DNA of 64,000 nt from NCBI GenBank assembly GCA_033439265.1, contig JAVTVX010000010.1, positions 558,001 to 622,000 of the forward strand, given 5' to 3'. Below are positions 1 through 64,000 of this stretch, in pieces. Each line of letters begins with the position of its first letter. Position 1 is the stretch's first letter. The notes below the pieces were generated by a model. The model worked only from the letters and a program-made list of their open reading frames with translations. It was not told the DNA's origin and searched no databases. Made by a program: the position numbers and the translations under genes. The stretch is from Dillenia suffruticosa (taxonomy: Eukaryota; Streptophyta; Magnoliopsida; Dilleniales; Dilleniaceae).

Positions 1-232
1 GCTGTAGCTGTAGCCTGCATGACGAAGAAAGAGACGAAAAGCCTCTCTCTCCCCCCTTTTCTCCGACCCTAGAGCATTGCTGTTGCCGTTGATTGGCCGT
101 TGCCGCTGCCGTCGCTGCCGCTGTGGCCTGCATGCCCCACACCACCTCCGACCCTTGCTATTCGAAAACCACCGAGAAATTTCATTCTTAACAATCACAA
201 ATCAAACCCCAAATCCCAAATGAAATAAAAAA
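1..232 (+). other. GC-rich leader upstream of a gene fragment
   Basis: This short stretch has repeated GCTGTAGC- and GCCGCTGCC-like triplet runs, then an A-rich segment leading to the ATG at 233. It looks like the 5' untranslated region or proximal promoter of the fragment that follows. No open frame of its own is convincing. Confidence 0.3.
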
Positions 233-337
233 ATGGCAGCTCCAGTGCCCGGCCAGCCCACTCAGACCGGCACCGCTCTCCTGGGAAAAGCTACCACCAT
301 TGTTCAATCCTTTGTTCCTATCAGTAAAATCCATTGA
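233..337 (+). pseudogene. 5' fragment of an oil-body-associated-protein-like (DUF1264) gene
   Basis: The ATG at 233 opens a 34-residue frame. It carries a PGQPTQTGTALL motif, then a FVPISKIH motif, and ends in TGA at 335. From memory of the family, plant oil-body-associated proteins (OBAP, DUF1264) start with a similar proline/threonine segment followed by a PINKIHQHLC-like block. The match stops exactly after KIH, where intact proteins continue with QHLCAFH. No further family exon was found between 338 and the retrotransposon at 1391. The A-rich context before the ATG looks like a normal plant start. I infer a truncated gene copy. The alternative is a first exon ending at the GTAAAA at 323 with the rest of the gene lost or displaced. 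The family assignment rests on a short match. Confidence 0.45.
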
Positions 338-1390
338 TTTCTCTTAGGATATGAAGAGATAAAAAAAAAAAAAAAAATAGCACATTTGGCAGGCTAATGT
401 CATTGTAAGTTTGTCCAACCCCACCGCACACTTTTTTAGTTAAGATTTGACAATTTTGAGATGGGTTTCTTTTATGGGCATTTCTCATTTGCTCAGAACC
501 TGGGTCTGGTTGAAGGAACAAAATAAAAAGGGAGAATTTTGGCTGATCGGATGTTCTTCTTTTCCGTATATAGATGAGAGAGAGAGAGAGAGAGGCTTAA
601 GAGGTGAGAGAAATTTGAGGACTTGATTGTAGTGAGAGAGAAGCGAGAGGAAGCGAAAGTGGAGGTGGAACTGGGATGTGGGGGAGTGATGTGCGATGAG
701 AGGGAGAGTGCGAGGAGACGAGTCTATCGGGTACATTCGTCATTCCGTCCAAAATCAAATTTTCTCTCTAACTCAAAATCACATCAACTCAAATTATTTT
801 CTATTTTGTCGCCTCTGCTCTAATTTGGCCCAAATTCCATGGAGGAAAGCTGAATCACATGTCACTGGATTAGTAGCTTAAAAATATTAAATTTCATTTT
901 GTCTTGTGTTCGCTTAAAGGGTAAGACACCAGAGTGAACCTTTCCTCTTTTCCATTTCTTATTTAATTTTTAAATAAAATTAAAATATTTAATTTGAATA
1001 AAAAGAAAAGATGAGTTCATATACATTATATTTTGTCACAAGACTTCTCTGCTACATTTTAATAAGTTTTTTTATTTAGTTTAATGATTTACTGTTCTGC
1101 ATCCGACGTTCGTGGGTGAATACTAGCCGCAGATATTAAATAATTGTGAGAATGATAATAGTACTATGTGTCAAGTGAGGGATTTAGTTGATATAAAAGA
1201 TGGGGTTGGGGATTGAATATAAAGCGAGTGAAATTGATGAGAAAATCTTAATTTTGATGTTGAAGTAAAAAATTGAATTTCGGAGCTTTTGTAAAATTAT
1301 TGTTGGTATTGGGTTTGACCAAACCAATCAGATCAACATTGTACTTGTGTAGCAATATTTTTTTCATCAATATAATTAAAAATTAATATT
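338..1390. other. Intergenic, AT-rich, no gene seen
   Basis: Contains an A run near 361-377, a GA microsatellite at about 576-594, and AT-rich sequence up to the retrotransposon. Short frames on both strands have low-complexity, unrecognisable products. Confidence 0.6.
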
Positions 1391-1395
1391 CTAAT

Positions 1396-2072
1396 TGATG
1401 ATACATAGTCCAAGTTATGTGGCATGCGAAGGCAAACAAAGTCATTAACAACAACAAATCCTCCTGGTATTTACCGATCTCTCCTCTCTTGATAGGCCAA
1501 CCACTTAGCATCTCAACTGGTCGGCCCATAGGTCTCCTCGATACTCAGTCTCAACCATTCAATTTATTAAGAAAATATTCATTTCTCTAAAAAGATAAGA
1601 AAAATCATACATAAATGAAAAGGAGATCTACAACTGTGGTCGATAAGGAAAAAAACTTTCGTGACAAACTAGACTTCCTAAATGAGTGAAATTTCGTAAT
1701 CTTTGAGAATCCTATGATCGGATTTTTCAAAATCTCGAGACACTTTTATAAGAAAATTATGATTTTATTACTCCGCATGCACACGATTCTTACAAGTGAA
1801 AAATATATAAATTTCAATACGTCTACTATCTAAGTAAGTCTCCTTGACCTACACAGTGCACACAAGCTTACAAAGCTTTCTGATTCTTTTTCGATATTAG
1901 TCTGTTTCATTTCTTTCGAAAATAGCTATCTAATTTGAGTGCCGGAGTCTCTCACGTCGAAAAATTCCGGCAATCTTTTCATAGATCTCATCAATCGAGA
2001 TCACCAGACAACCAAACAACCTCATTCGAGTTAGCAAAGCTATTGTCTGTGGAGCCAAACCTCCCTCCAACA
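1396..2072 (+). repeat. Left (5') LTR of the gypsy element
   Basis: Aligns by eye along its whole length with 7500-8134: shared opening TGATGRTACATAG, a central block with GGCCAACCACTT, and a shared end GTCTGTGGAG followed by CCTCYAACA. It is longer than the right copy because of about 40 bases near 1830-1875 that the right LTR lacks. Confidence 0.92.
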
Positions 2073-2145
2073 GACTAGCGCTGTCTGTGGAAACAAACTA
2101 ATTTCTCAACCCAATTAGCCTTGGCTACTGTCTTTTCTCTCCATC

Positions 2146-2681
2146 ATGACATCAGTCAAAAAAATAAGGCCAACAATTGATTTCGATGATGACTATTTGA
2201 TAGGAGTTGATACCCACAAAAACGATACACTAATCATTATAGCAAGAATTGACTCTTATCTCGTCAAGAGGACATTCGTGGATCAAGGAGCAGAACACGA
2301 CATTCTTTTCTGGAATGCCTTCCAACAAATGGGTTTCAACCCATCCCAACTTCAATCCTCCGATCAATTCATTAGAAGGCTTGCTGGTAAATGCATGCAG
2401 TTAGAGGCCTTATCTCGCTCGTTGTATCAGTAGGAATGCGTCCTCATCACGTTGTTATTCGAATCACTTTTTACGTGGTAAAGCTTCCATCCCCTTACAA
2501 TGTCATCCTGGATCATCCTAACTTAAACGGTCTCGAAGCACTGTCAAGTACTAGATACATGAAGGTAAAATTTAGAACGCTCTTGGAAATCGCGACACTT
2601 TACAGTGATCCCGATCCATTAATCAACTCCATAGTGGGAGGAGAAGAGGAAATCTTAGCAATAGACACTATAGAAATTTGA
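2146..2681 (+). pseudogene. Gypsy aspartic protease remnant
   Basis: Two overlapping frames (2146-2433 and 2391-2681) carry the block VKRTFVDQGAEHDILF. In related plant gypsy elements this block reads VKR-x-LVD-[ST]-G-x-x-x-DIL, so the catalytic Asp is followed by Gln instead of Ser or Thr. A frame change near 2400 splits the domain. Nothing resembling gag precedes it. Confidence 0.75.
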
Positions 2682-2899
2682 GATGATACAAAGCAACAGT
2701 CAAAACCTCAACCTGAAGAGAAGATAATTGAGGTTTCCATTACTAACACACCCGGTCTAACTGTTCAAGTCGGTGCTAACTTACCGACATCCCTTCATAT
2801 GGCAATTGTGGATTGTTTGCGACACCATTCCAAAGTTTTCGTATGATCCCCTGAGAACATGCTAGACATCCCCCCCGATCATTGTCTACAAGCTGACTA

Positions 2900-3720
2900 T
2901 AAATGCCAATTACAAGCTTGTCAAACAAAAGAAACTAGTGCTCGTGCACGAACACCAGCGTGTGATACAAGAAGAGATTCAAAAACTTTAAATAGCAAAG
3001 TTCATCCGAGAACTAAAGTACCCTGAGTGGTTGGCTAACATGGTCATGGTGAAACAAGCAAATGGGAAGTGGAGAATGTGCATTGAGTTCACTAATGTCA
3101 ATAAAACATGTCCAAATAATAGCTACCTACTCTCCAATATTGACAACCTAGTCGACAGTTCGTCCGGTCACCAACTCTTGAACTTTATGGACACATATTT
3201 TAGCTACAATCAAATACATATGGCCCCTAAAGCTGAGAAAAAAACTAGTTTCATTACCGAATTTGATACTTATTGCTACAGAGTCATGTCATTCGGCCTC
3301 AAGAATACCGAGACAACCTTTTAACACCTAGGCAACAAGGTTTTCGATGAACAATGCGGTAGAAATGTGAAAACTTATGTCGACGATATGCTCATCAAAA
3401 GCTTTAATGCCGATGATCATGTCGTGGACTTAGAAGAGACAATTCAAACGTTAGAATGATACAATATGAGGATAAACCCCACGAAGTGCAGTTTCGGGAT
3501 CACATCTGGGAAATTTCTGGACTTCTTTATTAACTACTGGGGAATTGAGGCGAATTCGAAGAAAATTCGAGCCATACTAGACATGACACCCCCGAGAATA
3601 GTTAAAAATGTGCAACACTTCATGGGCAGGATTGTAACCCTAAACTGATTTCTGTCGAAAGTAGAAAAAAAGTATAAACCTTTCCATGATACTCTGAAGA
3701 AGTCGTAGAAGTTCACAGAG
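2900..3720 (+). pseudogene. Gypsy reverse transcriptase remnant
   Basis: The frame at 3031-3324 reads KQANGKWRMCIEFTNVNKTCP and later KTSFITEFDTYCYRVMSFGLKN, the plant gypsy fingers and palm blocks. The active-site motif YVDDM is intact at 3376-3390. Downstream, KCSFGITSGKFLDF and the thumb segment are present. Stops at 3322, about 3457 and about 3646, among others, make it non-functional. Confidence 0.88.
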
Positions 3721-3736
3721 ATGCCTGAGTGTCAGG

Positions 3737-4640
3737 TTGTGTTCAAAAAACTCAAAAGAATACCTCATGTTGCCCCTGCTCCTCTCTCGATCGGTCCCCA
3801 ATGAGAAACTATTCCTTTACCTTTCTATTTCTGATCATGCACTCTGCTCTGTCCTTGTGAGGCAGGAATTTACCGTACAAATGCCAATATATTATGTTAG
3901 CTGCATACTCCCTGAGTCCAAAGTGAACTACAGAGCCATCGAAAAGATAACTTTCGACTGGGTCATCACCACTAGATGTCTTTGGCCTTACTTCCAAGCT
4001 CATACCATTATAGTATTGATCAACCAACCCTAAAAGCAGATCCTATAAAAGAGAGATATCTCATCAAGTGGAGTATCGAATTAAGTGAATTCAATATTGA
4101 ATACCAATCAAGATCGACTATTAAGGGCCAAGCTCTCGTGGATTTTATCATCGAGTGCACATTTCCAACATCTACTAAGCAGCCCCTTATGGATGGCAAA
4201 GAACACTTGCAACCAGAATGGACCCTCCACATTGACGATTTATCCAACTCTTTGGAAAGCGGAGCAAGACTCATCCTAGTAGGGTCAGATAATTGAATAT
4301 ACCCTCCGTTTTGACTTTCGAGCGACCAACAACTAGGTTGAATATGAAACCCTATTGATCGGATCGTGGATCACTGCGTCATTAGGGGCCTAGAGTATAT
4401 GGGTCTTTACTAATAGCTAGTTGGTCATCAAGTAGATCAAAGAGGTTTACGAGACCAAAAAGCCAAAAATAGCAAAATATCTATCCAAAATACACTAAGT
4501 GGCAGACGATTTTGACAAGATAGACATACAACAGATCTCGCAGTTCGAGAATGCATGACCCAATACGCTCTCGAAGTTAGTCTACTCTAACTCAGTGGAG
4601 ACCAGTCATACCGTTTACATAGAGAGTCTACTATACTCCA
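3737..4640 (+). pseudogene. Gypsy RNase H region remnant
   Basis: The 3737-4033 frame carries LFLYLSISDHALCSVLVRQE and later YYVSCIL plus a YRAIEKITF block. These match the start of the RNase H domain that follows RT in gypsy elements. The next frame (3976-4296) has LIKWSIELSEFNIEYQSR and GQALVDFI, the connection to the second RNase H copy seen in some plant lineages. Several frameshifts and stops are present. Confidence 0.8.
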
Positions 4641-4719
4641 GCATCGAAAAGTCCGAACAAGTCTTGTCGGCGAACAGCTCACCGAGTTGAAAAGATCCCA
4701 CAGAAACCTATCTTAAACA

Positions 4720-5860
4720 TGAACAATTGCCAAGCTTACCCTCCGAAGTCAACAGGTTGAGACGTAGGGCAACCCATTATGCTATCATCAATGGAGACCT
4801 CTACAAAAAGTTCTATATCCGTCTGTATCTAAAATGCCTAACACCTAAAGAAGGGGACTACGTGCTCAAAGAAATCCATGAGAGAATATGTGACAATCAC
4901 TTGGGCAGTCAAAATTGGGCAAACAAAACCTTTCAATAATGATATTACTGGCCAACCATGAAGCCGATGTGGACAACTACATCAAAAAGTACGACAGGTG
5001 TCAGCATTTCTCATCGGTGTCATGCCAACTCTCTATCGAGCTTTGCTCGATAGTCAGTTCGCAGCCATTCTCCCAAAGGGGAATGGACATTTTAGAATCG
5101 TTCCTCCCAACAACTAGATAACGAAAGGTCTTGATGGTGGTCGTAGACTATTTCACAAAGTGGGTGGAAGTTAAACCATTAGCCCTGATCGCCAAAAGCA
5201 AAATACAACACTTAGTGTGGACATCCATCATCACTAGGTTCAGCATACCTCATGTCTTGATCACAGACAATGGTAAGTAGTTTGATAACAAAAACTTCCG
5301 AGACTTTTGTGATATGTTGAAGATCTAACACCATTTCACTTCCGTTGCATATCCGCAAGTCAATGGTCCCACGGAATAACTAATCGAACGATCCCACACT
5401 AGACAAGGTCAAATGCCACTGGGTAGATGAACTCTACATCATTCTCTGGACTTATTGAACGATGCTCCAAAGGGCAACGGGGAGACGTCGTTCAACCTAG
5501 CATATGGTAGTGAGACAGTCATACCGGTCAAGATTGCGATTCATTCATTGAGGTTGGATTAATACGAAGAAGGGTGGAATGAATCCGTGTTATGCGAACG
5601 CTTAGACCTACTTCCCGAGTTAAGGGAAACCACATCCATCCGAATGGCTACTTACCAACAGCAAATGACAGGGTACTATAACCGATGAATCAGAATCAGA
5701 ATGTTCAAACTAGGTGACTTGGTACTTAAGAGGATGAAAGCCACCGATCAATTGCAATCAGGGGCAAACTGGCACCCAATTGGGAAGGTCCTTATAAGAT
5801 ACGCTCAGAAGTTCACCCAACAACATATCGCCTCAATCATTTAGACAACTCACCGGTACC
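4720..5860 (+). pseudogene. Gypsy integrase remnant
   Basis: The segment has an N-terminal zinc-finger-like part (HERICDNHLGSQ, then DRCQHFSS). The catalytic core is recognisable: DYFTKWVEVKPLALI at about 5147, then an LITDNG block near 5255 and a YPQVNGPTE block near 5350. The end resembles the usual LAYGSETVIP segment. Stops and shifts interrupt it repeatedly. Confidence 0.82.
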
Positions 5861-6039
5861 CAGAATGTGGAACTCCGAGAACCTACACATCTATTATCAA
5901 TAAAGGTCGATGGCAAATTGAACGAGTACATCCCACTCCTCACATAGTTGAATGATCATGTAGAACCCCTTCGATCCTTTATTTTGTTGCGTTAACCTAT
6001 CAATATGTTCTTGTGCTCCCCAGGACATGTCGTTAGTAG

Positions 6040-6225
6040 GTGATCTATCTCCCCGAATGGGCCAACATCGCCCAATCCTTCAGAATGCAGCCTATCATTG
6101 GGATCTATTTTTCCAAACGTGTTAACATCACCCAGTCCTCCCAACTGGAGTTTATTACTAGAATTCATCTCCCTTAATGGGATGATATCGCCCCATCTAC
6201 CGAATGCGGGTGTCGACAACAAAGG
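6040..6225 (+). repeat. About 60-bp tandem repeats in the gypsy 3' internal region
   Basis: Roughly three degenerate copies of a 60-base unit, each with an ATCTMYCCCRAATGGG-like start and an ACATCRCCCARTC-like middle. The minus strand translates to a repeating GLGDVxxFGEID pattern, which probably reflects the repeat and not a gene. Tandem repeats between integrase and the polypurine tract are known in some plant gypsy lineages. Confidence 0.6.
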
Positions 6226-6259
6226 ATGAAACTCCCAGATAAACACGCATGACCCTCTC

Positions 6260-7499
6260 ACTTAACTAAACTTTAAAGCGCATGCGTAGACAAAAGAAGA
6301 ATTCCATGCTCAGGCAAGCTCATTCTCTCAATTATAGACTACACGACGAATGAAAAGGCATTTGCCCCCTTGTGCCCAATGGTAAGAAGCTAATCTACCG
6401 TTGAGTCTCCTATCGGACAAGATTCTATCAGTTAAGCCACCTAATGGTACGGCATTCGTCATTCGCATTGGCAAACTGCTAACGGCGAGGCAATTGTTCA
6501 AAAGAAAGATTGACAAGTAAGTAACAAAAACTCTTCTTTCATTTCAACAAGATTATTACAGAATACACAGTTAGATACAATATGAACAAAATCTATAAAT
6601 CCATGAGAGGGGTGAGTTACGTCAAGAGTAAGACATGAGGAGTCTACAATAAAAACCTAATCCAACGCAAGTCCAGAATTGGAAGAAGCTCAATGGCTTG
6701 CAACATAACACAACCAAATCATTGAAGCACCCACAGTCTGTCAGACCACTTCCGAGCAATGGAGTTGAGGAGGGTAAAATTTGCAAACCCTTCCCAGTAG
6801 AAGTTGGGAAGGATTTTGAGAAGGTAGAAGTTAGCCAAAAAGAGACTAAGAGGACGCATCAGGTTTCAAACCTGCCTAGACTCCTCTGTTTCCAACTCTT
6901 CTTACTGTTTGACCCAACGAAACACCTAAAAGTGTCTCAAACAACCTTTGTTACACCTATGCGACCAGATGATAGTTCTGATCTTGGAAGAGAGTTCCCT
7001 TTTCGAGCAAATATCTCTCCCTTTGCGAGGTCGAGTACTCTGATGAGAGTTCTGACAGTTTCCACCACGACAATTGACCACCAAACAATGTGATAGGACC
7101 TCACATTAGTAACCCAACAAAAGTTTTCTAAACTATGGGATTTTATGGTTCAAAACTCATACTCGAGTTATCTCTCAGAAATACAGACTCTCAGCAGTCA
7201 AATCTCACAAAGTCGTTCATAAAAATACACAAGATCTCCCTGAGACAATGCTGGGTCATACAAACCCTATTTATAGCCGTGGAGACGTGATATTCGTAAT
7301 TTTGAGCAGATGAAACAATTCAATAAGAAACATGAGTAATTGAGGAGTCTCAACCTCTTCAACACTCTACAAAACATTTATTCCAGGATCATTTACTCAG
7401 AAATTATATGCATTAACGCTTTCATGACTTTTCAAATATCGACCCTAAACTTACTCCTTACATTTCTCCTACGAAATGATATAAATAGTAGGGGGCAAA
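6260..7499 (+). other. Gypsy 3' untranslated internal region and polypurine tract
   Basis: About 1.2 kb between the repeats and the right LTR. A 131-residue plus-strand frame (6698-7093) is open but matches no domain I recognise. The tract AGTAGGGGGCAAA immediately before the LTR is the plus-strand primer site. Confidence 0.6.
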
Positions 7500-8134
7500 T
7501 GATGGTACATAGCCCAATTTATGTGATGCCCGAAAGCAACCAGGTCCATGAGCGGCAACAAACCCTCTCGGTCTTCACCAATTAATCCCCTTTCAATAGG
7601 CCAACCACTTGACACCTCAACTAGTTGGCCCATATGTCTCCTCGATGCTCGGTATCAATTGCTCAATTTGCTAAGAAAATATTCACTTCCCTAAAAAGAC
7701 GGAAAAAATCATACATAAATAGAAAGGAGATCTACGACTGTGGTTGATAAAAAAAAAAAAAACCTCTGTGACGTACTAAACTTCTTAAACGGGTGAGATT
7801 TCATAACCTTCGAGAATTTTATGATAGAATTCCTCGAAATCTCGAAAGATTCTCATAAGAAAATCAGGGTTTTATCACCCTGTATGCACACGACTCTCAC
7901 AAGCGAAAAATATATAAAGTTCAATACGCTTAACGTCCACTGATTCTCTTTCGATATCAGTTTGTTTTCTTCCTTTCAAAAACTGCTCTCTAACCTGAGT
8001 ATCGGAGACTTTCTCGTCAGAGTACTCTCTGTCGATTTTTTTGCAGATCTCATCGATCAAGATCGTCAAAAAGACAAACAACCCTGTTCGAGTTAGTAGC
8101 ACCATTGTCTGTGGAGATAAATCTACCTCTAACA
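7500..8134 (+). repeat. Right (3') LTR of the gypsy element
   Basis: Direct repeat of 1396-2072. It starts TGATGGTACATAG directly after the polypurine tract and ends CTCTAACA, followed by the CTAAT target duplication. Confidence 0.92.
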
Positions 8135-8139
8135 CTAAT

Positions 8140-9635
8140 AATGATAATTTTGAAAGTGATATATTCACTCTCTACTTTTAAATAAAAAAGTTGCATTTAG
8201 CTTAAAAAAAAAAGCGACAATTGAAAATCATCGTCTTTAAAAATCGTTTTTACTAACATCTTTAAAAAAGAAAAAAGCGTGGTATTATTTGTAAATAAGT
8301 GGAGCCCAACCCAACGACAAAATATGGGTTGAACTCTTCCATGGACGACTTTTGGAATGATGAGGTAAGTGGGGCAAGCATGGGGGTGGGGATGAATGAG
8401 TTGCCCAATTTATATTCTTAACATTAGAATAATGTTTTTCATTTTCTTTTTGTTTGTATTAGGGTGGAGAGAATAATGTCTGCTCGGGGCGGAGCTACAT
8501 GGAAAGGAGGATGAATACTTGCCTACCTGTTGGTCAAAATAATTCTATTAATTTTGACATATTCAATGAATATTGCTTTCATTCAACTCAATATATTGAT
8601 GTCATTAAGATCACCAGTTGATTCACTATACATGTCATTCTGTTCCATAAAAATATTTTACCTCCACTGCCCTTTGGGTCATGGATCCATCACTTACGTC
8701 ACTATGTCCTTAATTTATTTCTTATTATAAAATGTCTTTAATTTCCATAAAATATCTATTTTTATAATAAGATAGAATATTTAATTTAAATTATTATTAC
8801 CACTTTACTGTGTCACCACCGTCTACCCCTCAAATTCAAGTTACAGTTAAGTTGAAAGAAGGAAAAAATAAGAAGAAAAAAAAAATGGAAAGAGGAAAAT
8901 GAGCTTCGTTCAAACAAAAAATTTAAGTACGACTTTGAGCTAAGCAAGCTCGACTTCCCCTGAATAAGCCCCCCCAAGTTCCTCCTAAAGTTATAGAATT
9001 TTGATCTTCCTTCAGATTGACGTGAACGTGTATACAACGAATACCCCTTTTTTTTTTTTTTTCTGATGGCAGAGAGAGTGATACAGTTGATCCCTTTATT
9101 TTTATAAGACAAAATTCTTGATCTACCTAGGATGGTAAAATTAGAAAGTTGTGATGAGGTTAGATGCTTGACAACATTGCACAAACAAAACTTAAATTGT
9201 GCCGGCCCACCACGTCTTAAATAGCAAACCATACCCAAATACTAAGTTAAATTGTTGAAAATAATAAACATTTTCTTTGATATTAAAAGATTACAAACCT
9301 AATTAATATAAAGTTCAAATATACCCAAGCAGACTGTGGACTACGGATATGCACACAACCTAGTTTTGGGATAAGACCTGTGATATGGACATGTAAAGTG
9401 CAAGTATACGATTTAGTATTATTCGGCCAGAATAACGAAGAAGGGTAAGGAAAAGAAGACTGCATTTAATTGGTCAACTAGAATTTCTTGAACACATAGT
9501 TAAGGAATCAGAATCATCCAGCAATGTATACACCATTTCTTCTACTCGTACAAAGTCTGCTATAAGTACAAATTTGCGACCCAAATTTATTAAAACTTAG
9601 ATTAAATTGTGCAGCATAATACCTCCCCCCAACTT
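8140..9635. other. Intergenic, no gene seen
   Basis: AT-rich, with poly-A/T runs (for example near 9048). A 141-residue minus-strand frame (8813-9238) is low-complexity and serine/phenylalanine-rich, with no recognisable domain. The last part probably includes the 3' untranslated region of the transporter on the minus strand. Confidence 0.6.
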
Positions 9636-11072
9636 TCAAACATTAACTTCTTCCTCAATGAATTTGAACCACTTTTTGGATTTGCATAATCTCATAAAAA
9701 AGAACCATATAATCCCACCAGCAGTCATCAACCCACTGACCAAAAACACAGTCTTGGTGGCAATAACCATAATAAACACCAAAAACCCAGATGGGATTAA
9801 GCACATAATCACCAAACCCGGAATTCCTAAAGGGACCTTATAAGGCCTATTCAAAGTTGGCATTTTTCTTCTCAACCAAACAAAAGATGCAAACTCCAAC
9901 AACATGCCCAAACTGTACAAGAAATTTGCAGATGAAATTATGTCTGTAAAACTCATGTAAGAAACCCCAAGTGAAATTGCAGTAGAAATCAAGATACCAA
10001 GCCAAGGTGTGTTGAACCACTTAGACCTAACCCCAAAAAATTTGGGCAAAAACCCAATATCAGACATACCCAAAACTTGATATGCACAACTACTCATCTG
10101 TGCTTCGAACAAACCAACTGCTGACAAAACAGCACCAATCTCAATCCAAATTTTCAACCACTTCCCAGAAATCATCCGTGCGGCGTCTGCCATAAACCCA
10201 GATTCCCAAGCACTTTGATCAACCACAACAGACCCAGTAACAGCTAATAAAGGAATCAAATACCCCAAACAAGTCAAAATCACAGAAGCGAACAAAGCAG
10301 TAGGAAACGTTTTCTGGGGTTTGTCCACTTCACCAGCCAAGGTACTAACATTGTCCCAAAAATTCAGATTCCAAAACAATGTATTAAAGAACAAATTCCA
10401 ATCTTTTTTCACACCCTTTTGCCCCATACTCAACCATCTATGAGGATGAATTTGGGGTATTGCAATCAAACTCATAAGTACAAAGGGCATCAGAGAAACA
10501 ACCCCAAGTGCCACAGCAACATACCCAACAATCGTCAAACCAGTGTAGTTCAAAAATGATAAAAACAAGGTACTAAACAAAACAGCGAGTTTTCTAGGCA
10601 AGCCTGAGCCAAACATAGGGAAAATCCTTTCCAAATAGTCAATGCAAAGAACAGGAAAAGAAGCAACATTGATAACCCCACTAAGGAATTTCCAAGTACC
10701 CATTATAGAACCACAAAAAGGCCCAAAAGCTTTATGCGCCCAAATCACGAACCCGCCATCACCAGGAAAAGTTGTCGAGAGTTCTGCCGTGATAAGTGCT
10801 TCTGGAATGCTCCAAATAAAAGGGAAAATGAGAAAACCCAGAATTGCACAGAGAGGTCCTGCGGCTTGAACCGCAGGTTCTTCACCATATGGACCTCCTG
10901 CAACTTCAAAGTAGATGAGGAATATCAATGGGATTAGAGTCAATTTTTTTGGGGTTTTCTTTGTTGGTGTTGATGCAGTTGTGATTGGAAGTTGTTGTTG
11001 CCGCTGTTGATCATTGTTTTGGAGGTCCATTTGGATGTTTGAGTTTGTTTGAGACTGAGTTTGAACACCCAT
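9636..11072 (-). CDS. Polyamine/amino-acid transporter (LAT/PUT family, APC superfamily)
   Basis: A single-exon gene for 478 residues, the usual length for plant LAT-type polyamine uptake transporters (roughly 480-490). The N-terminal 40 residues are hydrophilic and Gln/Thr-rich. Transmembrane segments then follow, beginning with [20 protein letters not shown], the family's first helix with its GGPYG turn. Other family blocks are [48 protein letters not shown] and [11 protein letters not shown]. About twelve membrane spans fit the hydropathy pattern. The tail is short and charged. The start at 11072 is supported because it gives the full conserved N-terminal part. Known members import polyamines such as putrescine and spermidine, and paraquat, across plasma or internal membranes; the substrate here is inferred from family only. 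The upstream leader has a CT/GA microsatellite. No frame damage is visible. Confidence 0.93.
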
Positions 11073-11241
11073 TTGGAATTTTGATTTTGGGAAGGAGGTA
11101 GGATCGGATTTGGAGTAGGAAGAAATTTATGACACAGAAGAATCTACAAAAAACTTTCAATGAAGATCCGTAACTGACTGACAGATTGATACATATGATA
11201 TGAGGTAGTTCCCAAGCGATCCCGTAATTCGGTGGTCTTAG

Positions 11242-11243
<2 letters not shown>

Positions 11244-11274
<31 letters not shown>
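11244..11274. repeat. GA/CT microsatellite in the transporter leader
   Basis: About 15 uninterrupted GA dinucleotides lie 170 bases upstream of the transporter start. On the gene's strand this is a CT repeat, common in plant 5' leaders and core promoters. Confidence 0.8.
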
Positions 11275-11279
<5 letters not shown>

Positions 11280-11280
<1 letters not shown>

Positions 11281-13709
11281 AGAAATAGACTGGTGGGTTC
11301 AAAGATTCCACACTAGTGAACCTATCCAAACTTGGGATTCAAACGGGTTCCAGCCACAGTTATTCTATAGAAAGATTCATCCATCTCAATCAAACATGTC
11401 ATATATATACATCTCAATCAAACATGTCATACACCAAAAAAAAAAAAAAAATTTGTCATATATATAATTTTTTAAACTATTATGGGAAAAATCATGAAAT
11501 TTCATTCTGTCACTGATAATATTTAAAATATAAAATTAATTAATTCATAATACGTATATAGGAAGAAGGTATAAATATGTTATAAATTTATTATCATAAA
11601 TCTATATAAAGAAAATGAAGAATTGAACAATTTGAAATAAGTGATTTTTTTGTTAATTTTTTTAATTGTAAGTACTAATAATTTATTTTAATTGTGTGTA
11701 ACACTTTTGATTTCTTCTTTTTAGATGTGCAATCATGTCTAATACGAAACCATATAACTATCCTTTTTCGAAAAATAATGGTTTTTCTATTGGTGTAATT
11801 TTTATCGGTGTAATTGATGCTATGGACTTATCTTTTTTTTTTTTTTGGGTAAGATACTATGGTCTTATCTTATAAGCCGAAAAAATTATTATTTCTATTT
11901 CTATTTCTATTTTGTTTATCAAACTTGATGTTTTATTTGTATTTTGCTAATGAAAAGAATACATATGATTGCATGGTTTGGTTTTAATTGTGATTTTAAT
12001 TATGAAAATAATTTATGTTTAAGTGATTTATAGTTTAAATTATCATATTTTTAAAATTATGATTTACATTGTAAATCAAATTTGAATTTGGGTGAACTCT
12101 GAAACTTCATGTTCTTTTAAATTAAGATTTAGAGTTTAGGATTAAAATAAAATTCTTGTGTCCAATTTTTATTTTTAAATAATTATATAATTATATAATA
12201 AGTATTTGGTAACTTATCTCAGGATCATTTAGATTCAATCAGAATCCCATAATTATAATATCTCGCCAGTGAATCATAACTTAACTAATATTGTATTCTT
12301 ATTTTCTTATAAAGATTTTGAATTCAAATTTTCTATGTATGGAAAAAAGAATAAATCTAAAACCTCTGTTGGGGGTCAATTATTTTTTTTAGTACTATAT
12401 CAATCGGTATCTGGAAATATATTTCAATTAATTCGATTTAGAATTTATAATGACTCATTTATTATGATCATTCTCTCAACGCAGTCTTTTTTATACCCAT
12501 TTGAGGGGTCAATTATGCAGCGTCTAATGGGTTGGCTTGCGTTGGTATTCACATCAACCTTTGACCTCATTTTTGGCCATAAAGTCATAATGGTTTTTTT
12601 TTTTTTTTTGTAATTATTATGTTGGCTTTTGAATCTAATTTAATGGTAGTACTAATTAAATATTTAGTATTCTATGATATATATAGAATTGGGTGTGCAT
12701 AAGTTTCATGTGCCATGACATTGTTACCATACTTCATATAATATGTTGCTGGATTACTTTATGCCACCAAATATTGCCATATTCAAAAAAATAAGTTTTT
12801 AATTTTAATACATATATTTGTCAAATAAATAAAAATCTTTTCTTACTAAAACTGGAATATAATGTCAGACAACATTCTAAACGAATAAATGAACATCACC
12901 AAAAAGAGTGAAGAACAGAATTTCAATCCATGGAGTGCCAGACCATCTTCATCTTATATTGCTTTACTGGGAAGTTCTGACGACACTTTACCACCTCAAT
13001 TCATTTGCCCAATTCTTATAATTAATTTTTTGATTCCAATAAAAAGAAAAAAAAGAAACAAATCTCCATCTTCAAATATTTTGTCCAATAGAATTTTTAT
13101 CTCTAAATATTTTTATTTAATCTTTTGACTTAACTTTTTTTTTTTTTTTAAAAATATTTTTTATGGTGCAAATCTTTTCTCAAAGTGTATTTTTTAATAA
13201 AAATTTTATTTTATTTTTATCATTTTTCATATGTTTAGAATGTTCAATCCCTTTTTTTTTTAAGAATATTTTGTCTCCTATTACGAAAATTATATTTTTC
13301 TTTATAATCAGAAAATAATATCTAAAAGTTATTGTTTTTCTTAATTTTGATACCTCAATTATTTGCCAGAAAATAAAGAAAAAAATACGCATTATCATAA
13401 AACTTTTTAGGAAAACAAACAGAATCTTAGAAAAGAACAATAAAAGAATAAGGGAACAACAACAAATCCCATTTTATAGCATCAGTGGAAGTGGTAGCAA
13501 TTCAGAAACTTTTATATTACAAGACGTATACCCTAACATATTTATACAGTAAATCAGAAGCCTGCAGCACCAAACAATCACTCCCATCCAATTGAAGCAT
13601 GTGTTATGGTGCCTATCTTTATCGGAAAATGGTAGTAGAAATGTAAATATGTGCACCAAAATTTTTACATTTCAGGTAATTTGGCTTATGAAATGGGTAG
13701 ACAGTTATT
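11280..13709. other. AT-rich intergenic spacer
   Basis: Very AT-rich with many homopolymers (for example T runs near 11827, 12594 and 13136). Open frames at 12269-12613 and 12889-13128 are low-complexity and match nothing. The last 200 bases probably include the ferrochelatase 3' untranslated region. Confidence 0.6.
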
Positions 13710-16700
13710 TTAGTGAAATAAAGGCAGAATGCCCCATTTATGGAGAAACCCTTCACCTGTTGTAACTTCAAGGACCAACAAAACAAGCACTGCCAACATA
13801 GCCGCTCTTCCGTTCCAAGTTTCTGCACTCTTCGTCCAACCCCATTCCCATACAGTCACTGGTGGCGGTAGCTCCCTTCGTTGTGAATCATATGTTGCCA
13901 ACAACTCTTCTACACTTCCAAGCGGAACTAGAGACTGCAAGTGCCAATTTGAGGACTCAAATAAGTACCAAACTTTGAACGGGGGCAAAAATGGGTATAC
14001 AACATGCAAATACTCTATACCAAAAAAAAAAAAACGTGCAAATACTTAACCAACATAACACACAAAATCTGTAACGGTTTTTAGAAATATTTTCAAATGT
14101 GGAAATCATGCTTTTTACATCTTGCATCTCATTTCCATTTTCTTTGATATAAAGTCAATCCTATGTTCTTGTACCATAGTCATGATTTTTGGTTCTTGAC
14201 ATTAATCTTCTTTTCAAGAAAAGAACATTTTGCTGCTGCTGTTGTTGGTTTGTGCCAAGAAATGAACCTTGGCGTGCTATCTCACTTTCATATAGAGAGC
14301 TACACCACCACTTTGCCAAAAGTTTCAATAATTTCCTAATTTCCACATTCACATTACACACTCATGGCAACCCAAGGTTCAAATCAAGCAAAACAACAAA
14401 TCACACGATCTATAGTTCAACAGCTTTAGTGGCGTTAACCCTTTGAGAAGCCCCAATCTCATCACAAAGAACAAGTCCCCCATTGGTTATCGCCTCCTCC
14501 TACATTCTTTTAGAGGCATCTGACTTTTATGGTGCCCTCGGTCGATATATTCCCAATACAACTGAATGCACATGGTATTTGGTGCACCGAGTATTTTGTA
14601 AGATTTTCCATATTTCACCCTCCCCCTTCTTTCTGAATAGGTTAAAGAAAGTACAGTGGGTATCCAAGGGGTGACACCCAAGAGCATATATTGGGGGATT
14701 TCTACAATCCTTATGGGTATGGATAACTACAGGATTTGCAGCCGTTGTATCTCCATCCAACAGCCACCGATTATTTTGCTATCTCACAGGAGAAAGTTGA
14801 TTACCGTTGGATGAAAATTTAACGCTACAATTTCCTTCGGTATGAATATGCATGGGGATCGTAGAAAATCCCCATAAATTGATACACAAGAAAGGAATTA
14901 ATAAAATCTAAAGAATCCCACCAGCCCTTGTAGCAAGTGGAACCGAGTTTCCCAGCTGGGCAACAGGTTTGGGTCCAAGTCGAAGCCTGTTACTTACAAA
15001 AACAACATTAAGTGCACAAGGATTTCTACAACAATCTACAGTGGACACAAATATATGGAAAGACATAAAAATACCTGTCGAGCTTCAAGATTTGATACTG
15101 CCATAGCACCAACATATGGAAGACTTTCAATCACTGCATCTGCCATATCTGAGATAAATGTTGGCTCACATCCTAGAGCAGGAACACGTCCCCAGTTCTC
15201 TATACCAGATTTTAAAGCTAACTCCTTGTACTCAACATCAATTTCTTCGAGTGTTTCTATGTGCTCACTAACAAAACTGAGAAGAAAGAATCGAGAATGT
15301 GAAGACACTGATCTAATGATCTCATGACCAGGAATAACAAAAGGAAGAAAAGATATGTAGCAACAAGCCACTTTCAAGCTTTCCCAGAACAAAAAGCCTA
15401 ATGTATCACTAGAAGTGTCGCAATCAGCACAATTTACCTTATGGGCACAGCAAGAAGACTCTTCACTCCTTTTTGTCCAAGATCAACGATTGTCTCATCT
15501 GTATAGGGTTTTAACCATTCAACTGGGCCAACTCTGCTCTGTGAGAAAAATCAAACATCTATCAATTAAGATACACCTCAATAGGTAGAACTTAGGAAAC
15601 CAAGACACTTGAAAATTCAAATTGCTACAGATAAAGTCTTCCTCAAAGACTTGCATATGGTAGATAGTCCAAGTCTCTACACCCAGCTCTGCATATTCTA
15701 GAGTTCAAGTTCGTGTCATAAAACAAGCTTACTTTTTGTTTCTTCGAATTAACTGTGGTGGAAATTTGCATGTGAATGACAGTGGAAAAAATTTAGTTAC
15801 TCTTTCAATGAGTCATAAAGTCCATCCCTCAAAGATAGCAGGTAAGAGCTAACACACTTGACAAGAAAATTGCATCCATGCAGGCTTTCTAAATTGCATT
15901 TAAAACAAAAAATGAAACAATAGATTCACCGAATGAGGTACATAATCATACTTGAGAATACATTAAAATTTTGCTACGGCATAAGAGTATCATCTTCCCT
16001 TATCCTCATAATATGAAATGCAAGTACCATTTATCAGAACTTCACAATCTATAGACAGGTACACAGAACTACCATAAGCACCAAGGAGAAGGAAGCACCT
16101 GATAAGCAAGAGTATATGCATTCCTTACTCTTCTTCTTTCCAATTCATCCATTATCAAATCCACACATTCCTCCATTTCAGCCTTGTATGGGTCACCAGC
16201 TTCTTCCACATATGCCAGTGGTACTCCATGTGCACTGAAAAATATAACCACCTACGAAACAAAATTATAGCATGACATATTAAGATTACATCCATCGTTA
16301 ATAGTTTGAAGAAGAAAAAGACGTGTTTGTCACATGTTCAGTAAATTATCAAACAGCTTACCTACTTGCATAAACTTAAGTTTCAAATCAAACACTAATG
16401 CTCAGATTGAACACCCAAGACCCAAGACCTGAAGTAAATATAGGAACAGCCACCAGAATGGAACCAGTGAGCTGCAAGACATGGGATTTGTTCATAATAT
16501 CTCCTCATTTAGCAAGTCAAAGAAACCCATGTCCTGTAATGAGATGGGCTTAGAACAACAGACATGATGCCAAAAAAGGTAAGAAAGAAAGCCTCTTCCT
16601 TTCTTTCCCTCCCCAAATTTTTACAAACAAGAAATATGCAAAGTTTGGGGACAAGAAAAAAGAAATCAACTTAAGGCTTATATATATACGTACATATAAA

Positions 16701-19700
16701 AGAATGGCCGCACGAAAAGCTTGATAGGAAAAAAAGGACCCAGCAAGCTCATTCTCAACTGAGATATAAATGTCATCTAGAATTAGTCTCTGTTGAACAT
16801 GACTCTAACCAAAGGAATAAATTCCGAGACCACCACTACCTCCATAGAGCATGCATATAACATTCGAATTAGTCTCAGTTAAAAAATATACAAAGACTAA
16901 GGCACGTAGTAAACAAGTTAGCTACAATCATACTTGTATTGTACGTTAAAAAGAGGCTTGGATTTTGTCACACTTAAAGAAAGGAAAATTAGAAATTTAC
17001 GTTCATTTTATCATTGTAGCAGTTGCAAACAGTTCATCATTGTTGACTTGATGACCCAAAATGTGCTACAGAATTGTCATGTCAATATCCTGACAAGCCA
17101 ATATGAGATCTGATTTTGGAAAACTTCAAAAGAATATAATGCTACTGGAAGCTGATATACTAAAGACCAGATGTAGATATTCAGGACGACGACACTTAAA
17201 TTTGATGAGCTAAATTAACTGTAAAAGATCTGGAAATGATGATATCTACACACAAAACCTAAGATGGAAGTCAATCAGGTACTCATCTCATCCTATAAAA
17301 ATAAATACCTAGTACCTTCTCAGGGTTGTCAAAACTTTTCAACTCCTTCTCGATCAGATCTGCCATAGCTTTTATATATCCTTCACGCTGATACCAGGAA
17401 GGTATTACAGTGTGCTGCATGTTAACCAGATATTCATCCTCCCTGAGGATTAATAATGTTAACATCAGAAGACTAATGGTAATTTACATCCAGAACAATC
17501 ATTTCTTAGCAGTATGTGCTCATTTATCACCTGAAAATACTTTCCAGTAATCTGAGGCTTGAGCCACTGGTTGAAATTGAAAATTGTGGATAAAGAGGAA
17601 GCACGACAAGCTTTGTGATTCCATCCCTTTTTATCTGCATAGAAACGAAAAAGAAATATACAGTAAGGAGCAAATCATAATTCCTGAGTCTATAATACAT
17701 TATTATGCCAATGCAGGAGATGTTCAAAAAAAATAGGGCATAACACAACTAGGACACAACCTTCATATCACACACATGTATATAATTCATATGACATGAC
17801 AAGTTTTTGCATAAAAAGTATTACACAAATTTTAATCAATAGGTCACTTATGTAGTTGACTACTATAGTTTACCGTGCTTGGTTACACAGCACACGTAAA
17901 ATGGACTTATTAGACTTTTGGGTGAGCAGTTCATACAACCTCAGAGAATAGCTTGCACCTTCCCCTCAAAATTAAGGGATTTGTGGGAGTAAAAAATATA
18001 GTAGAAGGTTAATACAACAGGGCAATATTTGAAGCAATTTGGTGTTTGTTAGTGGAATGAAATGCTAGAAACTACAAAGGCCATGAAATAAGAAAATTTC
18101 TATCAGTAACTTTATCCAGCCATCTTTTGGTGTTAGTAGGGTAGGCTGTCTCACATGTGAAATCGGCATGATTGGCATGCTCTATTTGCTTGATATTGGA
18201 TGTTTCTTATTGTGCTTTTCTAGAGGATGTCACAACCTCTAAGCTTGTCCAAATAATGTTATTTTGGCTACTGCGCTGAACCCCCAGCTCCCCCCCAAAA
18301 CAAATAATGAGGTTCCCCAACACACTTAGCTAATGGAAGCACAAGATATTTTCTAAATGTCCTGTATACATGATCAGAGCAGACACACACTTCGGCAGGC
18401 AAGTCACCTGTTCAATAGCTTCTTCTGTGAATGGATGCCAGTAGCGCATGCCGACATACACATTTGCTGGGACATTCTTCGACCAAAGAGCTTTCCTCAA
18501 CTCTTCAGCCTAAGCAAGGAAAAGGAAAGGAAATCAATGAGAAGTGACAAGGAAAGCATGACAGCAAATACTAAACCATATTGCTTGTGTCAGAAAAGCA
18601 GGCATATACAGGACTTCAACATAAATAATCATAATAGAAAATGGATATCTGCTTGAAAAAAGCAAACTGAACACCCCCCCCCAAAAAAACCACAAACAAG
18701 CATAACCATAATTTGTACTCAATGATACTTTTAATGCCGGTGTCAAGCTACACATAACAAGCCAATAAGAGCCTTCGATAAATTCTTGGGCATAATTGGC
18801 CTCCCAATTCCTGTTTGGTTTACATGGCCAATTTTTTTAGAGAATCTATGAGCCAGAGGGGCAATTATCCACAAAAGAACCCAAGTAATAATAGAAGAAG
18901 GCAAATAAAAGAAACAAAAAAAAAATAGAAGCAAAGATCCAGCAGCTATTCAAAAACTTCTACTGCATCACATTCTTAAGAGGAGCAACCGAATGATCCA
19001 TTATCATTACATATTCAAAACTTGGCACATAACTATACGGGCAACATAAAAACTCACTAGTAATTCTACTGGCACCAATGAGGTGAATCAGGAGCTTAAT
19101 TCTAAAACAATTTATGATCACTATGAGTCAACAGAATAAAGATAGGAAAAAGAAAATAGATATCCCAAATATATACTACTTTGCAGATCACGTTCAGATT
19201 GCATCAGTTGCAAATTTTCAGAGATTTTATATGCAGCAACTGCAATAAAATATAAATATAGCATAAAACAAATTGCGAAGCACTTTAATGTGATTTGGCA
19301 TGCCTGTGCATCGGTTATTCGGCGAAGAGGAGATCCACCACCAATTGAGGCATAGCCTTCTTTGCTCTTGGGTGCCCTAGCAACGGAGATAAATTGTGCC
19401 AGGGGCTTCTGAAGAAATCGGAACAATCTTGGCAGCCGAATAATATCCTGTACGGGTTTTATGAGGTCAAATTTTATAACAAGAGTAAAGTGCAAACCTG
19501 CAACCAAATTTTAAATACCAAAGAATCATTTGAAAAGCTACCAAACCCTAAATAACTTGGATAACGCTTGTGAATTTCGTGGCAAATGCAACACATTTTG
19601 TTTCCAAGTTGAACAGTAAAATTACTATAAAACAAAGCTAACAAAAAATGGTGAAGTTAGTTATTATTGTGCATGCAAAATAGAAAATGAAAATAGTCAG

Positions 19701-22700
19701 GATAAAGCTAAATAGTTTTCTCATGTAAAGTCAGCCATCTAAATGACACAGTTGAGATTATATAAATTTATTGCAGTTCACACTTCTTAAGTTAAATAGA
19801 AGACCACACTTGAGGTTCACTGGTCTGACACCCTAGCAATAAGCTGTCTGAGCAACCTGAGCGACACTAGAGCCTTAATGAACTTGAATGTTTCCAAGAT
19901 GCATTTTCCTCACTAGAACAATCACCAAACCGCAGAGAGAAAAATTTAAAAACTATTTGAAGTGAATCAAGCTTGGAAGCTGAATAAAAGTCTGCAATGT
20001 TCAGTACACCAGAAATTCAGTATTCTGGAGAAATTAGAGGACTTCCGCATCAACATGCATGACATGTAACAACCTTACAAAGGGAAAACTGCTTAACCTA
20101 AAAACCAGGTACATCACTTTGATGATTGTCAATGGACAAGTAGGTAGGCTCTAATATTCAATCATTTATGAGTAGATCCATTTTGCTATAATTCAGGTGC
20201 ACGATCCCATTTTCAATGATATTTATCAAGACAAAATTTGAATCACATTTTTATAAGCGAACATAGGGATATATGTGTATTTCTACAACACTTGTTTTTT
20301 CACTTTATAGTGATGGTACAATGCTCCTGAATCTCAAAGCACGTTTCTCACTTCCAAGCAAAGAAAATGATGAGAGAGATATGGAGAAGTAACCAACAAT
20401 AGTAAACTCGTCACATCTTTTAAGACCACAACATCCACTCCTCTCTTGGCCTAGCAGTAAAGGGGTTATCCCCTCACCAATTGTGAAGTTCGAGCTCCCA
20501 TACCCCCTCCCCCTTGTAGAGGCATTCCCTTCTAGAGGACCAAAAAGGAAACTTGTGGAATTGTCAGTTAGAAAACGACATAAAGAAAATCTTCTCAATG
20601 AATATCTACATCCATGTATATTGGCCATTGATTGCTTTTGCTTTTACATTCTAATAGGGATTGAAATTTTAAATCTACCTGAAGCATTGACAAGAAATAT
20701 CTTCCGACATGATAGGGGTAAAATGATATAACAAATTTCAAGAACTAGGATACTATATGGCTATAATACAACTTTAAAAACTTATATTATTATGTTTATA
20801 ATGATACAATTCTGCCATTTTTAGATAAATTTTATTTCTAAATAGGCCTGCTTTTGAAAATTAGTACTCCCTCTGTCCCATTATGAATATCAAGGCACCA
20901 AAACGAGTGTCAAAAAAATTATCTTGTCAAAATAAATGAATGACTTTACTCTTTTACCTTTAAAAACTTGATTGAGCAATTGGTACTTTTGGAAGAAAAT
21001 GCCTTTAAACAAATAGTCAGAGCAATTATATTCTTTGTTTACTATATGTGTTTGAGATATGTCACTTTGTCATTCAAAATCAGACAATGAGACCCAATTT
21101 ACATACTTAAAAGGGGGTGCTAATGAGATACAAAAAGTAGGAATAACAATTATTTTGTCCTCATTGTTGTACTGTATCAAAACAAAAAATATTAAGTGTG
21201 ATATTAGTGAATGTAATTCTCAGGAAAAGTTCAATTGAAGTGTCTCTCAAGAGCCTACCCAATATTGTAAAACTATCTGGCATTTTAAAATAAAATAATT
21301 AAACAAATAGGCAATGTGGAGAATCTAACGCACATATGGCATCATTTGAGTATCGTATTCAATATTATTGGATATCGCATCCATTTGGAAGGATCCAAGC
21401 TTTCTATATATTATTTCATTAGATGAAGTATGTGAAGCAAATAATTCATTTGCTAATTTTATCTGTGCAACAATAGCAGTGGATGTTATTCATCTCTCTT
21501 TTTTGTTTGATCAAGACCTTAAGCCCCAACCAACCCCCCCCCAAAAAAAGAAAAGAAAAGAAAAGAAAAGATACACCTCATCTCCAATTTCAGATATGTT
21601 TATTATTCTATTAAGAAGATTATGGAAAATAAGTTTATTCTTAATTTCTCAGATTAGACAAATATGGGCATTTCGTGGATGATCACAGCATCCTTGTGAG
21701 TTATGTGTCATGTATATACAATGCAAGTAAAACGTGAGAATGCTCAATGTGGAAAGAATCAGAAAAGTGGTTGTTGTGAGGAATAAGCAAATCAGGTTAC
21801 AAGGCACAATTAAGAATTTTGCCAAGAAGCATCAAACAAATATTTATATATTACACAGCTTAACCACCACATGAACATAAAATTTCCATGAAACCAAGTA
21901 CCTCAAAATTCCTTCCTTTGATTTCTTCAGCAACCAACCACCATGATGGCTCTATTCTCTTGCTAAAGTAAATATTTTTCAACTCACTGAAGTTTCCATT
22001 AACTCAGTCTTGTGTGAGTTACTGTTCCATCTTTTCTTGAGATTATATATGCCAACTTTCCTAAAGCTTTTCCTCTGAATGTGTTCACATTACTAATGAG
22101 GATCCTGTAATAAGAGTTCTCCATATAAACCAATGGAATGTCTCAATTTTTCTTTTTTTTTTTTTTCTTTTTTTTCCAATACAGCAATGTCTTCTGGACT
22201 GACCCCTTAGGACTCAGTAACATGAGGACTCAGGAGATAAAGCATCATAAATTCCACAATATAAGAGATAAAGCAAGAGGACTCAAGAGCCTTCTTTTCT
22301 ATAGAACTCCAGAGTTTTCTTTTCTATCTTCAGGTTCCAATATTTCCAAAATTTACATCATTGACCTTAAGATTTCTATGAAACATTTATCAGGTTTGCA
22401 CATTTATATAATGCTGAAACATAATAACATGCAGCTGAAACCGACCCCTTAGTACAAGCTAAGGGCCTACTCAGAAGTATGCAAGGAACAAAATTTTGAG
22501 ATAGCTAGTTAATTAATTTAGGTGGGATATGTGGTCAAAGGAATATGATAAGTAAGGAAAAAGATAGTTACTGGGTCTGCAAAAAGGTTGAATAAGAATG
22601 GCTGAACATCTTCTAGAGTCTCTGGACCTCCAAGATTCAGTAACAGGACACCTATTTTTTCATCTCCAATAAGTGGGGAAATGGAGATGTCTTTTGCTTC

Positions 22701-24309
22701 AGAAGTCAACAGCGCCCCCAGTGGCAATGAATACTTGTCTAATTGCTGCTTTGGAGAAAAAGATTGTTTTTCAGACCATCCCAAGGAATATCTTGTTATC
22801 ATGGAAGTGTATGATAAATTAGAACGTATGCAAGCCTCCATTTGGACACCAGAGCGATGATATAACTTTTGGTAAGAACAGAGTGTTCGTGGCAATAATC
22901 TGCAAAAGGAGAACAACATAGAATAAAATGTTTTGTCAGAATTTTTCACTGCAGATCCAAAAGAATAAAAAATAAAAAATAATGAAATGCAGGCACAATG
23001 GACTACCGGTACAGCAAATACACGGGGAAAAAATCATCAAAACAGAGACATAAACAGTATATAATTTTGATATTAGAAAAGAACATTTCCAATGTGGGAT
23101 GATAAATTTTTTGCTAACTGATCTTATGAAAGCCCATGAGAAAATATGAATGCTACATACATAATATGATCATTACTCCCACCATGAAGAATCTATTCTT
23201 GCTCAATCAAACAGAGACAATAGGTAAAAAGTCAAATACTGTTGCATGGGCTGAAAAAATTGAATACGGAAAATACTGAATCTGATGTGGCATGATTTTG
23301 ACGGTTGCAAAATTGTTGCAACCATCTGCACCGAATCATGTCATAGGCCTTTCAGCCTTTGACCTTATTGATATATATAACATTACAATAAAAAATAAAA
23401 AATAAAAAATAAAAGAAGACTACAAGGCCTGACCAATGATTGCATGAAATGGCAAATAGCCAATGAGGCACAGTCACAGTAGCTCTCAAAAAGCATCTTT
23501 TAGCATCAATAACAATAAGATTATGCGTACAGCCACATAAATTATTCCTCATTTTGAGCATATCATTTTTTATTTTTCTCTTTTGCTAGGGAAAAACTAA
23601 AGAACAGACAACAAAGAAAAGCTAGCCACCATCAGACCTAGCCCCGCCCAAACCAAGGCAGGACATGAGTCAAGGGGTAGCCAACCAACAAAAGAACAAA
23701 AGGGCGAGACGATTCAATGACACAACTCATGAGCAACCGAATTAGCACTTTCTAGGAACATGGATAATTGATTTAGAGAAAAGAAGTAGCCCATTTATTC
23801 AACACATTTAGAAGCAAACATTAGAAGAGCAAAAAGGAAAGAAAGAGAAATTCATAGTCAAACACCATTTGTGAAGTCTCATTTTCAAGGATGTGTTTTA
23901 AGGGAAGCTTAAATTGTTAGTTGCTAGGTCACAGACACACACATGCACACACCTATATTAGGGGCCAATTAAAAATGCTAATCCAATTTTGGGTTGGATT
24001 ATGAAGAAATGCAAGTAGTGTACTGTTCTTCTAATGTAATTGGATCATATCAAACCGCATGGCAGACATGATAAAAAAAGGGGAAATCAATCACCTGAAA
24101 AATTACAATTGGCATTGCATTCAATTCAAACACATCCCCCCCCCCAAAAAAATCCCTATGCTTGCAACAGTGTCCGAAAACAACCCAATTTTATCATTAT
24201 AACAACACCAAAAAAAAAAAAAATCAAGAACTTAAAACAGTGGAAGAATTGAGAGAGAGAGAGAGAGAGAGAAAGAGGGTAGTCCTCACATGGAGTAGGA
24301 AGAGGCCAT
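13710..24309 (-). CDS. FC2: Ferrochelatase, chloroplast FC2 type with C-terminal LHC motif
   Basis: Nine coding exons join in frame: 24309-24290, 22899-22572, 19447-19304, 18509-18408, 17634-17531, 17442-17316, 16251-16099, 15538-15438 with 15276-15075, and 13934-13710 (the eighth and ninth listed are exons 7 and 8; the last is exon 9). Together they encode 501 residues. The enzyme inserts ferrous iron into protoporphyrin IX, the last step of heme synthesis. Motifs include [54 protein letters not shown] with the catalytic His, and [13 protein letters not shown] with the active-site Glu. The C-terminus adds a proline-rich linker and a chlorophyll-binding-like helix ([19 protein letters not shown]), which marks the FC2 class. 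The first 90 residues, rich in Ser/Arg/Leu, fit a plastid transit peptide. The start in exon 1 has an ACAACAATGGCC context and splices in phase. One intron has a GC donor. Confidence 0.95.
19302..19304 (-). other. Non-canonical GC splice donor in ferrochelatase
   Basis: Exon 3 of the gene (19447-19304) must end after GATGCACAG to join the next exon (18509) in frame at AEELRK. The intron then starts with GC (CAG|GCATGC) and ends with AG. No GT donor nearby keeps the frame. GC-AG introns are a known minority class in plants. Confidence 0.7.
19448..22571 (-). other. Large ferrochelatase intron (3.1 kb)
   Basis: Lies between the exon ending FNLFADP and the exon starting DIIRLP. It contains a SINE-like head (about 20440-20505), T-rich runs (near 22146-22176) and otherwise AT-rich sequence. 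No additional exon of the family fits inside it. Confidence 0.8.
20440..20575 (+). mobile_element. tRNA-derived SINE-like fragment in a ferrochelatase intron
   Basis: The segment TTGGCCTAGCAGTAAAGG resembles a Pol III A box, and AGTTCGAGCTCCC (about 20487-20499) a B box. The spacing of about 40 bases is that of a tRNA head. Non-tRNA sequence follows. I did not find a clear tail or target duplication, so the boundaries are approximate. Confidence 0.45.
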
Positions 24310-24346
24310 TGTTGTCTTTAGGTTCCCAACTATAATCCTCGACTTT

Positions 24347-24382
<36 letters not shown>
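24251..24382. repeat. Two GA/CT microsatellites flanking the ferrochelatase start
   Basis: GA repeats at 24251-24272 (just inside intron 1) and 24352-24382 (leader). On the gene's strand these are CT repeats on either side of the 20-base first coding exon. Confidence 0.75.
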
Positions 24383-24384
<2 letters not shown>

Positions 24385-25516
24385 CACAAACACCTGAACC
24401 TGATCCTTCAATTTTACAACGCCATCAATTTTTTACTCAGAAAAAAAAAACAAACCAAAGAGGGGGGAGAGAGAGAAATGGCAGAGTGTTGGGTTTACAG
24501 GGCAGCCGATCTCTCGTTTCAGATATATCCAGAAAAAATAAAATAAAATAAAAGTAATAATACACGATCTATAGTCCCCAGAACTCCGCGGGTCGGGTTT
24601 CCATAGTTTCGCCCGAGTGACCGAAGTTGACTGAAAATTGTGTCACTCTGGCAAATCTCCAAAATTAAAATTAAATTATAATAGATTATTTAATTTTGAA
24701 CTCTACAATTAAAAATTTTCCTAAATCTTTTTCAAAATAATTGCGTGGCTTATTTGTTAAACGAGAAAGGACCCACTTAAACCGGTCTTCCTTTAAACAA
24801 GAGGGTTCCATTTCGGTGCCCGACCCGGGCCTAATTAGGGTTGGGCTAGGGGTTTCATGTGATGTGAGTTCCTTGGTGGGACACGTCCGGGTCCGGGGCT
24901 TTTCAAGTGGCCTAGGTTTTTTCCTGCTCCCATCTTTTGAATGTCCACAAACAAGTAAAGCCAACAAGTTTCGTCTGATCTCATTCCAACTATAAAAGGG
25001 TAAGTGATATTTTTTTCATTTTCATGCTATTTATCTTTCAACAAGCATTTTTTTTTTCTTTTCGAGGGTGGGGGGCCTTCGGTGAGCAAGAAGAAAAGGG
25101 CGGGGGTTTTATGAATGCAACTTGGACTCAGCTGTCAGGAGTTTGTGGGTTTCGGAATTTTTGTTACATTAAGGTGATGATACCTTGTTTTTCTTTAAAT
25201 TTGATGTTAACCCTTTATGGGTCTGAGGATATTCATCCTATAATTATTCAACATTTTTGTTTCATTTTATATGAATCTTTTCATTATTGTATTCATTATT
25301 TAGATTACTGGATTGGTCGGCTTTTAATATTTTTGTTAAATTTAAATAGAAAAAGAACCAACTGCAATAAAATTTAGGTAAGTTGGGTGCACTGGTTTCC
25401 CTCATAGGCAACAGTTTGCTTTGTATGCATATTCTGCATTATTTTGATTGTCACTGTATTAAATATATTCCTTAGCTGAAGTATGTGTTGTAATTTTTGA
25501 ACTTGAGACACCAGAA
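24310..25516. promoter_or_regulatory. Shared divergent promoter region
   Basis: This 1.2-kb space separates the start codons of ferrochelatase (minus) and the chloroplast-membrane-protein gene (plus). No other gene is visible in it. It holds the CT-rich ferrochelatase leader and a more GC-rich block near 24780-24960. Near 24990 a TATAAAAGG sequence is followed by GGTAAGTG, which could be a TATA box or part of a 5' leader intron donor. Both proteins are predicted to be plastid-targeted, so shared control is plausible but inferred. Confidence 0.45.
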
Positions 25517-28436
25517 ATGGAATCACTTTGTTTGAGGCATGTGATTTCTGCAAGCGATCATCTCCCTGTCCGATGCTACCCGGTGGTCCCTTGTCAACTG
25601 AGAGTCACCGGAGTGTCTTTAAGCCGCTTTTGCCTTGCGGTCTCTTCGAGAAAGTCTGATTTTCAAGGTACAAAAATCTATCCCTCTGAATCATGTTACC
25701 TTGTTGGTTGGCGATGATATATGCACATGCATAAACAAATCTCAACAATCCTAATATTGACCAGAAGAATTCGGGGTTTTGAATCATTTGTCTTCTATGC
25801 GATGGTGCTTATCTCTGTCTATTGCATATGTCTTAATTGTTTAAGACAGAGGTTCAGTGACTAGCCTCATATAAGAAGGCAGATAAACATGTGCACTTGA
25901 TGTTCCTGTCAGGCTTTATTGAGTTAAATGAATTTTGGAGGGGAGGGGGTAGAAGTTGAAGAAATTAGAAAAATATTCGACAAGCATCATGGTTTGAGTT
26001 TCTTTTTGTTTTAGGTGTGATTCTGGGGGTGCCAATGGAATTTTATTTCCTTCAGGTTTCTTTTCTTTTTTTTTTTTGGATATAATATCAATGCTTAGAT
26101 CACTTAAAACCTGTCGATCTAAGTGCTGCTAATTAAAAATAAGCATGGGAGAAGATACCGGTTTATTTTGGCAGTTGTTGCTTTTACCGAAGTGATTCCT
26201 ATCTTGCTGAAAATAAAGATCCAACTGGTTTGAGTGAGTTATGGTAACCAAAAGAATCACTTATTATTATAGTGATAGGATTCGCCCGTTGTCACTTTGT
26301 TTGCTCAGTAGCTGATCTTCCAGAATTTGCCACGGTTAATGACATTGTTATGTTTCTCATCCTTGTGAGCTCAACTTATTCTATAATGACAGATTATGGT
26401 ATTTAGCCTGCATATGTTGCCTTCTTCATGCGTCCCTGCCTCAATCTGTGTGAAACCCTTGCCATCCACCCCATAATGGAACATTTGGAAAAGACATTTA
26501 ACTGTACCTTGCATCTTAATCCTATTCCTAGTTGTCTCCTCCTTGTAATTACAAAATTCATTATGCATCCCAAGCTTGGGTTGGTTGTAAGGAGCTCTAT
26601 TAGTCTTTATTGCATGGATGGGACTCCTCTGGAGGGAAGCCTCGACATACTCTAATTTTCTGTTTGCTTGACTGATGCATGTAGTTTATTGGTCATTATC
26701 ATATTCAATTGGTTTACCTACTGCACAATTGAAGGATAGTGGCTGATAATTCCAAACCAAGCCCCCCCCAAAAAAAAGAAAAAAGAAGTAAAATTATCTT
26801 TTCATAGAGAAGCATTGGAAGAAAGAGAAGCTTGTCAAAGACAAAATGCATCCAAATTTTTAGAATATTTCTTAATCAAAAAGTCAAATAAAAAATGTTA
26901 ATGTTAGGGGTGAAATGGAACTGAGATTAAGTATAAGCCTCTATCTTGTACCTTTAAGGGAACGCAGAAATGGTCTGGATATATATTTCATAAAACAAAA
27001 TTGCTGTGCATATATCAATCTACAAACACATGGGGTAGTATGAGACTACTGTATGAGTTTAACATATGAGGAGCATCACTCTAACTAAAATTATGCTGTA
27101 GACAGAAACAGAGTATATCATTTTGAAGGACCTCTGCCAAAGTCTTTTTTTTTTTCTCTCTCTCTCTTTTCAGAAGTTGAGAAGGAGTTTCTGCTTCAGA
27201 CTTTCAGGTTTATGCCAAACCCTTGCGTCTTTTGCCGGCAACAGAGGTGAAAGTTTGGACTCCTGAGGTGTCATCCACTTCTCTGTCAATAGATAGCAGT
27301 CGTTGTTTATACAAAGTAAAGATTCAAACAAGTAGCATCTATGGCTCGGGTTTGAGTGACATGAATGCTGGAATATTGCTTTGCTTGGTTGATGTAGATG
27401 GTGATGCAATATTGCAAAGAATTCCTGCAACTTTTATTGATGATCGTCTTGCTCAATCAGAGGATGGGACTGTTTCCGACTTATTATATTTTCAAAGACG
27501 TTCAGTGGATGAGTTCATCTTTGAGGGACCTAAGCTGGGAAAAATTGAGGCTCTTTGGATCAGCCTTGAATCAGGTTAGTCTCTTCCAAGTATAATTTCT
27601 CTTCTTATGATCGGTTTTATTTGCCTGATAAAACAAGCACTTGGTCAAATGACACAAGATCCTCAATTGCACAGAGATATACTAACCGTACATATAGGCA
27701 ATCAATGTGTGGCTTCATTTAGCAGTTGTTTTTCACTCATTTACTGTTTATGAAGTCAGGTCAATGGAGATTGGGAGGTGTGAGCTTAGGAACTCTTTCT
27801 GGGTCTCAAACTTCAATGGAAGAAAATCCGTATGTTGCCTTCCAATATGAATTTGAAGTTGAAGACATTTTGCTTGGTGAGGAAAGCAACAATTCCATGG
27901 TAGAACTCAGACCTCGCCTGGTAACCAAGTTTTCTGGGGTTGACCCCAACTTATTGTGTGAGAACCTTGGCAGACCCACTTTACGTGCAAGTCATGGGAT
28001 CTCTAACGAGGAAAGCATGAAGGAATATTCAGATTTAAAGTTCTCGTTGCTGTTATATGATGCTGTACTCATCTTCCTTGGCACATCAATTGCATCATCA
28101 GTGGGAGAAAATTCCGCTGCCATTGCTTTCTTAACTGGTGGAATCAGTGGCTTTCTATATCTGTTACTGTTGCAAAGATCGGTTGATGAATTACCAGCTC
28201 CAGCATTGTCTTCTTCAAATAGCAATCAATTGCTTGGGGGATTTAAGGGTCCCATACTGAGTTTGGCATTCACACTAGGGCTAGTCTTTCTTGCAGCAAA
28301 GAATAGTTCTGGTGATATTCCATTAGTGTTGACTCCCAAAGATCTCATCGTTGGGTTGTCTGGATTTCTTTCATGTAAAGTTGCCGTGGTTTTGGCAGCA
28401 TTCAAACCTTTGCCTATAGGTCTGAAGAACAAGTGA
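25517..28436 (+). CDS. Predicted chloroplast membrane protein of unknown function
   Basis: Three exons join in phase: 25517-25667, about 27200-27574 and 27760-28436, giving about 400 residues. Exon 2 could instead start at 27185, which adds five residues; both acceptors keep the frame. Residues 1-50 are rich in Ser, Val and Arg with few acids, as in a plastid transit peptide. The middle (about 50-260) is a soluble, beta-rich domain with blocks such as YAKPLRLLPATEVKVW, SSIYGSGLSDMNAGILLCLV and SGQWRLGGVSLGTL. The C-terminal third has four predicted membrane helices, including LLLYDAVLIFLGTSIASSV and GPILSLAFTLGLVFLAAK. I recognise it only as the kind of plant protein conserved without an assigned function (possibly the DUF7755 group); I do not assign a reaction. 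Intron 1 is 1.5 kb. The gene faces away from ferrochelatase. Confidence 0.8.
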
Positions 28437-29167
28437 GACAAGTCTATTCGTATTGTGCATATTGCAAGAGAGAAAAGAAACATGGCAAAAGCTGTCGATG
28501 AATCACAACCTCCATGCGCAAGATAAGTATTGAGGTAGTCAGAGTGACTATGAATATGATAAAATGCCTTAACAGTACCATGCCCTCCCATTTATTGAAC
28601 ATGTTTTCTCTAGGATTGCATTTTAATCCCAGGTGGACTGTAAACATCCATTAAGACTTGGTTTGCTGAAACAAAACATCAAGCCAGGGATAGGGATCAA
28701 AGTTCCAACCCTTGGTTATCCTTTTGGTGGGAGCCTGAGTAAATTTGAAGTGGAGGTTCCTATAGACGTGGCACTGTAGCAGTAGTATTCATGTCCAGGA
28801 GCAGAAAATTGTTCACGATACTATTGCACATTTTATTTCTAAAATTTTGTAAGTTAAGGTAGTTTCCATTTTTTGGTATCTTCTTGTTTAGAAAGATCTT
28901 TCTGATTTTCTTTGTCGTTAGAGTTAACTTAGTATTATTTAGAGGATTCTAAATCTTAGTCTTATTAATAATTTTTATTTTTCTTTAATGTTAAATTCTA
29001 TATAACTTCATTATTTTGGAGTTTCAACTTTTGCTTTGAATTCTCCTAAATCCTAGAAGCTGTGGTACTTTCTTTCCCTAAATCTATTAGTGTGATGTAA
29101 ACCCATTCGGAGTTTTCATTCTTTCAATTTAGTTACCGGATTTTTATTCTTTACAAAATTATAAATC

Positions 29168-29202
<35 letters not shown>

Positions 29203-29514
29203 TTTTCTTAGATTTAAATTTCTTTCAAGAAATCTTAATTTCCTATATCTTTACCCAATTTCTCCAAAGTCATCCTGTGTCAGTTTGTCTAAAAAGGTCA
29301 AATGTAACTTCGAATATATTAAGTCGAATGCACTTGGTCTCAGGTATCAGAAATGTACCTATATTGGCCTCATTGTAGTTTCTATATTCGGGATCAGTCG
29401 TTTCATTTTCAGGAATTCCACACGATTAATGAAATTTTTCATCTCATGGGACACCAAAAGGGCCCTAATTATTTTGAACTTTGTCTTCTATATGTTACAA
29501 AGCGTAATGAAGGG
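28437..29514. other. 3' flank of the membrane-protein gene and spacer
   Basis: The first few hundred bases are probably the 3' untranslated region. The rest is AT-rich, with a 29-base A run at 29170-29198. No gene is supported. From about 29515 the tRNA array repeat begins. Confidence 0.6.
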
Positions 29515-29746
29515 ACAAAAAGCAGTTGCAAAAGGACTCATCCCCAGAGTGTTAGTTGATAAGGTAATTAAAAATGACAAACAGAGAAAGGAAATGAAAC
29601 ACAAATATAGACAACGGGAAGATAAGTTACAATGTGAAAAGATTAAACAAGTGAAGACACATACACAAAGGCGTCGATGATAAAAATACGAGCAATGAGA
29701 AGAAAGACAATGTCAAAAATGCACCAAGAGAAGAAACACAAACACT

Positions 29747-29817
29747 TGGAGTTGCCGGGAGTTAAAACAGGTCTATTGCTTGGAAGGCAATTATCCTGAT
29801 CGTTGGACTACAAACGT
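29747..29817 (-). pseudogene. tRNA-Gly(UCC)-like copy 1 (type D)
   Basis: Anticodon UCC kept. The T arm is damaged (plus text GAGTTAAAACAGG) with one base missing, and the acceptor is mismatched. Confidence 0.75.
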
Positions 29818-30030
29818 TAGGGTTGGTTAGGATTTTGCAATTGTCAAATGACTCCAACCTACAATGTTAGTTAATAAGATGATTAAAAATGAGAGATAGA
29901 GAAAGAGAAAGTGAAACAGACATAGATAAAGGGAAGATAAACTATAATGTGAAAAAATTTGGTATCGAGGGTAAAAATATGAGCAAGATATGCACTAAGA
30001 GAAGAAAAAAAAAACAAACAAACAAACACT

Positions 30031-30101
30031 TGCGTTTGCCGGGAGTTAAATTCAGGTCTATTCTTCGCAGGCAATTATCCGAACCATTGGACCATAAATG
30101 C
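30031..30101 (-). pseudogene. tRNA-Gly-like copy 2
   Basis: The anticodon loop has changed (CTGCGAA) and its stem no longer pairs. The T loop is mutated and one base is missing. It occupies the E position of the order. Confidence 0.7.
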
Positions 30102-30382
30102 TTGGACAAGTTACGATTTTGCAGTTGCCAAAAGACTTCATCTTCAAAATGTTAGTTGATAAGATGATTAAAAATGAGAGACGGAAAGAGAAAATAAAAC
30201 ACAAACGCACCAGAGACAAGATAAGCTAAAAAAGAGAGATGAAGAAAGAGAAAATAAAACACAAACATAGACAGAGGAAAGCAAACCTATAACGTGAAAA
30301 AATTTTGCGTCGGTGGTAAAAATATTAACAATAAGAAGGAAGACATTGCTAGACATGCACCAAGAGAGGAAACACAAACACT

Positions 30383-30453
30383 TACATTTGTCGGGAGTCG
30401 AACCCGAGTTTATACCTAGAAGGTGATTATCCCAACTATTCGACTACAAACAC
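30383..30453 (-). pseudogene. tRNA-Gly-like copy 3 (type B)
   Basis: Type B spacer. B box GTTCGACT kept. The anticodon would be UCU and the anticodon stem does not pair (ATCAC on the 5' side). Confidence 0.75.
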
Positions 30454-30674
30454 TTGGCATAGTTCGGGATTTTATTTCTGCCAAAGGACACCAACCCCAA
30501 AATGTTAGTTCATAAGATAACTAAAAATGTGAGACAAAGAAAAAGGAAGCGAAATACAAACAGAGAAAGAAGAAAGATAAGCTATAATGTGAAAAAAGGC
30601 ATCGGTGGTGAAAATACGAGCTCTGAGAAGGAAAACAGTGCAAAACATGCACCAAGAGAAGATACACAAACATT

Positions 30675-30746
30675 TTCGTTTGCCGGGACTCGAACTTGAG
30701 TGTATTGCTTGGAAGGCAATCATCTTAACCGTTGGACTACAAACGC
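30675..30746 (-). pseudogene. tRNA-Gly(UCC)-like copy 4 (type C)
   Basis: Acceptor and anticodon arms are good apart from the terminal pair. Two T-stem pairs and one D-stem pair are lost. Confidence 0.7.
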
Positions 30747-30986
30747 TCAGTGTGGTTAGAGATTTTATAGTCACCAAAGGACTCCATCCCCAAAGGACTC
30801 CATCCCCAGAATGTTAGTCGATAAGATGACTAAAAATGAGAGACAAAGAAATAAGAAATGAAATGCAAACACAGACAGAGCAAACATAAGCTATAATGTG
30901 AAAAAGTTCTCCATCGGTGATAAAAATATGAGCAATGAGAAGGAAGACAGAGCTAGACATACACCAAGAGAGGAAACAGAAACACT

Positions 30987-31058
30987 TGCGTTTGTCGGGA
31001 GTTGAATCTGGGTCTATTGCTTGGAAGGCAATTATCCTAACCGTTGGACTACAAAAGC
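30987..31058 (-). pseudogene. tRNA-Gly(UCC)-like copy 5 (type A)
   Basis: Full length with UCC anticodon and intact D and anticodon arms. Three of five T-stem pairs are lost, and one acceptor pair. Confidence 0.65.
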
Positions 31059-31282
31059 TTAGTGTAGTTAGAGATTTTGCAACTACCAAAGGACTCTATC
31101 CCCAGAATGTTAATTGATAAGATGATTAAAAATGAGAGACAAAGATAGAGAAAATAAAACACAAATACAAATAGAGGGAAGATAAATCATAATGTGAAAA
31201 AATTTGGCATCAGTAGTAAAAATATGAGCAATGAGAAGAAAGACAATGCCAGACATGCACCAAGTGAAGAAACACAAGCACA

Positions 31283-31354
31283 TGCATTTGGCGGGAATTG
31301 AACCCATGTCTATTGTTTGAAAGGCAATTATCCTAGCCGCTTGACTATAAATGG
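31283..31354 (-). pseudogene. tRNA-Gly-like copy 6 (type D, anticodon UUC)
   Basis: Anticodon loop CTTTCAA gives UUC instead of UCC. Acceptor and D arm have mismatches. Confidence 0.75.
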
Positions 31355-31542
31355 TTGATGTAGTTAGGGATTTTACAATTGCCAATAGACTCCTATGAGA
31401 GACAGAAAAAGAGGGTACGAACTACAAACATTGACGGAGGAAAGATAAGCTATAACGTGAAAAAAAGCATCAAAGGTAAAAATATCAACAAGGAGAAGGA
31501 AGACAGTGGCAAACATGAACCAAGAGTAGATACACAAACATT

Positions 31543-31612
31543 TGTGTTTGCCAGGAGTCGAACCCGGGTCATTCCTTGGAAGGCATCATTCTAACCGTTG
31601 GACTACAAATGC
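31543..31612 (-). pseudogene. tRNA-Gly(UCC)-like copy 7 (type E)
   Basis: Good T arm, but two bases are missing around the variable region and the anticodon stem is changed. Confidence 0.7.
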
Positions 31613-31835
31613 TTGATGTAGTTAGAGATTTTACAGTTGCCAATGGACTTCATTCCCAAAATGTTAGTTGATAAGATAACTAAAAATGAGAAATGGAGAA
31701 AGAAAAAATGAAACACAAACACAGACAGAGGAAAGATAAGACATAATGTAAAAAAATTTGGCATCGGTGGTAAAATATTGGCAATGAGAAGGAAGAGATT
31801 GCTAGACATGCACCAAGAGAAGAAACACAAACACT

Positions 31836-31907
31836 TACATTTGTCGAGAGTCGAACCCAAGTCTATTGCCTGGAAGGTGATTATCCCAATTGATCGACTA
31901 CAAGCGC
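31836..31907 (-). pseudogene. tRNA-Gly(UCC)-like copy 8 (type B)
   Basis: B box kept. Anticodon UCC, but the anticodon stem is unpaired as in all type B copies. D arm altered. Confidence 0.72.
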
Positions 31908-32095
31908 TTGGTGTAGTTTGGGATTTTATAGTAGTCAAATGACACCAATCCCAAAATATTAGTTGATAAGATCACTAAAAATGAGAGACAGAGAAAAAGG
32001 AAGCAAAATACAAACAGAGAGAAGAAAGATAAGCTATAACATGAAAAAAGGCATCGGTGGTAAAAATACGAGCAATAAGAAGGAAAACAGTGCCA

Positions 32096-32162
32096 ACCCA
32101 AGTCTATTGCCTGGAAGGTGATTATCCCAATTGATCGACTACCAATTGATCGACTACAACGC
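32096..32162 (-). pseudogene. Partial, rearranged tRNA-Gly-like copy 9
   Basis: A type C spacer runs directly into the middle of a type B tRNA segment, so the tRNA 3' part (T arm and acceptor) is missing. The stretch CAATTGATCGACTAC is then duplicated in tandem. Confidence 0.8.
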
Positions 32163-32396
32163 TTGGTGTAGTTTGGGATTTTATAGCAGTCAAATGACAC
32201 CAATCCCAAAATGTTAGTTGATAAGACAACTAAAACTGAGAGACAGAGAAAAAGGAAGCAAAATACAAACAGAGAAAGAAGAAAGATAAGCTATAACATG
32301 AAAAAAGGCATCGGTGGTAAAAATACGATCAATGAGAAGGAAAAATGAGAATGAAGACAGAGCTAGACATACACCAAGAGAGGAAACAGAAACACT

Positions 32397-32468
32397 TGCG
32401 TTTGCCGGGAGTCGAACCCGGATCTATTGCTTGGAAGGCAATTATCCTAACCGTTGGACTACAAACGC
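32397..32468 (-). tRNA. tRNA-Gly(UCC), intact (copy 10, type A)
   Basis: All four stems pair on the minus strand: acceptor GCGTTTG with CAAACGC, D stem, anticodon stem ATTGC with GCAAT around loop CTTCCAA (anticodon UCC, codon GGA), and T stem CCGGG with CCCGG. A and B boxes are intact and the discriminator base is A. There is no intron. A run of four or more T is not immediately downstream, so termination may use a T run further on. Confidence 0.88.
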
Positions 32469-32690
32469 TTGGTGTAGTGAGAGATTTTATAGTTGCCAAA
32501 AGACTCCATCCCCAGAATGTTAGTTGATAAGATGATTAAAAATGAGAGAAAGAAAAAAGAAATGAAACACAAACACAGACAGAGCAAACATAAGCTATAA
32601 TGTGAAAAAGTTCTCCATCGGTGATAAAAAAAAGAGCAATGAGAAGGAAGACAGAGCTAGGCATACACCAAGAGAGGAAACAGAAACACT

Positions 32691-32761
32691 TGCGTTTGCC
32701 AGAAGTCATACCCGGGTCTATTGCTTGGAAGACAATTATCCTAACCGTTGACTACAAACGC
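32691..32761 (-). pseudogene. tRNA-Gly(UCC)-like copy 11 (type A)
   Basis: One base is missing in the D arm (GTC instead of GTCC), and the T loop and anticodon stem are changed. Confidence 0.7.
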
Positions 32762-32889
32762 TTATTGTAGTTAGAGGAGCAAACATAAGCTATAATGAAT
32801 GTGAAAATGTTTTACATCGGTGATAAAAATATGAACAATGGGAATGAAGACAGAGCTAGACATACACCAAGAGAGGAAATAGAAACACT

Positions 32890-32961
32890 TGCATTTGCCG
32901 GGAGTCGAACCCGGGTCTATTGCTTGGAAGGCAATTATCCTAACCGTTGGACTATAAACGC
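32890..32961 (-). tRNA. tRNA-Gly(UCC), nearly intact (copy 12, type A)
   Basis: D, anticodon and T arms pair fully; anticodon UCC. The acceptor has one mismatch and one G-U pair (GCGTTTA with CAAATGC). Probably still scored as a tRNA; function uncertain. Confidence 0.65.
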
Positions 32962-33154
32962 ATGGTGTAGTTAGTGATTTTACAACTACCAAAGAACTCT
33001 ATCCCTAAAATGTTGATTGATAAGATGATTAAAAATGAGAAACGGGAAATAAAATAAGTCATAATGTGAAAAAATTTGGCATCGGTGGTAAAAATATGAG
33101 CAATTAGAAGGAAGATATTGCTAGACATGCACCAAGAGAAGAAACACAAACACT

Positions 33155-33226
33155 TACATTTGTCGGCAGTCAAACCCGAGTTTATTGCCTAGAAGGTGAT
33201 TATCCAAACTATTTGACTACAAATGC
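33155..33226 (-). pseudogene. tRNA-Gly-like copy 13 (type B)
   Basis: Anticodon would be UCU; anticodon stem unpaired; T loop and D arm mutated. Its spacer begins as type D and ends as type B, so a D and an E gene are missing before it. Confidence 0.72.
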
Positions 33227-33446
33227 TTAGTGCAGTTCGGGATTTTATAGTTGCCAAAGGACATCAACCCCAAAATGTTAGTTGATAAGATGACTAAAAA
33301 TGAGAGATGGAGAAAAAGGAAGCGAAATACAAACAGAGAAAGAAGAAAGATAAGCTATAATATGAAAAAGGCAACGGTGGTAAAAATATGAGCAATGAGA
33401 AGGAAAATTGTGCCAAACATGCACCAAGAGAAGATAAACAAATATT

Positions 33447-33518
33447 TGCGTTTGCCAGAAGTAAAACCCAGGTCTATTGCTTGGAATGCAATTATTCTAA
33501 CCGTTGGACTACAAAAAC
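33447..33518 (-). pseudogene. tRNA-Gly(UCC)-like copy 14 (type C)
   Basis: Anticodon UCC. T loop (GTTTTACTT) and acceptor are damaged. Confidence 0.7.
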
Positions 33519-33742
33519 TCGGTATAGTTAGAGATTTTACAGTCGCCAAAGGACTCCATCCCCAAAATATTAGTTGATAAGATGACTAAAAATGAGAGAC
33601 AAAGAAATAAGAAATAAAACACAAATAAAGACAAAGTAAACATAAGCTATAATTTGAAAAAATTTGACACTGGAGATAAAAATATGAGCAATAAGAAGGA
33701 AGACAGAGCTAGACATACACCAAGAGAAGAAACAAAAACACT

Positions 33743-33767
33743 TGCGTTTGCCGGGAGTCGAACCCGA
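33743..33767 (-). pseudogene. Truncated tRNA-Gly 3' end (copy 15)
   Basis: Only the T arm and 3' acceptor strand remain, cut at CGAACCCG by the 138-bp duplication. Confidence 0.85.
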
Positions 33768-33880
33768 GACAAAGTAAACATAAGCTATAATTTGAAAAAA
33801 TTTGACACTGGAGATAAAAATATGAGCAATAAGAAGGAAGACAGAGCTAGACATACACCAAGAGAAGAAACAAAAACACT

Positions 33881-33905
33881 TGCGTTTGCCGGGAGTCGAA
33901 CCCGA
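33881..33905 (-). pseudogene. Truncated tRNA-Gly 3' end (copy 16)
   Basis: Identical to the truncated copy at 33743, one repeat unit further on. Confidence 0.85.
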
Positions 33906-34018
33906 GACAAAGTAAACATAAGCTATAATTTGAAAAAATTTGACACTGGAGATAAAAATATGAGCAATAAGAAGGAAGACAGAGCTAGACATACACCAAG
34001 AGAAGAAACAAAAACACT

Positions 34019-34090
34019 TGCGTTTGCCGGGAGTCGAACCCGGGTCTATTGCTTGGAAGGCAATTATCCTAACCGTTGGACTACAAACGC
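34019..34090 (-). tRNA. tRNA-Gly(UCC), intact (copy 17, type A)
   Basis: Perfect cloverleaf: acceptor GCGTTTG with CAAACGC, anticodon loop CTTCCAA, T arm CCGGG-TTCGACT-CCCGG, discriminator A. A T5 run lies about 5 bases past the 3' end on the minus strand, suitable as a Pol III terminator. This is the best candidate for an active gene in the array. Confidence 0.92.
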
Positions 34091-34291
34091 TTGGTGTAAT
34101 TAGAGATTTTACAACTGCCAAAAGACTCTATCCCTAGAATGTTAATTAATAAAATGATTAAAAATGAGAGACGGAGAAAGGGAAAACAAAATAAGTCATA
34201 ATGTGAAAAAATTTGGTATCGGTGGTAAAAATATGAGCAATGAGAAGAAAGACAATGCCAATCATACACCAAGAGAAGAAACACAAACACT

Positions 34292-34363
34292 TGCGTTTGT
34301 TGGGGGTCGAACTCGAGTCTGTTGTTCAGAAGGCAATTATCTTAATCGTTAGACTACAAACGC
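34292..34363 (-). pseudogene. tRNA-Gly-like copy 18 (type D, anticodon UCU)
   Basis: Acceptor 5' strand good. Anticodon loop CTTCTGA gives UCU. T and D arms mismatched. Confidence 0.75.
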
Positions 34364-34543
34364 TTGGAGTAGTTAGGGATTTTACAATTGCCAAAAGACT
34401 CCTATGAGAGTCGGAGAAAGAGGAAACGAAATACAAACCGGAAAGATAAGCTATAATGTGAAAAAAGGCATTAGTGGTAAAAATATGAGCAATGAGAAGG
34501 AAGACAGTAGCAAACATGAACCAAGAGTAGATACACAAACATT

Positions 34544-34615
34544 TGTGTTTGCTGGGAGTTGAATCTGGATCTATTGCTTGGAAGTCAATTATCCTACCCG
34601 TTAGACTACAAATGG
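34544..34615 (-). pseudogene. tRNA-Gly(UCC)-like copy 19 (type E)
   Basis: Anticodon UCC kept, but T arm, D arm and acceptor are all changed. Confidence 0.7.
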
Positions 34616-34839
34616 TTGGTGTAGTTTGAGATTTTACTGTTGTTGAAGGACTCCATCCCCAAAATGTTTGTTGATAAGATAACTAAAATTGAAAAACAGA
34701 GAAAGAGAAAATGAAACACAAGCACAGACAGAGGAAAGATAACCTATAATGTGAAAAAATTTGGCATCGGTGGTAAAAATATGAGCAATGAGAAGGAAGA
34801 CATTGCTAGACATGCACCAAGAGAAGAAACACAAACACT

Positions 34840-34911
34840 TACATTTGTCAAGAGTTGAATCTGAGTCTATTGTTTGGAAGGTGATTATCCCAATTGTTCA
34901 ACTACAAACGC
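34840..34911 (-). pseudogene. tRNA-Gly(UCC)-like copy 20 (type B)
   Basis: Anticodon stem unpaired, T arm mutated. Minus-strand 5' end GCGTTTG is kept. Confidence 0.7.
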
Positions 34912-35132
34912 TTGGTTTAGTTCGGGATTTTATAGTTGCCAAAGAACACCAACCACAAAATGTTAGTTAATAAGATGACTAAAAGTGTGAGACAGAGAAA
35001 AAGGAAGCGAAATACAAACAAAGAAATAGAAAAGATAAGCTATAATGTGAAAAAAGGCATCGGTGGTAAAAATATGAGCAATGAGAAGGAAAACTGTGCC
35101 AAACATGCTCCACGAGAAGATACACAAACATT

Positions 35133-35204
35133 TGTGTTTGCCGAGAGTCGAATCCGGATCTATTGCTTGGAAGGCAATTATCCTAACCGTTAGACTACAA
35201 ATGC
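35133..35204 (-). pseudogene. tRNA-Gly(UCC)-like copy 21 (type C)
   Basis: Anticodon arm intact. Two acceptor pairs and one T-stem pair are lost; a low-scoring tRNA call is possible. Confidence 0.6.
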
Positions 35205-35427
35205 TAACTGTAGCTAGAGATTTTACAGTCGCTTAAAGACTCTATCCCTAGAATGTTAGTTGATAAGATGATTAAATATAATAAACAAAGAAAGAAGAAA
35301 TGAAACACAAACACTGACATAGCAAACATAAGCTATAATGTGAAAAAATTTGACATCGGTGATAAAAATATGAGTAATGAGAAGGAAGGCTAAGCTAGAC
35401 ATACACCAAGAGAAGAAACAGAAAACT

Positions 35428-35499
35428 TGTATTTGTCGAGAGTCGAACCCGGATCTATTGCTTGGAAGGCAATTATCCTAACCGTTGGACTACAAACGC
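35428..35499 (-). pseudogene. tRNA-Gly(UCC)-like copy 22 (type A)
   Basis: D and anticodon arms intact with UCC. One acceptor pair and one T-stem pair are lost, so it could still fold; a tRNA call is possible. Confidence 0.55.
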
Positions 35500-35700
35500 T
35501 TGGTGTAATTAGAGATTTTACAACTGCCAAAAGACTCTATCCCTAGAATGTTAATTAATAAAATGATTAAAAATGAGAGACGGAGAAAGGGAAAACAAAA
35601 TAAGTCATAATGTGAAAAAATTTGGTATCGGTGGTAAAAATATGAGCAATGAGAAGAAAGACAATGCCAATCATACACCAAGAGAAGAAACACAAACACT

Positions 35701-35772
35701 TGCGTTTGTTGGGGGTCGAACTCGAGTCTGTTGTTCAGAAGGCAATTATCTTAATCGTTAGACTACAAACGC
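35701..35772 (-). pseudogene. tRNA-Gly-like copy 23 (type D, anticodon UCU)
   Basis: Duplicate of the copy at 34292 within the 1409-bp repeat. Confidence 0.75.
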
Positions 35773-35952
35773 TTGGAGTAGTTAGGGATTTTACAATTGC
35801 CAAAAGACTCCTATGAGAGTCGGAGAAAGAGGAAACGAAATACAAACCGGAAAGATAAGCTATAATGTGAAAAAAGGCATTAGTGGTAAAAATATGAGCA
35901 ATGAGAAGGAAGACAGTAGCAAACATGAACCAAGAGTAGATACACAAACATT

Positions 35953-36024
35953 TGTGTTTGCTGGGAGTTGAATCTGGATCTATTGCTTGGAAGTCAATTA
36001 TCCTACCCGTTAGACTACAAATGG
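35953..36024 (-). pseudogene. tRNA-Gly(UCC)-like copy 24 (type E)
   Basis: Duplicate of the copy at 34544. Confidence 0.7.
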
Positions 36025-36248
36025 TTGGTGTAGTTTGAGATTTTACTGTTGTTGAAGGACTCCATCCCCAAAATGTTTGTTGATAAGATAACTAAAATTG
36101 AAAAACAGAGAAAGAGAAAATGAAACACAAGCACAGACAGAGGAAAGATAACCTATAATGTGAAAAAATTTGGCATCGGTGGTAAAAATATGAGCAATGA
36201 GAAGGAAGACATTGCTAGACATGCACCAAGAGAAGAAACACAAACACT

Positions 36249-36320
36249 TACATTTGTCAAGAGTTGAATCTGAGTCTATTGTTTGGAAGGTGATTATCCC
36301 AATTGTTCAACTACAAACGC
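36249..36320 (-). pseudogene. tRNA-Gly(UCC)-like copy 25 (type B)
   Basis: Duplicate of the copy at 34840. Confidence 0.7.
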
Positions 36321-36541
36321 TTGGTTTAGTTCGGGATTTTATAGTTGCCAAAGAACACCAACCACAAAATGTTAGTTAATAAGATGACTAAAAGTGTGAG
36401 ACAGAGAAAAAGGAAGCGAAATACAAACAAAGAAATAGAAAAGATAAGCTATAATGTGAAAAAAGGCATCGGTGGTAAAAATATGAGCAATGAGAAGGAA
36501 AACTGTGCCAAACATGCTCCACGAGAAGATACACAAACATT

Positions 36542-36613
36542 TGTGTTTGCCGAGAGTCGAATCCGGATCTATTGCTTGGAAGGCAATTATCCTAACCGTT
36601 AGACTACAAATGC
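36542..36613 (-). pseudogene. tRNA-Gly(UCC)-like copy 26 (type C)
   Basis: Duplicate of the copy at 35133. Confidence 0.6.
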
Positions 36614-36836
36614 TAACTGTAGCTAGAGATTTTACAGTCGCTTAAAGACTCTATCCCTAGAATGTTAGTTGATAAGATGATTAAATATAATAAACAAAGA
36701 AAGAAGAAATGAAACACAAACACTGACATAGCAAACATAAGCTATAATGTGAAAAAATTTGACATCGGTGATAAAAATATGAGTAATGAGAAGGAAGGCT
36801 AAGCTAGACATACACCAAGAGAAGAAACAGAAAACT

Positions 36837-36908
36837 TGTATTTGTCGAGAGTCGAACCCGGATCTATTGCTTGGAAGGTAATTATCCTAACCGTTGGACT
36901 ACAAACGC
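36837..36908 (-). pseudogene. tRNA-Gly(UCC)-like copy 27 (type A)
   Basis: Duplicate of the copy at 35428 but with one further change in the anticodon stem (ATTAC opposite GCAAT). Confidence 0.6.
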
Positions 36909-37131
36909 TTGATGTAGTTAGAGATTTTGCAACTGCCAAGCACTCTATCCTCATAATGTTAATTGATAAGATGATTAAAAATGAGAAATAGAGAAAGAGA
37001 AAATAAAACACAAATACAGATAGAGGGAAGATAAGTCAAAATATGAAAAAAATTTTCATCAGTAGTAAAAATATGAGCAATGAGAAGAAAGACAACGCTA
37101 GACATGCACCAAGAGAAGAAACACAAGCACT

Positions 37132-37203
37132 TGCATTTGGCAAGAGTCGAATCTGTGTCTACTGTTTGAAAGATAATTATCCTAATCGCTGGACTACAAA
37201 TGG
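37132..37203 (-). pseudogene. tRNA-Gly-like copy 28 (type D, anticodon UUC)
   Basis: Anticodon loop CTTTCAA. The anticodon stem, T arm and acceptor are mutated. Confidence 0.75.
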
Positions 37204-37390
37204 TTTGTGTAGTTAGGAATTTACAATTGCCAAAAGACTCCTATCAGAGATACAGAAAGAGGAAACGAAATACAAACACTGATAGAGGAAAGATAAGCCA
37301 TAATGTGAAAAAATACATCAATGGTAAAAATATGAGCAATGAGAAGGAAGACTATGGCAAACATGAACCAAGAGTAGGTATACAAACATT

Positions 37391-37462
37391 TGTGTTTGCC
37401 AGGAGTCGAATCCGGGTCTATTGCTTGGAAGGCAATTATCCAAACGGTTGGACTACAAACGT
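37391..37462 (-). pseudogene. tRNA-Gly(UCC)-like copy 29 (type E)
   Basis: Anticodon arm intact and T arm nearly so. Two outer acceptor pairs are lost and the D loop is changed. Confidence 0.6.
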
Positions 37463-37687
37463 TTGGTGTAGGTAGAGATTTTACAGTTGCCAAAGGACTC
37501 CATCCTCCAAAATGTTAGTTAATAAGATAAATAAAAATGAGAGACGGAGAAAGAGAAAATGAAACACAAGCACAGACAGAGGAAAGATAAGCTATAATGT
37601 GAAAAAATTTGGTATCGGTGGTAAAAATATGAGCATCGAGAAGAAAGGCATTGCTAGACATGCACCAACAGAAGAAACACAAACACT

Positions 37688-37759
37688 TACATTTGTCAGG
37701 AGTCAAACCCGAGTCTATTGCTTGGAAGGTGATTATCCCAACTGTTCAACTACAAACGC
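37688..37759 (-). pseudogene. tRNA-Gly(UCC)-like copy 30 (type B)
   Basis: Anticodon stem unpaired, T loop changed (TTTGACT). Confidence 0.7.
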
Positions 37760-37970
37760 TTGGTGTAATTCAGGATTTTATAGTTGCCAAAGGACACCTA
37801 CCTCAAAATGTTAGTTGATAAGATGACTAAAAATGAGAGATAGAGAAAAAGGAAGCGAAATACAAACAGAGAAAGAAGAAAGATAAGCTATAATGTGAAA
37901 AAAGGCATCGGTGGCAAAAATATGAGCAAAACAGTGCCAAACATGCACCGAGAAAAGATACACAAATATT

Positions 37971-38042
37971 TGCGTTTGCCGGGAGTTGAACCCGGGTCTA
38001 TTGCTTGGAAGGCAATTATCCTGACCGTTGGACTACAAATGC
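37971..38042 (-). tRNA. tRNA-Gly(UCC), nearly intact (copy 31, type C)
   Basis: D, anticodon and T arms pair fully with UCC anticodon; T loop TTCAACT is acceptable. There is a single acceptor mismatch (GCATTTG with CAAACGC). It is the best-preserved type C copy. Confidence 0.68.
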
Positions 38043-38263
38043 TTGATATAATTAGAGATTTTACAGTCGTCAATGGACTCCATCCCCAGAATGTTAGTTG
38101 ATAAGATGACTAAAAGTAAGAGACAAAAAAAGAAGAAATGAAACACAAACATAGACAGAGCAAACATAAGCTATAATGTGAAAAAATTTTACATCGGTGA
38201 TAAAAATATGAGCAATGTGAAGGAAGACAAAGCTTATACACCACGAGAAGAAACAAAAACACT

Positions 38264-38335
38264 TGCGTTTGTCGGAAGTCAAACCCGGGTCTATTGCTTG
38301 GAAGGCAATTATCCTAACCGTTGGACTACAAACGC
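38264..38335 (-). tRNA. tRNA-Gly(UCC)-like, possibly functional (copy 32, type A)
   Basis: Acceptor, D and anticodon arms are perfect, with UCC anticodon and a T5 run just downstream. The T loop is TTTGACT instead of TTCGACT and one T-stem pair is lost, which weakens the B box. Confidence 0.5.
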
Positions 38336-38558
38336 TTGGTTTAGTTAAAGATTTTATAACTGCCAAAGGACTCTATCCCCAGAATGTTAATTGATAAGAT
38401 GATTAAAAATGAGAGACTAAGAAAGAGGAAATAAAATACAGATACAGATAGAGGGACGATAAGTCATAATGTGAAAATTTTGGCATCAATAGTAAAAGTA
38501 TGAGCAATGAGAAGGAAGACAATACCAGACATGCACCGAGAGAAGAATAACAAGCACT

Positions 38559-38630
38559 TACGTTTAGCAGGAGTCGAAACCGTATCTATTGTTCGAAAAA
38601 AAATTATCCTAACCGCTAGACTACAAATGA
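38559..38630 (-). pseudogene. tRNA-Gly-like copy 33 (type D, anticodon UUC)
   Basis: The anticodon region has become A-rich on the plus strand (TTCGAAAAAAAAT), destroying the stem. Acceptor mutated. Confidence 0.72.
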
Positions 38631-38816
38631 TTGTTGTAGTTAAGGATTTTATAATTGCCAAAAGACTCCTATGAGAGAGAGAAAGAGGAAATGAAATACA
38701 AACATCGATGGAGGAAAGATAAGCTATAACGTAAAAAAAGGCATCGGTGGTAAAAATATGAGCAATGAGAAGGAAGACCGTGGCAAACATGAACCAAGAG
38801 TAGATACATATATATT

Positions 38817-38888
38817 TCTGTTTATCAGGAGTCGAATCCGGGTCTATTGTTTGAAAGGCAATTATTCTAACCGTTGGACTACAAACGG
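38817..38888 (-). pseudogene. tRNA-Gly-like copy 34 (type E, anticodon UUC)
   Basis: Loop CTTTCAA gives UUC. Acceptor mismatched, D stem weakened. It is the last tRNA-like copy of the array. Confidence 0.72.
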
Positions 38889-39089
38889 TTGGTGTAGTTC
38901 GAGATTTTACAGTTGCTGAAGGGCTCAATCCCCAAGATATTAGTTGATAAAATAACTAAAAATGAGAGACGGAGAAAGAGAAAATGAAACACAAGCATAG
39001 ACAGTGGAAAGATAAGCTATAATGTGAAAAAATTTGGCATCGGTGGTAAAAATTTGAGCAATGAGAAGGAAGACATTGCTAGTTATGCA

Positions 39090-41264
39090 TCAAGAGAGCT
39101 TGATAATGACTATGATAATTTAACAAAGAGAGCTTATGTTGGAAGGACTAAAAAGCTTATGATGTTGCCTCTAGCCAACACAAGATCACTGTCAGTCCCT
39201 ACCGTGGCCCAAGTTTGGACATTAAGACAAGGAATTCTTCCTGTCGGTAAGTTTACATGGAAGATAGATGGGATATATGAACGCATCAGAAGAAATATTG
39301 GTGTTGTTTGATGACCCCATGAATCAGGAGCAAAAGGACAGTGTCCTGCGTTTATAGGAAATTTGGGGAGGAAATGAAATACGTGGGAGAGAAAAAATAC
39401 CATGTCGTATGTTTGTACACGAACATTTTGAATCGCTAGACTTGTTTATACCATCACTTGGAATTTGGCAAAGGTAGCCTTTTTTTTTGTCCTTTTTTTC
39501 CTTAATAAACAATACCATGAAGATTAATCTCTCTCAAAGTTCTTCTCAAGTTTCTTTGCACAAAGAGGAAGCAAAAGGAAGTTGAAAGCGCATCTAGCAA
39601 TTTACTAGTTCTGAGCTACTGCTACCAAGTGGTCTAGCAATTTACTATTTCTAAATCCTTTCTCTATTTCTAAAATCTCTTGGAGTTTATTTATAAAGTA
39701 AAAAATTTCTCATAATTAAAAAAATAATTTTAGATGGATTTACAAATCTTATGAAATTCATTTATAAATTTCATAATTTTTTGTTGATTTTTGAAAATCT
39801 ATATCATTTATGGATTTAGAAATAAACTTGATGTTATTATTATTTTTTTATTCTAAATAGCAAAACTTGAAATTAAAAATATTTATGGACTTTTGGTCTC
39901 ATTCCACCTGAAGTATTTCTCAACCTGGATCCCCCCCCCCAAAAAAAAAAATGGAAACGAAGTCATAAAATTTCTTCATATATGAAACGTGTATAAAATG
40001 ATAATCTTACTAATAAATTTTAAACAGGAGCTAACCTCTTTTTATTTTTTTTTTCTTATTACCACATGATTCAAAAGCTTTTGATCCTAGAGGTACCCTC
40101 TACAACACGAGGTTGCTTTCTAAACACCGACGCAACCCTGGCTACCCTCAATTGCAACTGCATACTGCCGCTAAATAAGTGAGCACCGACCGCACTTAAA
40201 GGCATCCAGTCCTCAATATCAATCTTGATCGCAAAAACTGACCATCAACATGGCCTCTCTCCCTAGATGATACAAAAAGTTCAGAGACACCACCGACTCT
40301 TTTTGGTCGAGATTGCGGATATTGTCTTCCAAAGCTATATGTATGTCTTAAAACATGGCGTCAACATTAATGACCTTGACACTCCAACTGTTTAATACCT
40401 AGGACACAGAAAAATTAAAACAGTACATACGACACAAACCTACATTTCTACCAAACTTTTGTAACCATTTTAGTTATATCAGAAAGCCCCAAATTTTAGT
40501 TAACACTTGATACATTATAAATTCACCCAAACACGAAATCTATGTAAGCGGGTAGTAAGGAATGTGGACCGTGAAAATCAAAACTCAAGTATTTCTGCCA
40601 AAAAGGGGGAAAATTGTCTTTCAAAGCAAACATTGTCAATTAGCAAATTTATTTGCATTTTATCCCCCCCCCCCCGCCAAAAAAGGAACTTCCGAGAACA
40701 AAATGACTAATAGTAAGAAATCCATTATTGAATGGAGGTGAGGCGTGAGGTATGGTGCAGGAAAAAAGGCATAAAAACAACCAATTTGTCCGGTTAATTT
40801 CCCCCCGGGGGGGGGATCCAACCAAATTGAAACCCAGCAAAACAAGACCTTGTGTTAGATGTATAGGAGAAAATAATGAAGGCACCCATTAAAATTAAAA
40901 TAACACTTCATCTTCCCTCTACAAATCCCACCACACCTAGACCATTTCTTCTAAGTTAAAAAGGAAAAAAGAAGTGACAAAAAAATGGGGGAATGAAACA
41001 TGCCATATTGTTCGTGCCAAATGGTACAATACTTTTTGCTACAAGCGTCACATGCCATGCTGCCTCCTTTTTTGTGATAAGTTAGTCAAAAGACGCCTTA
41101 CTGGCTCATTTTACATGCTTTTCTGCTAGGAACGACCACCTCAATCACACCACCATTCCATAGCAAAATCATAATCCTTAGAATCTGAATTTAGCCCTCC
41201 CCAAGTAACCAAGCTAGCAGGCACTTACTGCTGCATTATCGGTCACAGCTCTACGGTGCTTACA
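39090..41264. other. Spacer between the tRNA array and PP2A, no gene supported
   Basis: The plus strand at 39090-39311 continues an open frame from the array edge (ends RRNIGVV) with a non-repetitive composition. I do not recognise it and cannot rule out a lost exon. The rest holds C and G homopolymers (39931-39940, 40665-40675, and C6 then G9 near 40801-40815) and AT-rich sequence. The last few hundred bases are probably the PP2A 3' untranslated region. Confidence 0.55.
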
Positions 41265-41392
41265 TCATAGAAAATAATCAGGTGTTCTCCGTGTCACGTC
41301 TGGCTCTCCCCGCCTTGGTGCAGGTTCAAACTGCACCAAAAGGTGAATTTGGAGATATTAACATGGTGGTCATTCAGCGGCACAGGTGCTCA

Positions 41393-41433
<41 letters not shown>

Positions 41434-43003
41434 TGAATAAACGTGTGGCCTTTGCAGTCATCAACTTCTAGAATGGAAGCCATGTTTCCACAGCGATAGC
41501 AATAATTAGGAGCACTGAATATGGTAACAACTTTTTGTTCCTGCACAAGATAAGTAATTATGTCAAAAAGCATCAATCCACCAGATTAAATGTTCAACCT
41601 CTTCCTTAAGACAACCAATAATTTCTGGTAGTAGTAGTTACATGGCCCCAGTTGAATCCCTCCATAACCAGCTGATGGGCTCTTGCAATCAGTTTCAAAT
41701 TATTGGTGTGGTTAAACTGTTCAGAAATGTCCTGTAGGACATGAAAAATGATAAGGATCATGTGCTGTTCAGTAAAAAAAAAAAATGTCAAAGATGCCAA
41801 AAACATAGGAAAAACCATCCATACTTGGCCGAATGTATATCCAGCACCTCGAGGTGAGATACCCCAACCACAGCGATCATCTGGATCAGACCATAAGAGA
41901 TCACACATTGGACCCTCATGAGGTACTTCTTGAACACGATCAAAATTACGTATATTATCAAGTGTTTCAATTGATGGAGACAGTCCACCATGTAGACAAA
42001 AGATTTCTGATTCAACCTACACAAAATGAAAAGAGCATGTTGAGGCATGCCATCAATATCAATTTAACTAAGGGTGTGTTCTTTTTGCAGTATTCTAGAG
42101 GAGGTTTTCAAAAATAACAGGAATTGATGAACACTTGTTCTCCTAATGTAAATCATAAGATTCTCATATATAATTGGCCAATCTGGGATTCTAAAATATT
42201 CTCCAAAAGCCAAACTAAAACTTGGTTTAAGGAATGGCTCTTCAAGTTCAAATCAAGTGAAAACATTCTGATATCATGGAGGTCCAGAACTCATACTAAC
42301 CAAGGCCGTCAAAGGGAAGTAATCAAAGAGATCTGTAAATATCTTCCATACATTGGCATTTCCATACCTGTGAGCAAAAGTAAACTACAAATTAAAGATG
42401 AGAACATAAACAAATGAATATATATCATGTAGAAATTGAATAAAATAAACAGCATCAAATGCCCAATTGCCATGAGAAATAGAATAAATACATTCATCAA
42501 ATATAAGGTGAACTGTCAAGAAAGTTCAACACGTAAGGCAGAGCATGTTTAAGACCTTTTCTCTACCAAAAGACAAATTTTGACCCCCCAGAAGAAAAGA
42601 CATAAAGGAAACAGCAACAACAAGAGCTGAGGGTGCATGAACCACAGAAAATTTCCATGAATCAAAATGATTTGAGTTGTTGACAAGTTTAGTCTGAAAA
42701 TAAGAAAAATGTAAATCTCTATTTCAACTGCTAGAGATAGTTATTATAATAGCTATACATAGAGATTAAATATGTCATGAGCTGCTACCTGACATATCAC
42801 TCTCTAGCCTATTAAGTTTAGCTCAGTAATGGGAGGAAAATGTAAACATAGTACCATATTTGTGCCAATCTTTGAATAAAAGAAGCTACCAAGCAAGAGT
42901 TGAAGCAACCCAAATAAATTTGAATTGCAAGAAACAAAAACGCCATATCAAGTTTCATACAAGAAAATAAACCAGAAAAGCTCAATTAGACAAAGGTATA
43001 TAA

Positions 43004-43052
<49 letters not shown>

Positions 43053-46000
43053 AGTCTAAACAAAAAAACTAGCTAATTTAGCAGGAAAACAACGTAATAA
43101 ACATAGATATTTGTCTAGGAAGCATAATGAACACCTTTTCCAGCAGTAACACGAGACTCAAAACGCATGTATGAAAGAAAAAGTGGTCTCGCAAGTGAGT
43201 TAAGGTATGAAAGAAGACAAACACAGATTGGCCCACAAGCATTAGACTTTTTTCTGAAATTGACTCTTCATATGAAAATGTAAAAGATCCATAATCCAAA
43301 GTCATCAAATAACAACCTAAAGCAAAATCACTCAAATTAGAAAGATCGTCTAAAATGGGAAACAAGCATTCTACAATATTTTTTTATTCCATCCATCAGC
43401 AGAGGTGAAATCCAATGTTGCAAACGCTCTTCATTTTGCCAAAATGCACACATCCCACTAAAGAAGGCATAGAAATCAGTATGGATGTCAAACACGGCAT
43501 CTTAACGAAATTTGGAAGAGATGAAGTGTGTACACACATTTGGCTACCATCTCGAAGTCCATGTAAAGGTTAAAATAATAGTGGCCTCAGCCCAGCATTG
43601 ACAACATGGATTTCCAGAAAAAGGCTGTAGGCTTGGCATTCTCAATTCAATGTGTACCTTTTTGGGGTAAATATTCAACATCAAAAATCAAAAGAAGGTG
43701 ATTGAACATTGTGTTACAGTTGGAAAGTTTCTTCCCAGAAATATCCAAATTATACAAAGATATTCTTCATCTTAAGAGAAACAAAAGCTGTTAAAATAAG
43801 TTTTATCATGATGGAGGCAACAAAAACATAAGCTCAGAAACTTACTTTCGTAAGCATTCATCATAAAACCCATAGACTTGAGTAATCTGCAAGGGTAAGC
43901 AAAGGCCATATTCAGCAAAGCTGGCAAAAAGTTCATGAAACCTTCAAAAAACAGACACTGTGTGTGTGTGTGTGTGTGTGTGTGACATCACATATAGAAT
44001 ACCTTAAACCAGAAGAAAATGTAAGAAAGGGTCAAGTTAACATCCGACCACCTGACTCTTTGCAAACATCAAATCCTAAAGATAGGGTCAAAACAAGTTC
44101 ATGATTTGCATGGTTGAACTATCTTTTGAGGTGGCACAAGAATAACTGTACAAGTCAGACACAAAGAAGACTCGGTTATACCTGACGACTCTCATGATTC
44201 CCTCTTAAAATTGTAATCCGTTGAGGATAACGCACCTTCAGGGCCACAAGAAGCTGAAAAGTAAAACAATTATAACTACCAGAACAGCAGCAAGAAGCCA
44301 GAAGCAAATAAATGCCTTTAAAATCAAAGAAAAAAGAAACAAACCATCCAAATCCCTATGCAACCAATGAGAAACAAATACTAGATTGTCCCAGGATAGG
44401 TTAAAAGGTGTGTGCTTAAAAAGATCTGATTCCATAGACAAGTTGCAGTTTTACTTTCCCTAGGGCAACAGTGGAGTTTAGCCCACTGTTCACATTGGAC
44501 ATTGATCAAAGCTCCCATCACAAGCATTCTTAATATAACCTAGCCCAATGACAATTGCAATTGCAAATTGTTTACTGTAACCATCAAGAGAACCACATTC
44601 GAAACCATCACTCTCAGACTGGTGCAGCATAGAATAAAACAAACACTCACCGTAACAGTTTCAACAGAATAATAGCCGCGATCAACATAGTCTCCCATAA
44701 ACAAGTAGTTTGTGTCCGGACACTACACTTGTGAAAACACAAAACAAAATAAAAAAATAAGAATTTCAGGAGCCACAGCGGCATAAATGCAGATGTATCA
44801 GTCAGTTAAATGCTGAATCAACAACAACGTATTGGCTGCTATAGCAAGCATGCACTGTGTATGAATTATGATAAAGAGTTGCCAATAATTTGAATTATGA
44901 TTGATCCAGATGACTAAAAATGAAGAGCTCTTAAATCAAAACAAATACCTTCCCTCCTATCCGAAATAGCTCTGCAAGATCATGGAACTGCCCATGAATA
45001 TCACCACAAATGGTAACAGGACTCTTCACAGGCTGCAATAGAACATAAGAATTATTTAGAATCTCTGAATACTTAAGTGACAATAATGGCATCAATGTAG
45101 AAGTGCTGATTACAGAAAACAAATGGACATTTACCAGGATATAAGTATAATGATCCAAGTTTACTCATCACAACCATCCTAACTAACTTGCAGAGGTATC
45201 ATGGCCCGCAATACTTGCGGAAGTTGTGTTAGGAGTTCAGAAAATAACATAACTAAAGGGTAACAGGAATAGTAGTAGTAAAAAAGAAGTTAGCCTGATA
45301 TGCTACTTTACAGAAGTCACACAAGAAGAACAAGAACCTACCAGGATTCTAATTGCTTTATGAAGAGCACTTCAACACATAGGTGATCAAAAAGCCCAAT
45401 GACAGAAGAATCCAAACATACTGAAAACTACACAAACAAAATAACAAACCAAACTGAACTAGGAAGGAACAGAGACTATCTTTATATATTTCACAAAATT
45501 TTCACCCAACAGTAATTATATCATGACTTTTCCTATAGCTAAACTTTTATAGATATGTTACAGAAATGAGCCCCACAAGTGGAAACCTTACTATGACATC
45601 ATAATCAGAAGGTCTTCTCTAGTCAGAGCATCTTAAATCTGTTACATCCCACAATCAGCCTAAATGCAAACCAGCTGCTGGAACTCCCAAACATCATACA
45701 ATATCAACATATGAAAATTCTCACCCAAAAGATTTCCTACAGCATTCTCATTTTTAAAATAGGAGACAGAACATCATCCATCCAGAATAATAGAAATAAC
45801 AGAAACACAAACATCGAATTACGCAACCCAATAATGAAAACAAAAACGACTCTAGCGCTTCTGCATCTTAGAAATGGAGAGGAAAATGACAGAACAGGTA
45901 ATAAATAGGTCACTGAAGATGATTAACACCACAATTGGCATTTGAGATTGAAGTACATATCCATAAGGAAAGCCCACAAAAACAAGTAATTCAAAGGAGC

Positions 46001-48744
46001 GGATTCAAGGAAAACATATGGAGGATGTATATTATTTCAAAAGATATGGCATAACATATATAATTGATTTTTGAGAGAGAAGAGATAGAGAGACCAAAAT
46101 ACTAGACAAACCTGCACATTGCTTTCTTCCATTAAGATCTCCTTGGCCTTCTCACACAATACCCTTACCTAAAGAGAAACCAAAAATATATGAGAAACCA
46201 TGATGGCATTAAAACAATTGAAAATGAATTAGAAAATTGTTTATTTATGAGCATAAAGCTCAGGTATAGAGTAACAATACAAACTAGAATATATAATCTG
46301 ACAAACAGCAGGAAACAGTAGCACAAACTAGAATGGCAATTCAAACTTTCCATTAGATTAATGTCAATGCAAACACAGTGAACAAGATCTACATTCCAAA
46401 AATGTAGACATTGGAATAAAAACCTTCTAAAAGATTAGAAACATGCCTTCCGGTACAAATGTTCTGATGCTGATTAGTTGGGCAAAGTTTTGAGCTTGAA
46501 ATAACCGTAAAAAAGTGCCCAAAGCTTATCGTGTTGATCTGGATCCTAACATGCCAAGAAACACAGCGAAATGGTATATTCCTTGTTATTTGATAATCTT
46601 GCTCACATTTTAGAACAAGATACTTATGCATCTTCCATAAACCATGTAAGAACCAAACGCAGAAAAAGTTCATGTTCACTTTCTGGTTAAAAATATTGAC
46701 AATCCTGGTTTGTAACTGCATGCAAACAAGTCCCCTAGCTATATATACAAAATGTAATAAAAAAATAACTGCCAATTATCTTGTCAATTAATACAGAATT
46801 GCCATAACAAAGCAAAATGATCTAACTAGGTTACCAACACAACTGATGAAAGTCAAAGAATTGGCCCATGCTTGATAGTGACACCCAGAGGATAACACAG
46901 TAATGCATCTGTCTGATACTTTGAGTTATCAAGAAGGTAAGGATGTTGCAATATTAAGAGTCGAGCAATTGCATGATTTGTCAAAGGAGAAATGGAATGA
47001 AGTAAATCCACATCAGTTGAATAATTCCTGCCAGCAGTGAACCAAAGGTGGTGCATAGGAGCTGAAGCAAGAACCTAAATACCTAACACTAGTAGACTGA
47101 TGTACAATCACTCCTCTATGGGGTAATGATTCCGATGCACAAATTCAGTTAGGTGTCTAGTTTCTTGTTTTAGCTCCCATGCACCACCATTGGTTCCGTG
47201 CTGCCAAGAATTCTTTAACAGATGTAGTTTCACTTCATTTCACATCTACTTTGAGAAATCACGCTCTTGAGCTTGAGTCTTAATATTGCTACATGCTTAC
47301 CTTTTGATAACTTGAAGAATCAAGCAGTTACTATATTATCTATAAAGTGCCACTATCAAGCATAGGCCAGTCCTTTAATTTCCATGAATTGTATCGGTAG
47401 CCTCACCCCTAATATTGTGACACCCTCTACTGGGTTATGATTCTGATAGAGAAGATTCACATAAACTAAGATGCATGGTGTTCCAGCACTTACTGAGCTC
47501 CCACTTTGAAAAAAAGTATTCCCAACTCAGTAATCTATGACAAAAATGGATGACAATGTTATGGCTGATTAAATTTGTTTTTCCAAGTGGTTCAAATTTC
47601 TAAACACCTATCAAGGAAGGTAGACCCCATTAATCAAACATGCAGCTACTCCTGACCATGTCCAAATCAAGCCTTGTTTTCCCAGCCATTTTTACAAGCC
47701 TTGTTTTCCCAGCCATTTTTACAAGCCTTACATTAAGGATGCATGCACAACAAAAATGATGTTGTTATAAATACATTGCAGAAGATCTCATCATATAAGA
47801 AGAAAGGCAGTTAAGTTAACCCCACTAACACTCTCTGCTTTAGTATAACAATTACGGGCCTCAATTGGGCATCAGCCATTATCAGATGGTATCATTTTAT
47901 CCATAATTTCGGCGGTCATTAAGGATATTCTATCAATCCACAGTCTCTCCCCTCCTCCGTGGCTTAACAATTGAAAGGACACACAAAATCTTTACAACTC
48001 CCAACAATGCATTGAGTTGGACGAGGTATTGAAGAAAGAATCATCTGGATATTCTCTCATAAAAATTGCATCAAGAACTATCAATTACTGATGAAACTGA
48101 AGCCCAACAACGCACCCATCGCAAATGAATAAACCTATGCCCTTACCATTTAAAGTTTCTCATACCATACGCTACTTAAACAAATGCAAAATGCCAAGTC
48201 TGAATTTAGTTTAGAGTTAGGTATTAAGGCAGGAAGTATATATGAAAAATAAAAATAAAAACCCAGAAACAACAGGACCTAATTATTTATTTTATAAAAC
48301 AGTGGCCCCAAATCAACCAAGAAATTGGAGACCAACTTGTAAATGAAATATCCAAGACAGGATCTATCAAATTCTCTACGGTAACGACCAAGAAACAGCA
48401 AATCACCACTTAACACACATCAAACCAACAGATCCTGTCCTATCAAAACACAAATCTACAACACATCTCGTGAATCTTAGCAAGAATTCCAAGATCCGTG
48501 CAATAGCATCCCTCATCTTACAAGAAACTCAAATCACAATCAAATTCACGCCATAAAACTCACAATCCCTTGCAAATCTAATCTGATCCGCAACATTTTC
48601 AATACAAATCAAACAAAAATTTCAAAAACGAAAGTTAAGAGAAAAGCTCACCTCTTGCTCGGACAAGGGCTTGCACTGCATAAGCTGAGAAATCTGCTCA
48701 TCAAGGTTGCCATGAGAGTTGGTAGGAACCGGATCGAAGCTCAT
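41265..48744 (-). CDS. PP2AC: Protein phosphatase 2A catalytic subunit, subfamily II type (313 aa)
   Basis: Eleven coding exons join in frame: 48744-48652, 46168-46112, 45032-44949, 44722-44651, 44253-44182, 43886-43846, 42367-42301, 42016-41825, 41731-41642, 41540-41433 and 41330-41265. The product is 313 residues, the length known for the PP2A-3/PP2A-4 class. It is the serine/threonine phosphatase core that binds scaffold A and regulatory B subunits in cytosol and nucleus. Metal-binding and catalytic motifs of the PPP family are intact: [44 protein letters not shown] and [11 protein letters not shown]. The tail TPDYFL, the known site of leucine carboxyl methylation, is intact. The start gives the N-terminal [17 protein letters not shown] block seen in this class. 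Intron 1 is 2.5 kb and holds a long inverted repeat. All introns are GT-AG. Confidence 0.97.
41397..41430. repeat. GA/CT microsatellite at a PP2A splice donor
   Basis: On the gene's strand, the donor of the second-to-last intron (GTTTCTCTCTC) starts only two bases before this CT repeat, so the intron opens directly with a microsatellite. Confidence 0.8.
43017..43049. repeat. TA microsatellite in a PP2A intron
   Basis: About 16 TA dinucleotides, preceded by TAAATA repeats. Confidence 0.8.
43959..43984. repeat. TG microsatellite in a PP2A intron
   Basis: About 13 TG dinucleotides between the exons at 43846-43886 and 44182-44253. Confidence 0.8.
46860..47372. repeat. Long inverted repeat (fold-back element) in PP2A intron 1
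   Basis: The left arm (about 46862-47088) and the reverse complement of the right arm (about 47150-47372) align over some 220 bases. Matching blocks include CATGCTTGATAGTG, GAGTTATCAAGAAGGTAAG with AAGTTATCAAAAGGTAAG, GCAATATTAAGA, and GTGGTGCATAGGAGCT with GTGGTGCATGGGAGCT. The spacer is about 60 bases. It could be a fold-back or MITE-type transposon. I saw no clear target duplication. Confidence 0.75.
47672..47729. repeat. 27-bp tandem duplication
   Basis: The unit beginning AAGCCTTGTTTTCCCAGCC is present twice in tandem, followed by a partial third copy. Confidence 0.85.
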
Positions 48745-48898
48745 CTTCGCGCTTTCCTCTTTCTCTTGGATAAATCGGAAAATGAAACCCTAACGAATCG
48801 AGATCGGGTTTGGGTTTTGTCTTAATCTTTCTTCTTTCTCTTGGATAAATCGGAAAATGAAACCCTAGATTCGTCGATGAGCTCTTCGCTGTCTTCTC

Positions 48899-48934
<36 letters not shown>

Positions 48935-49176
48935 GGAACGGTGGTGGTGAAACCAATGAGGGAAACCCTTCTCTTTTCTTCAATCACCACTCGTTTAAAA
49001 ATAAAAAATAATTAAAATAATTAAAATAATATAAAAAATCAATTTTGTAATTTTCCTTTTCCTTTTTTTGTTTCTGTTAGCTACTTTACACGTGTTAGGT
49101 CGCAATCGGTTCGTGTGCACACGCAGAATATGAGAGAACGGGAGATGTGATTTCCAATCAACGGATTTTTTGTGGT
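48745..49176 (-). promoter_or_regulatory. PP2AC: PP2A leader and promoter with two telo-box-like motifs
   Basis: Two copies of a segment with TTGGATAAATCGGAAAATG followed by AAACCCTA lie 75 bases apart (about 48760-48793 and 48831-48868), a small tandem duplication in the 5' leader. AAACCCTA is the known plant telo-box sequence found near the starts of housekeeping genes. A GA/CT repeat follows at 48900-48932. Confidence 0.6.
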
Positions 49177-49199
49177 ATTTAATTTAAAGGAATGTATGA

Positions 49200-49464
49200 G
49201 AGACATGTACCAAAATAACCCAGAAAAAAAAATTTTTAAAACAACTCCAATCGAAAAAAATTTTTCTAAATAACCCGAATTTATTAGGAGTTGAAGACGT
49301 GACACATTGTATTACGTCTTCAACCCGCGACAAACTCATGAGTGAGAGAGAGAGAGAAGTTCGCAGGGGAGGGAGGAGCGCGGCGGGTTATTTGGGAAAA
49401 TTTTTTTTGGTTGAGGTTGTTTTAAAAAAATTTTTTTTTTCTGGGTTATTTTGGTACATGTCTC
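49200..49464. mobile_element. Nested 265-bp Mutator-like MITE
   Basis: Inverted ends of about 75 bases (left GAGACATGTACCAAAATAAC, right end its reverse complement) continue through AAAACAACTC to AATAACCC. Direct repeats GAATGTATG (49190-49198 and 49465-49473) flank it. It sits inside the left terminal repeat of the larger related element and has the same end type. Confidence 0.82.
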
Positions 49465-49546
49465 GAATGTATGCATATGATGTCAAAAGAAAAAAAAAAT
49501 TTAAATAACTCTTGAAGTAAAAATATTTTAAAACTGACTCACATTT

Positions 49547-49594
49547 GTCGTGGGTGAAAGACGCGACAGGTTATGTCGCGTCTTGACCCACGAC
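49547..49594. repeat. GC-rich subterminal hairpin of the Mutator-like element
   Basis: A near-perfect 48-base palindrome: GTCGTGGGTG-A-AAGACGCGACA, loop GGTTA, then the complement. A related form appears near the right end (about 50140-50185) and a weaker one in the nested element (GAAGACGTGACA near 49294). Confidence 0.85.
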
Positions 49595-50280
49595 AGGGGT
49601 TCCTCCGTCGCTCACGGTGCTCCTCCGCCCGTGACTCTCTCACTCCCTCCCGCATGCGGCTCTCTTTCTCCCTTCTCCAGCCGCGGCTCTCTCTCTATCT
49701 CCTCCCCGCCGCCGTCGGCCGCCTCTCTCCCTCCCTCCCCAGCCGCGGCGCTCTCCCTTCCTCCTTTACCCGCGGTAGTCCTCCCTCCCCCCGCGACAGT
49801 CTTCCCTCTCTCCCCCCCACCCGCGGCAATCTTCCCTCTCTCCCCCCGCGGCTCTCTCTCTCTCTATCTTCTCCCCCGCCGCCCTTGGCGGTCCTCTCTT
49901 CCTCCCTCCCCCGCCACTCGCGACAGGCCTCCCTCCCCCCGCGGCAATCTTCTCTCTCTCCCCCCGTGGCTGTCCCTCTCTCCCCCTGCGCGGCTCCCGC
50001 GGCACTCCTTCCCGGATCCTGCATCAGTCCTCCCTCCCTCTCTCCCCCTCCGGGGCGAAGTGCAGCGAGAGCGAGAGAAGCGCCGATGTCGCGTCTTGGA
50101 GATGCGACACGCCTCTGCTGTCGACACGTCACAACGTCGCGGGTGCAAGACGCGACATAACCCGTCGCGTTTTCCACCCACGACAAACGTGAGTTAGTTT
50201 TGGAATTTTTTTTATTCTAGGGTTGTTTTAAAAAAAAAATTTCTTTTGGGGTTAGATGCGTACATTTCTCATTTAATTTA

Positions 50281-51141
50281 TGCAAAATTATCACTGTGTA
50301 TGAATAGATTTTACGGGATTTATTTAACTTCTTTTTTCTTCGTTTTTTTCGTGCAATTTGTCGGAGGTGAGCTTATTTCGCACATAAAACTGTGCTACCG
50401 ACTCGAGTGAGAAACTGCTGAAACTTTAGCGACAAAAAGACTTATAAAATATTCATAAAAATTGATTCGACAATTCGATAACAAGTCAAAAAAAAGTAAT
50501 AACCAAAGAGAGAACAAAACGAGAAGAGTTATTATTTTTGCCATGTTCTGCCTGTGTGATATGTGTATAGAGTGTCCTGCTTTTGTGGGTTATGGGTGTG
50601 TATATAACAACTCTCTTATTTAAAAATATAAAAATTTTAATTATCTTATGGAGAGATCGTTAAAAACCTTTTAAAATTATAAAAATTATAATCAAAGATA
50701 TTTACAAGATTTATGATCTTTTAGAATTAAGAAAAATTCAAATATCATAGAAATTTTCTTTCTTATCATGTGCCATCACAAGAGATTCATATCTCATGTG
50801 ATCATTTTTTTTGTAAATATATCTCATGTGATCATGATCTTAACTTATTTGGTGAAGACATTACTGATAGTTGCTCGGTAGAAAATCAATAAATTTTGTC
50901 CTAGAGAGTTCGAGCACCTACTCAATCATCTCGAATATTTGAGTGGTCACTTAGCAATCTACAGGCTTTATAATGATGGGTTGTTGGGCCCAATACCATC
51001 ACACTTTGATTCCTTTTCTTCAGCAAAAACAGCATATTTTCAATTATCAGAGTGTTAATTTCAATAAACCATTGTGAGCAATGGAAAGTGCATTATAATT
51101 TACATATCTTAACCATAAGATTGTTTCACTTGTTAAGATTA
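50281..51141. other. Intergenic spacer, no gene seen
   Basis: AT-rich sequence between the Mutator-like element and the copia element. It has a short direct repeat of TATCTCATGTGATCAT near 50791 and 50820. Confidence 0.6.
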
Positions 51142-51146
51142 TATTA

Positions 51147-51655
51147 TGAAAGATTTATTAGACTATATGTGCACGTAGAAACATATAAAATTAAAAGTTT
51201 AGAATTTTGATATAAATACCTTAATATGTAGGGTTTCAATAAATCAATCGAAATCGCATACTCCCACGAACTAATCACTCGGTCAAGATGATGATCATAT
51301 AATCGAACCGTCATCATTATTTCACGATACCTCAAACAAAATCCGATGATCCAAATGGCGGAAGGAATTTTCTTACGTGAAAACTTCCCAAGCCCTCAAT
51401 TAATTTCTCACTCTAGAAATTAATTTCTCTCTTAACATACCTCTCTATCGATCTTGGCTGTCCTTCTCAAGAAAATGAGAGAGATCGATTGCATTCAAGA
51501 ATCTATGCAATCTGTGCTGAAGAAATTCATGGCTTCCTTTTGTCGACCAAAGAACAAAAAAAACGTACTTGGAGAGAGAGGGAAAGCATCATTAGAGATA
51601 AGGGAATCCTGGGAGTTATGGGTGGTTCTCATTTGGGATAACTACCCTTGACATA
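51147..51655 (-). repeat. 3' LTR of the copia element (left)
   Basis: Aligns with 58119-58655: shared blocks AATTAAAAGTTTAGAATTTT, GGAAGGAATTTTCTTAC, AAGAAATTCATGGCTT and GGGAGTTATGGGTGGTTCTC. The match ends after TTGACATA. A short frame shared by both LTRs (MREIDCI...FCRPKNK) is not known to be coding. Confidence 0.88.
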
Positions 51656-52799
51656 CAGGAGTATTTTACGTTCGTCATAAGATTACAATTCATGCGATCT
51701 ATTATATCACCCTATTGAACTTTCATACAGAATTGAGCGTCGTGCGACCGGTAAGTACACCTACAAGCAAAAACTTCTTGATACACATGTTACAACGATC
51801 GAAAAGTTATGATTAGTACAAAAAAAACTCGTTGTACCCCAAACTCAACGCAATTATATCCAGCAAACCACTTTTCTCATTGAAAGTGATCCACAATCAT
51901 TTACTCGACTGTATATTCACTAATATATTCGAATCCGAATATGGATAAACATAACAGGTCGGTCAGTGAATACTATATCATGATATAATATCAATTGATC
52001 TTCCTTTCATATTACTAATTTTCATTCATATTTTAGCTGCTTTCATGGACATACACCGTCAAACCGAATCAACTATGATTTCTTTGTGACATGCTAAAAT
52101 AACAATATCAAAATAAAATTTCAAAAGATAGATAAAAGTTATAAGGGTATAAGAGATCACATGGAATGGATCTCAGATCTCACACAATGGGAACGAAGAT
52201 CTTTAATCATACTATCGTATCAAATAATAACTCTCATTATCCCTTAATTATTTTATCACACGCGGTATGAAACACGTACCACAGTATTATTCTTTCATCT
52301 CTCAAAAGAGCATATGTCAAATTTCTCTAACACTATGCAGATATGGGTCACGGTCTGCATAAGACTTTACCTATGAGATCTCATAGAAAATATCTCAAAG
52401 ACGATATCACTTGACGCAGGTGATATCTGAGATCTCAAACCTATCTACTCACAAGCAACATGGATGTGGGTATATTCATGTCGATCATGTTGCATATGAT
52501 ATCATCTTAAACACATATCAGGGCGATTTCTGTTTTAGTAGAGCCACTCTCAAAATCTCTTACAACTAGAAACCGTCTCATCTCTGCTCACTCAGAACCA
52601 GAAGTGGTCACTCATGTGAAATAATCGAACACGCCTGCAAACATATCTTTATCATCACACTACATAATATACGACAACAAATAAGTACAACAAATCAACT
52701 TGTGACTAAATACAATACACATATTTCATATATGTTAATAAGCATCACAATCATTATATAGTGAAAAATATCAAATTACATGTAAAGCCATTGATTCCA

Positions 52800-54150
52800 T
52801 GTCTCACAAACGAATCTCTCACAATAGATTTGATTAAGGGATCAGCGACCATACTGTATAAAATGTATTTAATCGTCACTACAACCTTCTTGGTGATATC
52901 TCTCACAAAATAATGTTTGGTATCAATGTATTTGATTTTACTGTAATACTTAAGATTTCAGTTGTAGGCAATGTTAGCCTGATTATCACTATAAATCATC
53001 ACTGGTCTCCCACTTTCTGTTACAACCGCTAAGTCATTAAGAAATCTCCTAAACCAAAATATTCTGTTGAACTGCCACTGAGCTTCACTGAGTATGCAAC
53101 AAGCTCAGTCTCTATCGTAGATAGAGACACATAAATTTGCTTCTTGCTTCTCCAAGACATGGTACCATTCATTGAGCAAGATAGCAAAACTGATGTCGAT
53201 TTACGTCTATCCAGATCTCCACTCTAATCAGTGTCTGAATATCTAACGAAACACAAATCACCTCCCCCGTAACATAAAGAGAGATCTGCAGTTCTATTGA
53301 AATATTTCAATATCCTTTTCAATGCTCTTTAGTGATCTCTTCCATGATTCGATTGATATCTATTCACCAAATCGACTGCAAAACAATGTCTGGTCATATT
53401 TGCCTCATCACATGTACTAGACTGCACATTACATTGGCATAAAGAATTGTACACAACTCCCTTATTTCTTTCTAAGTTATAGGGCATATATCAAGACTCA
53501 TGTCTTCACATTTAGCGATAAGAGTATCTATTGAGTTGTAATCGCTCATCTCGAAATGCTCAAGAAATTTCTTGATGTAAAACTCTTGTTAAAAGAGTCA
53601 ACATCTTTCTTGAGCAATCCTTATAGACGAATACAATGATTCTACTCGATCATTATAAAATTATAAAATATTACATTCTCATGAAATTTCAGATACCATC
53701 GCCCGGATAAATGCTTTAAACCTTATGTTGACTTCCAAAATCAACAGATTTTATTTACCTAACCTACTAAAACGAACCCAGAGAATTATTTCATGTAGAT
53801 CTACTCGTCCAAAACTTCCATTTACGGAAGACAGTTTTTACGTCTATATAGTATAACTCCAAATCTATGTTCGTGACAATTGCAAAAAGTAAACGAATCA
53901 AGATAAATTGGACTACGACTTTACGATGGTCCACACCCTTAATTTAAGTATAACCCTTGGTTACCACACGGGTCTTATACCTCTTAATCGAACTGTCGGC
54001 TTTTCTCTTGATCTCAAGGGCCTACTTGTTTCCATTTGTCCTTTTGTTCTTAGGCAAATTAACTAAATCCAAGACCCTATTGATTTTCAGTGGCTCATTT
54101 TATTTATATATGACCTTCAATAAATGTTTCTTTGCAAAAAACCTATGTTA
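52800..54150 (-). pseudogene. Copia reverse transcriptase and RNase H remnant
   Basis: On the minus strand the RNase H end is clear: GDLDRRKSTS near 53200, SWRSKKQ at about 53137-53160, then LSTIETELVAYS near 53100. These match the copia D-x-A-G-D-x-x-x-R-[KR]-S-T-[ST] and A-x-S-T-x-E-[AT]-E blocks. Upstream (53300-54150) is weaker RT-like sequence with many stops. Confidence 0.8.
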
Positions 54151-54269
54151 GTCTGTAGGACTATTTTCAATTTCTCATCGTTCTTAAGAGTTGCAATGAG
54201 GGTTTTACCCTCATTCGGGAAGCGACGTTTAAGTATGCGCCCTTAACACTTTTACAAGTAGAGAAAACC

Positions 54270-54680
54270 TTTTTACCTTTAGATGGATCGCTTTTATTAA
54301 AACGAAAATCCGTAATGGATTCTTGTGTCCCACTACTAAGCTCATTTGAGTCACTAGACTCATCTATATCATAGAAGGTAAAGTCCCAATTGATTTCACC
54401 TCTCAATGGATTGCTCCTACTAAAACTAAAATCTGTAATGGATTCTTATGTCTCGTCACTGAGCTCACCAGAGTCAATAGACTCATCTATCTCATAAAAG
54501 GTAAATTTCTGATTGATTTATCTTTTGATAGATTGCTCCCACTGGGATCAAGATGCGTAATGGATTCTTGTATCCCACCGTGGAGCTCGTGTGAGCTACC
54601 GAGTTTACCTGAGTTTTCGGGCTCATCCATCTCATAAAAGGTAAACTATAGACTTATTTCACCTCTCTTAGGGAAAGCAT
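54270..54680 (-). repeat. About 125-bp tandem repeats in the copia integrase/RT linker
   Basis: Three imperfect copies start near 54278, 54405 and 54528. Each has TAATGGATTCTTRTRTC in the middle and an ATCTCATAAAAGGTAAA-like end. On the minus strand they encode variations of FYxMDESxxSxELSxxxQESI. Confidence 0.8.
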
Positions 54681-54689
54681 TCTCAAAGG

Positions 54690-55560
54690 AATTGGTTTTA
54701 CGAGACTCAATTTCAGTTACGGTGTCACCTGTATGCTCACCTAAGAACACCACTCCTTGAAATGTTTTGAGTATCTTAGAAATATATACTCATTTTCTCA
54801 CGGGCCTAACTTATCGTTTGAATGCGAGAAATCGTGAATATACGCGGTACACCCCCGTGATCTCAGGTGGCTAAGCTTAGATAACCTCTCTGTTCAAAAC
54901 TCATATGGGGTATTGACTATGAATTTTGATGAGACACCGTTAAGAACGTAGGCTACAATCAATAGATCATCTCCCCAATAGAATATAGGCAAATTGACCT
55001 GCGCCATCATAGTCCTCAACATCTCTAACAAAATCCTATTCCTTCTTTCGCTACTTTATTTTGCTAAGAATTAACAGAAATAGTCAGATATCTCATAATT
55101 CTCTTTTTAAAACTGAGCTCTTTAATTTGTTTAGAAAAATATTCGCGCCATCGTCGGTTTTGAGAGTTTCACTTTTAAATTTAACTGATTCTCAATTTCG
55201 CTAATAAATCTTATGAAATATTCCAATGTCTCAAAATTTTATGAGATCAGATAAACGTAACCGAAACGCGTGTAATCATTTATGAACGGAATAAAGCACA
55301 CAGTTCTATTCAGGGTTCTCATACTCATAGGACCATAGATATTAGAGTCAACCAATTACAATACAGTCTTAACTTTCATTGTCTTACCAAATGATTTTTT
55401 TGTAATTTTGCCAGTTAGGCAAAAATTCACATATAGGCAACTTGACCGTAGTTAGCAGGTCCAACATACTACTTGCTGCTAACCGGTTCAACTTCTCTTG
55501 CCCTATGTATCCAAATCTTCTATATCATACATTTACATTATCATATATGCAGTCGAATGT
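54690..55560 (-). pseudogene. Copia integrase remnant
   Basis: The minus strand near 54790-54870 reads like the C-terminal integrase block (AYIHDFSHSNDKLGP, then FLRYSKHFKEW), where functional elements have a G-x-R-x-K-C-I-F-[LI]-G-Y-S pattern. Upstream, about 55140-55170, is KTDDGANIF, like the core TDNG segment. Stops are frequent. Confidence 0.72.
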
Positions 55561-56029
55561 AAAGACAATAGAATAATAACAAAAAATACAATTAAAAGAA
55601 ATAACATACAGTGCATACAATATATTAAGGACAAAACCAGAACAAACGAAAAAAACTATCGTAACTAATAAAAACATTAGAGTTTCCAAAAGCCAAATCA
55701 TATCATTAGCAATACAAACAAAGTACAAAAATTAAGATCCTTCAAATATCCAGATCTGTAAGAAACGTCATTTAAATACAGAGTTTGGCTACATTGCAAT
55801 TCCAACTTACAAGTGTGAATCCCTCTGCTGACGACAAATACTTCGTTGCTCACGTAAATCCTCATAACCTAAGGATTCACTCAGCAGAACTCTATGTACG
55901 CGCTAATGTCTTGAGTTTCGTGGTTGATGACTCATGAATCTACTATCCACTAAGGAAAAAAATCAGTAAGTATCACAGCAGATAATACAAATCTTAAATC
56001 AGGTAAAGAAAAACAATATTCTTTTTACT

Positions 56030-56900
56030 CGTCACACTCAATGAACAAAATGACCAAGGCTACCTCAGGCATAGCATTTCGTATTGGTCTTATCAAATTT
56101 CTTTTTCTTGCGCTTTTTTACTTTATTGTCGGATCTCTCAGATAATTTTTCTCTTGCCTAGACATCGAGTTTTCTTCTTATACTTATGCTATTCGTTGGT
56201 ACGGTGGGAGTCCTTACTTTATTCCGCTACATAAGCATAACTCGAGTGTGATCTAGTGGCCTCCAGGTGCTCCTTCTCAAGTTCAGAGTACTTACTCACA
56301 TCAGTGAAAGTACGAATACTTTCATCTGACATGAGATAGGTTTTCATTGTCTTCTATAAATCAGATAAAATATTGGATCACATATAGTACTTAAATCTCA
56401 TTCGAAATAGGCTAACTCGTATTCCTAACTCGGTGATTATACTCGACATTTGCTTTAAATGTTGTATCATTATATGATCAATCATTTTCTTATAAAATTA
56501 TAAACTTATAAGTCAGTATCCTCATTATAGGAGTTGTAAGAGCACTACAATACTCATTTAGGGTGAACCAAACAGATATAGCAGTACGATATTGCTTAAA
56601 AAATCAGGATCATATTGTCGTGCATGGTGTTAAGAAAGATTACCCTAACTTGGTTATTATTTTTCTTCAACACACAATAGACTTCATTGTTCCGTCTATA
56701 CTGAGGTTTGGTACCCTCACTGGGGCCTACCATCTTATATCTCAGAATTTTCATATAGAGCTTGTTCCTTGAGAATAAACTGAATTTACTGGTATAAAAT
56801 CTTACATCTGACATCATTCAGTTTATCATCTTTACAAAGATCTATTACAACAGTTTTCTATACAGTTAAAGAGATTTTAGTGACTCATTGAAGTTTATTT
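56030..56900 (-). pseudogene. Copia gag remnant with broken zinc knuckle
   Basis: Near 56050-56090 the minus strand reads KCYA-stop-GSLGHFVH-stop. This fits a CCHC zinc knuckle (C-x2-C-x4-H-x4-C) in which the second and last cysteine codons have become TGA. The upstream part is gag-like in position but full of stops. Confidence 0.6.
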
Positions 56901-57322
56901 TTACATTTTGTGTACCTTTCAAATCAACAAATCACAAATGATTCGAGTGTTGACTCTAATTTGAGTGTATGAATTAACAGATATCATACACCACAAACCA
57001 AAAATCTCATCTTACTATTCAAAGTTGGATTCGGCATACAAAAACGCACAAAAAGTCATAAATGTGAACGTGGAACCCTTAGAAAATTAAAAAAATCCAA
57101 TTCAAAGTAGCTGGATTGGCCGCTTGGACGCCACGCACCCCCACGTGCTACCAGAAGCATCTCCACGCGCACACATGAACTGGCAGTAGCATGTTGCACA
57201 CGCTAGACGCATAGCGTCTCTAGCATAAGCCCGCACAAGCGCGGCAGTATGCGGGTGCACATGCAGGACGTGCTCAGCAAGGAAATATGTACTTTATGAG
57301 ATAAAATTAGTTATGGTCACAT

Positions 57323-57393
57323 GTTGTAGCTTGGTGGTACGGGTTGCTCAAAGAAGTCACACCATCTTAGGTTCAAATCTAGGTGCCTACAAC
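57323..57393 (+). mobile_element. tRNA-like SINE head inside the copia leader
   Basis: A 71-base segment starts GTTGTAG and ends CTACAAC, a perfect 7-bp acceptor-like stem. It has an A-box-like TAGCTTGGTGG after the first stem and a B-box-like GGTTCAAATCT before the end. A T-rich run follows (57402-57419). The T arm pairs poorly and no clear anticodon arm forms, so a tRNA-derived SINE is likelier than a tRNA gene. Confidence 0.5.
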
Positions 57394-58118
57394 TTTTAAG
57401 CCAGTTTTTTTTTTCTTTTAATAGGCATGGGCGGGTTCGATTGGGTGTCCGGGTCATAATCGACCCGTGACAATGTTCACGCGTCTCTACTAGGAGCTTC
57501 ACGCTCCATTTGTGTGTGTGTATTGCACGCGCCTATCAGTTTAACACTTTTCTTTTTCACCCTATAGGTTCTGCAACCGAGTCCTTTCGCCCCGACTGTT
57601 GAAAATCCCATTTTCAATCAATTTTTGACGTGTTTCTCATCGAAAAATTATAATTAAAGTTCTAAAATCATCCTAAACATGATTTATTGGAAGATTTGAG
57701 CCCATAAACTTGGCCATTTAAATGTTCAAAGTGTCAGCCCTTCGTGGCCATTTTAGAAACTTAATTTTTGACAACCAAATCACACAATTCATATGTCAAA
57801 ATGTAAATCAAGATACAATAAACACATTTATGTCATTATTATGGATCAATTCACCTTCTATAGCGATAGATCTAAGTTTTTAAGTTTCGAACACCATTAG
57901 GGTCTGAAATTTTGGTTTCAAATTTCATAACCAAAACATACTTCAAAAATTACAAAAAAAATATATTCATGATCTACACATTATGAGCAATATCATGATA
58001 TAATCGGATTCACGAAACTCATCCGTGATCCTAGTCTTAAATTTTTTATCATATATTTTTATACACAAAAAATTCTAAATTTTTTTTTTAAATAAATCCA
58101 ACTTTACTCTGCTACCAA

Positions 58119-58655
58119 TGAAGAATTTATTATACTACATGCATATGCGAAAGTTTATCAAATTAAAAGTTTAGAATTTTGGAATAAATGGTTTAATATG
58201 TAGGGTTACAATAAATCAATCGAAATCGCGTACTCTCACGAACTGATTGCTCAGTCAAGATGATGATTACATAATTGAACCGCCGTCACTATTTCATGAT
58301 ACCTCAAACTAAAATCCGGTGATCCAAATGATGGAAGGAATTTTCTTACACGAAAACTTCTCAATCTCTCAATTAATTTCTCACTCTAAAAATTAATTTC
58401 TCTCTTAACAAACCTCTCTATCAATCTCGGCTATGTCCTTCTTAAGAAAATGAGAGAGATCGATTGTATTCATGAATTTGTGCAATTTGTGCTGAAGAAA
58501 TTCATGGCTTTGTTTTGCCGACCAAAGAAAAAAAAAGTACTTGGAGAGAGAGGGAGAACATCATTAGATAGAGGGGAATCCCGGGAGTTATGGGTGGTTC
58601 TCGTTTGGGATAACCACTCTTGACATATGTCCACGTGAGCATATAACTTCCAACA
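58119..58655 (-). repeat. 5' LTR of the copia element (right)
   Basis: Full-length LTR with TG and CA ends, next to the primer-site-like sequence at 58107-58118. Confidence 0.9.
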
Positions 58656-58660
58656 TATTC

Positions 58661-59160
58661 GATTATGATTTTTTCACATAATAATATTCATAATTTTTCA
58701 CATTCTAATAATATCTTATAGATATAGCTCACGCCAACAAAATTATGCATAAATTGAACTCATATTATAATAATTAAAATTTATTTTCTTTTTTAAACAT
58801 ATATTCAAATTTAAATCTGTTAGGTTTCATACTCGAACCGGTTTTGTACTTCAGAATGTGAAATCAATATTTTGGGAAAGAAAAAAAAAAACGATATTTA
58901 AATAATTTTTTTAAAAATTCACAATAATTAGGTAAATAACTCAAATATTGTTTATATTTTATTGTTTTTTCAAATTTATAAGGAGAAATGTTTCACTATT
59001 TGAATAGAAATTTCCAAAAATTTCAAAATATATTATTTAATGTGAATGTTTAGTATTTTTTACACAAATTCATCTCACCTGGGATCTCTTATAATTATAT
59101 ATTTAATTAAAAATAATTATCATTTTTTTTTAAAACACAGGAAAAATAATTATTATTTCT
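58661..59160. other. AT-rich spacer, no gene seen
   Basis: Long A and T runs and no meaningful frame. Confidence 0.6.
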
Positions 59161-59652
59161 TTAATGACGAGGGATGACAGCTGTAGTTAACGGTCAAAAG
59201 GAATTTGAATTTGGAGTGAAACAGAAATTTCTTGGGCCACGAGAGATGGGGGAACCGACTTTGTTAGGTGTCACATCACAAAATTCAAAACAGAGCCGAC
59301 TCGGTCAAATACATGCCCGCGCCTTGCCCTCTCATTCCACCAGCCGCAGCCGTTAACTTTCCTTCATTTCTCATACTCGAGAAAGGAGTAGAGCGGCCAC
59401 TTCTCTGTCTCTGTCTCTGTCTCTCTTATCGGCAACCATTGAATATCTTCTGTAGACTGAATCGGATACGACGAAGCCGTCTGAGGAAGAAATCGAGAGA
59501 AAGAACAGAGAAGGAAGAAAAAGGTCTTCTTTGTCTCTTCCTATTATTTGATTTCCAAATTTCAGATTGATATTTTGATGATCAAGAGAGAGATTAATGG
59601 TGAAAAAACCTAATCAGACGTTGAAATATCACTACTAAATTTGAAATAACCC

Positions 59653-59684
<32 letters not shown>

Positions 59685-59960
59685 TCGTTTCTTGCTTTGC
59701 TTCGCTCTCCAGTCCTTCCCTTCTCTCTCTAATCGGAAACTTTTGAATGTCTGCAGTTTCAATTGGGGATGAATGTCTGCATTTTCAATTGGGGATGAAG
59801 CCGACAATGAAAGAAAGAAAAATAAGGAAGAGAAGGTTCTCTCTCTCACGAACCTTTCCCTTCTCTCTCTAGTCGTTTCAATCGAGGATGAATCCATAGA
59901 TGAAAGAAAGAAAACGAAGGAAGATTAGATTCTCTCTCTCCCCTATTTTTTTTGTATTCT
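59160..59960 (+). other. Pyrimidine-rich, locally duplicated segment, possible transcript leader
   Basis: After an AT-rich stretch the sequence becomes GC-balanced, with CT-rich runs (CTGTCTCTGTCTCTGTCTCT near 59404), a GA repeat (59652-59679) and imperfect direct repeats of TTCAATTGGGGATGAA with GAAAGAAAGAAAA. This pattern resembles plant promoters or 5' leaders. No start codon here leads into a protein I recognise. Confidence 0.35.
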
Positions 59961-62900
59961 AAATTTGCTTCAGCTTCATTCATTCGTTGATGGTGATGAG
60001 ATTTTGTTGTATAATCTTGTGAAGCTTTCTTAAATTTAATTATGCTCTATGAATCATTGAAAATGATACAAGTATAAAGATTTTTCTTCTTCCACAATGA
60101 TTTCCATTATTAGAATTTGAACTTATATTTGATTTCAACCCAGTTGATTTAAATCTACAATCTAGAAATTGGCATGAAAATTGTCAAAAATAACTGTTTG
60201 GGAACAAATCGGTATCATATCCAAGACCTACATGATGTCATATTAAAGAACTGATTCTCTACTTTCCTTCCTATGTTTGTTCTTGATTAGGATTTCAGAT
60301 TTATTCTGATTGCTCTTGTATTTCATAAACCTATTGCCTGGAACCAAATGAATAAGGAGTTAGGTTTATTAGCAAATGAAATTCTGTGCTAGGAACCATA
60401 GAATAAATGTGAAATCAATCGAAAAGTCCAGCTACTCTATGGCAGATGCTGGCAGCTCCAGACCACCATATGTGATTCTGAGTGTGTCTTTGAACCTCTA
60501 GATTTCTTTGGATGCACCAGAAACCAACTCTTTTGGTTGGATTTCTTCTTTGTGTTCTTTGTTGGCTCAGGGGTAAGAAGAAGACCATGCTATGAAAGAG
60601 TAAAAGAGTTGTTAGTGAAACCAAGGTATAGGAACAGAATTAATGGCTGGCACCAAACTTAACATTTACTGTCATTCTTAGGTTAAAGATAGTAAACATG
60701 TAGAATGACTGATGTAATAATTATCAGCATGCCACCTGGAAGAGTGTTGGCATGGCCCACACTGCCAGGCATGGACATGCCACTGGCATGAGATGCACTC
60801 CATTTTGTTTAAATAAAAGATAAATCAAAATTTTTATCTTTGATTGGCTCCCAGATAGGATGTTTTAGTGATTAAATTAGGGTGTGGACCAGTATACTCA
60901 GAGCGCAACCATGAACTGCTATTCTTGTAGTTTCTATTTATGCAATTGGCAGGTGTCAGAGCTCGCTCTTCCTTCTTTCTTCCCCTTCTATTAATTAATT
61001 TTTCTTCTGTTTTAAGTTGCAGCTTTTGTCACCTATCCATGTAACTGGTGCCCTATGTATGGGTTGTGCTCTTGTTAACGCTATACTGGTCTCACAGTAC
61101 ACAATTTTCCTCTGTTGTTTGTATTATAATTCTTTACTCCTGATCTTGTTTATTGCCATTATTGTTGCACAAGGCTAGAGTAAAAAGGTGGCAAAAAATG
61201 CGTGGATGACCATTCTGGGATATCAACACTGGGTGTCTTCATAGATTAACATTCTTTTTTTTTTTTTTTAATTTTCATTCCATACATTTTCTCTTTACTT
61301 TCAATAATTCCATTGTTATTCTGCTGAAGCTGAAACTCCTCGATGTGATCATCTATGAAAATAGGTTTTTATATGTATTCGATGATGTTGCCTACTTATA
61401 TAAAAACCTTGCAGTGCAGTGAATATCGGACAAAAGATGTTCATACACGGGTGAGTTCACTTTGCCAGTTTATATACATGCTACTATATAACTTATTCTT
61501 TTGTAAATATATTTTTCCCAAGATTAGCAGATTTCTTGTGATGTTTGAGAGACCGCCCTTCTCCTTATATTTAGTATTCAATCAATCAACCTATTGATTA
61601 CTTTGTTTTCACTGTAAATTAAATTTTCAGGGTCAAAGGGATTGTGATGCTGAGGAGGGTATTCGGTAATTATATGGCCAAGTGTCACCTTATCTAGTTA
61701 TGTGTTCACCGGTGTTCTACATCGAGCAATAAGATTTCAGTCATTTTCTTTCAATATTCCACCTGACTTGCAGTTCAATCGATATCTTTCCTTTTACAGG
61801 TCCATTTCTAATGGAATCATTGCTTAAGCACCAGTAGAGTTGTGAAGTAAGTGTCCTGAATATATGCCATTAGAACATGTAAGTTGTGAAGCGAGTGTTC
61901 TTGGATTTGACTCTTTATATGGCTTTTGTTGCCTTGTTTCAGTTCTTCACACAAGTGCTGGTGATGCTGATCCAATTTACAGGTTCAACACTTCTTTTTC
62001 TTCCTTTTCATTTTTTGTCGATCATAGTTGTGACCTGTTTATATATTCTGTCTTGTTCTTTTATTGAGAAAAAAGCGAAAAGAAATTTTGATGAGCTCTT
62101 TGGCGTTTTCTTGAATTGAAGTGGTTGTGTTGCAAGTGAGAAAATTAAAACCCTAAGAGAGAGAAAGAGAGAATGGCGGTCCCTGAAATTAAGAACCGAG
62201 TTAGACATAATTACAAAAAATTGAAAATTAGTAAATAATAATAAATATGTAAATCAATAGTCATTTAAAACAAATCATCATAAGCCACAAAATTCATTGC
62301 ATGTAATATTACCACCTACTACCAATGTTCTAATACTTTTCCTTTCAAAATATGAAGGTCTTTTGAAAAATTGCATCCCAACAAAAAAAAAGGAAAGTTC
62401 TAAAAAATGATTGGTCTTCTTTGTTCCTTTTGAACTTGGATTTCAAGTAAATTTACATTTCCAAAGTGACATGAAATTTATAATTCCACTGTGCATCAAT
62501 AATATGTAAAAGGTAAATCAAACAGTTGTTTTAATAAGCATTTGAGAATGAACAATGTTTTGGTAAGAATGCATAGAATTTGGTTGAGAGGGAAAAATGC
62601 TTTTGGTAGGTAAATCAATTACTTCGTAAGGAGGATAAATCTCTGCATTTTTCTTAAATATAAAAAGGAATAAGGAAAATGAAAGGGAAGGTAGAGTGAG
62701 AGATCAGGAAATTTTAGTAGAGGAGAAGTTCTTTCTTGTTTTAACTTATTGGCATTGCCCACCTTGCAAAATTTATTGAATTTTAATCATGTAAACCATT
62801 TTAAGCAAAAAATTAGAACAATTTTTGGGGACCATGGCCCCCTCAAGCAACACAAGGGTCTGCCCTGGATAGAGAGAGAGTGGTTAGGGTTTTATGTTGG

Positions 62901-64000
62901 TCAATCTCATTTTATCGGCTACTTGAATCCACTACATGCATTCTTTCTAGCCATTATCCTCCTTATCAAGTTTGCAGGAGATGAAATAAGTTAAACACAT
63001 GCCATTTATGCTGCCTATTTTCTCTGCAAAAAAAAAAAAGAGCATGTAATCCATTGGATAGTGCCGTAGTTCTTTTTAATTGTCACAATCTGTGTATTGT
63101 GGGCATAGGACATAGCAACACATCAAAGTTATAAATATTTTATATTATTGTCATTAAAATTTTTGGTACTCAGGTCATTGTATAAAGGATACGTCTATCA
63201 AACACAAGAAACACACATTTCTAGAAAAATGTGCATACAACATAGGTTACATGTTAGAGAATATAGTTCCTATGTTATGGTGGAATAGATTTAGATTCGG
63301 AATATTTAATGGATTTCTTCGGCTTCTGATTCAATCTCTCATTGTCTCAACATGTTTGAGGGATAACCTAAGTCTTTTGGAATGAAGTTTGAGGATGGGC
63401 GAGCAATGTTAAATGAAGTGGCTCATTTTTGGGACAAAGGGAGCTGTTTGCATTTGTTTGGGGGCTCCCTGGATATCATAAAGCGACCAAATGATGTGCT
63501 GGTAGCTGCTGCTTTAGATTTGAATTTTTCTTCCCTTTCTTAATTTGCTTTTTCTTTCTTGTAGTTTTTTACTATGCTTTTGACTAGCAAAAATAAAAAA
63601 GAAAGATTATATCATGCAAAAAACAGAAAGCATGTCCTTATTTAACAGCTCAATCTCATATGCAGGTGCATGAATAATACCACAGATTTGAGGTGTCTTT
63701 GCAAAAGCACCAAACAAGCCTACATAGTTTTGGTGTGTTGTATTTGTTTTGGCATGAGCAAAGGTGGTGATTGCACTGATGATAATGAGTGTGTCTAAAA
63801 CGAGGTCTGTATTCCTCATTCACCAGAAAATTATAACATCCAGTGATTATGGATCTATATCTGTTAATGTCAATCATGATACTGAACAGGATACAGTAGA
63901 GCTGCTTGTAAGTAATTAGCTCCCAGAGGGCTTAATAGCTCTGCAAGTACATGAATGCACCCATGGGCTAAAATGCTAGTTATATATGCATTTTACATCT
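59961..64000. other. No supportable gene; AT-rich, possible introns or non-coding transcript
   Basis: I searched both strands for long or family-like frames. Candidates such as 61355-61597, 61886-62119, 62749-62994 (plus) and 63607-63819 (minus) are 70-81 residues, mostly hydrophobic, and match nothing known to me. If the 59.2-59.9 kb segment is a leader, part of this region may be introns of a gene that continues past the window. Confidence 0.5.

What the first reader, a model, noticed from the sequence alone, without database searches (positions are those of the whole stretch)
29515..39089. A 34-copy tandem array of tRNA-Gly(UCC) genes, mostly dead
The sequence shows 31 full-length and 3 partial minus-strand copies of one tRNA in 9.6 kb, all in the same orientation. 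Large single-isoacceptor tRNA clusters are known in plants (for example Pro and Ser-Tyr-Tyr in Arabidopsis), but I do not know of one for Gly(UCC) of this kind. Only two copies (32397-32468 and 34019-34090) pair fully, three more are close, and the rest have visible damage. This looks like a birth-and-death array amplified by spacer recombination.
Basis: partly seen in the sequence, partly recalled or inferred. Interest (0 to 1): 0.85.

Follow-up and report, generated by a model that had tools for sequence, protein, structure and literature searches.

The report
Decaying tandem array of glycine tRNA genes
A stretch of what looks like a plant chromosome carries 31 whole and 3 broken copies of one glycine tRNA gene in a row, most of them damaged, and the same genome holds several more such arrays, so it offers a clear view of how tRNA genes multiply and decay.

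Summary
In detail: 31 full-length and 3 partial minus-strand tRNA-Gly(UCC) copies lie in 29515-39089. Rfam's tRNA model hits all 31; 24 reach its cut-off with lax filters, 23 with default ones; two (34019-34090, 32397-32468) are fully paired.

- The array is a five-copy higher-order repeat of about 1.4 kb (0 of 5000 order shuffles match it).
- The newest duplication (1,409 bp) has its junction inside a tRNA gene (35428-35499, gene positions 31-46), not in a spacer.
- Decay is mostly C>T/G>A: 37 of 38 G/C positions of the tRNA are hit at least once.
- The genome (596 Mb, unnamed) has three more Gly(UCC) arrays, two of them with spacers unrelated to this one.
- All six isoacceptors whose queries were answered have tandem arrays; Trp and Glu did not complete.

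Best reading: a birth-and-death tRNA cluster, expanded by unequal exchange and eroded by deamination-type mutation, with one strong candidate for a live gene (34019-34090). Expression and methylation are untested. The kind is known in plants; no large Gly(UCC) array was named in the texts I saw.

The parts
29515..39089 (-). Whole tRNA-Gly(UCC) array: 31 full and 3 partial copies with about 220-bp spacers
34019..34090 (-). c14: fully paired copy, 72.9 bits, identical over 71 nt to 33 other places in the genome (4 of them dispersed genes outside the four arrays); TGTAAAAT box and CCAA just upstream, T5 starting at nt 5 after the gene; best candidate for a live gene
32397..32468 (-). c9: fully paired copy with one base different from c14 (C to T at gene position 47); TATAAAAT box and CCAA upstream, but first T4 only at nt 52 downstream; upstream flank groups with type D while its 3' flank reads like E copies c5, c10 and c11, so probably a mosaic
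37971..38042 (-). c28: near-intact copy, 1 of 21 pairs broken, 67.3 bits
32890..32961 (-). c11: near-intact copy, 1 of 21 pairs broken, 63.8 bits
38264..38335 (-). c29: near-intact copy, 1 of 21 pairs broken, 59.2 bits, T5 near the gene end
37688..38888 (-). Higher-order block (copies c31-c27, types B-A-E-D-C)
36249..37462 (-). Higher-order block (c26-c22, types B-A-E-D-C)
34840..36024 (-). Higher-order block (c21-c17, types B-A-E-D-C)
33155..34615 (-). Higher-order block (c16-c12, types B-A-E-D-C), contains the 138-bp triplication
31836..32961 (-). Disturbed stretch (c11, c10, c9, one broken copy, c8): types B and A are missing and E and C are doubled
30383..31612 (-). Higher-order block (c7-c3, types B-A-E-D-C)
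29748..30101 (-). c2 and c1: degenerate edge copies
34045..36911 (.). Newest block duplication: 1,409-bp shift, 1,458-bp match with at most 1 mismatch (1,425 exact)
35454..35469 (-). Inferred exchange point of that duplication, inside gene c19 (positions 31-46): upstream c19 equals c14, downstream it equals c24
33629..34042 (-). Three identical 138-bp repeats, each beginning with the last 24 nt of the tRNA gene; two of the three are free-standing 3' gene fragments, the third is the end of c14

Best explanation
This is an old tandem cluster of a nuclear tRNA-Gly(UCC) gene. A gene with about 220 bp of flank became tandemly repeated; five neighbouring copies drifted apart; the five-copy block was then copied as a unit. 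The latest step (shown) is a duplication of one 1,409-bp block whose junction lies inside a tRNA gene; unequal crossing-over between aligned tRNA genes is the inferred way it arose. Copies then decay mainly by C>T/G>A changes, at higher rate in CG and CHG than in CHH sites, as expected if the array is cytosine-methylated (inferred). Most copies probably cannot give a normal tRNA (inferred from broken pairs). One copy, c14, has an intact gene, upstream box, CAA motif and nearby T5 and is the likeliest to be transcribed (inferred). Array output is probably small or tissue-restricted, because dispersed genes and two younger arrays hold many identical genes (inferred).
For: Copies, scores and pairing. 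Five-copy order: mean unit identity at offset 5 is 0.860 against 0.786-0.808 at the nine other offsets from 1 to 10; 0 of 5000 shuffles reach it, and 1 of 5000 if the recent duplicate c20-c24 is left out. Upstream flanks alone also group copies into five types (tree; c1, c2 and c10 fall outside them). Exchange inside a gene: c19 equals c14 for 1,379 bases upstream plus 46 bases of gene, and equals c24 for 1,455 bases from its first base with 1 mismatch, at position 30. Decay: 37 of 38 G/C positions hit by C>T or G>A at least once among the 31 copies; copy-level C>T 100, G>A 110, other substitutions 78; CG 0.228 and CHG 0.265 against CHH 0.129 per site and copy. The same bias appears in all four Gly(UCC) arrays: 168 of 242, 201 of 315, 46 of 68 and 103 of 143 substitutions (88 of 89 distinct sequences used). 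Spacer-like sequence was found only here and in the related array at C10:31.3 Mb (40 of 93 first-look candidates scored). Control signals of c14.
Against: No expression, methylation or population data exist here. C>T/G>A excess is also the general mutation bias of plant DNA (recalled), so methylation of this array is not proven. Ancestral states were taken as the c14 sequence and the majority spacer, and duplicated copies share changes, so counts are not independent. The E type holds the best copies and looks conserved (12 of 38 G/C-class sites segregate against 95 of 157 in types A-D, p = 0.0018), but E was singled out after seeing that, and E against its own spacer gives only p = 0.047. Signals around the gene do not separate live from dead arrays: T4 within 25 nt in 7 of 32 copies here, 1 of 26 at C10:31.3 Mb, 1 of 26 and 0 of 59 in the two C34 arrays that hold 28 exact genes, and 2 of 3 dispersed genes read; CAA near the gene in 24 of 32, 20 of 26, 0 of 26, 40 of 59 and 0 of 3. 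My TATA-like test used too narrow a window (11 of 32). The exact duplications could in principle be assembly errors.
Confidence: 0.85

Rival explanations
1. A functional tRNA reserve: the array, with the other Gly arrays, is kept to supply Gly-tRNA in particular cells, as the Ser-Tyr-Tyr cluster of Arabidopsis does in root tips, and the damaged copies are just passengers.
For: Two fully paired and four near-intact copies remain; the two C34 arrays hold 28 exact copies; the Arabidopsis SYY cluster is methylated yet expressed in root cap cells, and its deletion alters an extensin (PMC12308677, abstract and passages).
Against: In this array 29 of 31 copies have at least one broken pair. Arrays exist for all six isoacceptors whose queries were answered, which does not fit a glycine-specific need.
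Confidence: 0.2
2. A satellite DNA whose tRNA content is irrelevant: the units spread only as repeat DNA.
For: Higher-order structure and block duplication as in satellites; most tRNAs damaged.
Against: Other Gly(UCC) arrays share the tRNA but not the spacer: 0 BLAST hits at 1e-4 in each of the three comparisons among this array, C34:2.76 Mb and C34:19 Mb after masking tRNAs. What recurs is the gene, and the one mapped exchange lay in the gene.
Confidence: 0.2
3. A tRNA-derived SINE or other transposon piled up in tandem.
For: SINEs carry a tRNA-like head (recalled).
Against: All copies same strand, mostly regular spacing, no dispersed copies of the spacer among the candidates scored in the genome search, fully paired canonical genes present.
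Confidence: 0.02
4. Assembly artefact.
For: Identical 138-bp and 1,409-bp repeats.
Against: Apart from the recent duplicate, each copy's closest relative is at most 0.915 identical, which mis-joined reads do not create; arrays of other isoacceptors are present too.
Confidence: 0.03

Closest known systems
Arabidopsis tRNA-Pro clusters and Ser-Tyr-Tyr (SYY) cluster, chromosome 1 (27 units each; PMC12652284 and PMC11700998, passages)
   Same: Large tandem nuclear tRNA arrays; PMC10701932 (passages) also mentions genes and pseudogenes in the Pro clusters
   Different: Other isoacceptors; here a five-copy higher-order repeat of one isoacceptor and mostly damaged copies; expression unknown
Maize 28-copy tRNA-Ile cluster, chromosome 2 (PMC11700998, section 3.4 and passages)
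   Same: Single-isoacceptor tandem array of similar copy number
   Different: Isoacceptor; I saw no description of higher-order repeats or decay there
Arabidopsis tRNA-Cys clusters (PMC10701932, abstract and passages)
   Same: Repeated unit (about 0.4 kb) with copy-number change and a flanking pseudogene
   Different: Much smaller (four units in the reference)
Tandem tRNA clusters in a 50-species plant survey, including Cpu with identical Ile and Cys clusters of 14-26 genes (PMC12652284, section 3.5 and passages)
   Same: Identical tandem pairs for 43 anticodons covering all 20 amino acids, so tandem Gly pairs are in print; clusters of two to 110 genes
   Different: No large Gly(UCC) array is named in the text I read; its supplementary tables were not read

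Membership tests
Plant nuclear tRNA gene cluster | Neighbouring tDNAs less than 1 kb apart (PMC2888827), or at least three per kb (PMC11700998) | tested here: met
   spacings of full copies 199-572 bp; 31 copies in 9.1 kb
Plant nuclear tRNA gene cluster | At least some members are intact genes | tested here: met
   2 of 31 fully paired at 72.9 bits
Plant nuclear tRNA gene cluster | Upstream TATA-like and CAA motifs and downstream poly(T) | tested here: inconclusive
   CAA near the gene in 24 of 32 copies, T4 within 25 nt in 7 of 32, TATA-like test window too narrow (11 of 32); a T(A/G)TAAAAT box is visible by eye in most flanks
Functional, tissue-activated cluster like SYY | Transcription in some tissue | not testable with these tools
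   no RNA data
Functional, tissue-activated cluster like SYY | CG and CHG methylation | not testable with these tools
   only the mutational footprint was seen
Satellite DNA with higher-order repeats | Multi-monomer unit repeated in register | tested here: met
   period of five copies, 0 of 5000 shuffles
Satellite DNA with higher-order repeats | Long, homogeneous array of units | tested here: not met
   9.6 kb; five blocks compared are 86-93 per cent alike
tRNA-derived SINE | Dispersed copies outside the array | tested here: not met
   spacer-bearing matches only here and at C10:31.3 Mb; elsewhere matches cover the tRNA and at most about 18 flanking bases (40 of 93 candidates scored)

The most novel reading that the evidence does not exclude
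In this plant genome tRNA genes as a class behave like satellite DNA: many isoacceptors have each seeded their own tandem arrays, growing by exchange inside the tRNA gene bodies and dying by deamination, so that arrays of one gene at different life stages (fresh, mid-life, old, relic) coexist. The four Gly(UCC) arrays would be such a series: 12 units with neighbours 99.2-100 per cent alike, a second young array, this one, and one without any higher-order period.
Probability: 0.45. Interest if true: 0.78.

Novelty: new member of a known kind. Interest (0 to 1): 0.6.

Why it matters
Tandem tRNA arrays are known in plants, but how they grow, why some isoacceptors amplify and how they die is open. 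Here one array records its own history base by base: a five-copy unit, a fresh block duplication whose exchange point falls in a 16-base stretch of a tRNA gene, and decay mostly at G/C sites. Four Gly(UCC) arrays, apparently of different age and two of them with unrelated spacers, sit in one genome, which makes questions about birth, homogenisation, silencing and death of tRNA genes directly testable by comparison within one plant.

Tried and rejected
Dicistronic tRNA-snoRNA unit (known in plants, recalled): no snoRNA family in the Rfam scan of 29000-39600 at E up to 10. Repeated protein: the long ORFs at 33570-34127 and 33618-34103 are a by-product of three 138-bp (46-codon) repeats. Transcription-associated mutation with strand bias: C>T and G>A are about equal per site (0.161 and 0.197), so not needed. 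Faster evolution of dead tRNAs than of spacers: raw tRNA/spacer ratios of 1.1-2.1 for types A-D are partly base composition; at G/C-class sites the excess is 95 of 157 against 178 of 384, p = 0.003. Strong purifying selection on type E: raw ratio 0.38 rose to 0.75 in five copies after leaving out c9 and c14. Shared ancestry of the array loci by flanking DNA: no blastn hit between the window outside the array and the other fetched Gly(UCC) loci. Paralogy by flanking proteins could not be tested. An inversion splitting one array into C10:0.59 Mb (minus) and C10:31.3 Mb (plus) fits the opposite orientations but was not tested; in the midpoint-rooted tree of upstream flanks this array's copies group together apart from one odd copy. 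A negative control isoacceptor: Trp and Glu queries did not complete, so I have no isoacceptor without arrays. Papers: of ten searches, seven aimed at tandem, clustered or Gly tRNA genes; no large Gly(UCC) array in plants showed in the listings or in the passages read. The other three were on satellites, mutation and silencing. The NAR 2020 paper on silencing of clustered tRNA genes is not held and is known only through citing papers. The supplementary tables of PMC12652284 were not read and could list one.
Full report
WHAT IS THERE. The minus strand of 29515-39089 carries 31 full-length and 3 partial copies of tRNA-Gly(UCC). Rfam's tRNA model finds all 31 full copies, 24 at or above its gathering score with laxer filters and 23 with default filters; ARAGORN reports 12. 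Copies c9 (32397-32468) and c14 (34019-34090) score 72.9 bits with no broken pair out of 21; c10, c11, c28 and c29 have one broken pair each (G-U allowed, a gap counts as broken). c14 is identical over 71 nt to 33 other places in the genome; 4 of these are dispersed genes outside the four arrays, so the array carries the ordinary gene of this species.

WHERE IT LIES. The window is C10:558001-622000 of an unnamed 596-Mb genome in 37 contigs. I infer a land plant from the gene content and from exact matches to plant tRNAs typed from recall. Flanking ORFs match an amino acid permease (9636-11126), ferrochelatase exons (15036-15482, 22518-23033), a DUF7755 protein with a CGL160-like end below that family's cut-off (27723-28436) and a Metallophos exon (41606-42016, PP2A-like by eye). 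The array therefore lies among ordinary genes.

INTERNAL STRUCTURE. Units five places apart are more alike (0.860) than units at the nine other offsets from 1 to 10 (0.786-0.808). In 5000 order shuffles none reached this at any offset from 1 to 10; with the recent duplicate c20-c24 removed, 1 of 5000 did (0.827 against 0.780-0.804); with spacers alone, 0 of 5000. A tree of upstream flanks gives the same five types, with c1, c2 and c10 outside them. In transcription order the copies read B-A-E-D-C four times from 38888 to 33155, then a disturbed stretch (c11, c10, c9, one broken copy, c8) that lacks B and A and doubles E and C, then B-A-E-D-C once more, then two worn edge copies. The five blocks compared are 86-93 per cent alike, the two higher values where blocks share the recent duplication. 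The fully or nearly paired copies are mostly type E, with one in D (c28) and the probable mosaic c9. Damage is shared within types: the six full type C copies, for example, have the same change of the anticodon stem. The simplest reading is that the block was already worn when copied.

THE LAST STEP IS MAPPED. At a shift of 1,409 bp, 34045-36911 matches itself over 1,458 bases with at most one mismatch. Copy c19 equals c14 for 1,379 bases upstream and for the first 46 bases of the gene. It equals c24 from the first gene base for 1,455 bases with one mismatch, at gene position 30, where c19 agrees with c14. Thus c19 is the recombinant and the exchange lies between gene positions 31 and 46, unless the position-30 change came later, in which case anywhere in positions 1-46 and the 3 bases before. 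The junction is in the tRNA gene, not in the spacer; that it arose by unequal crossing-over rather than another copying error is inferred. A separate 138-bp triplication, 33629-34042, begins in the T arm of c14 and made two of the three gene fragments.

HOW COPIES DIE. Against c14, the 31 copies show 100 C>T, 110 G>A and 78 other substitutions. Of 38 G/C positions, 37 are hit by C>T or G>A in at least one copy. Per site and copy the rate is 0.228 in CG, 0.265 in CHG and 0.129 in CHH. The same skew holds in all four Gly(UCC) arrays: 168 of 242, 201 of 315, 46 of 68 and 103 of 143 substitutions, counting 88 of 89 distinct sequences (one dropped as too diverged to align). Within types A-D, segregating sites in the tRNA are 95 of 157 in the G/C class and 3 of 128 in the A/T class; a column was put in the G/C class if any copy has G or C there, which by itself draws most changes into that class. 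This is what deamination of methylated cytosine on both strands would leave; methylation itself was not measured, and plants have a general bias of this kind (recalled). At G/C-class sites the tRNAs of types A-D vary more than their spacers (95 of 157 against 178 of 384, p = 0.003). Type E seems slower, but E was picked after the fact and the test against its own spacer is weak (12 of 38 against 42 of 80, p = 0.047).

CAN ANY COPY WORK? c14 has an intact gene, a TGTAAAAT box and CCAA upstream, and T5 starting at nt 5 after the gene; c9 has TATAAAAT and CCAA but its first T4 is at nt 52. Across the array 7 of 32 copies found by BLAST have T4 within 25 nt. This sign is also rare where genes are intact: 1 of 26 at C34:2.76 Mb, 0 of 59 at C34:19 Mb, 1 of 26 at C10:31.3 Mb, but 2 of 3 dispersed genes read. 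So either the young arrays terminate elsewhere or they are poorly expressed. Four window copies carry anticodon TTC instead of TCC. No expression data exist here.

THE SAME GENE HAS FOUR ARRAYS. A pattern search with up to 2 mismatches finds 59 places and none with the reversed control pattern: 34 exact, of which 1 lies in this window, 1 at C10:31.32 Mb, 14 at C34:2.76 Mb, 14 at C34:19.17-19.20 Mb and 4 dispersed; plus 20 with one and 5 with two changes. tRNA-like BLAST hits per array are 32 (window), 26 (C10:31.3 Mb), 26 (C34:2.76 Mb) and 59 (C34:19.14-19.20 Mb). After masking tRNAs, spacers of this array match those of C10:31.3 Mb (best 77-79 per cent over about 120 bases) but not those of either C34 array, and the C34 arrays do not match each other (0 hits at 1e-4 in each of the three comparisons). 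C10:31.3 Mb and C34:2.76 Mb also give 0; C10:31.3 Mb and C34:19 Mb give 12 hits, of which six were printed, five in reverse orientation and all away from the tRNA units, so probably another repeat. This suggests at least three separate amplifications. Both C34 arrays have a three-copy higher-order period; C10:31.3 Mb has none. Twelve 1,432-bp units at C34:19 Mb are 99.2-100 per cent alike between neighbours (11 comparisons); three 1,632-bp units at C34:2.76 Mb are 99.9-100 per cent alike (2 comparisons). The four arrays look like four ages of one process; the ages are inferred from likeness alone.

AND OTHER tRNAs DO THE SAME. Six isoacceptors were queried with an answer, and all six have tandem arrays: Gly(UCC); Gly(GCC) with 67 exact and 29 one-mismatch copies, 82 of 96 in arrays on C16 (two) and C37; Pro, 37 of 40 scored places on C21 and C8; Asp, 39 of 40 on C8; Ala, 31 of 40 in two arrays on C30; His, 17 of 40 in one array on C34 and 20 in blocks on C15. 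Only the 40 best places were scored in each of the last four, so counts are lower bounds. Ile and Cys runs were seen through. Trp and Glu did not complete, so I cannot say that any isoacceptor lacks arrays.

AGAINST WHAT IS KNOWN. Large tandem tRNA clusters are known in plants: Arabidopsis Pro and Ser-Tyr-Tyr, maize Ile (28 copies), and clusters of two to 110 genes in a 50-species survey, which finds identical tandem pairs for 43 anticodons covering all 20 amino acids, so tandem Gly pairs are in print (PMC12652284 section 3.5 and passages; PMC11700998 section 3.4 and passages). A survey of eukaryotes found the distribution surprisingly uniform across plant genomes (PMC2888827, abstract and passages). 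The Arabidopsis SYY cluster is methylated, mostly silent, yet active in root tips, and its deletion alters an extensin (PMC12308677, abstract and passages). So this array is a member of a known kind. Its five-copy order, the mapped junction inside a gene and its sister arrays are what I would show a specialist. No large Gly(UCC) array in plants showed in seven searches aimed at such arrays (listings and passages only); the survey's supplementary tables were not read and could contain one.

VERDICT. Real, mostly damaged, birth-and-death; growth by exchange through the tRNA gene body in the one event that can be mapped; decay by deamination-type change; one likely live gene. Interest comes mainly from the genome-wide setting.

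Noticed in passing
L058 (G000:C16:4262501-4267500) and C16:4.170-4.337 Mb: tRNA-Gly(GCC) and tRNA-Phe(GAA) stand 10 nt apart in a unit of 885 bp (five units read); of 50 spacings between exact or one-mismatch Gly(GCC) copies over 167 kb, 49 are within 0.08 of a whole multiple of 885. This looks like a very long array of two-gene units, perhaps co-transcribed, since no T4 separates the two genes in the unit read.
   Followed up: partly
G000:C8:7612185-7660912; C30:7392268-7413415 and 8252593-8299919; C21:2840197-2894740; C8:4338561-4383239; C34:17663791-17706470: Tandem arrays of Asp, Ala, Pro and His tRNA genes in the same genome.
   Followed up: partly
G000:C15:16449643-17309354: Identical tRNA-His genes recur in small groups at steps of roughly 110 kb over much of this stretch, as if a 110-kb segment were tandemly duplicated.
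   Followed up: no
C10:0.59 Mb (-) and 31.3 Mb (+); C30:7.4 Mb (+) and 8.28 Mb (-): Arrays of one isoacceptor on one chromosome lie in opposite orientation, as an inversion splitting an array would leave them; for C30 it is not known whether the spacers are related.
   Followed up: no
window c6, c25, c30, c31; L039:6821-6892, L041:6742-6813, L044:5398-5469: Copies whose anticodon changed from TCC to TTC (would read Glu codons) occur in all four Gly(UCC) arrays.
   Followed up: no
L056 (G000:C11:12578001-12584000): A Cys(GCA) array in which other copies have anticodons read as Tyr, Asp, Ser or ACA, so decayed partners stand between the good ones.
   Followed up: no
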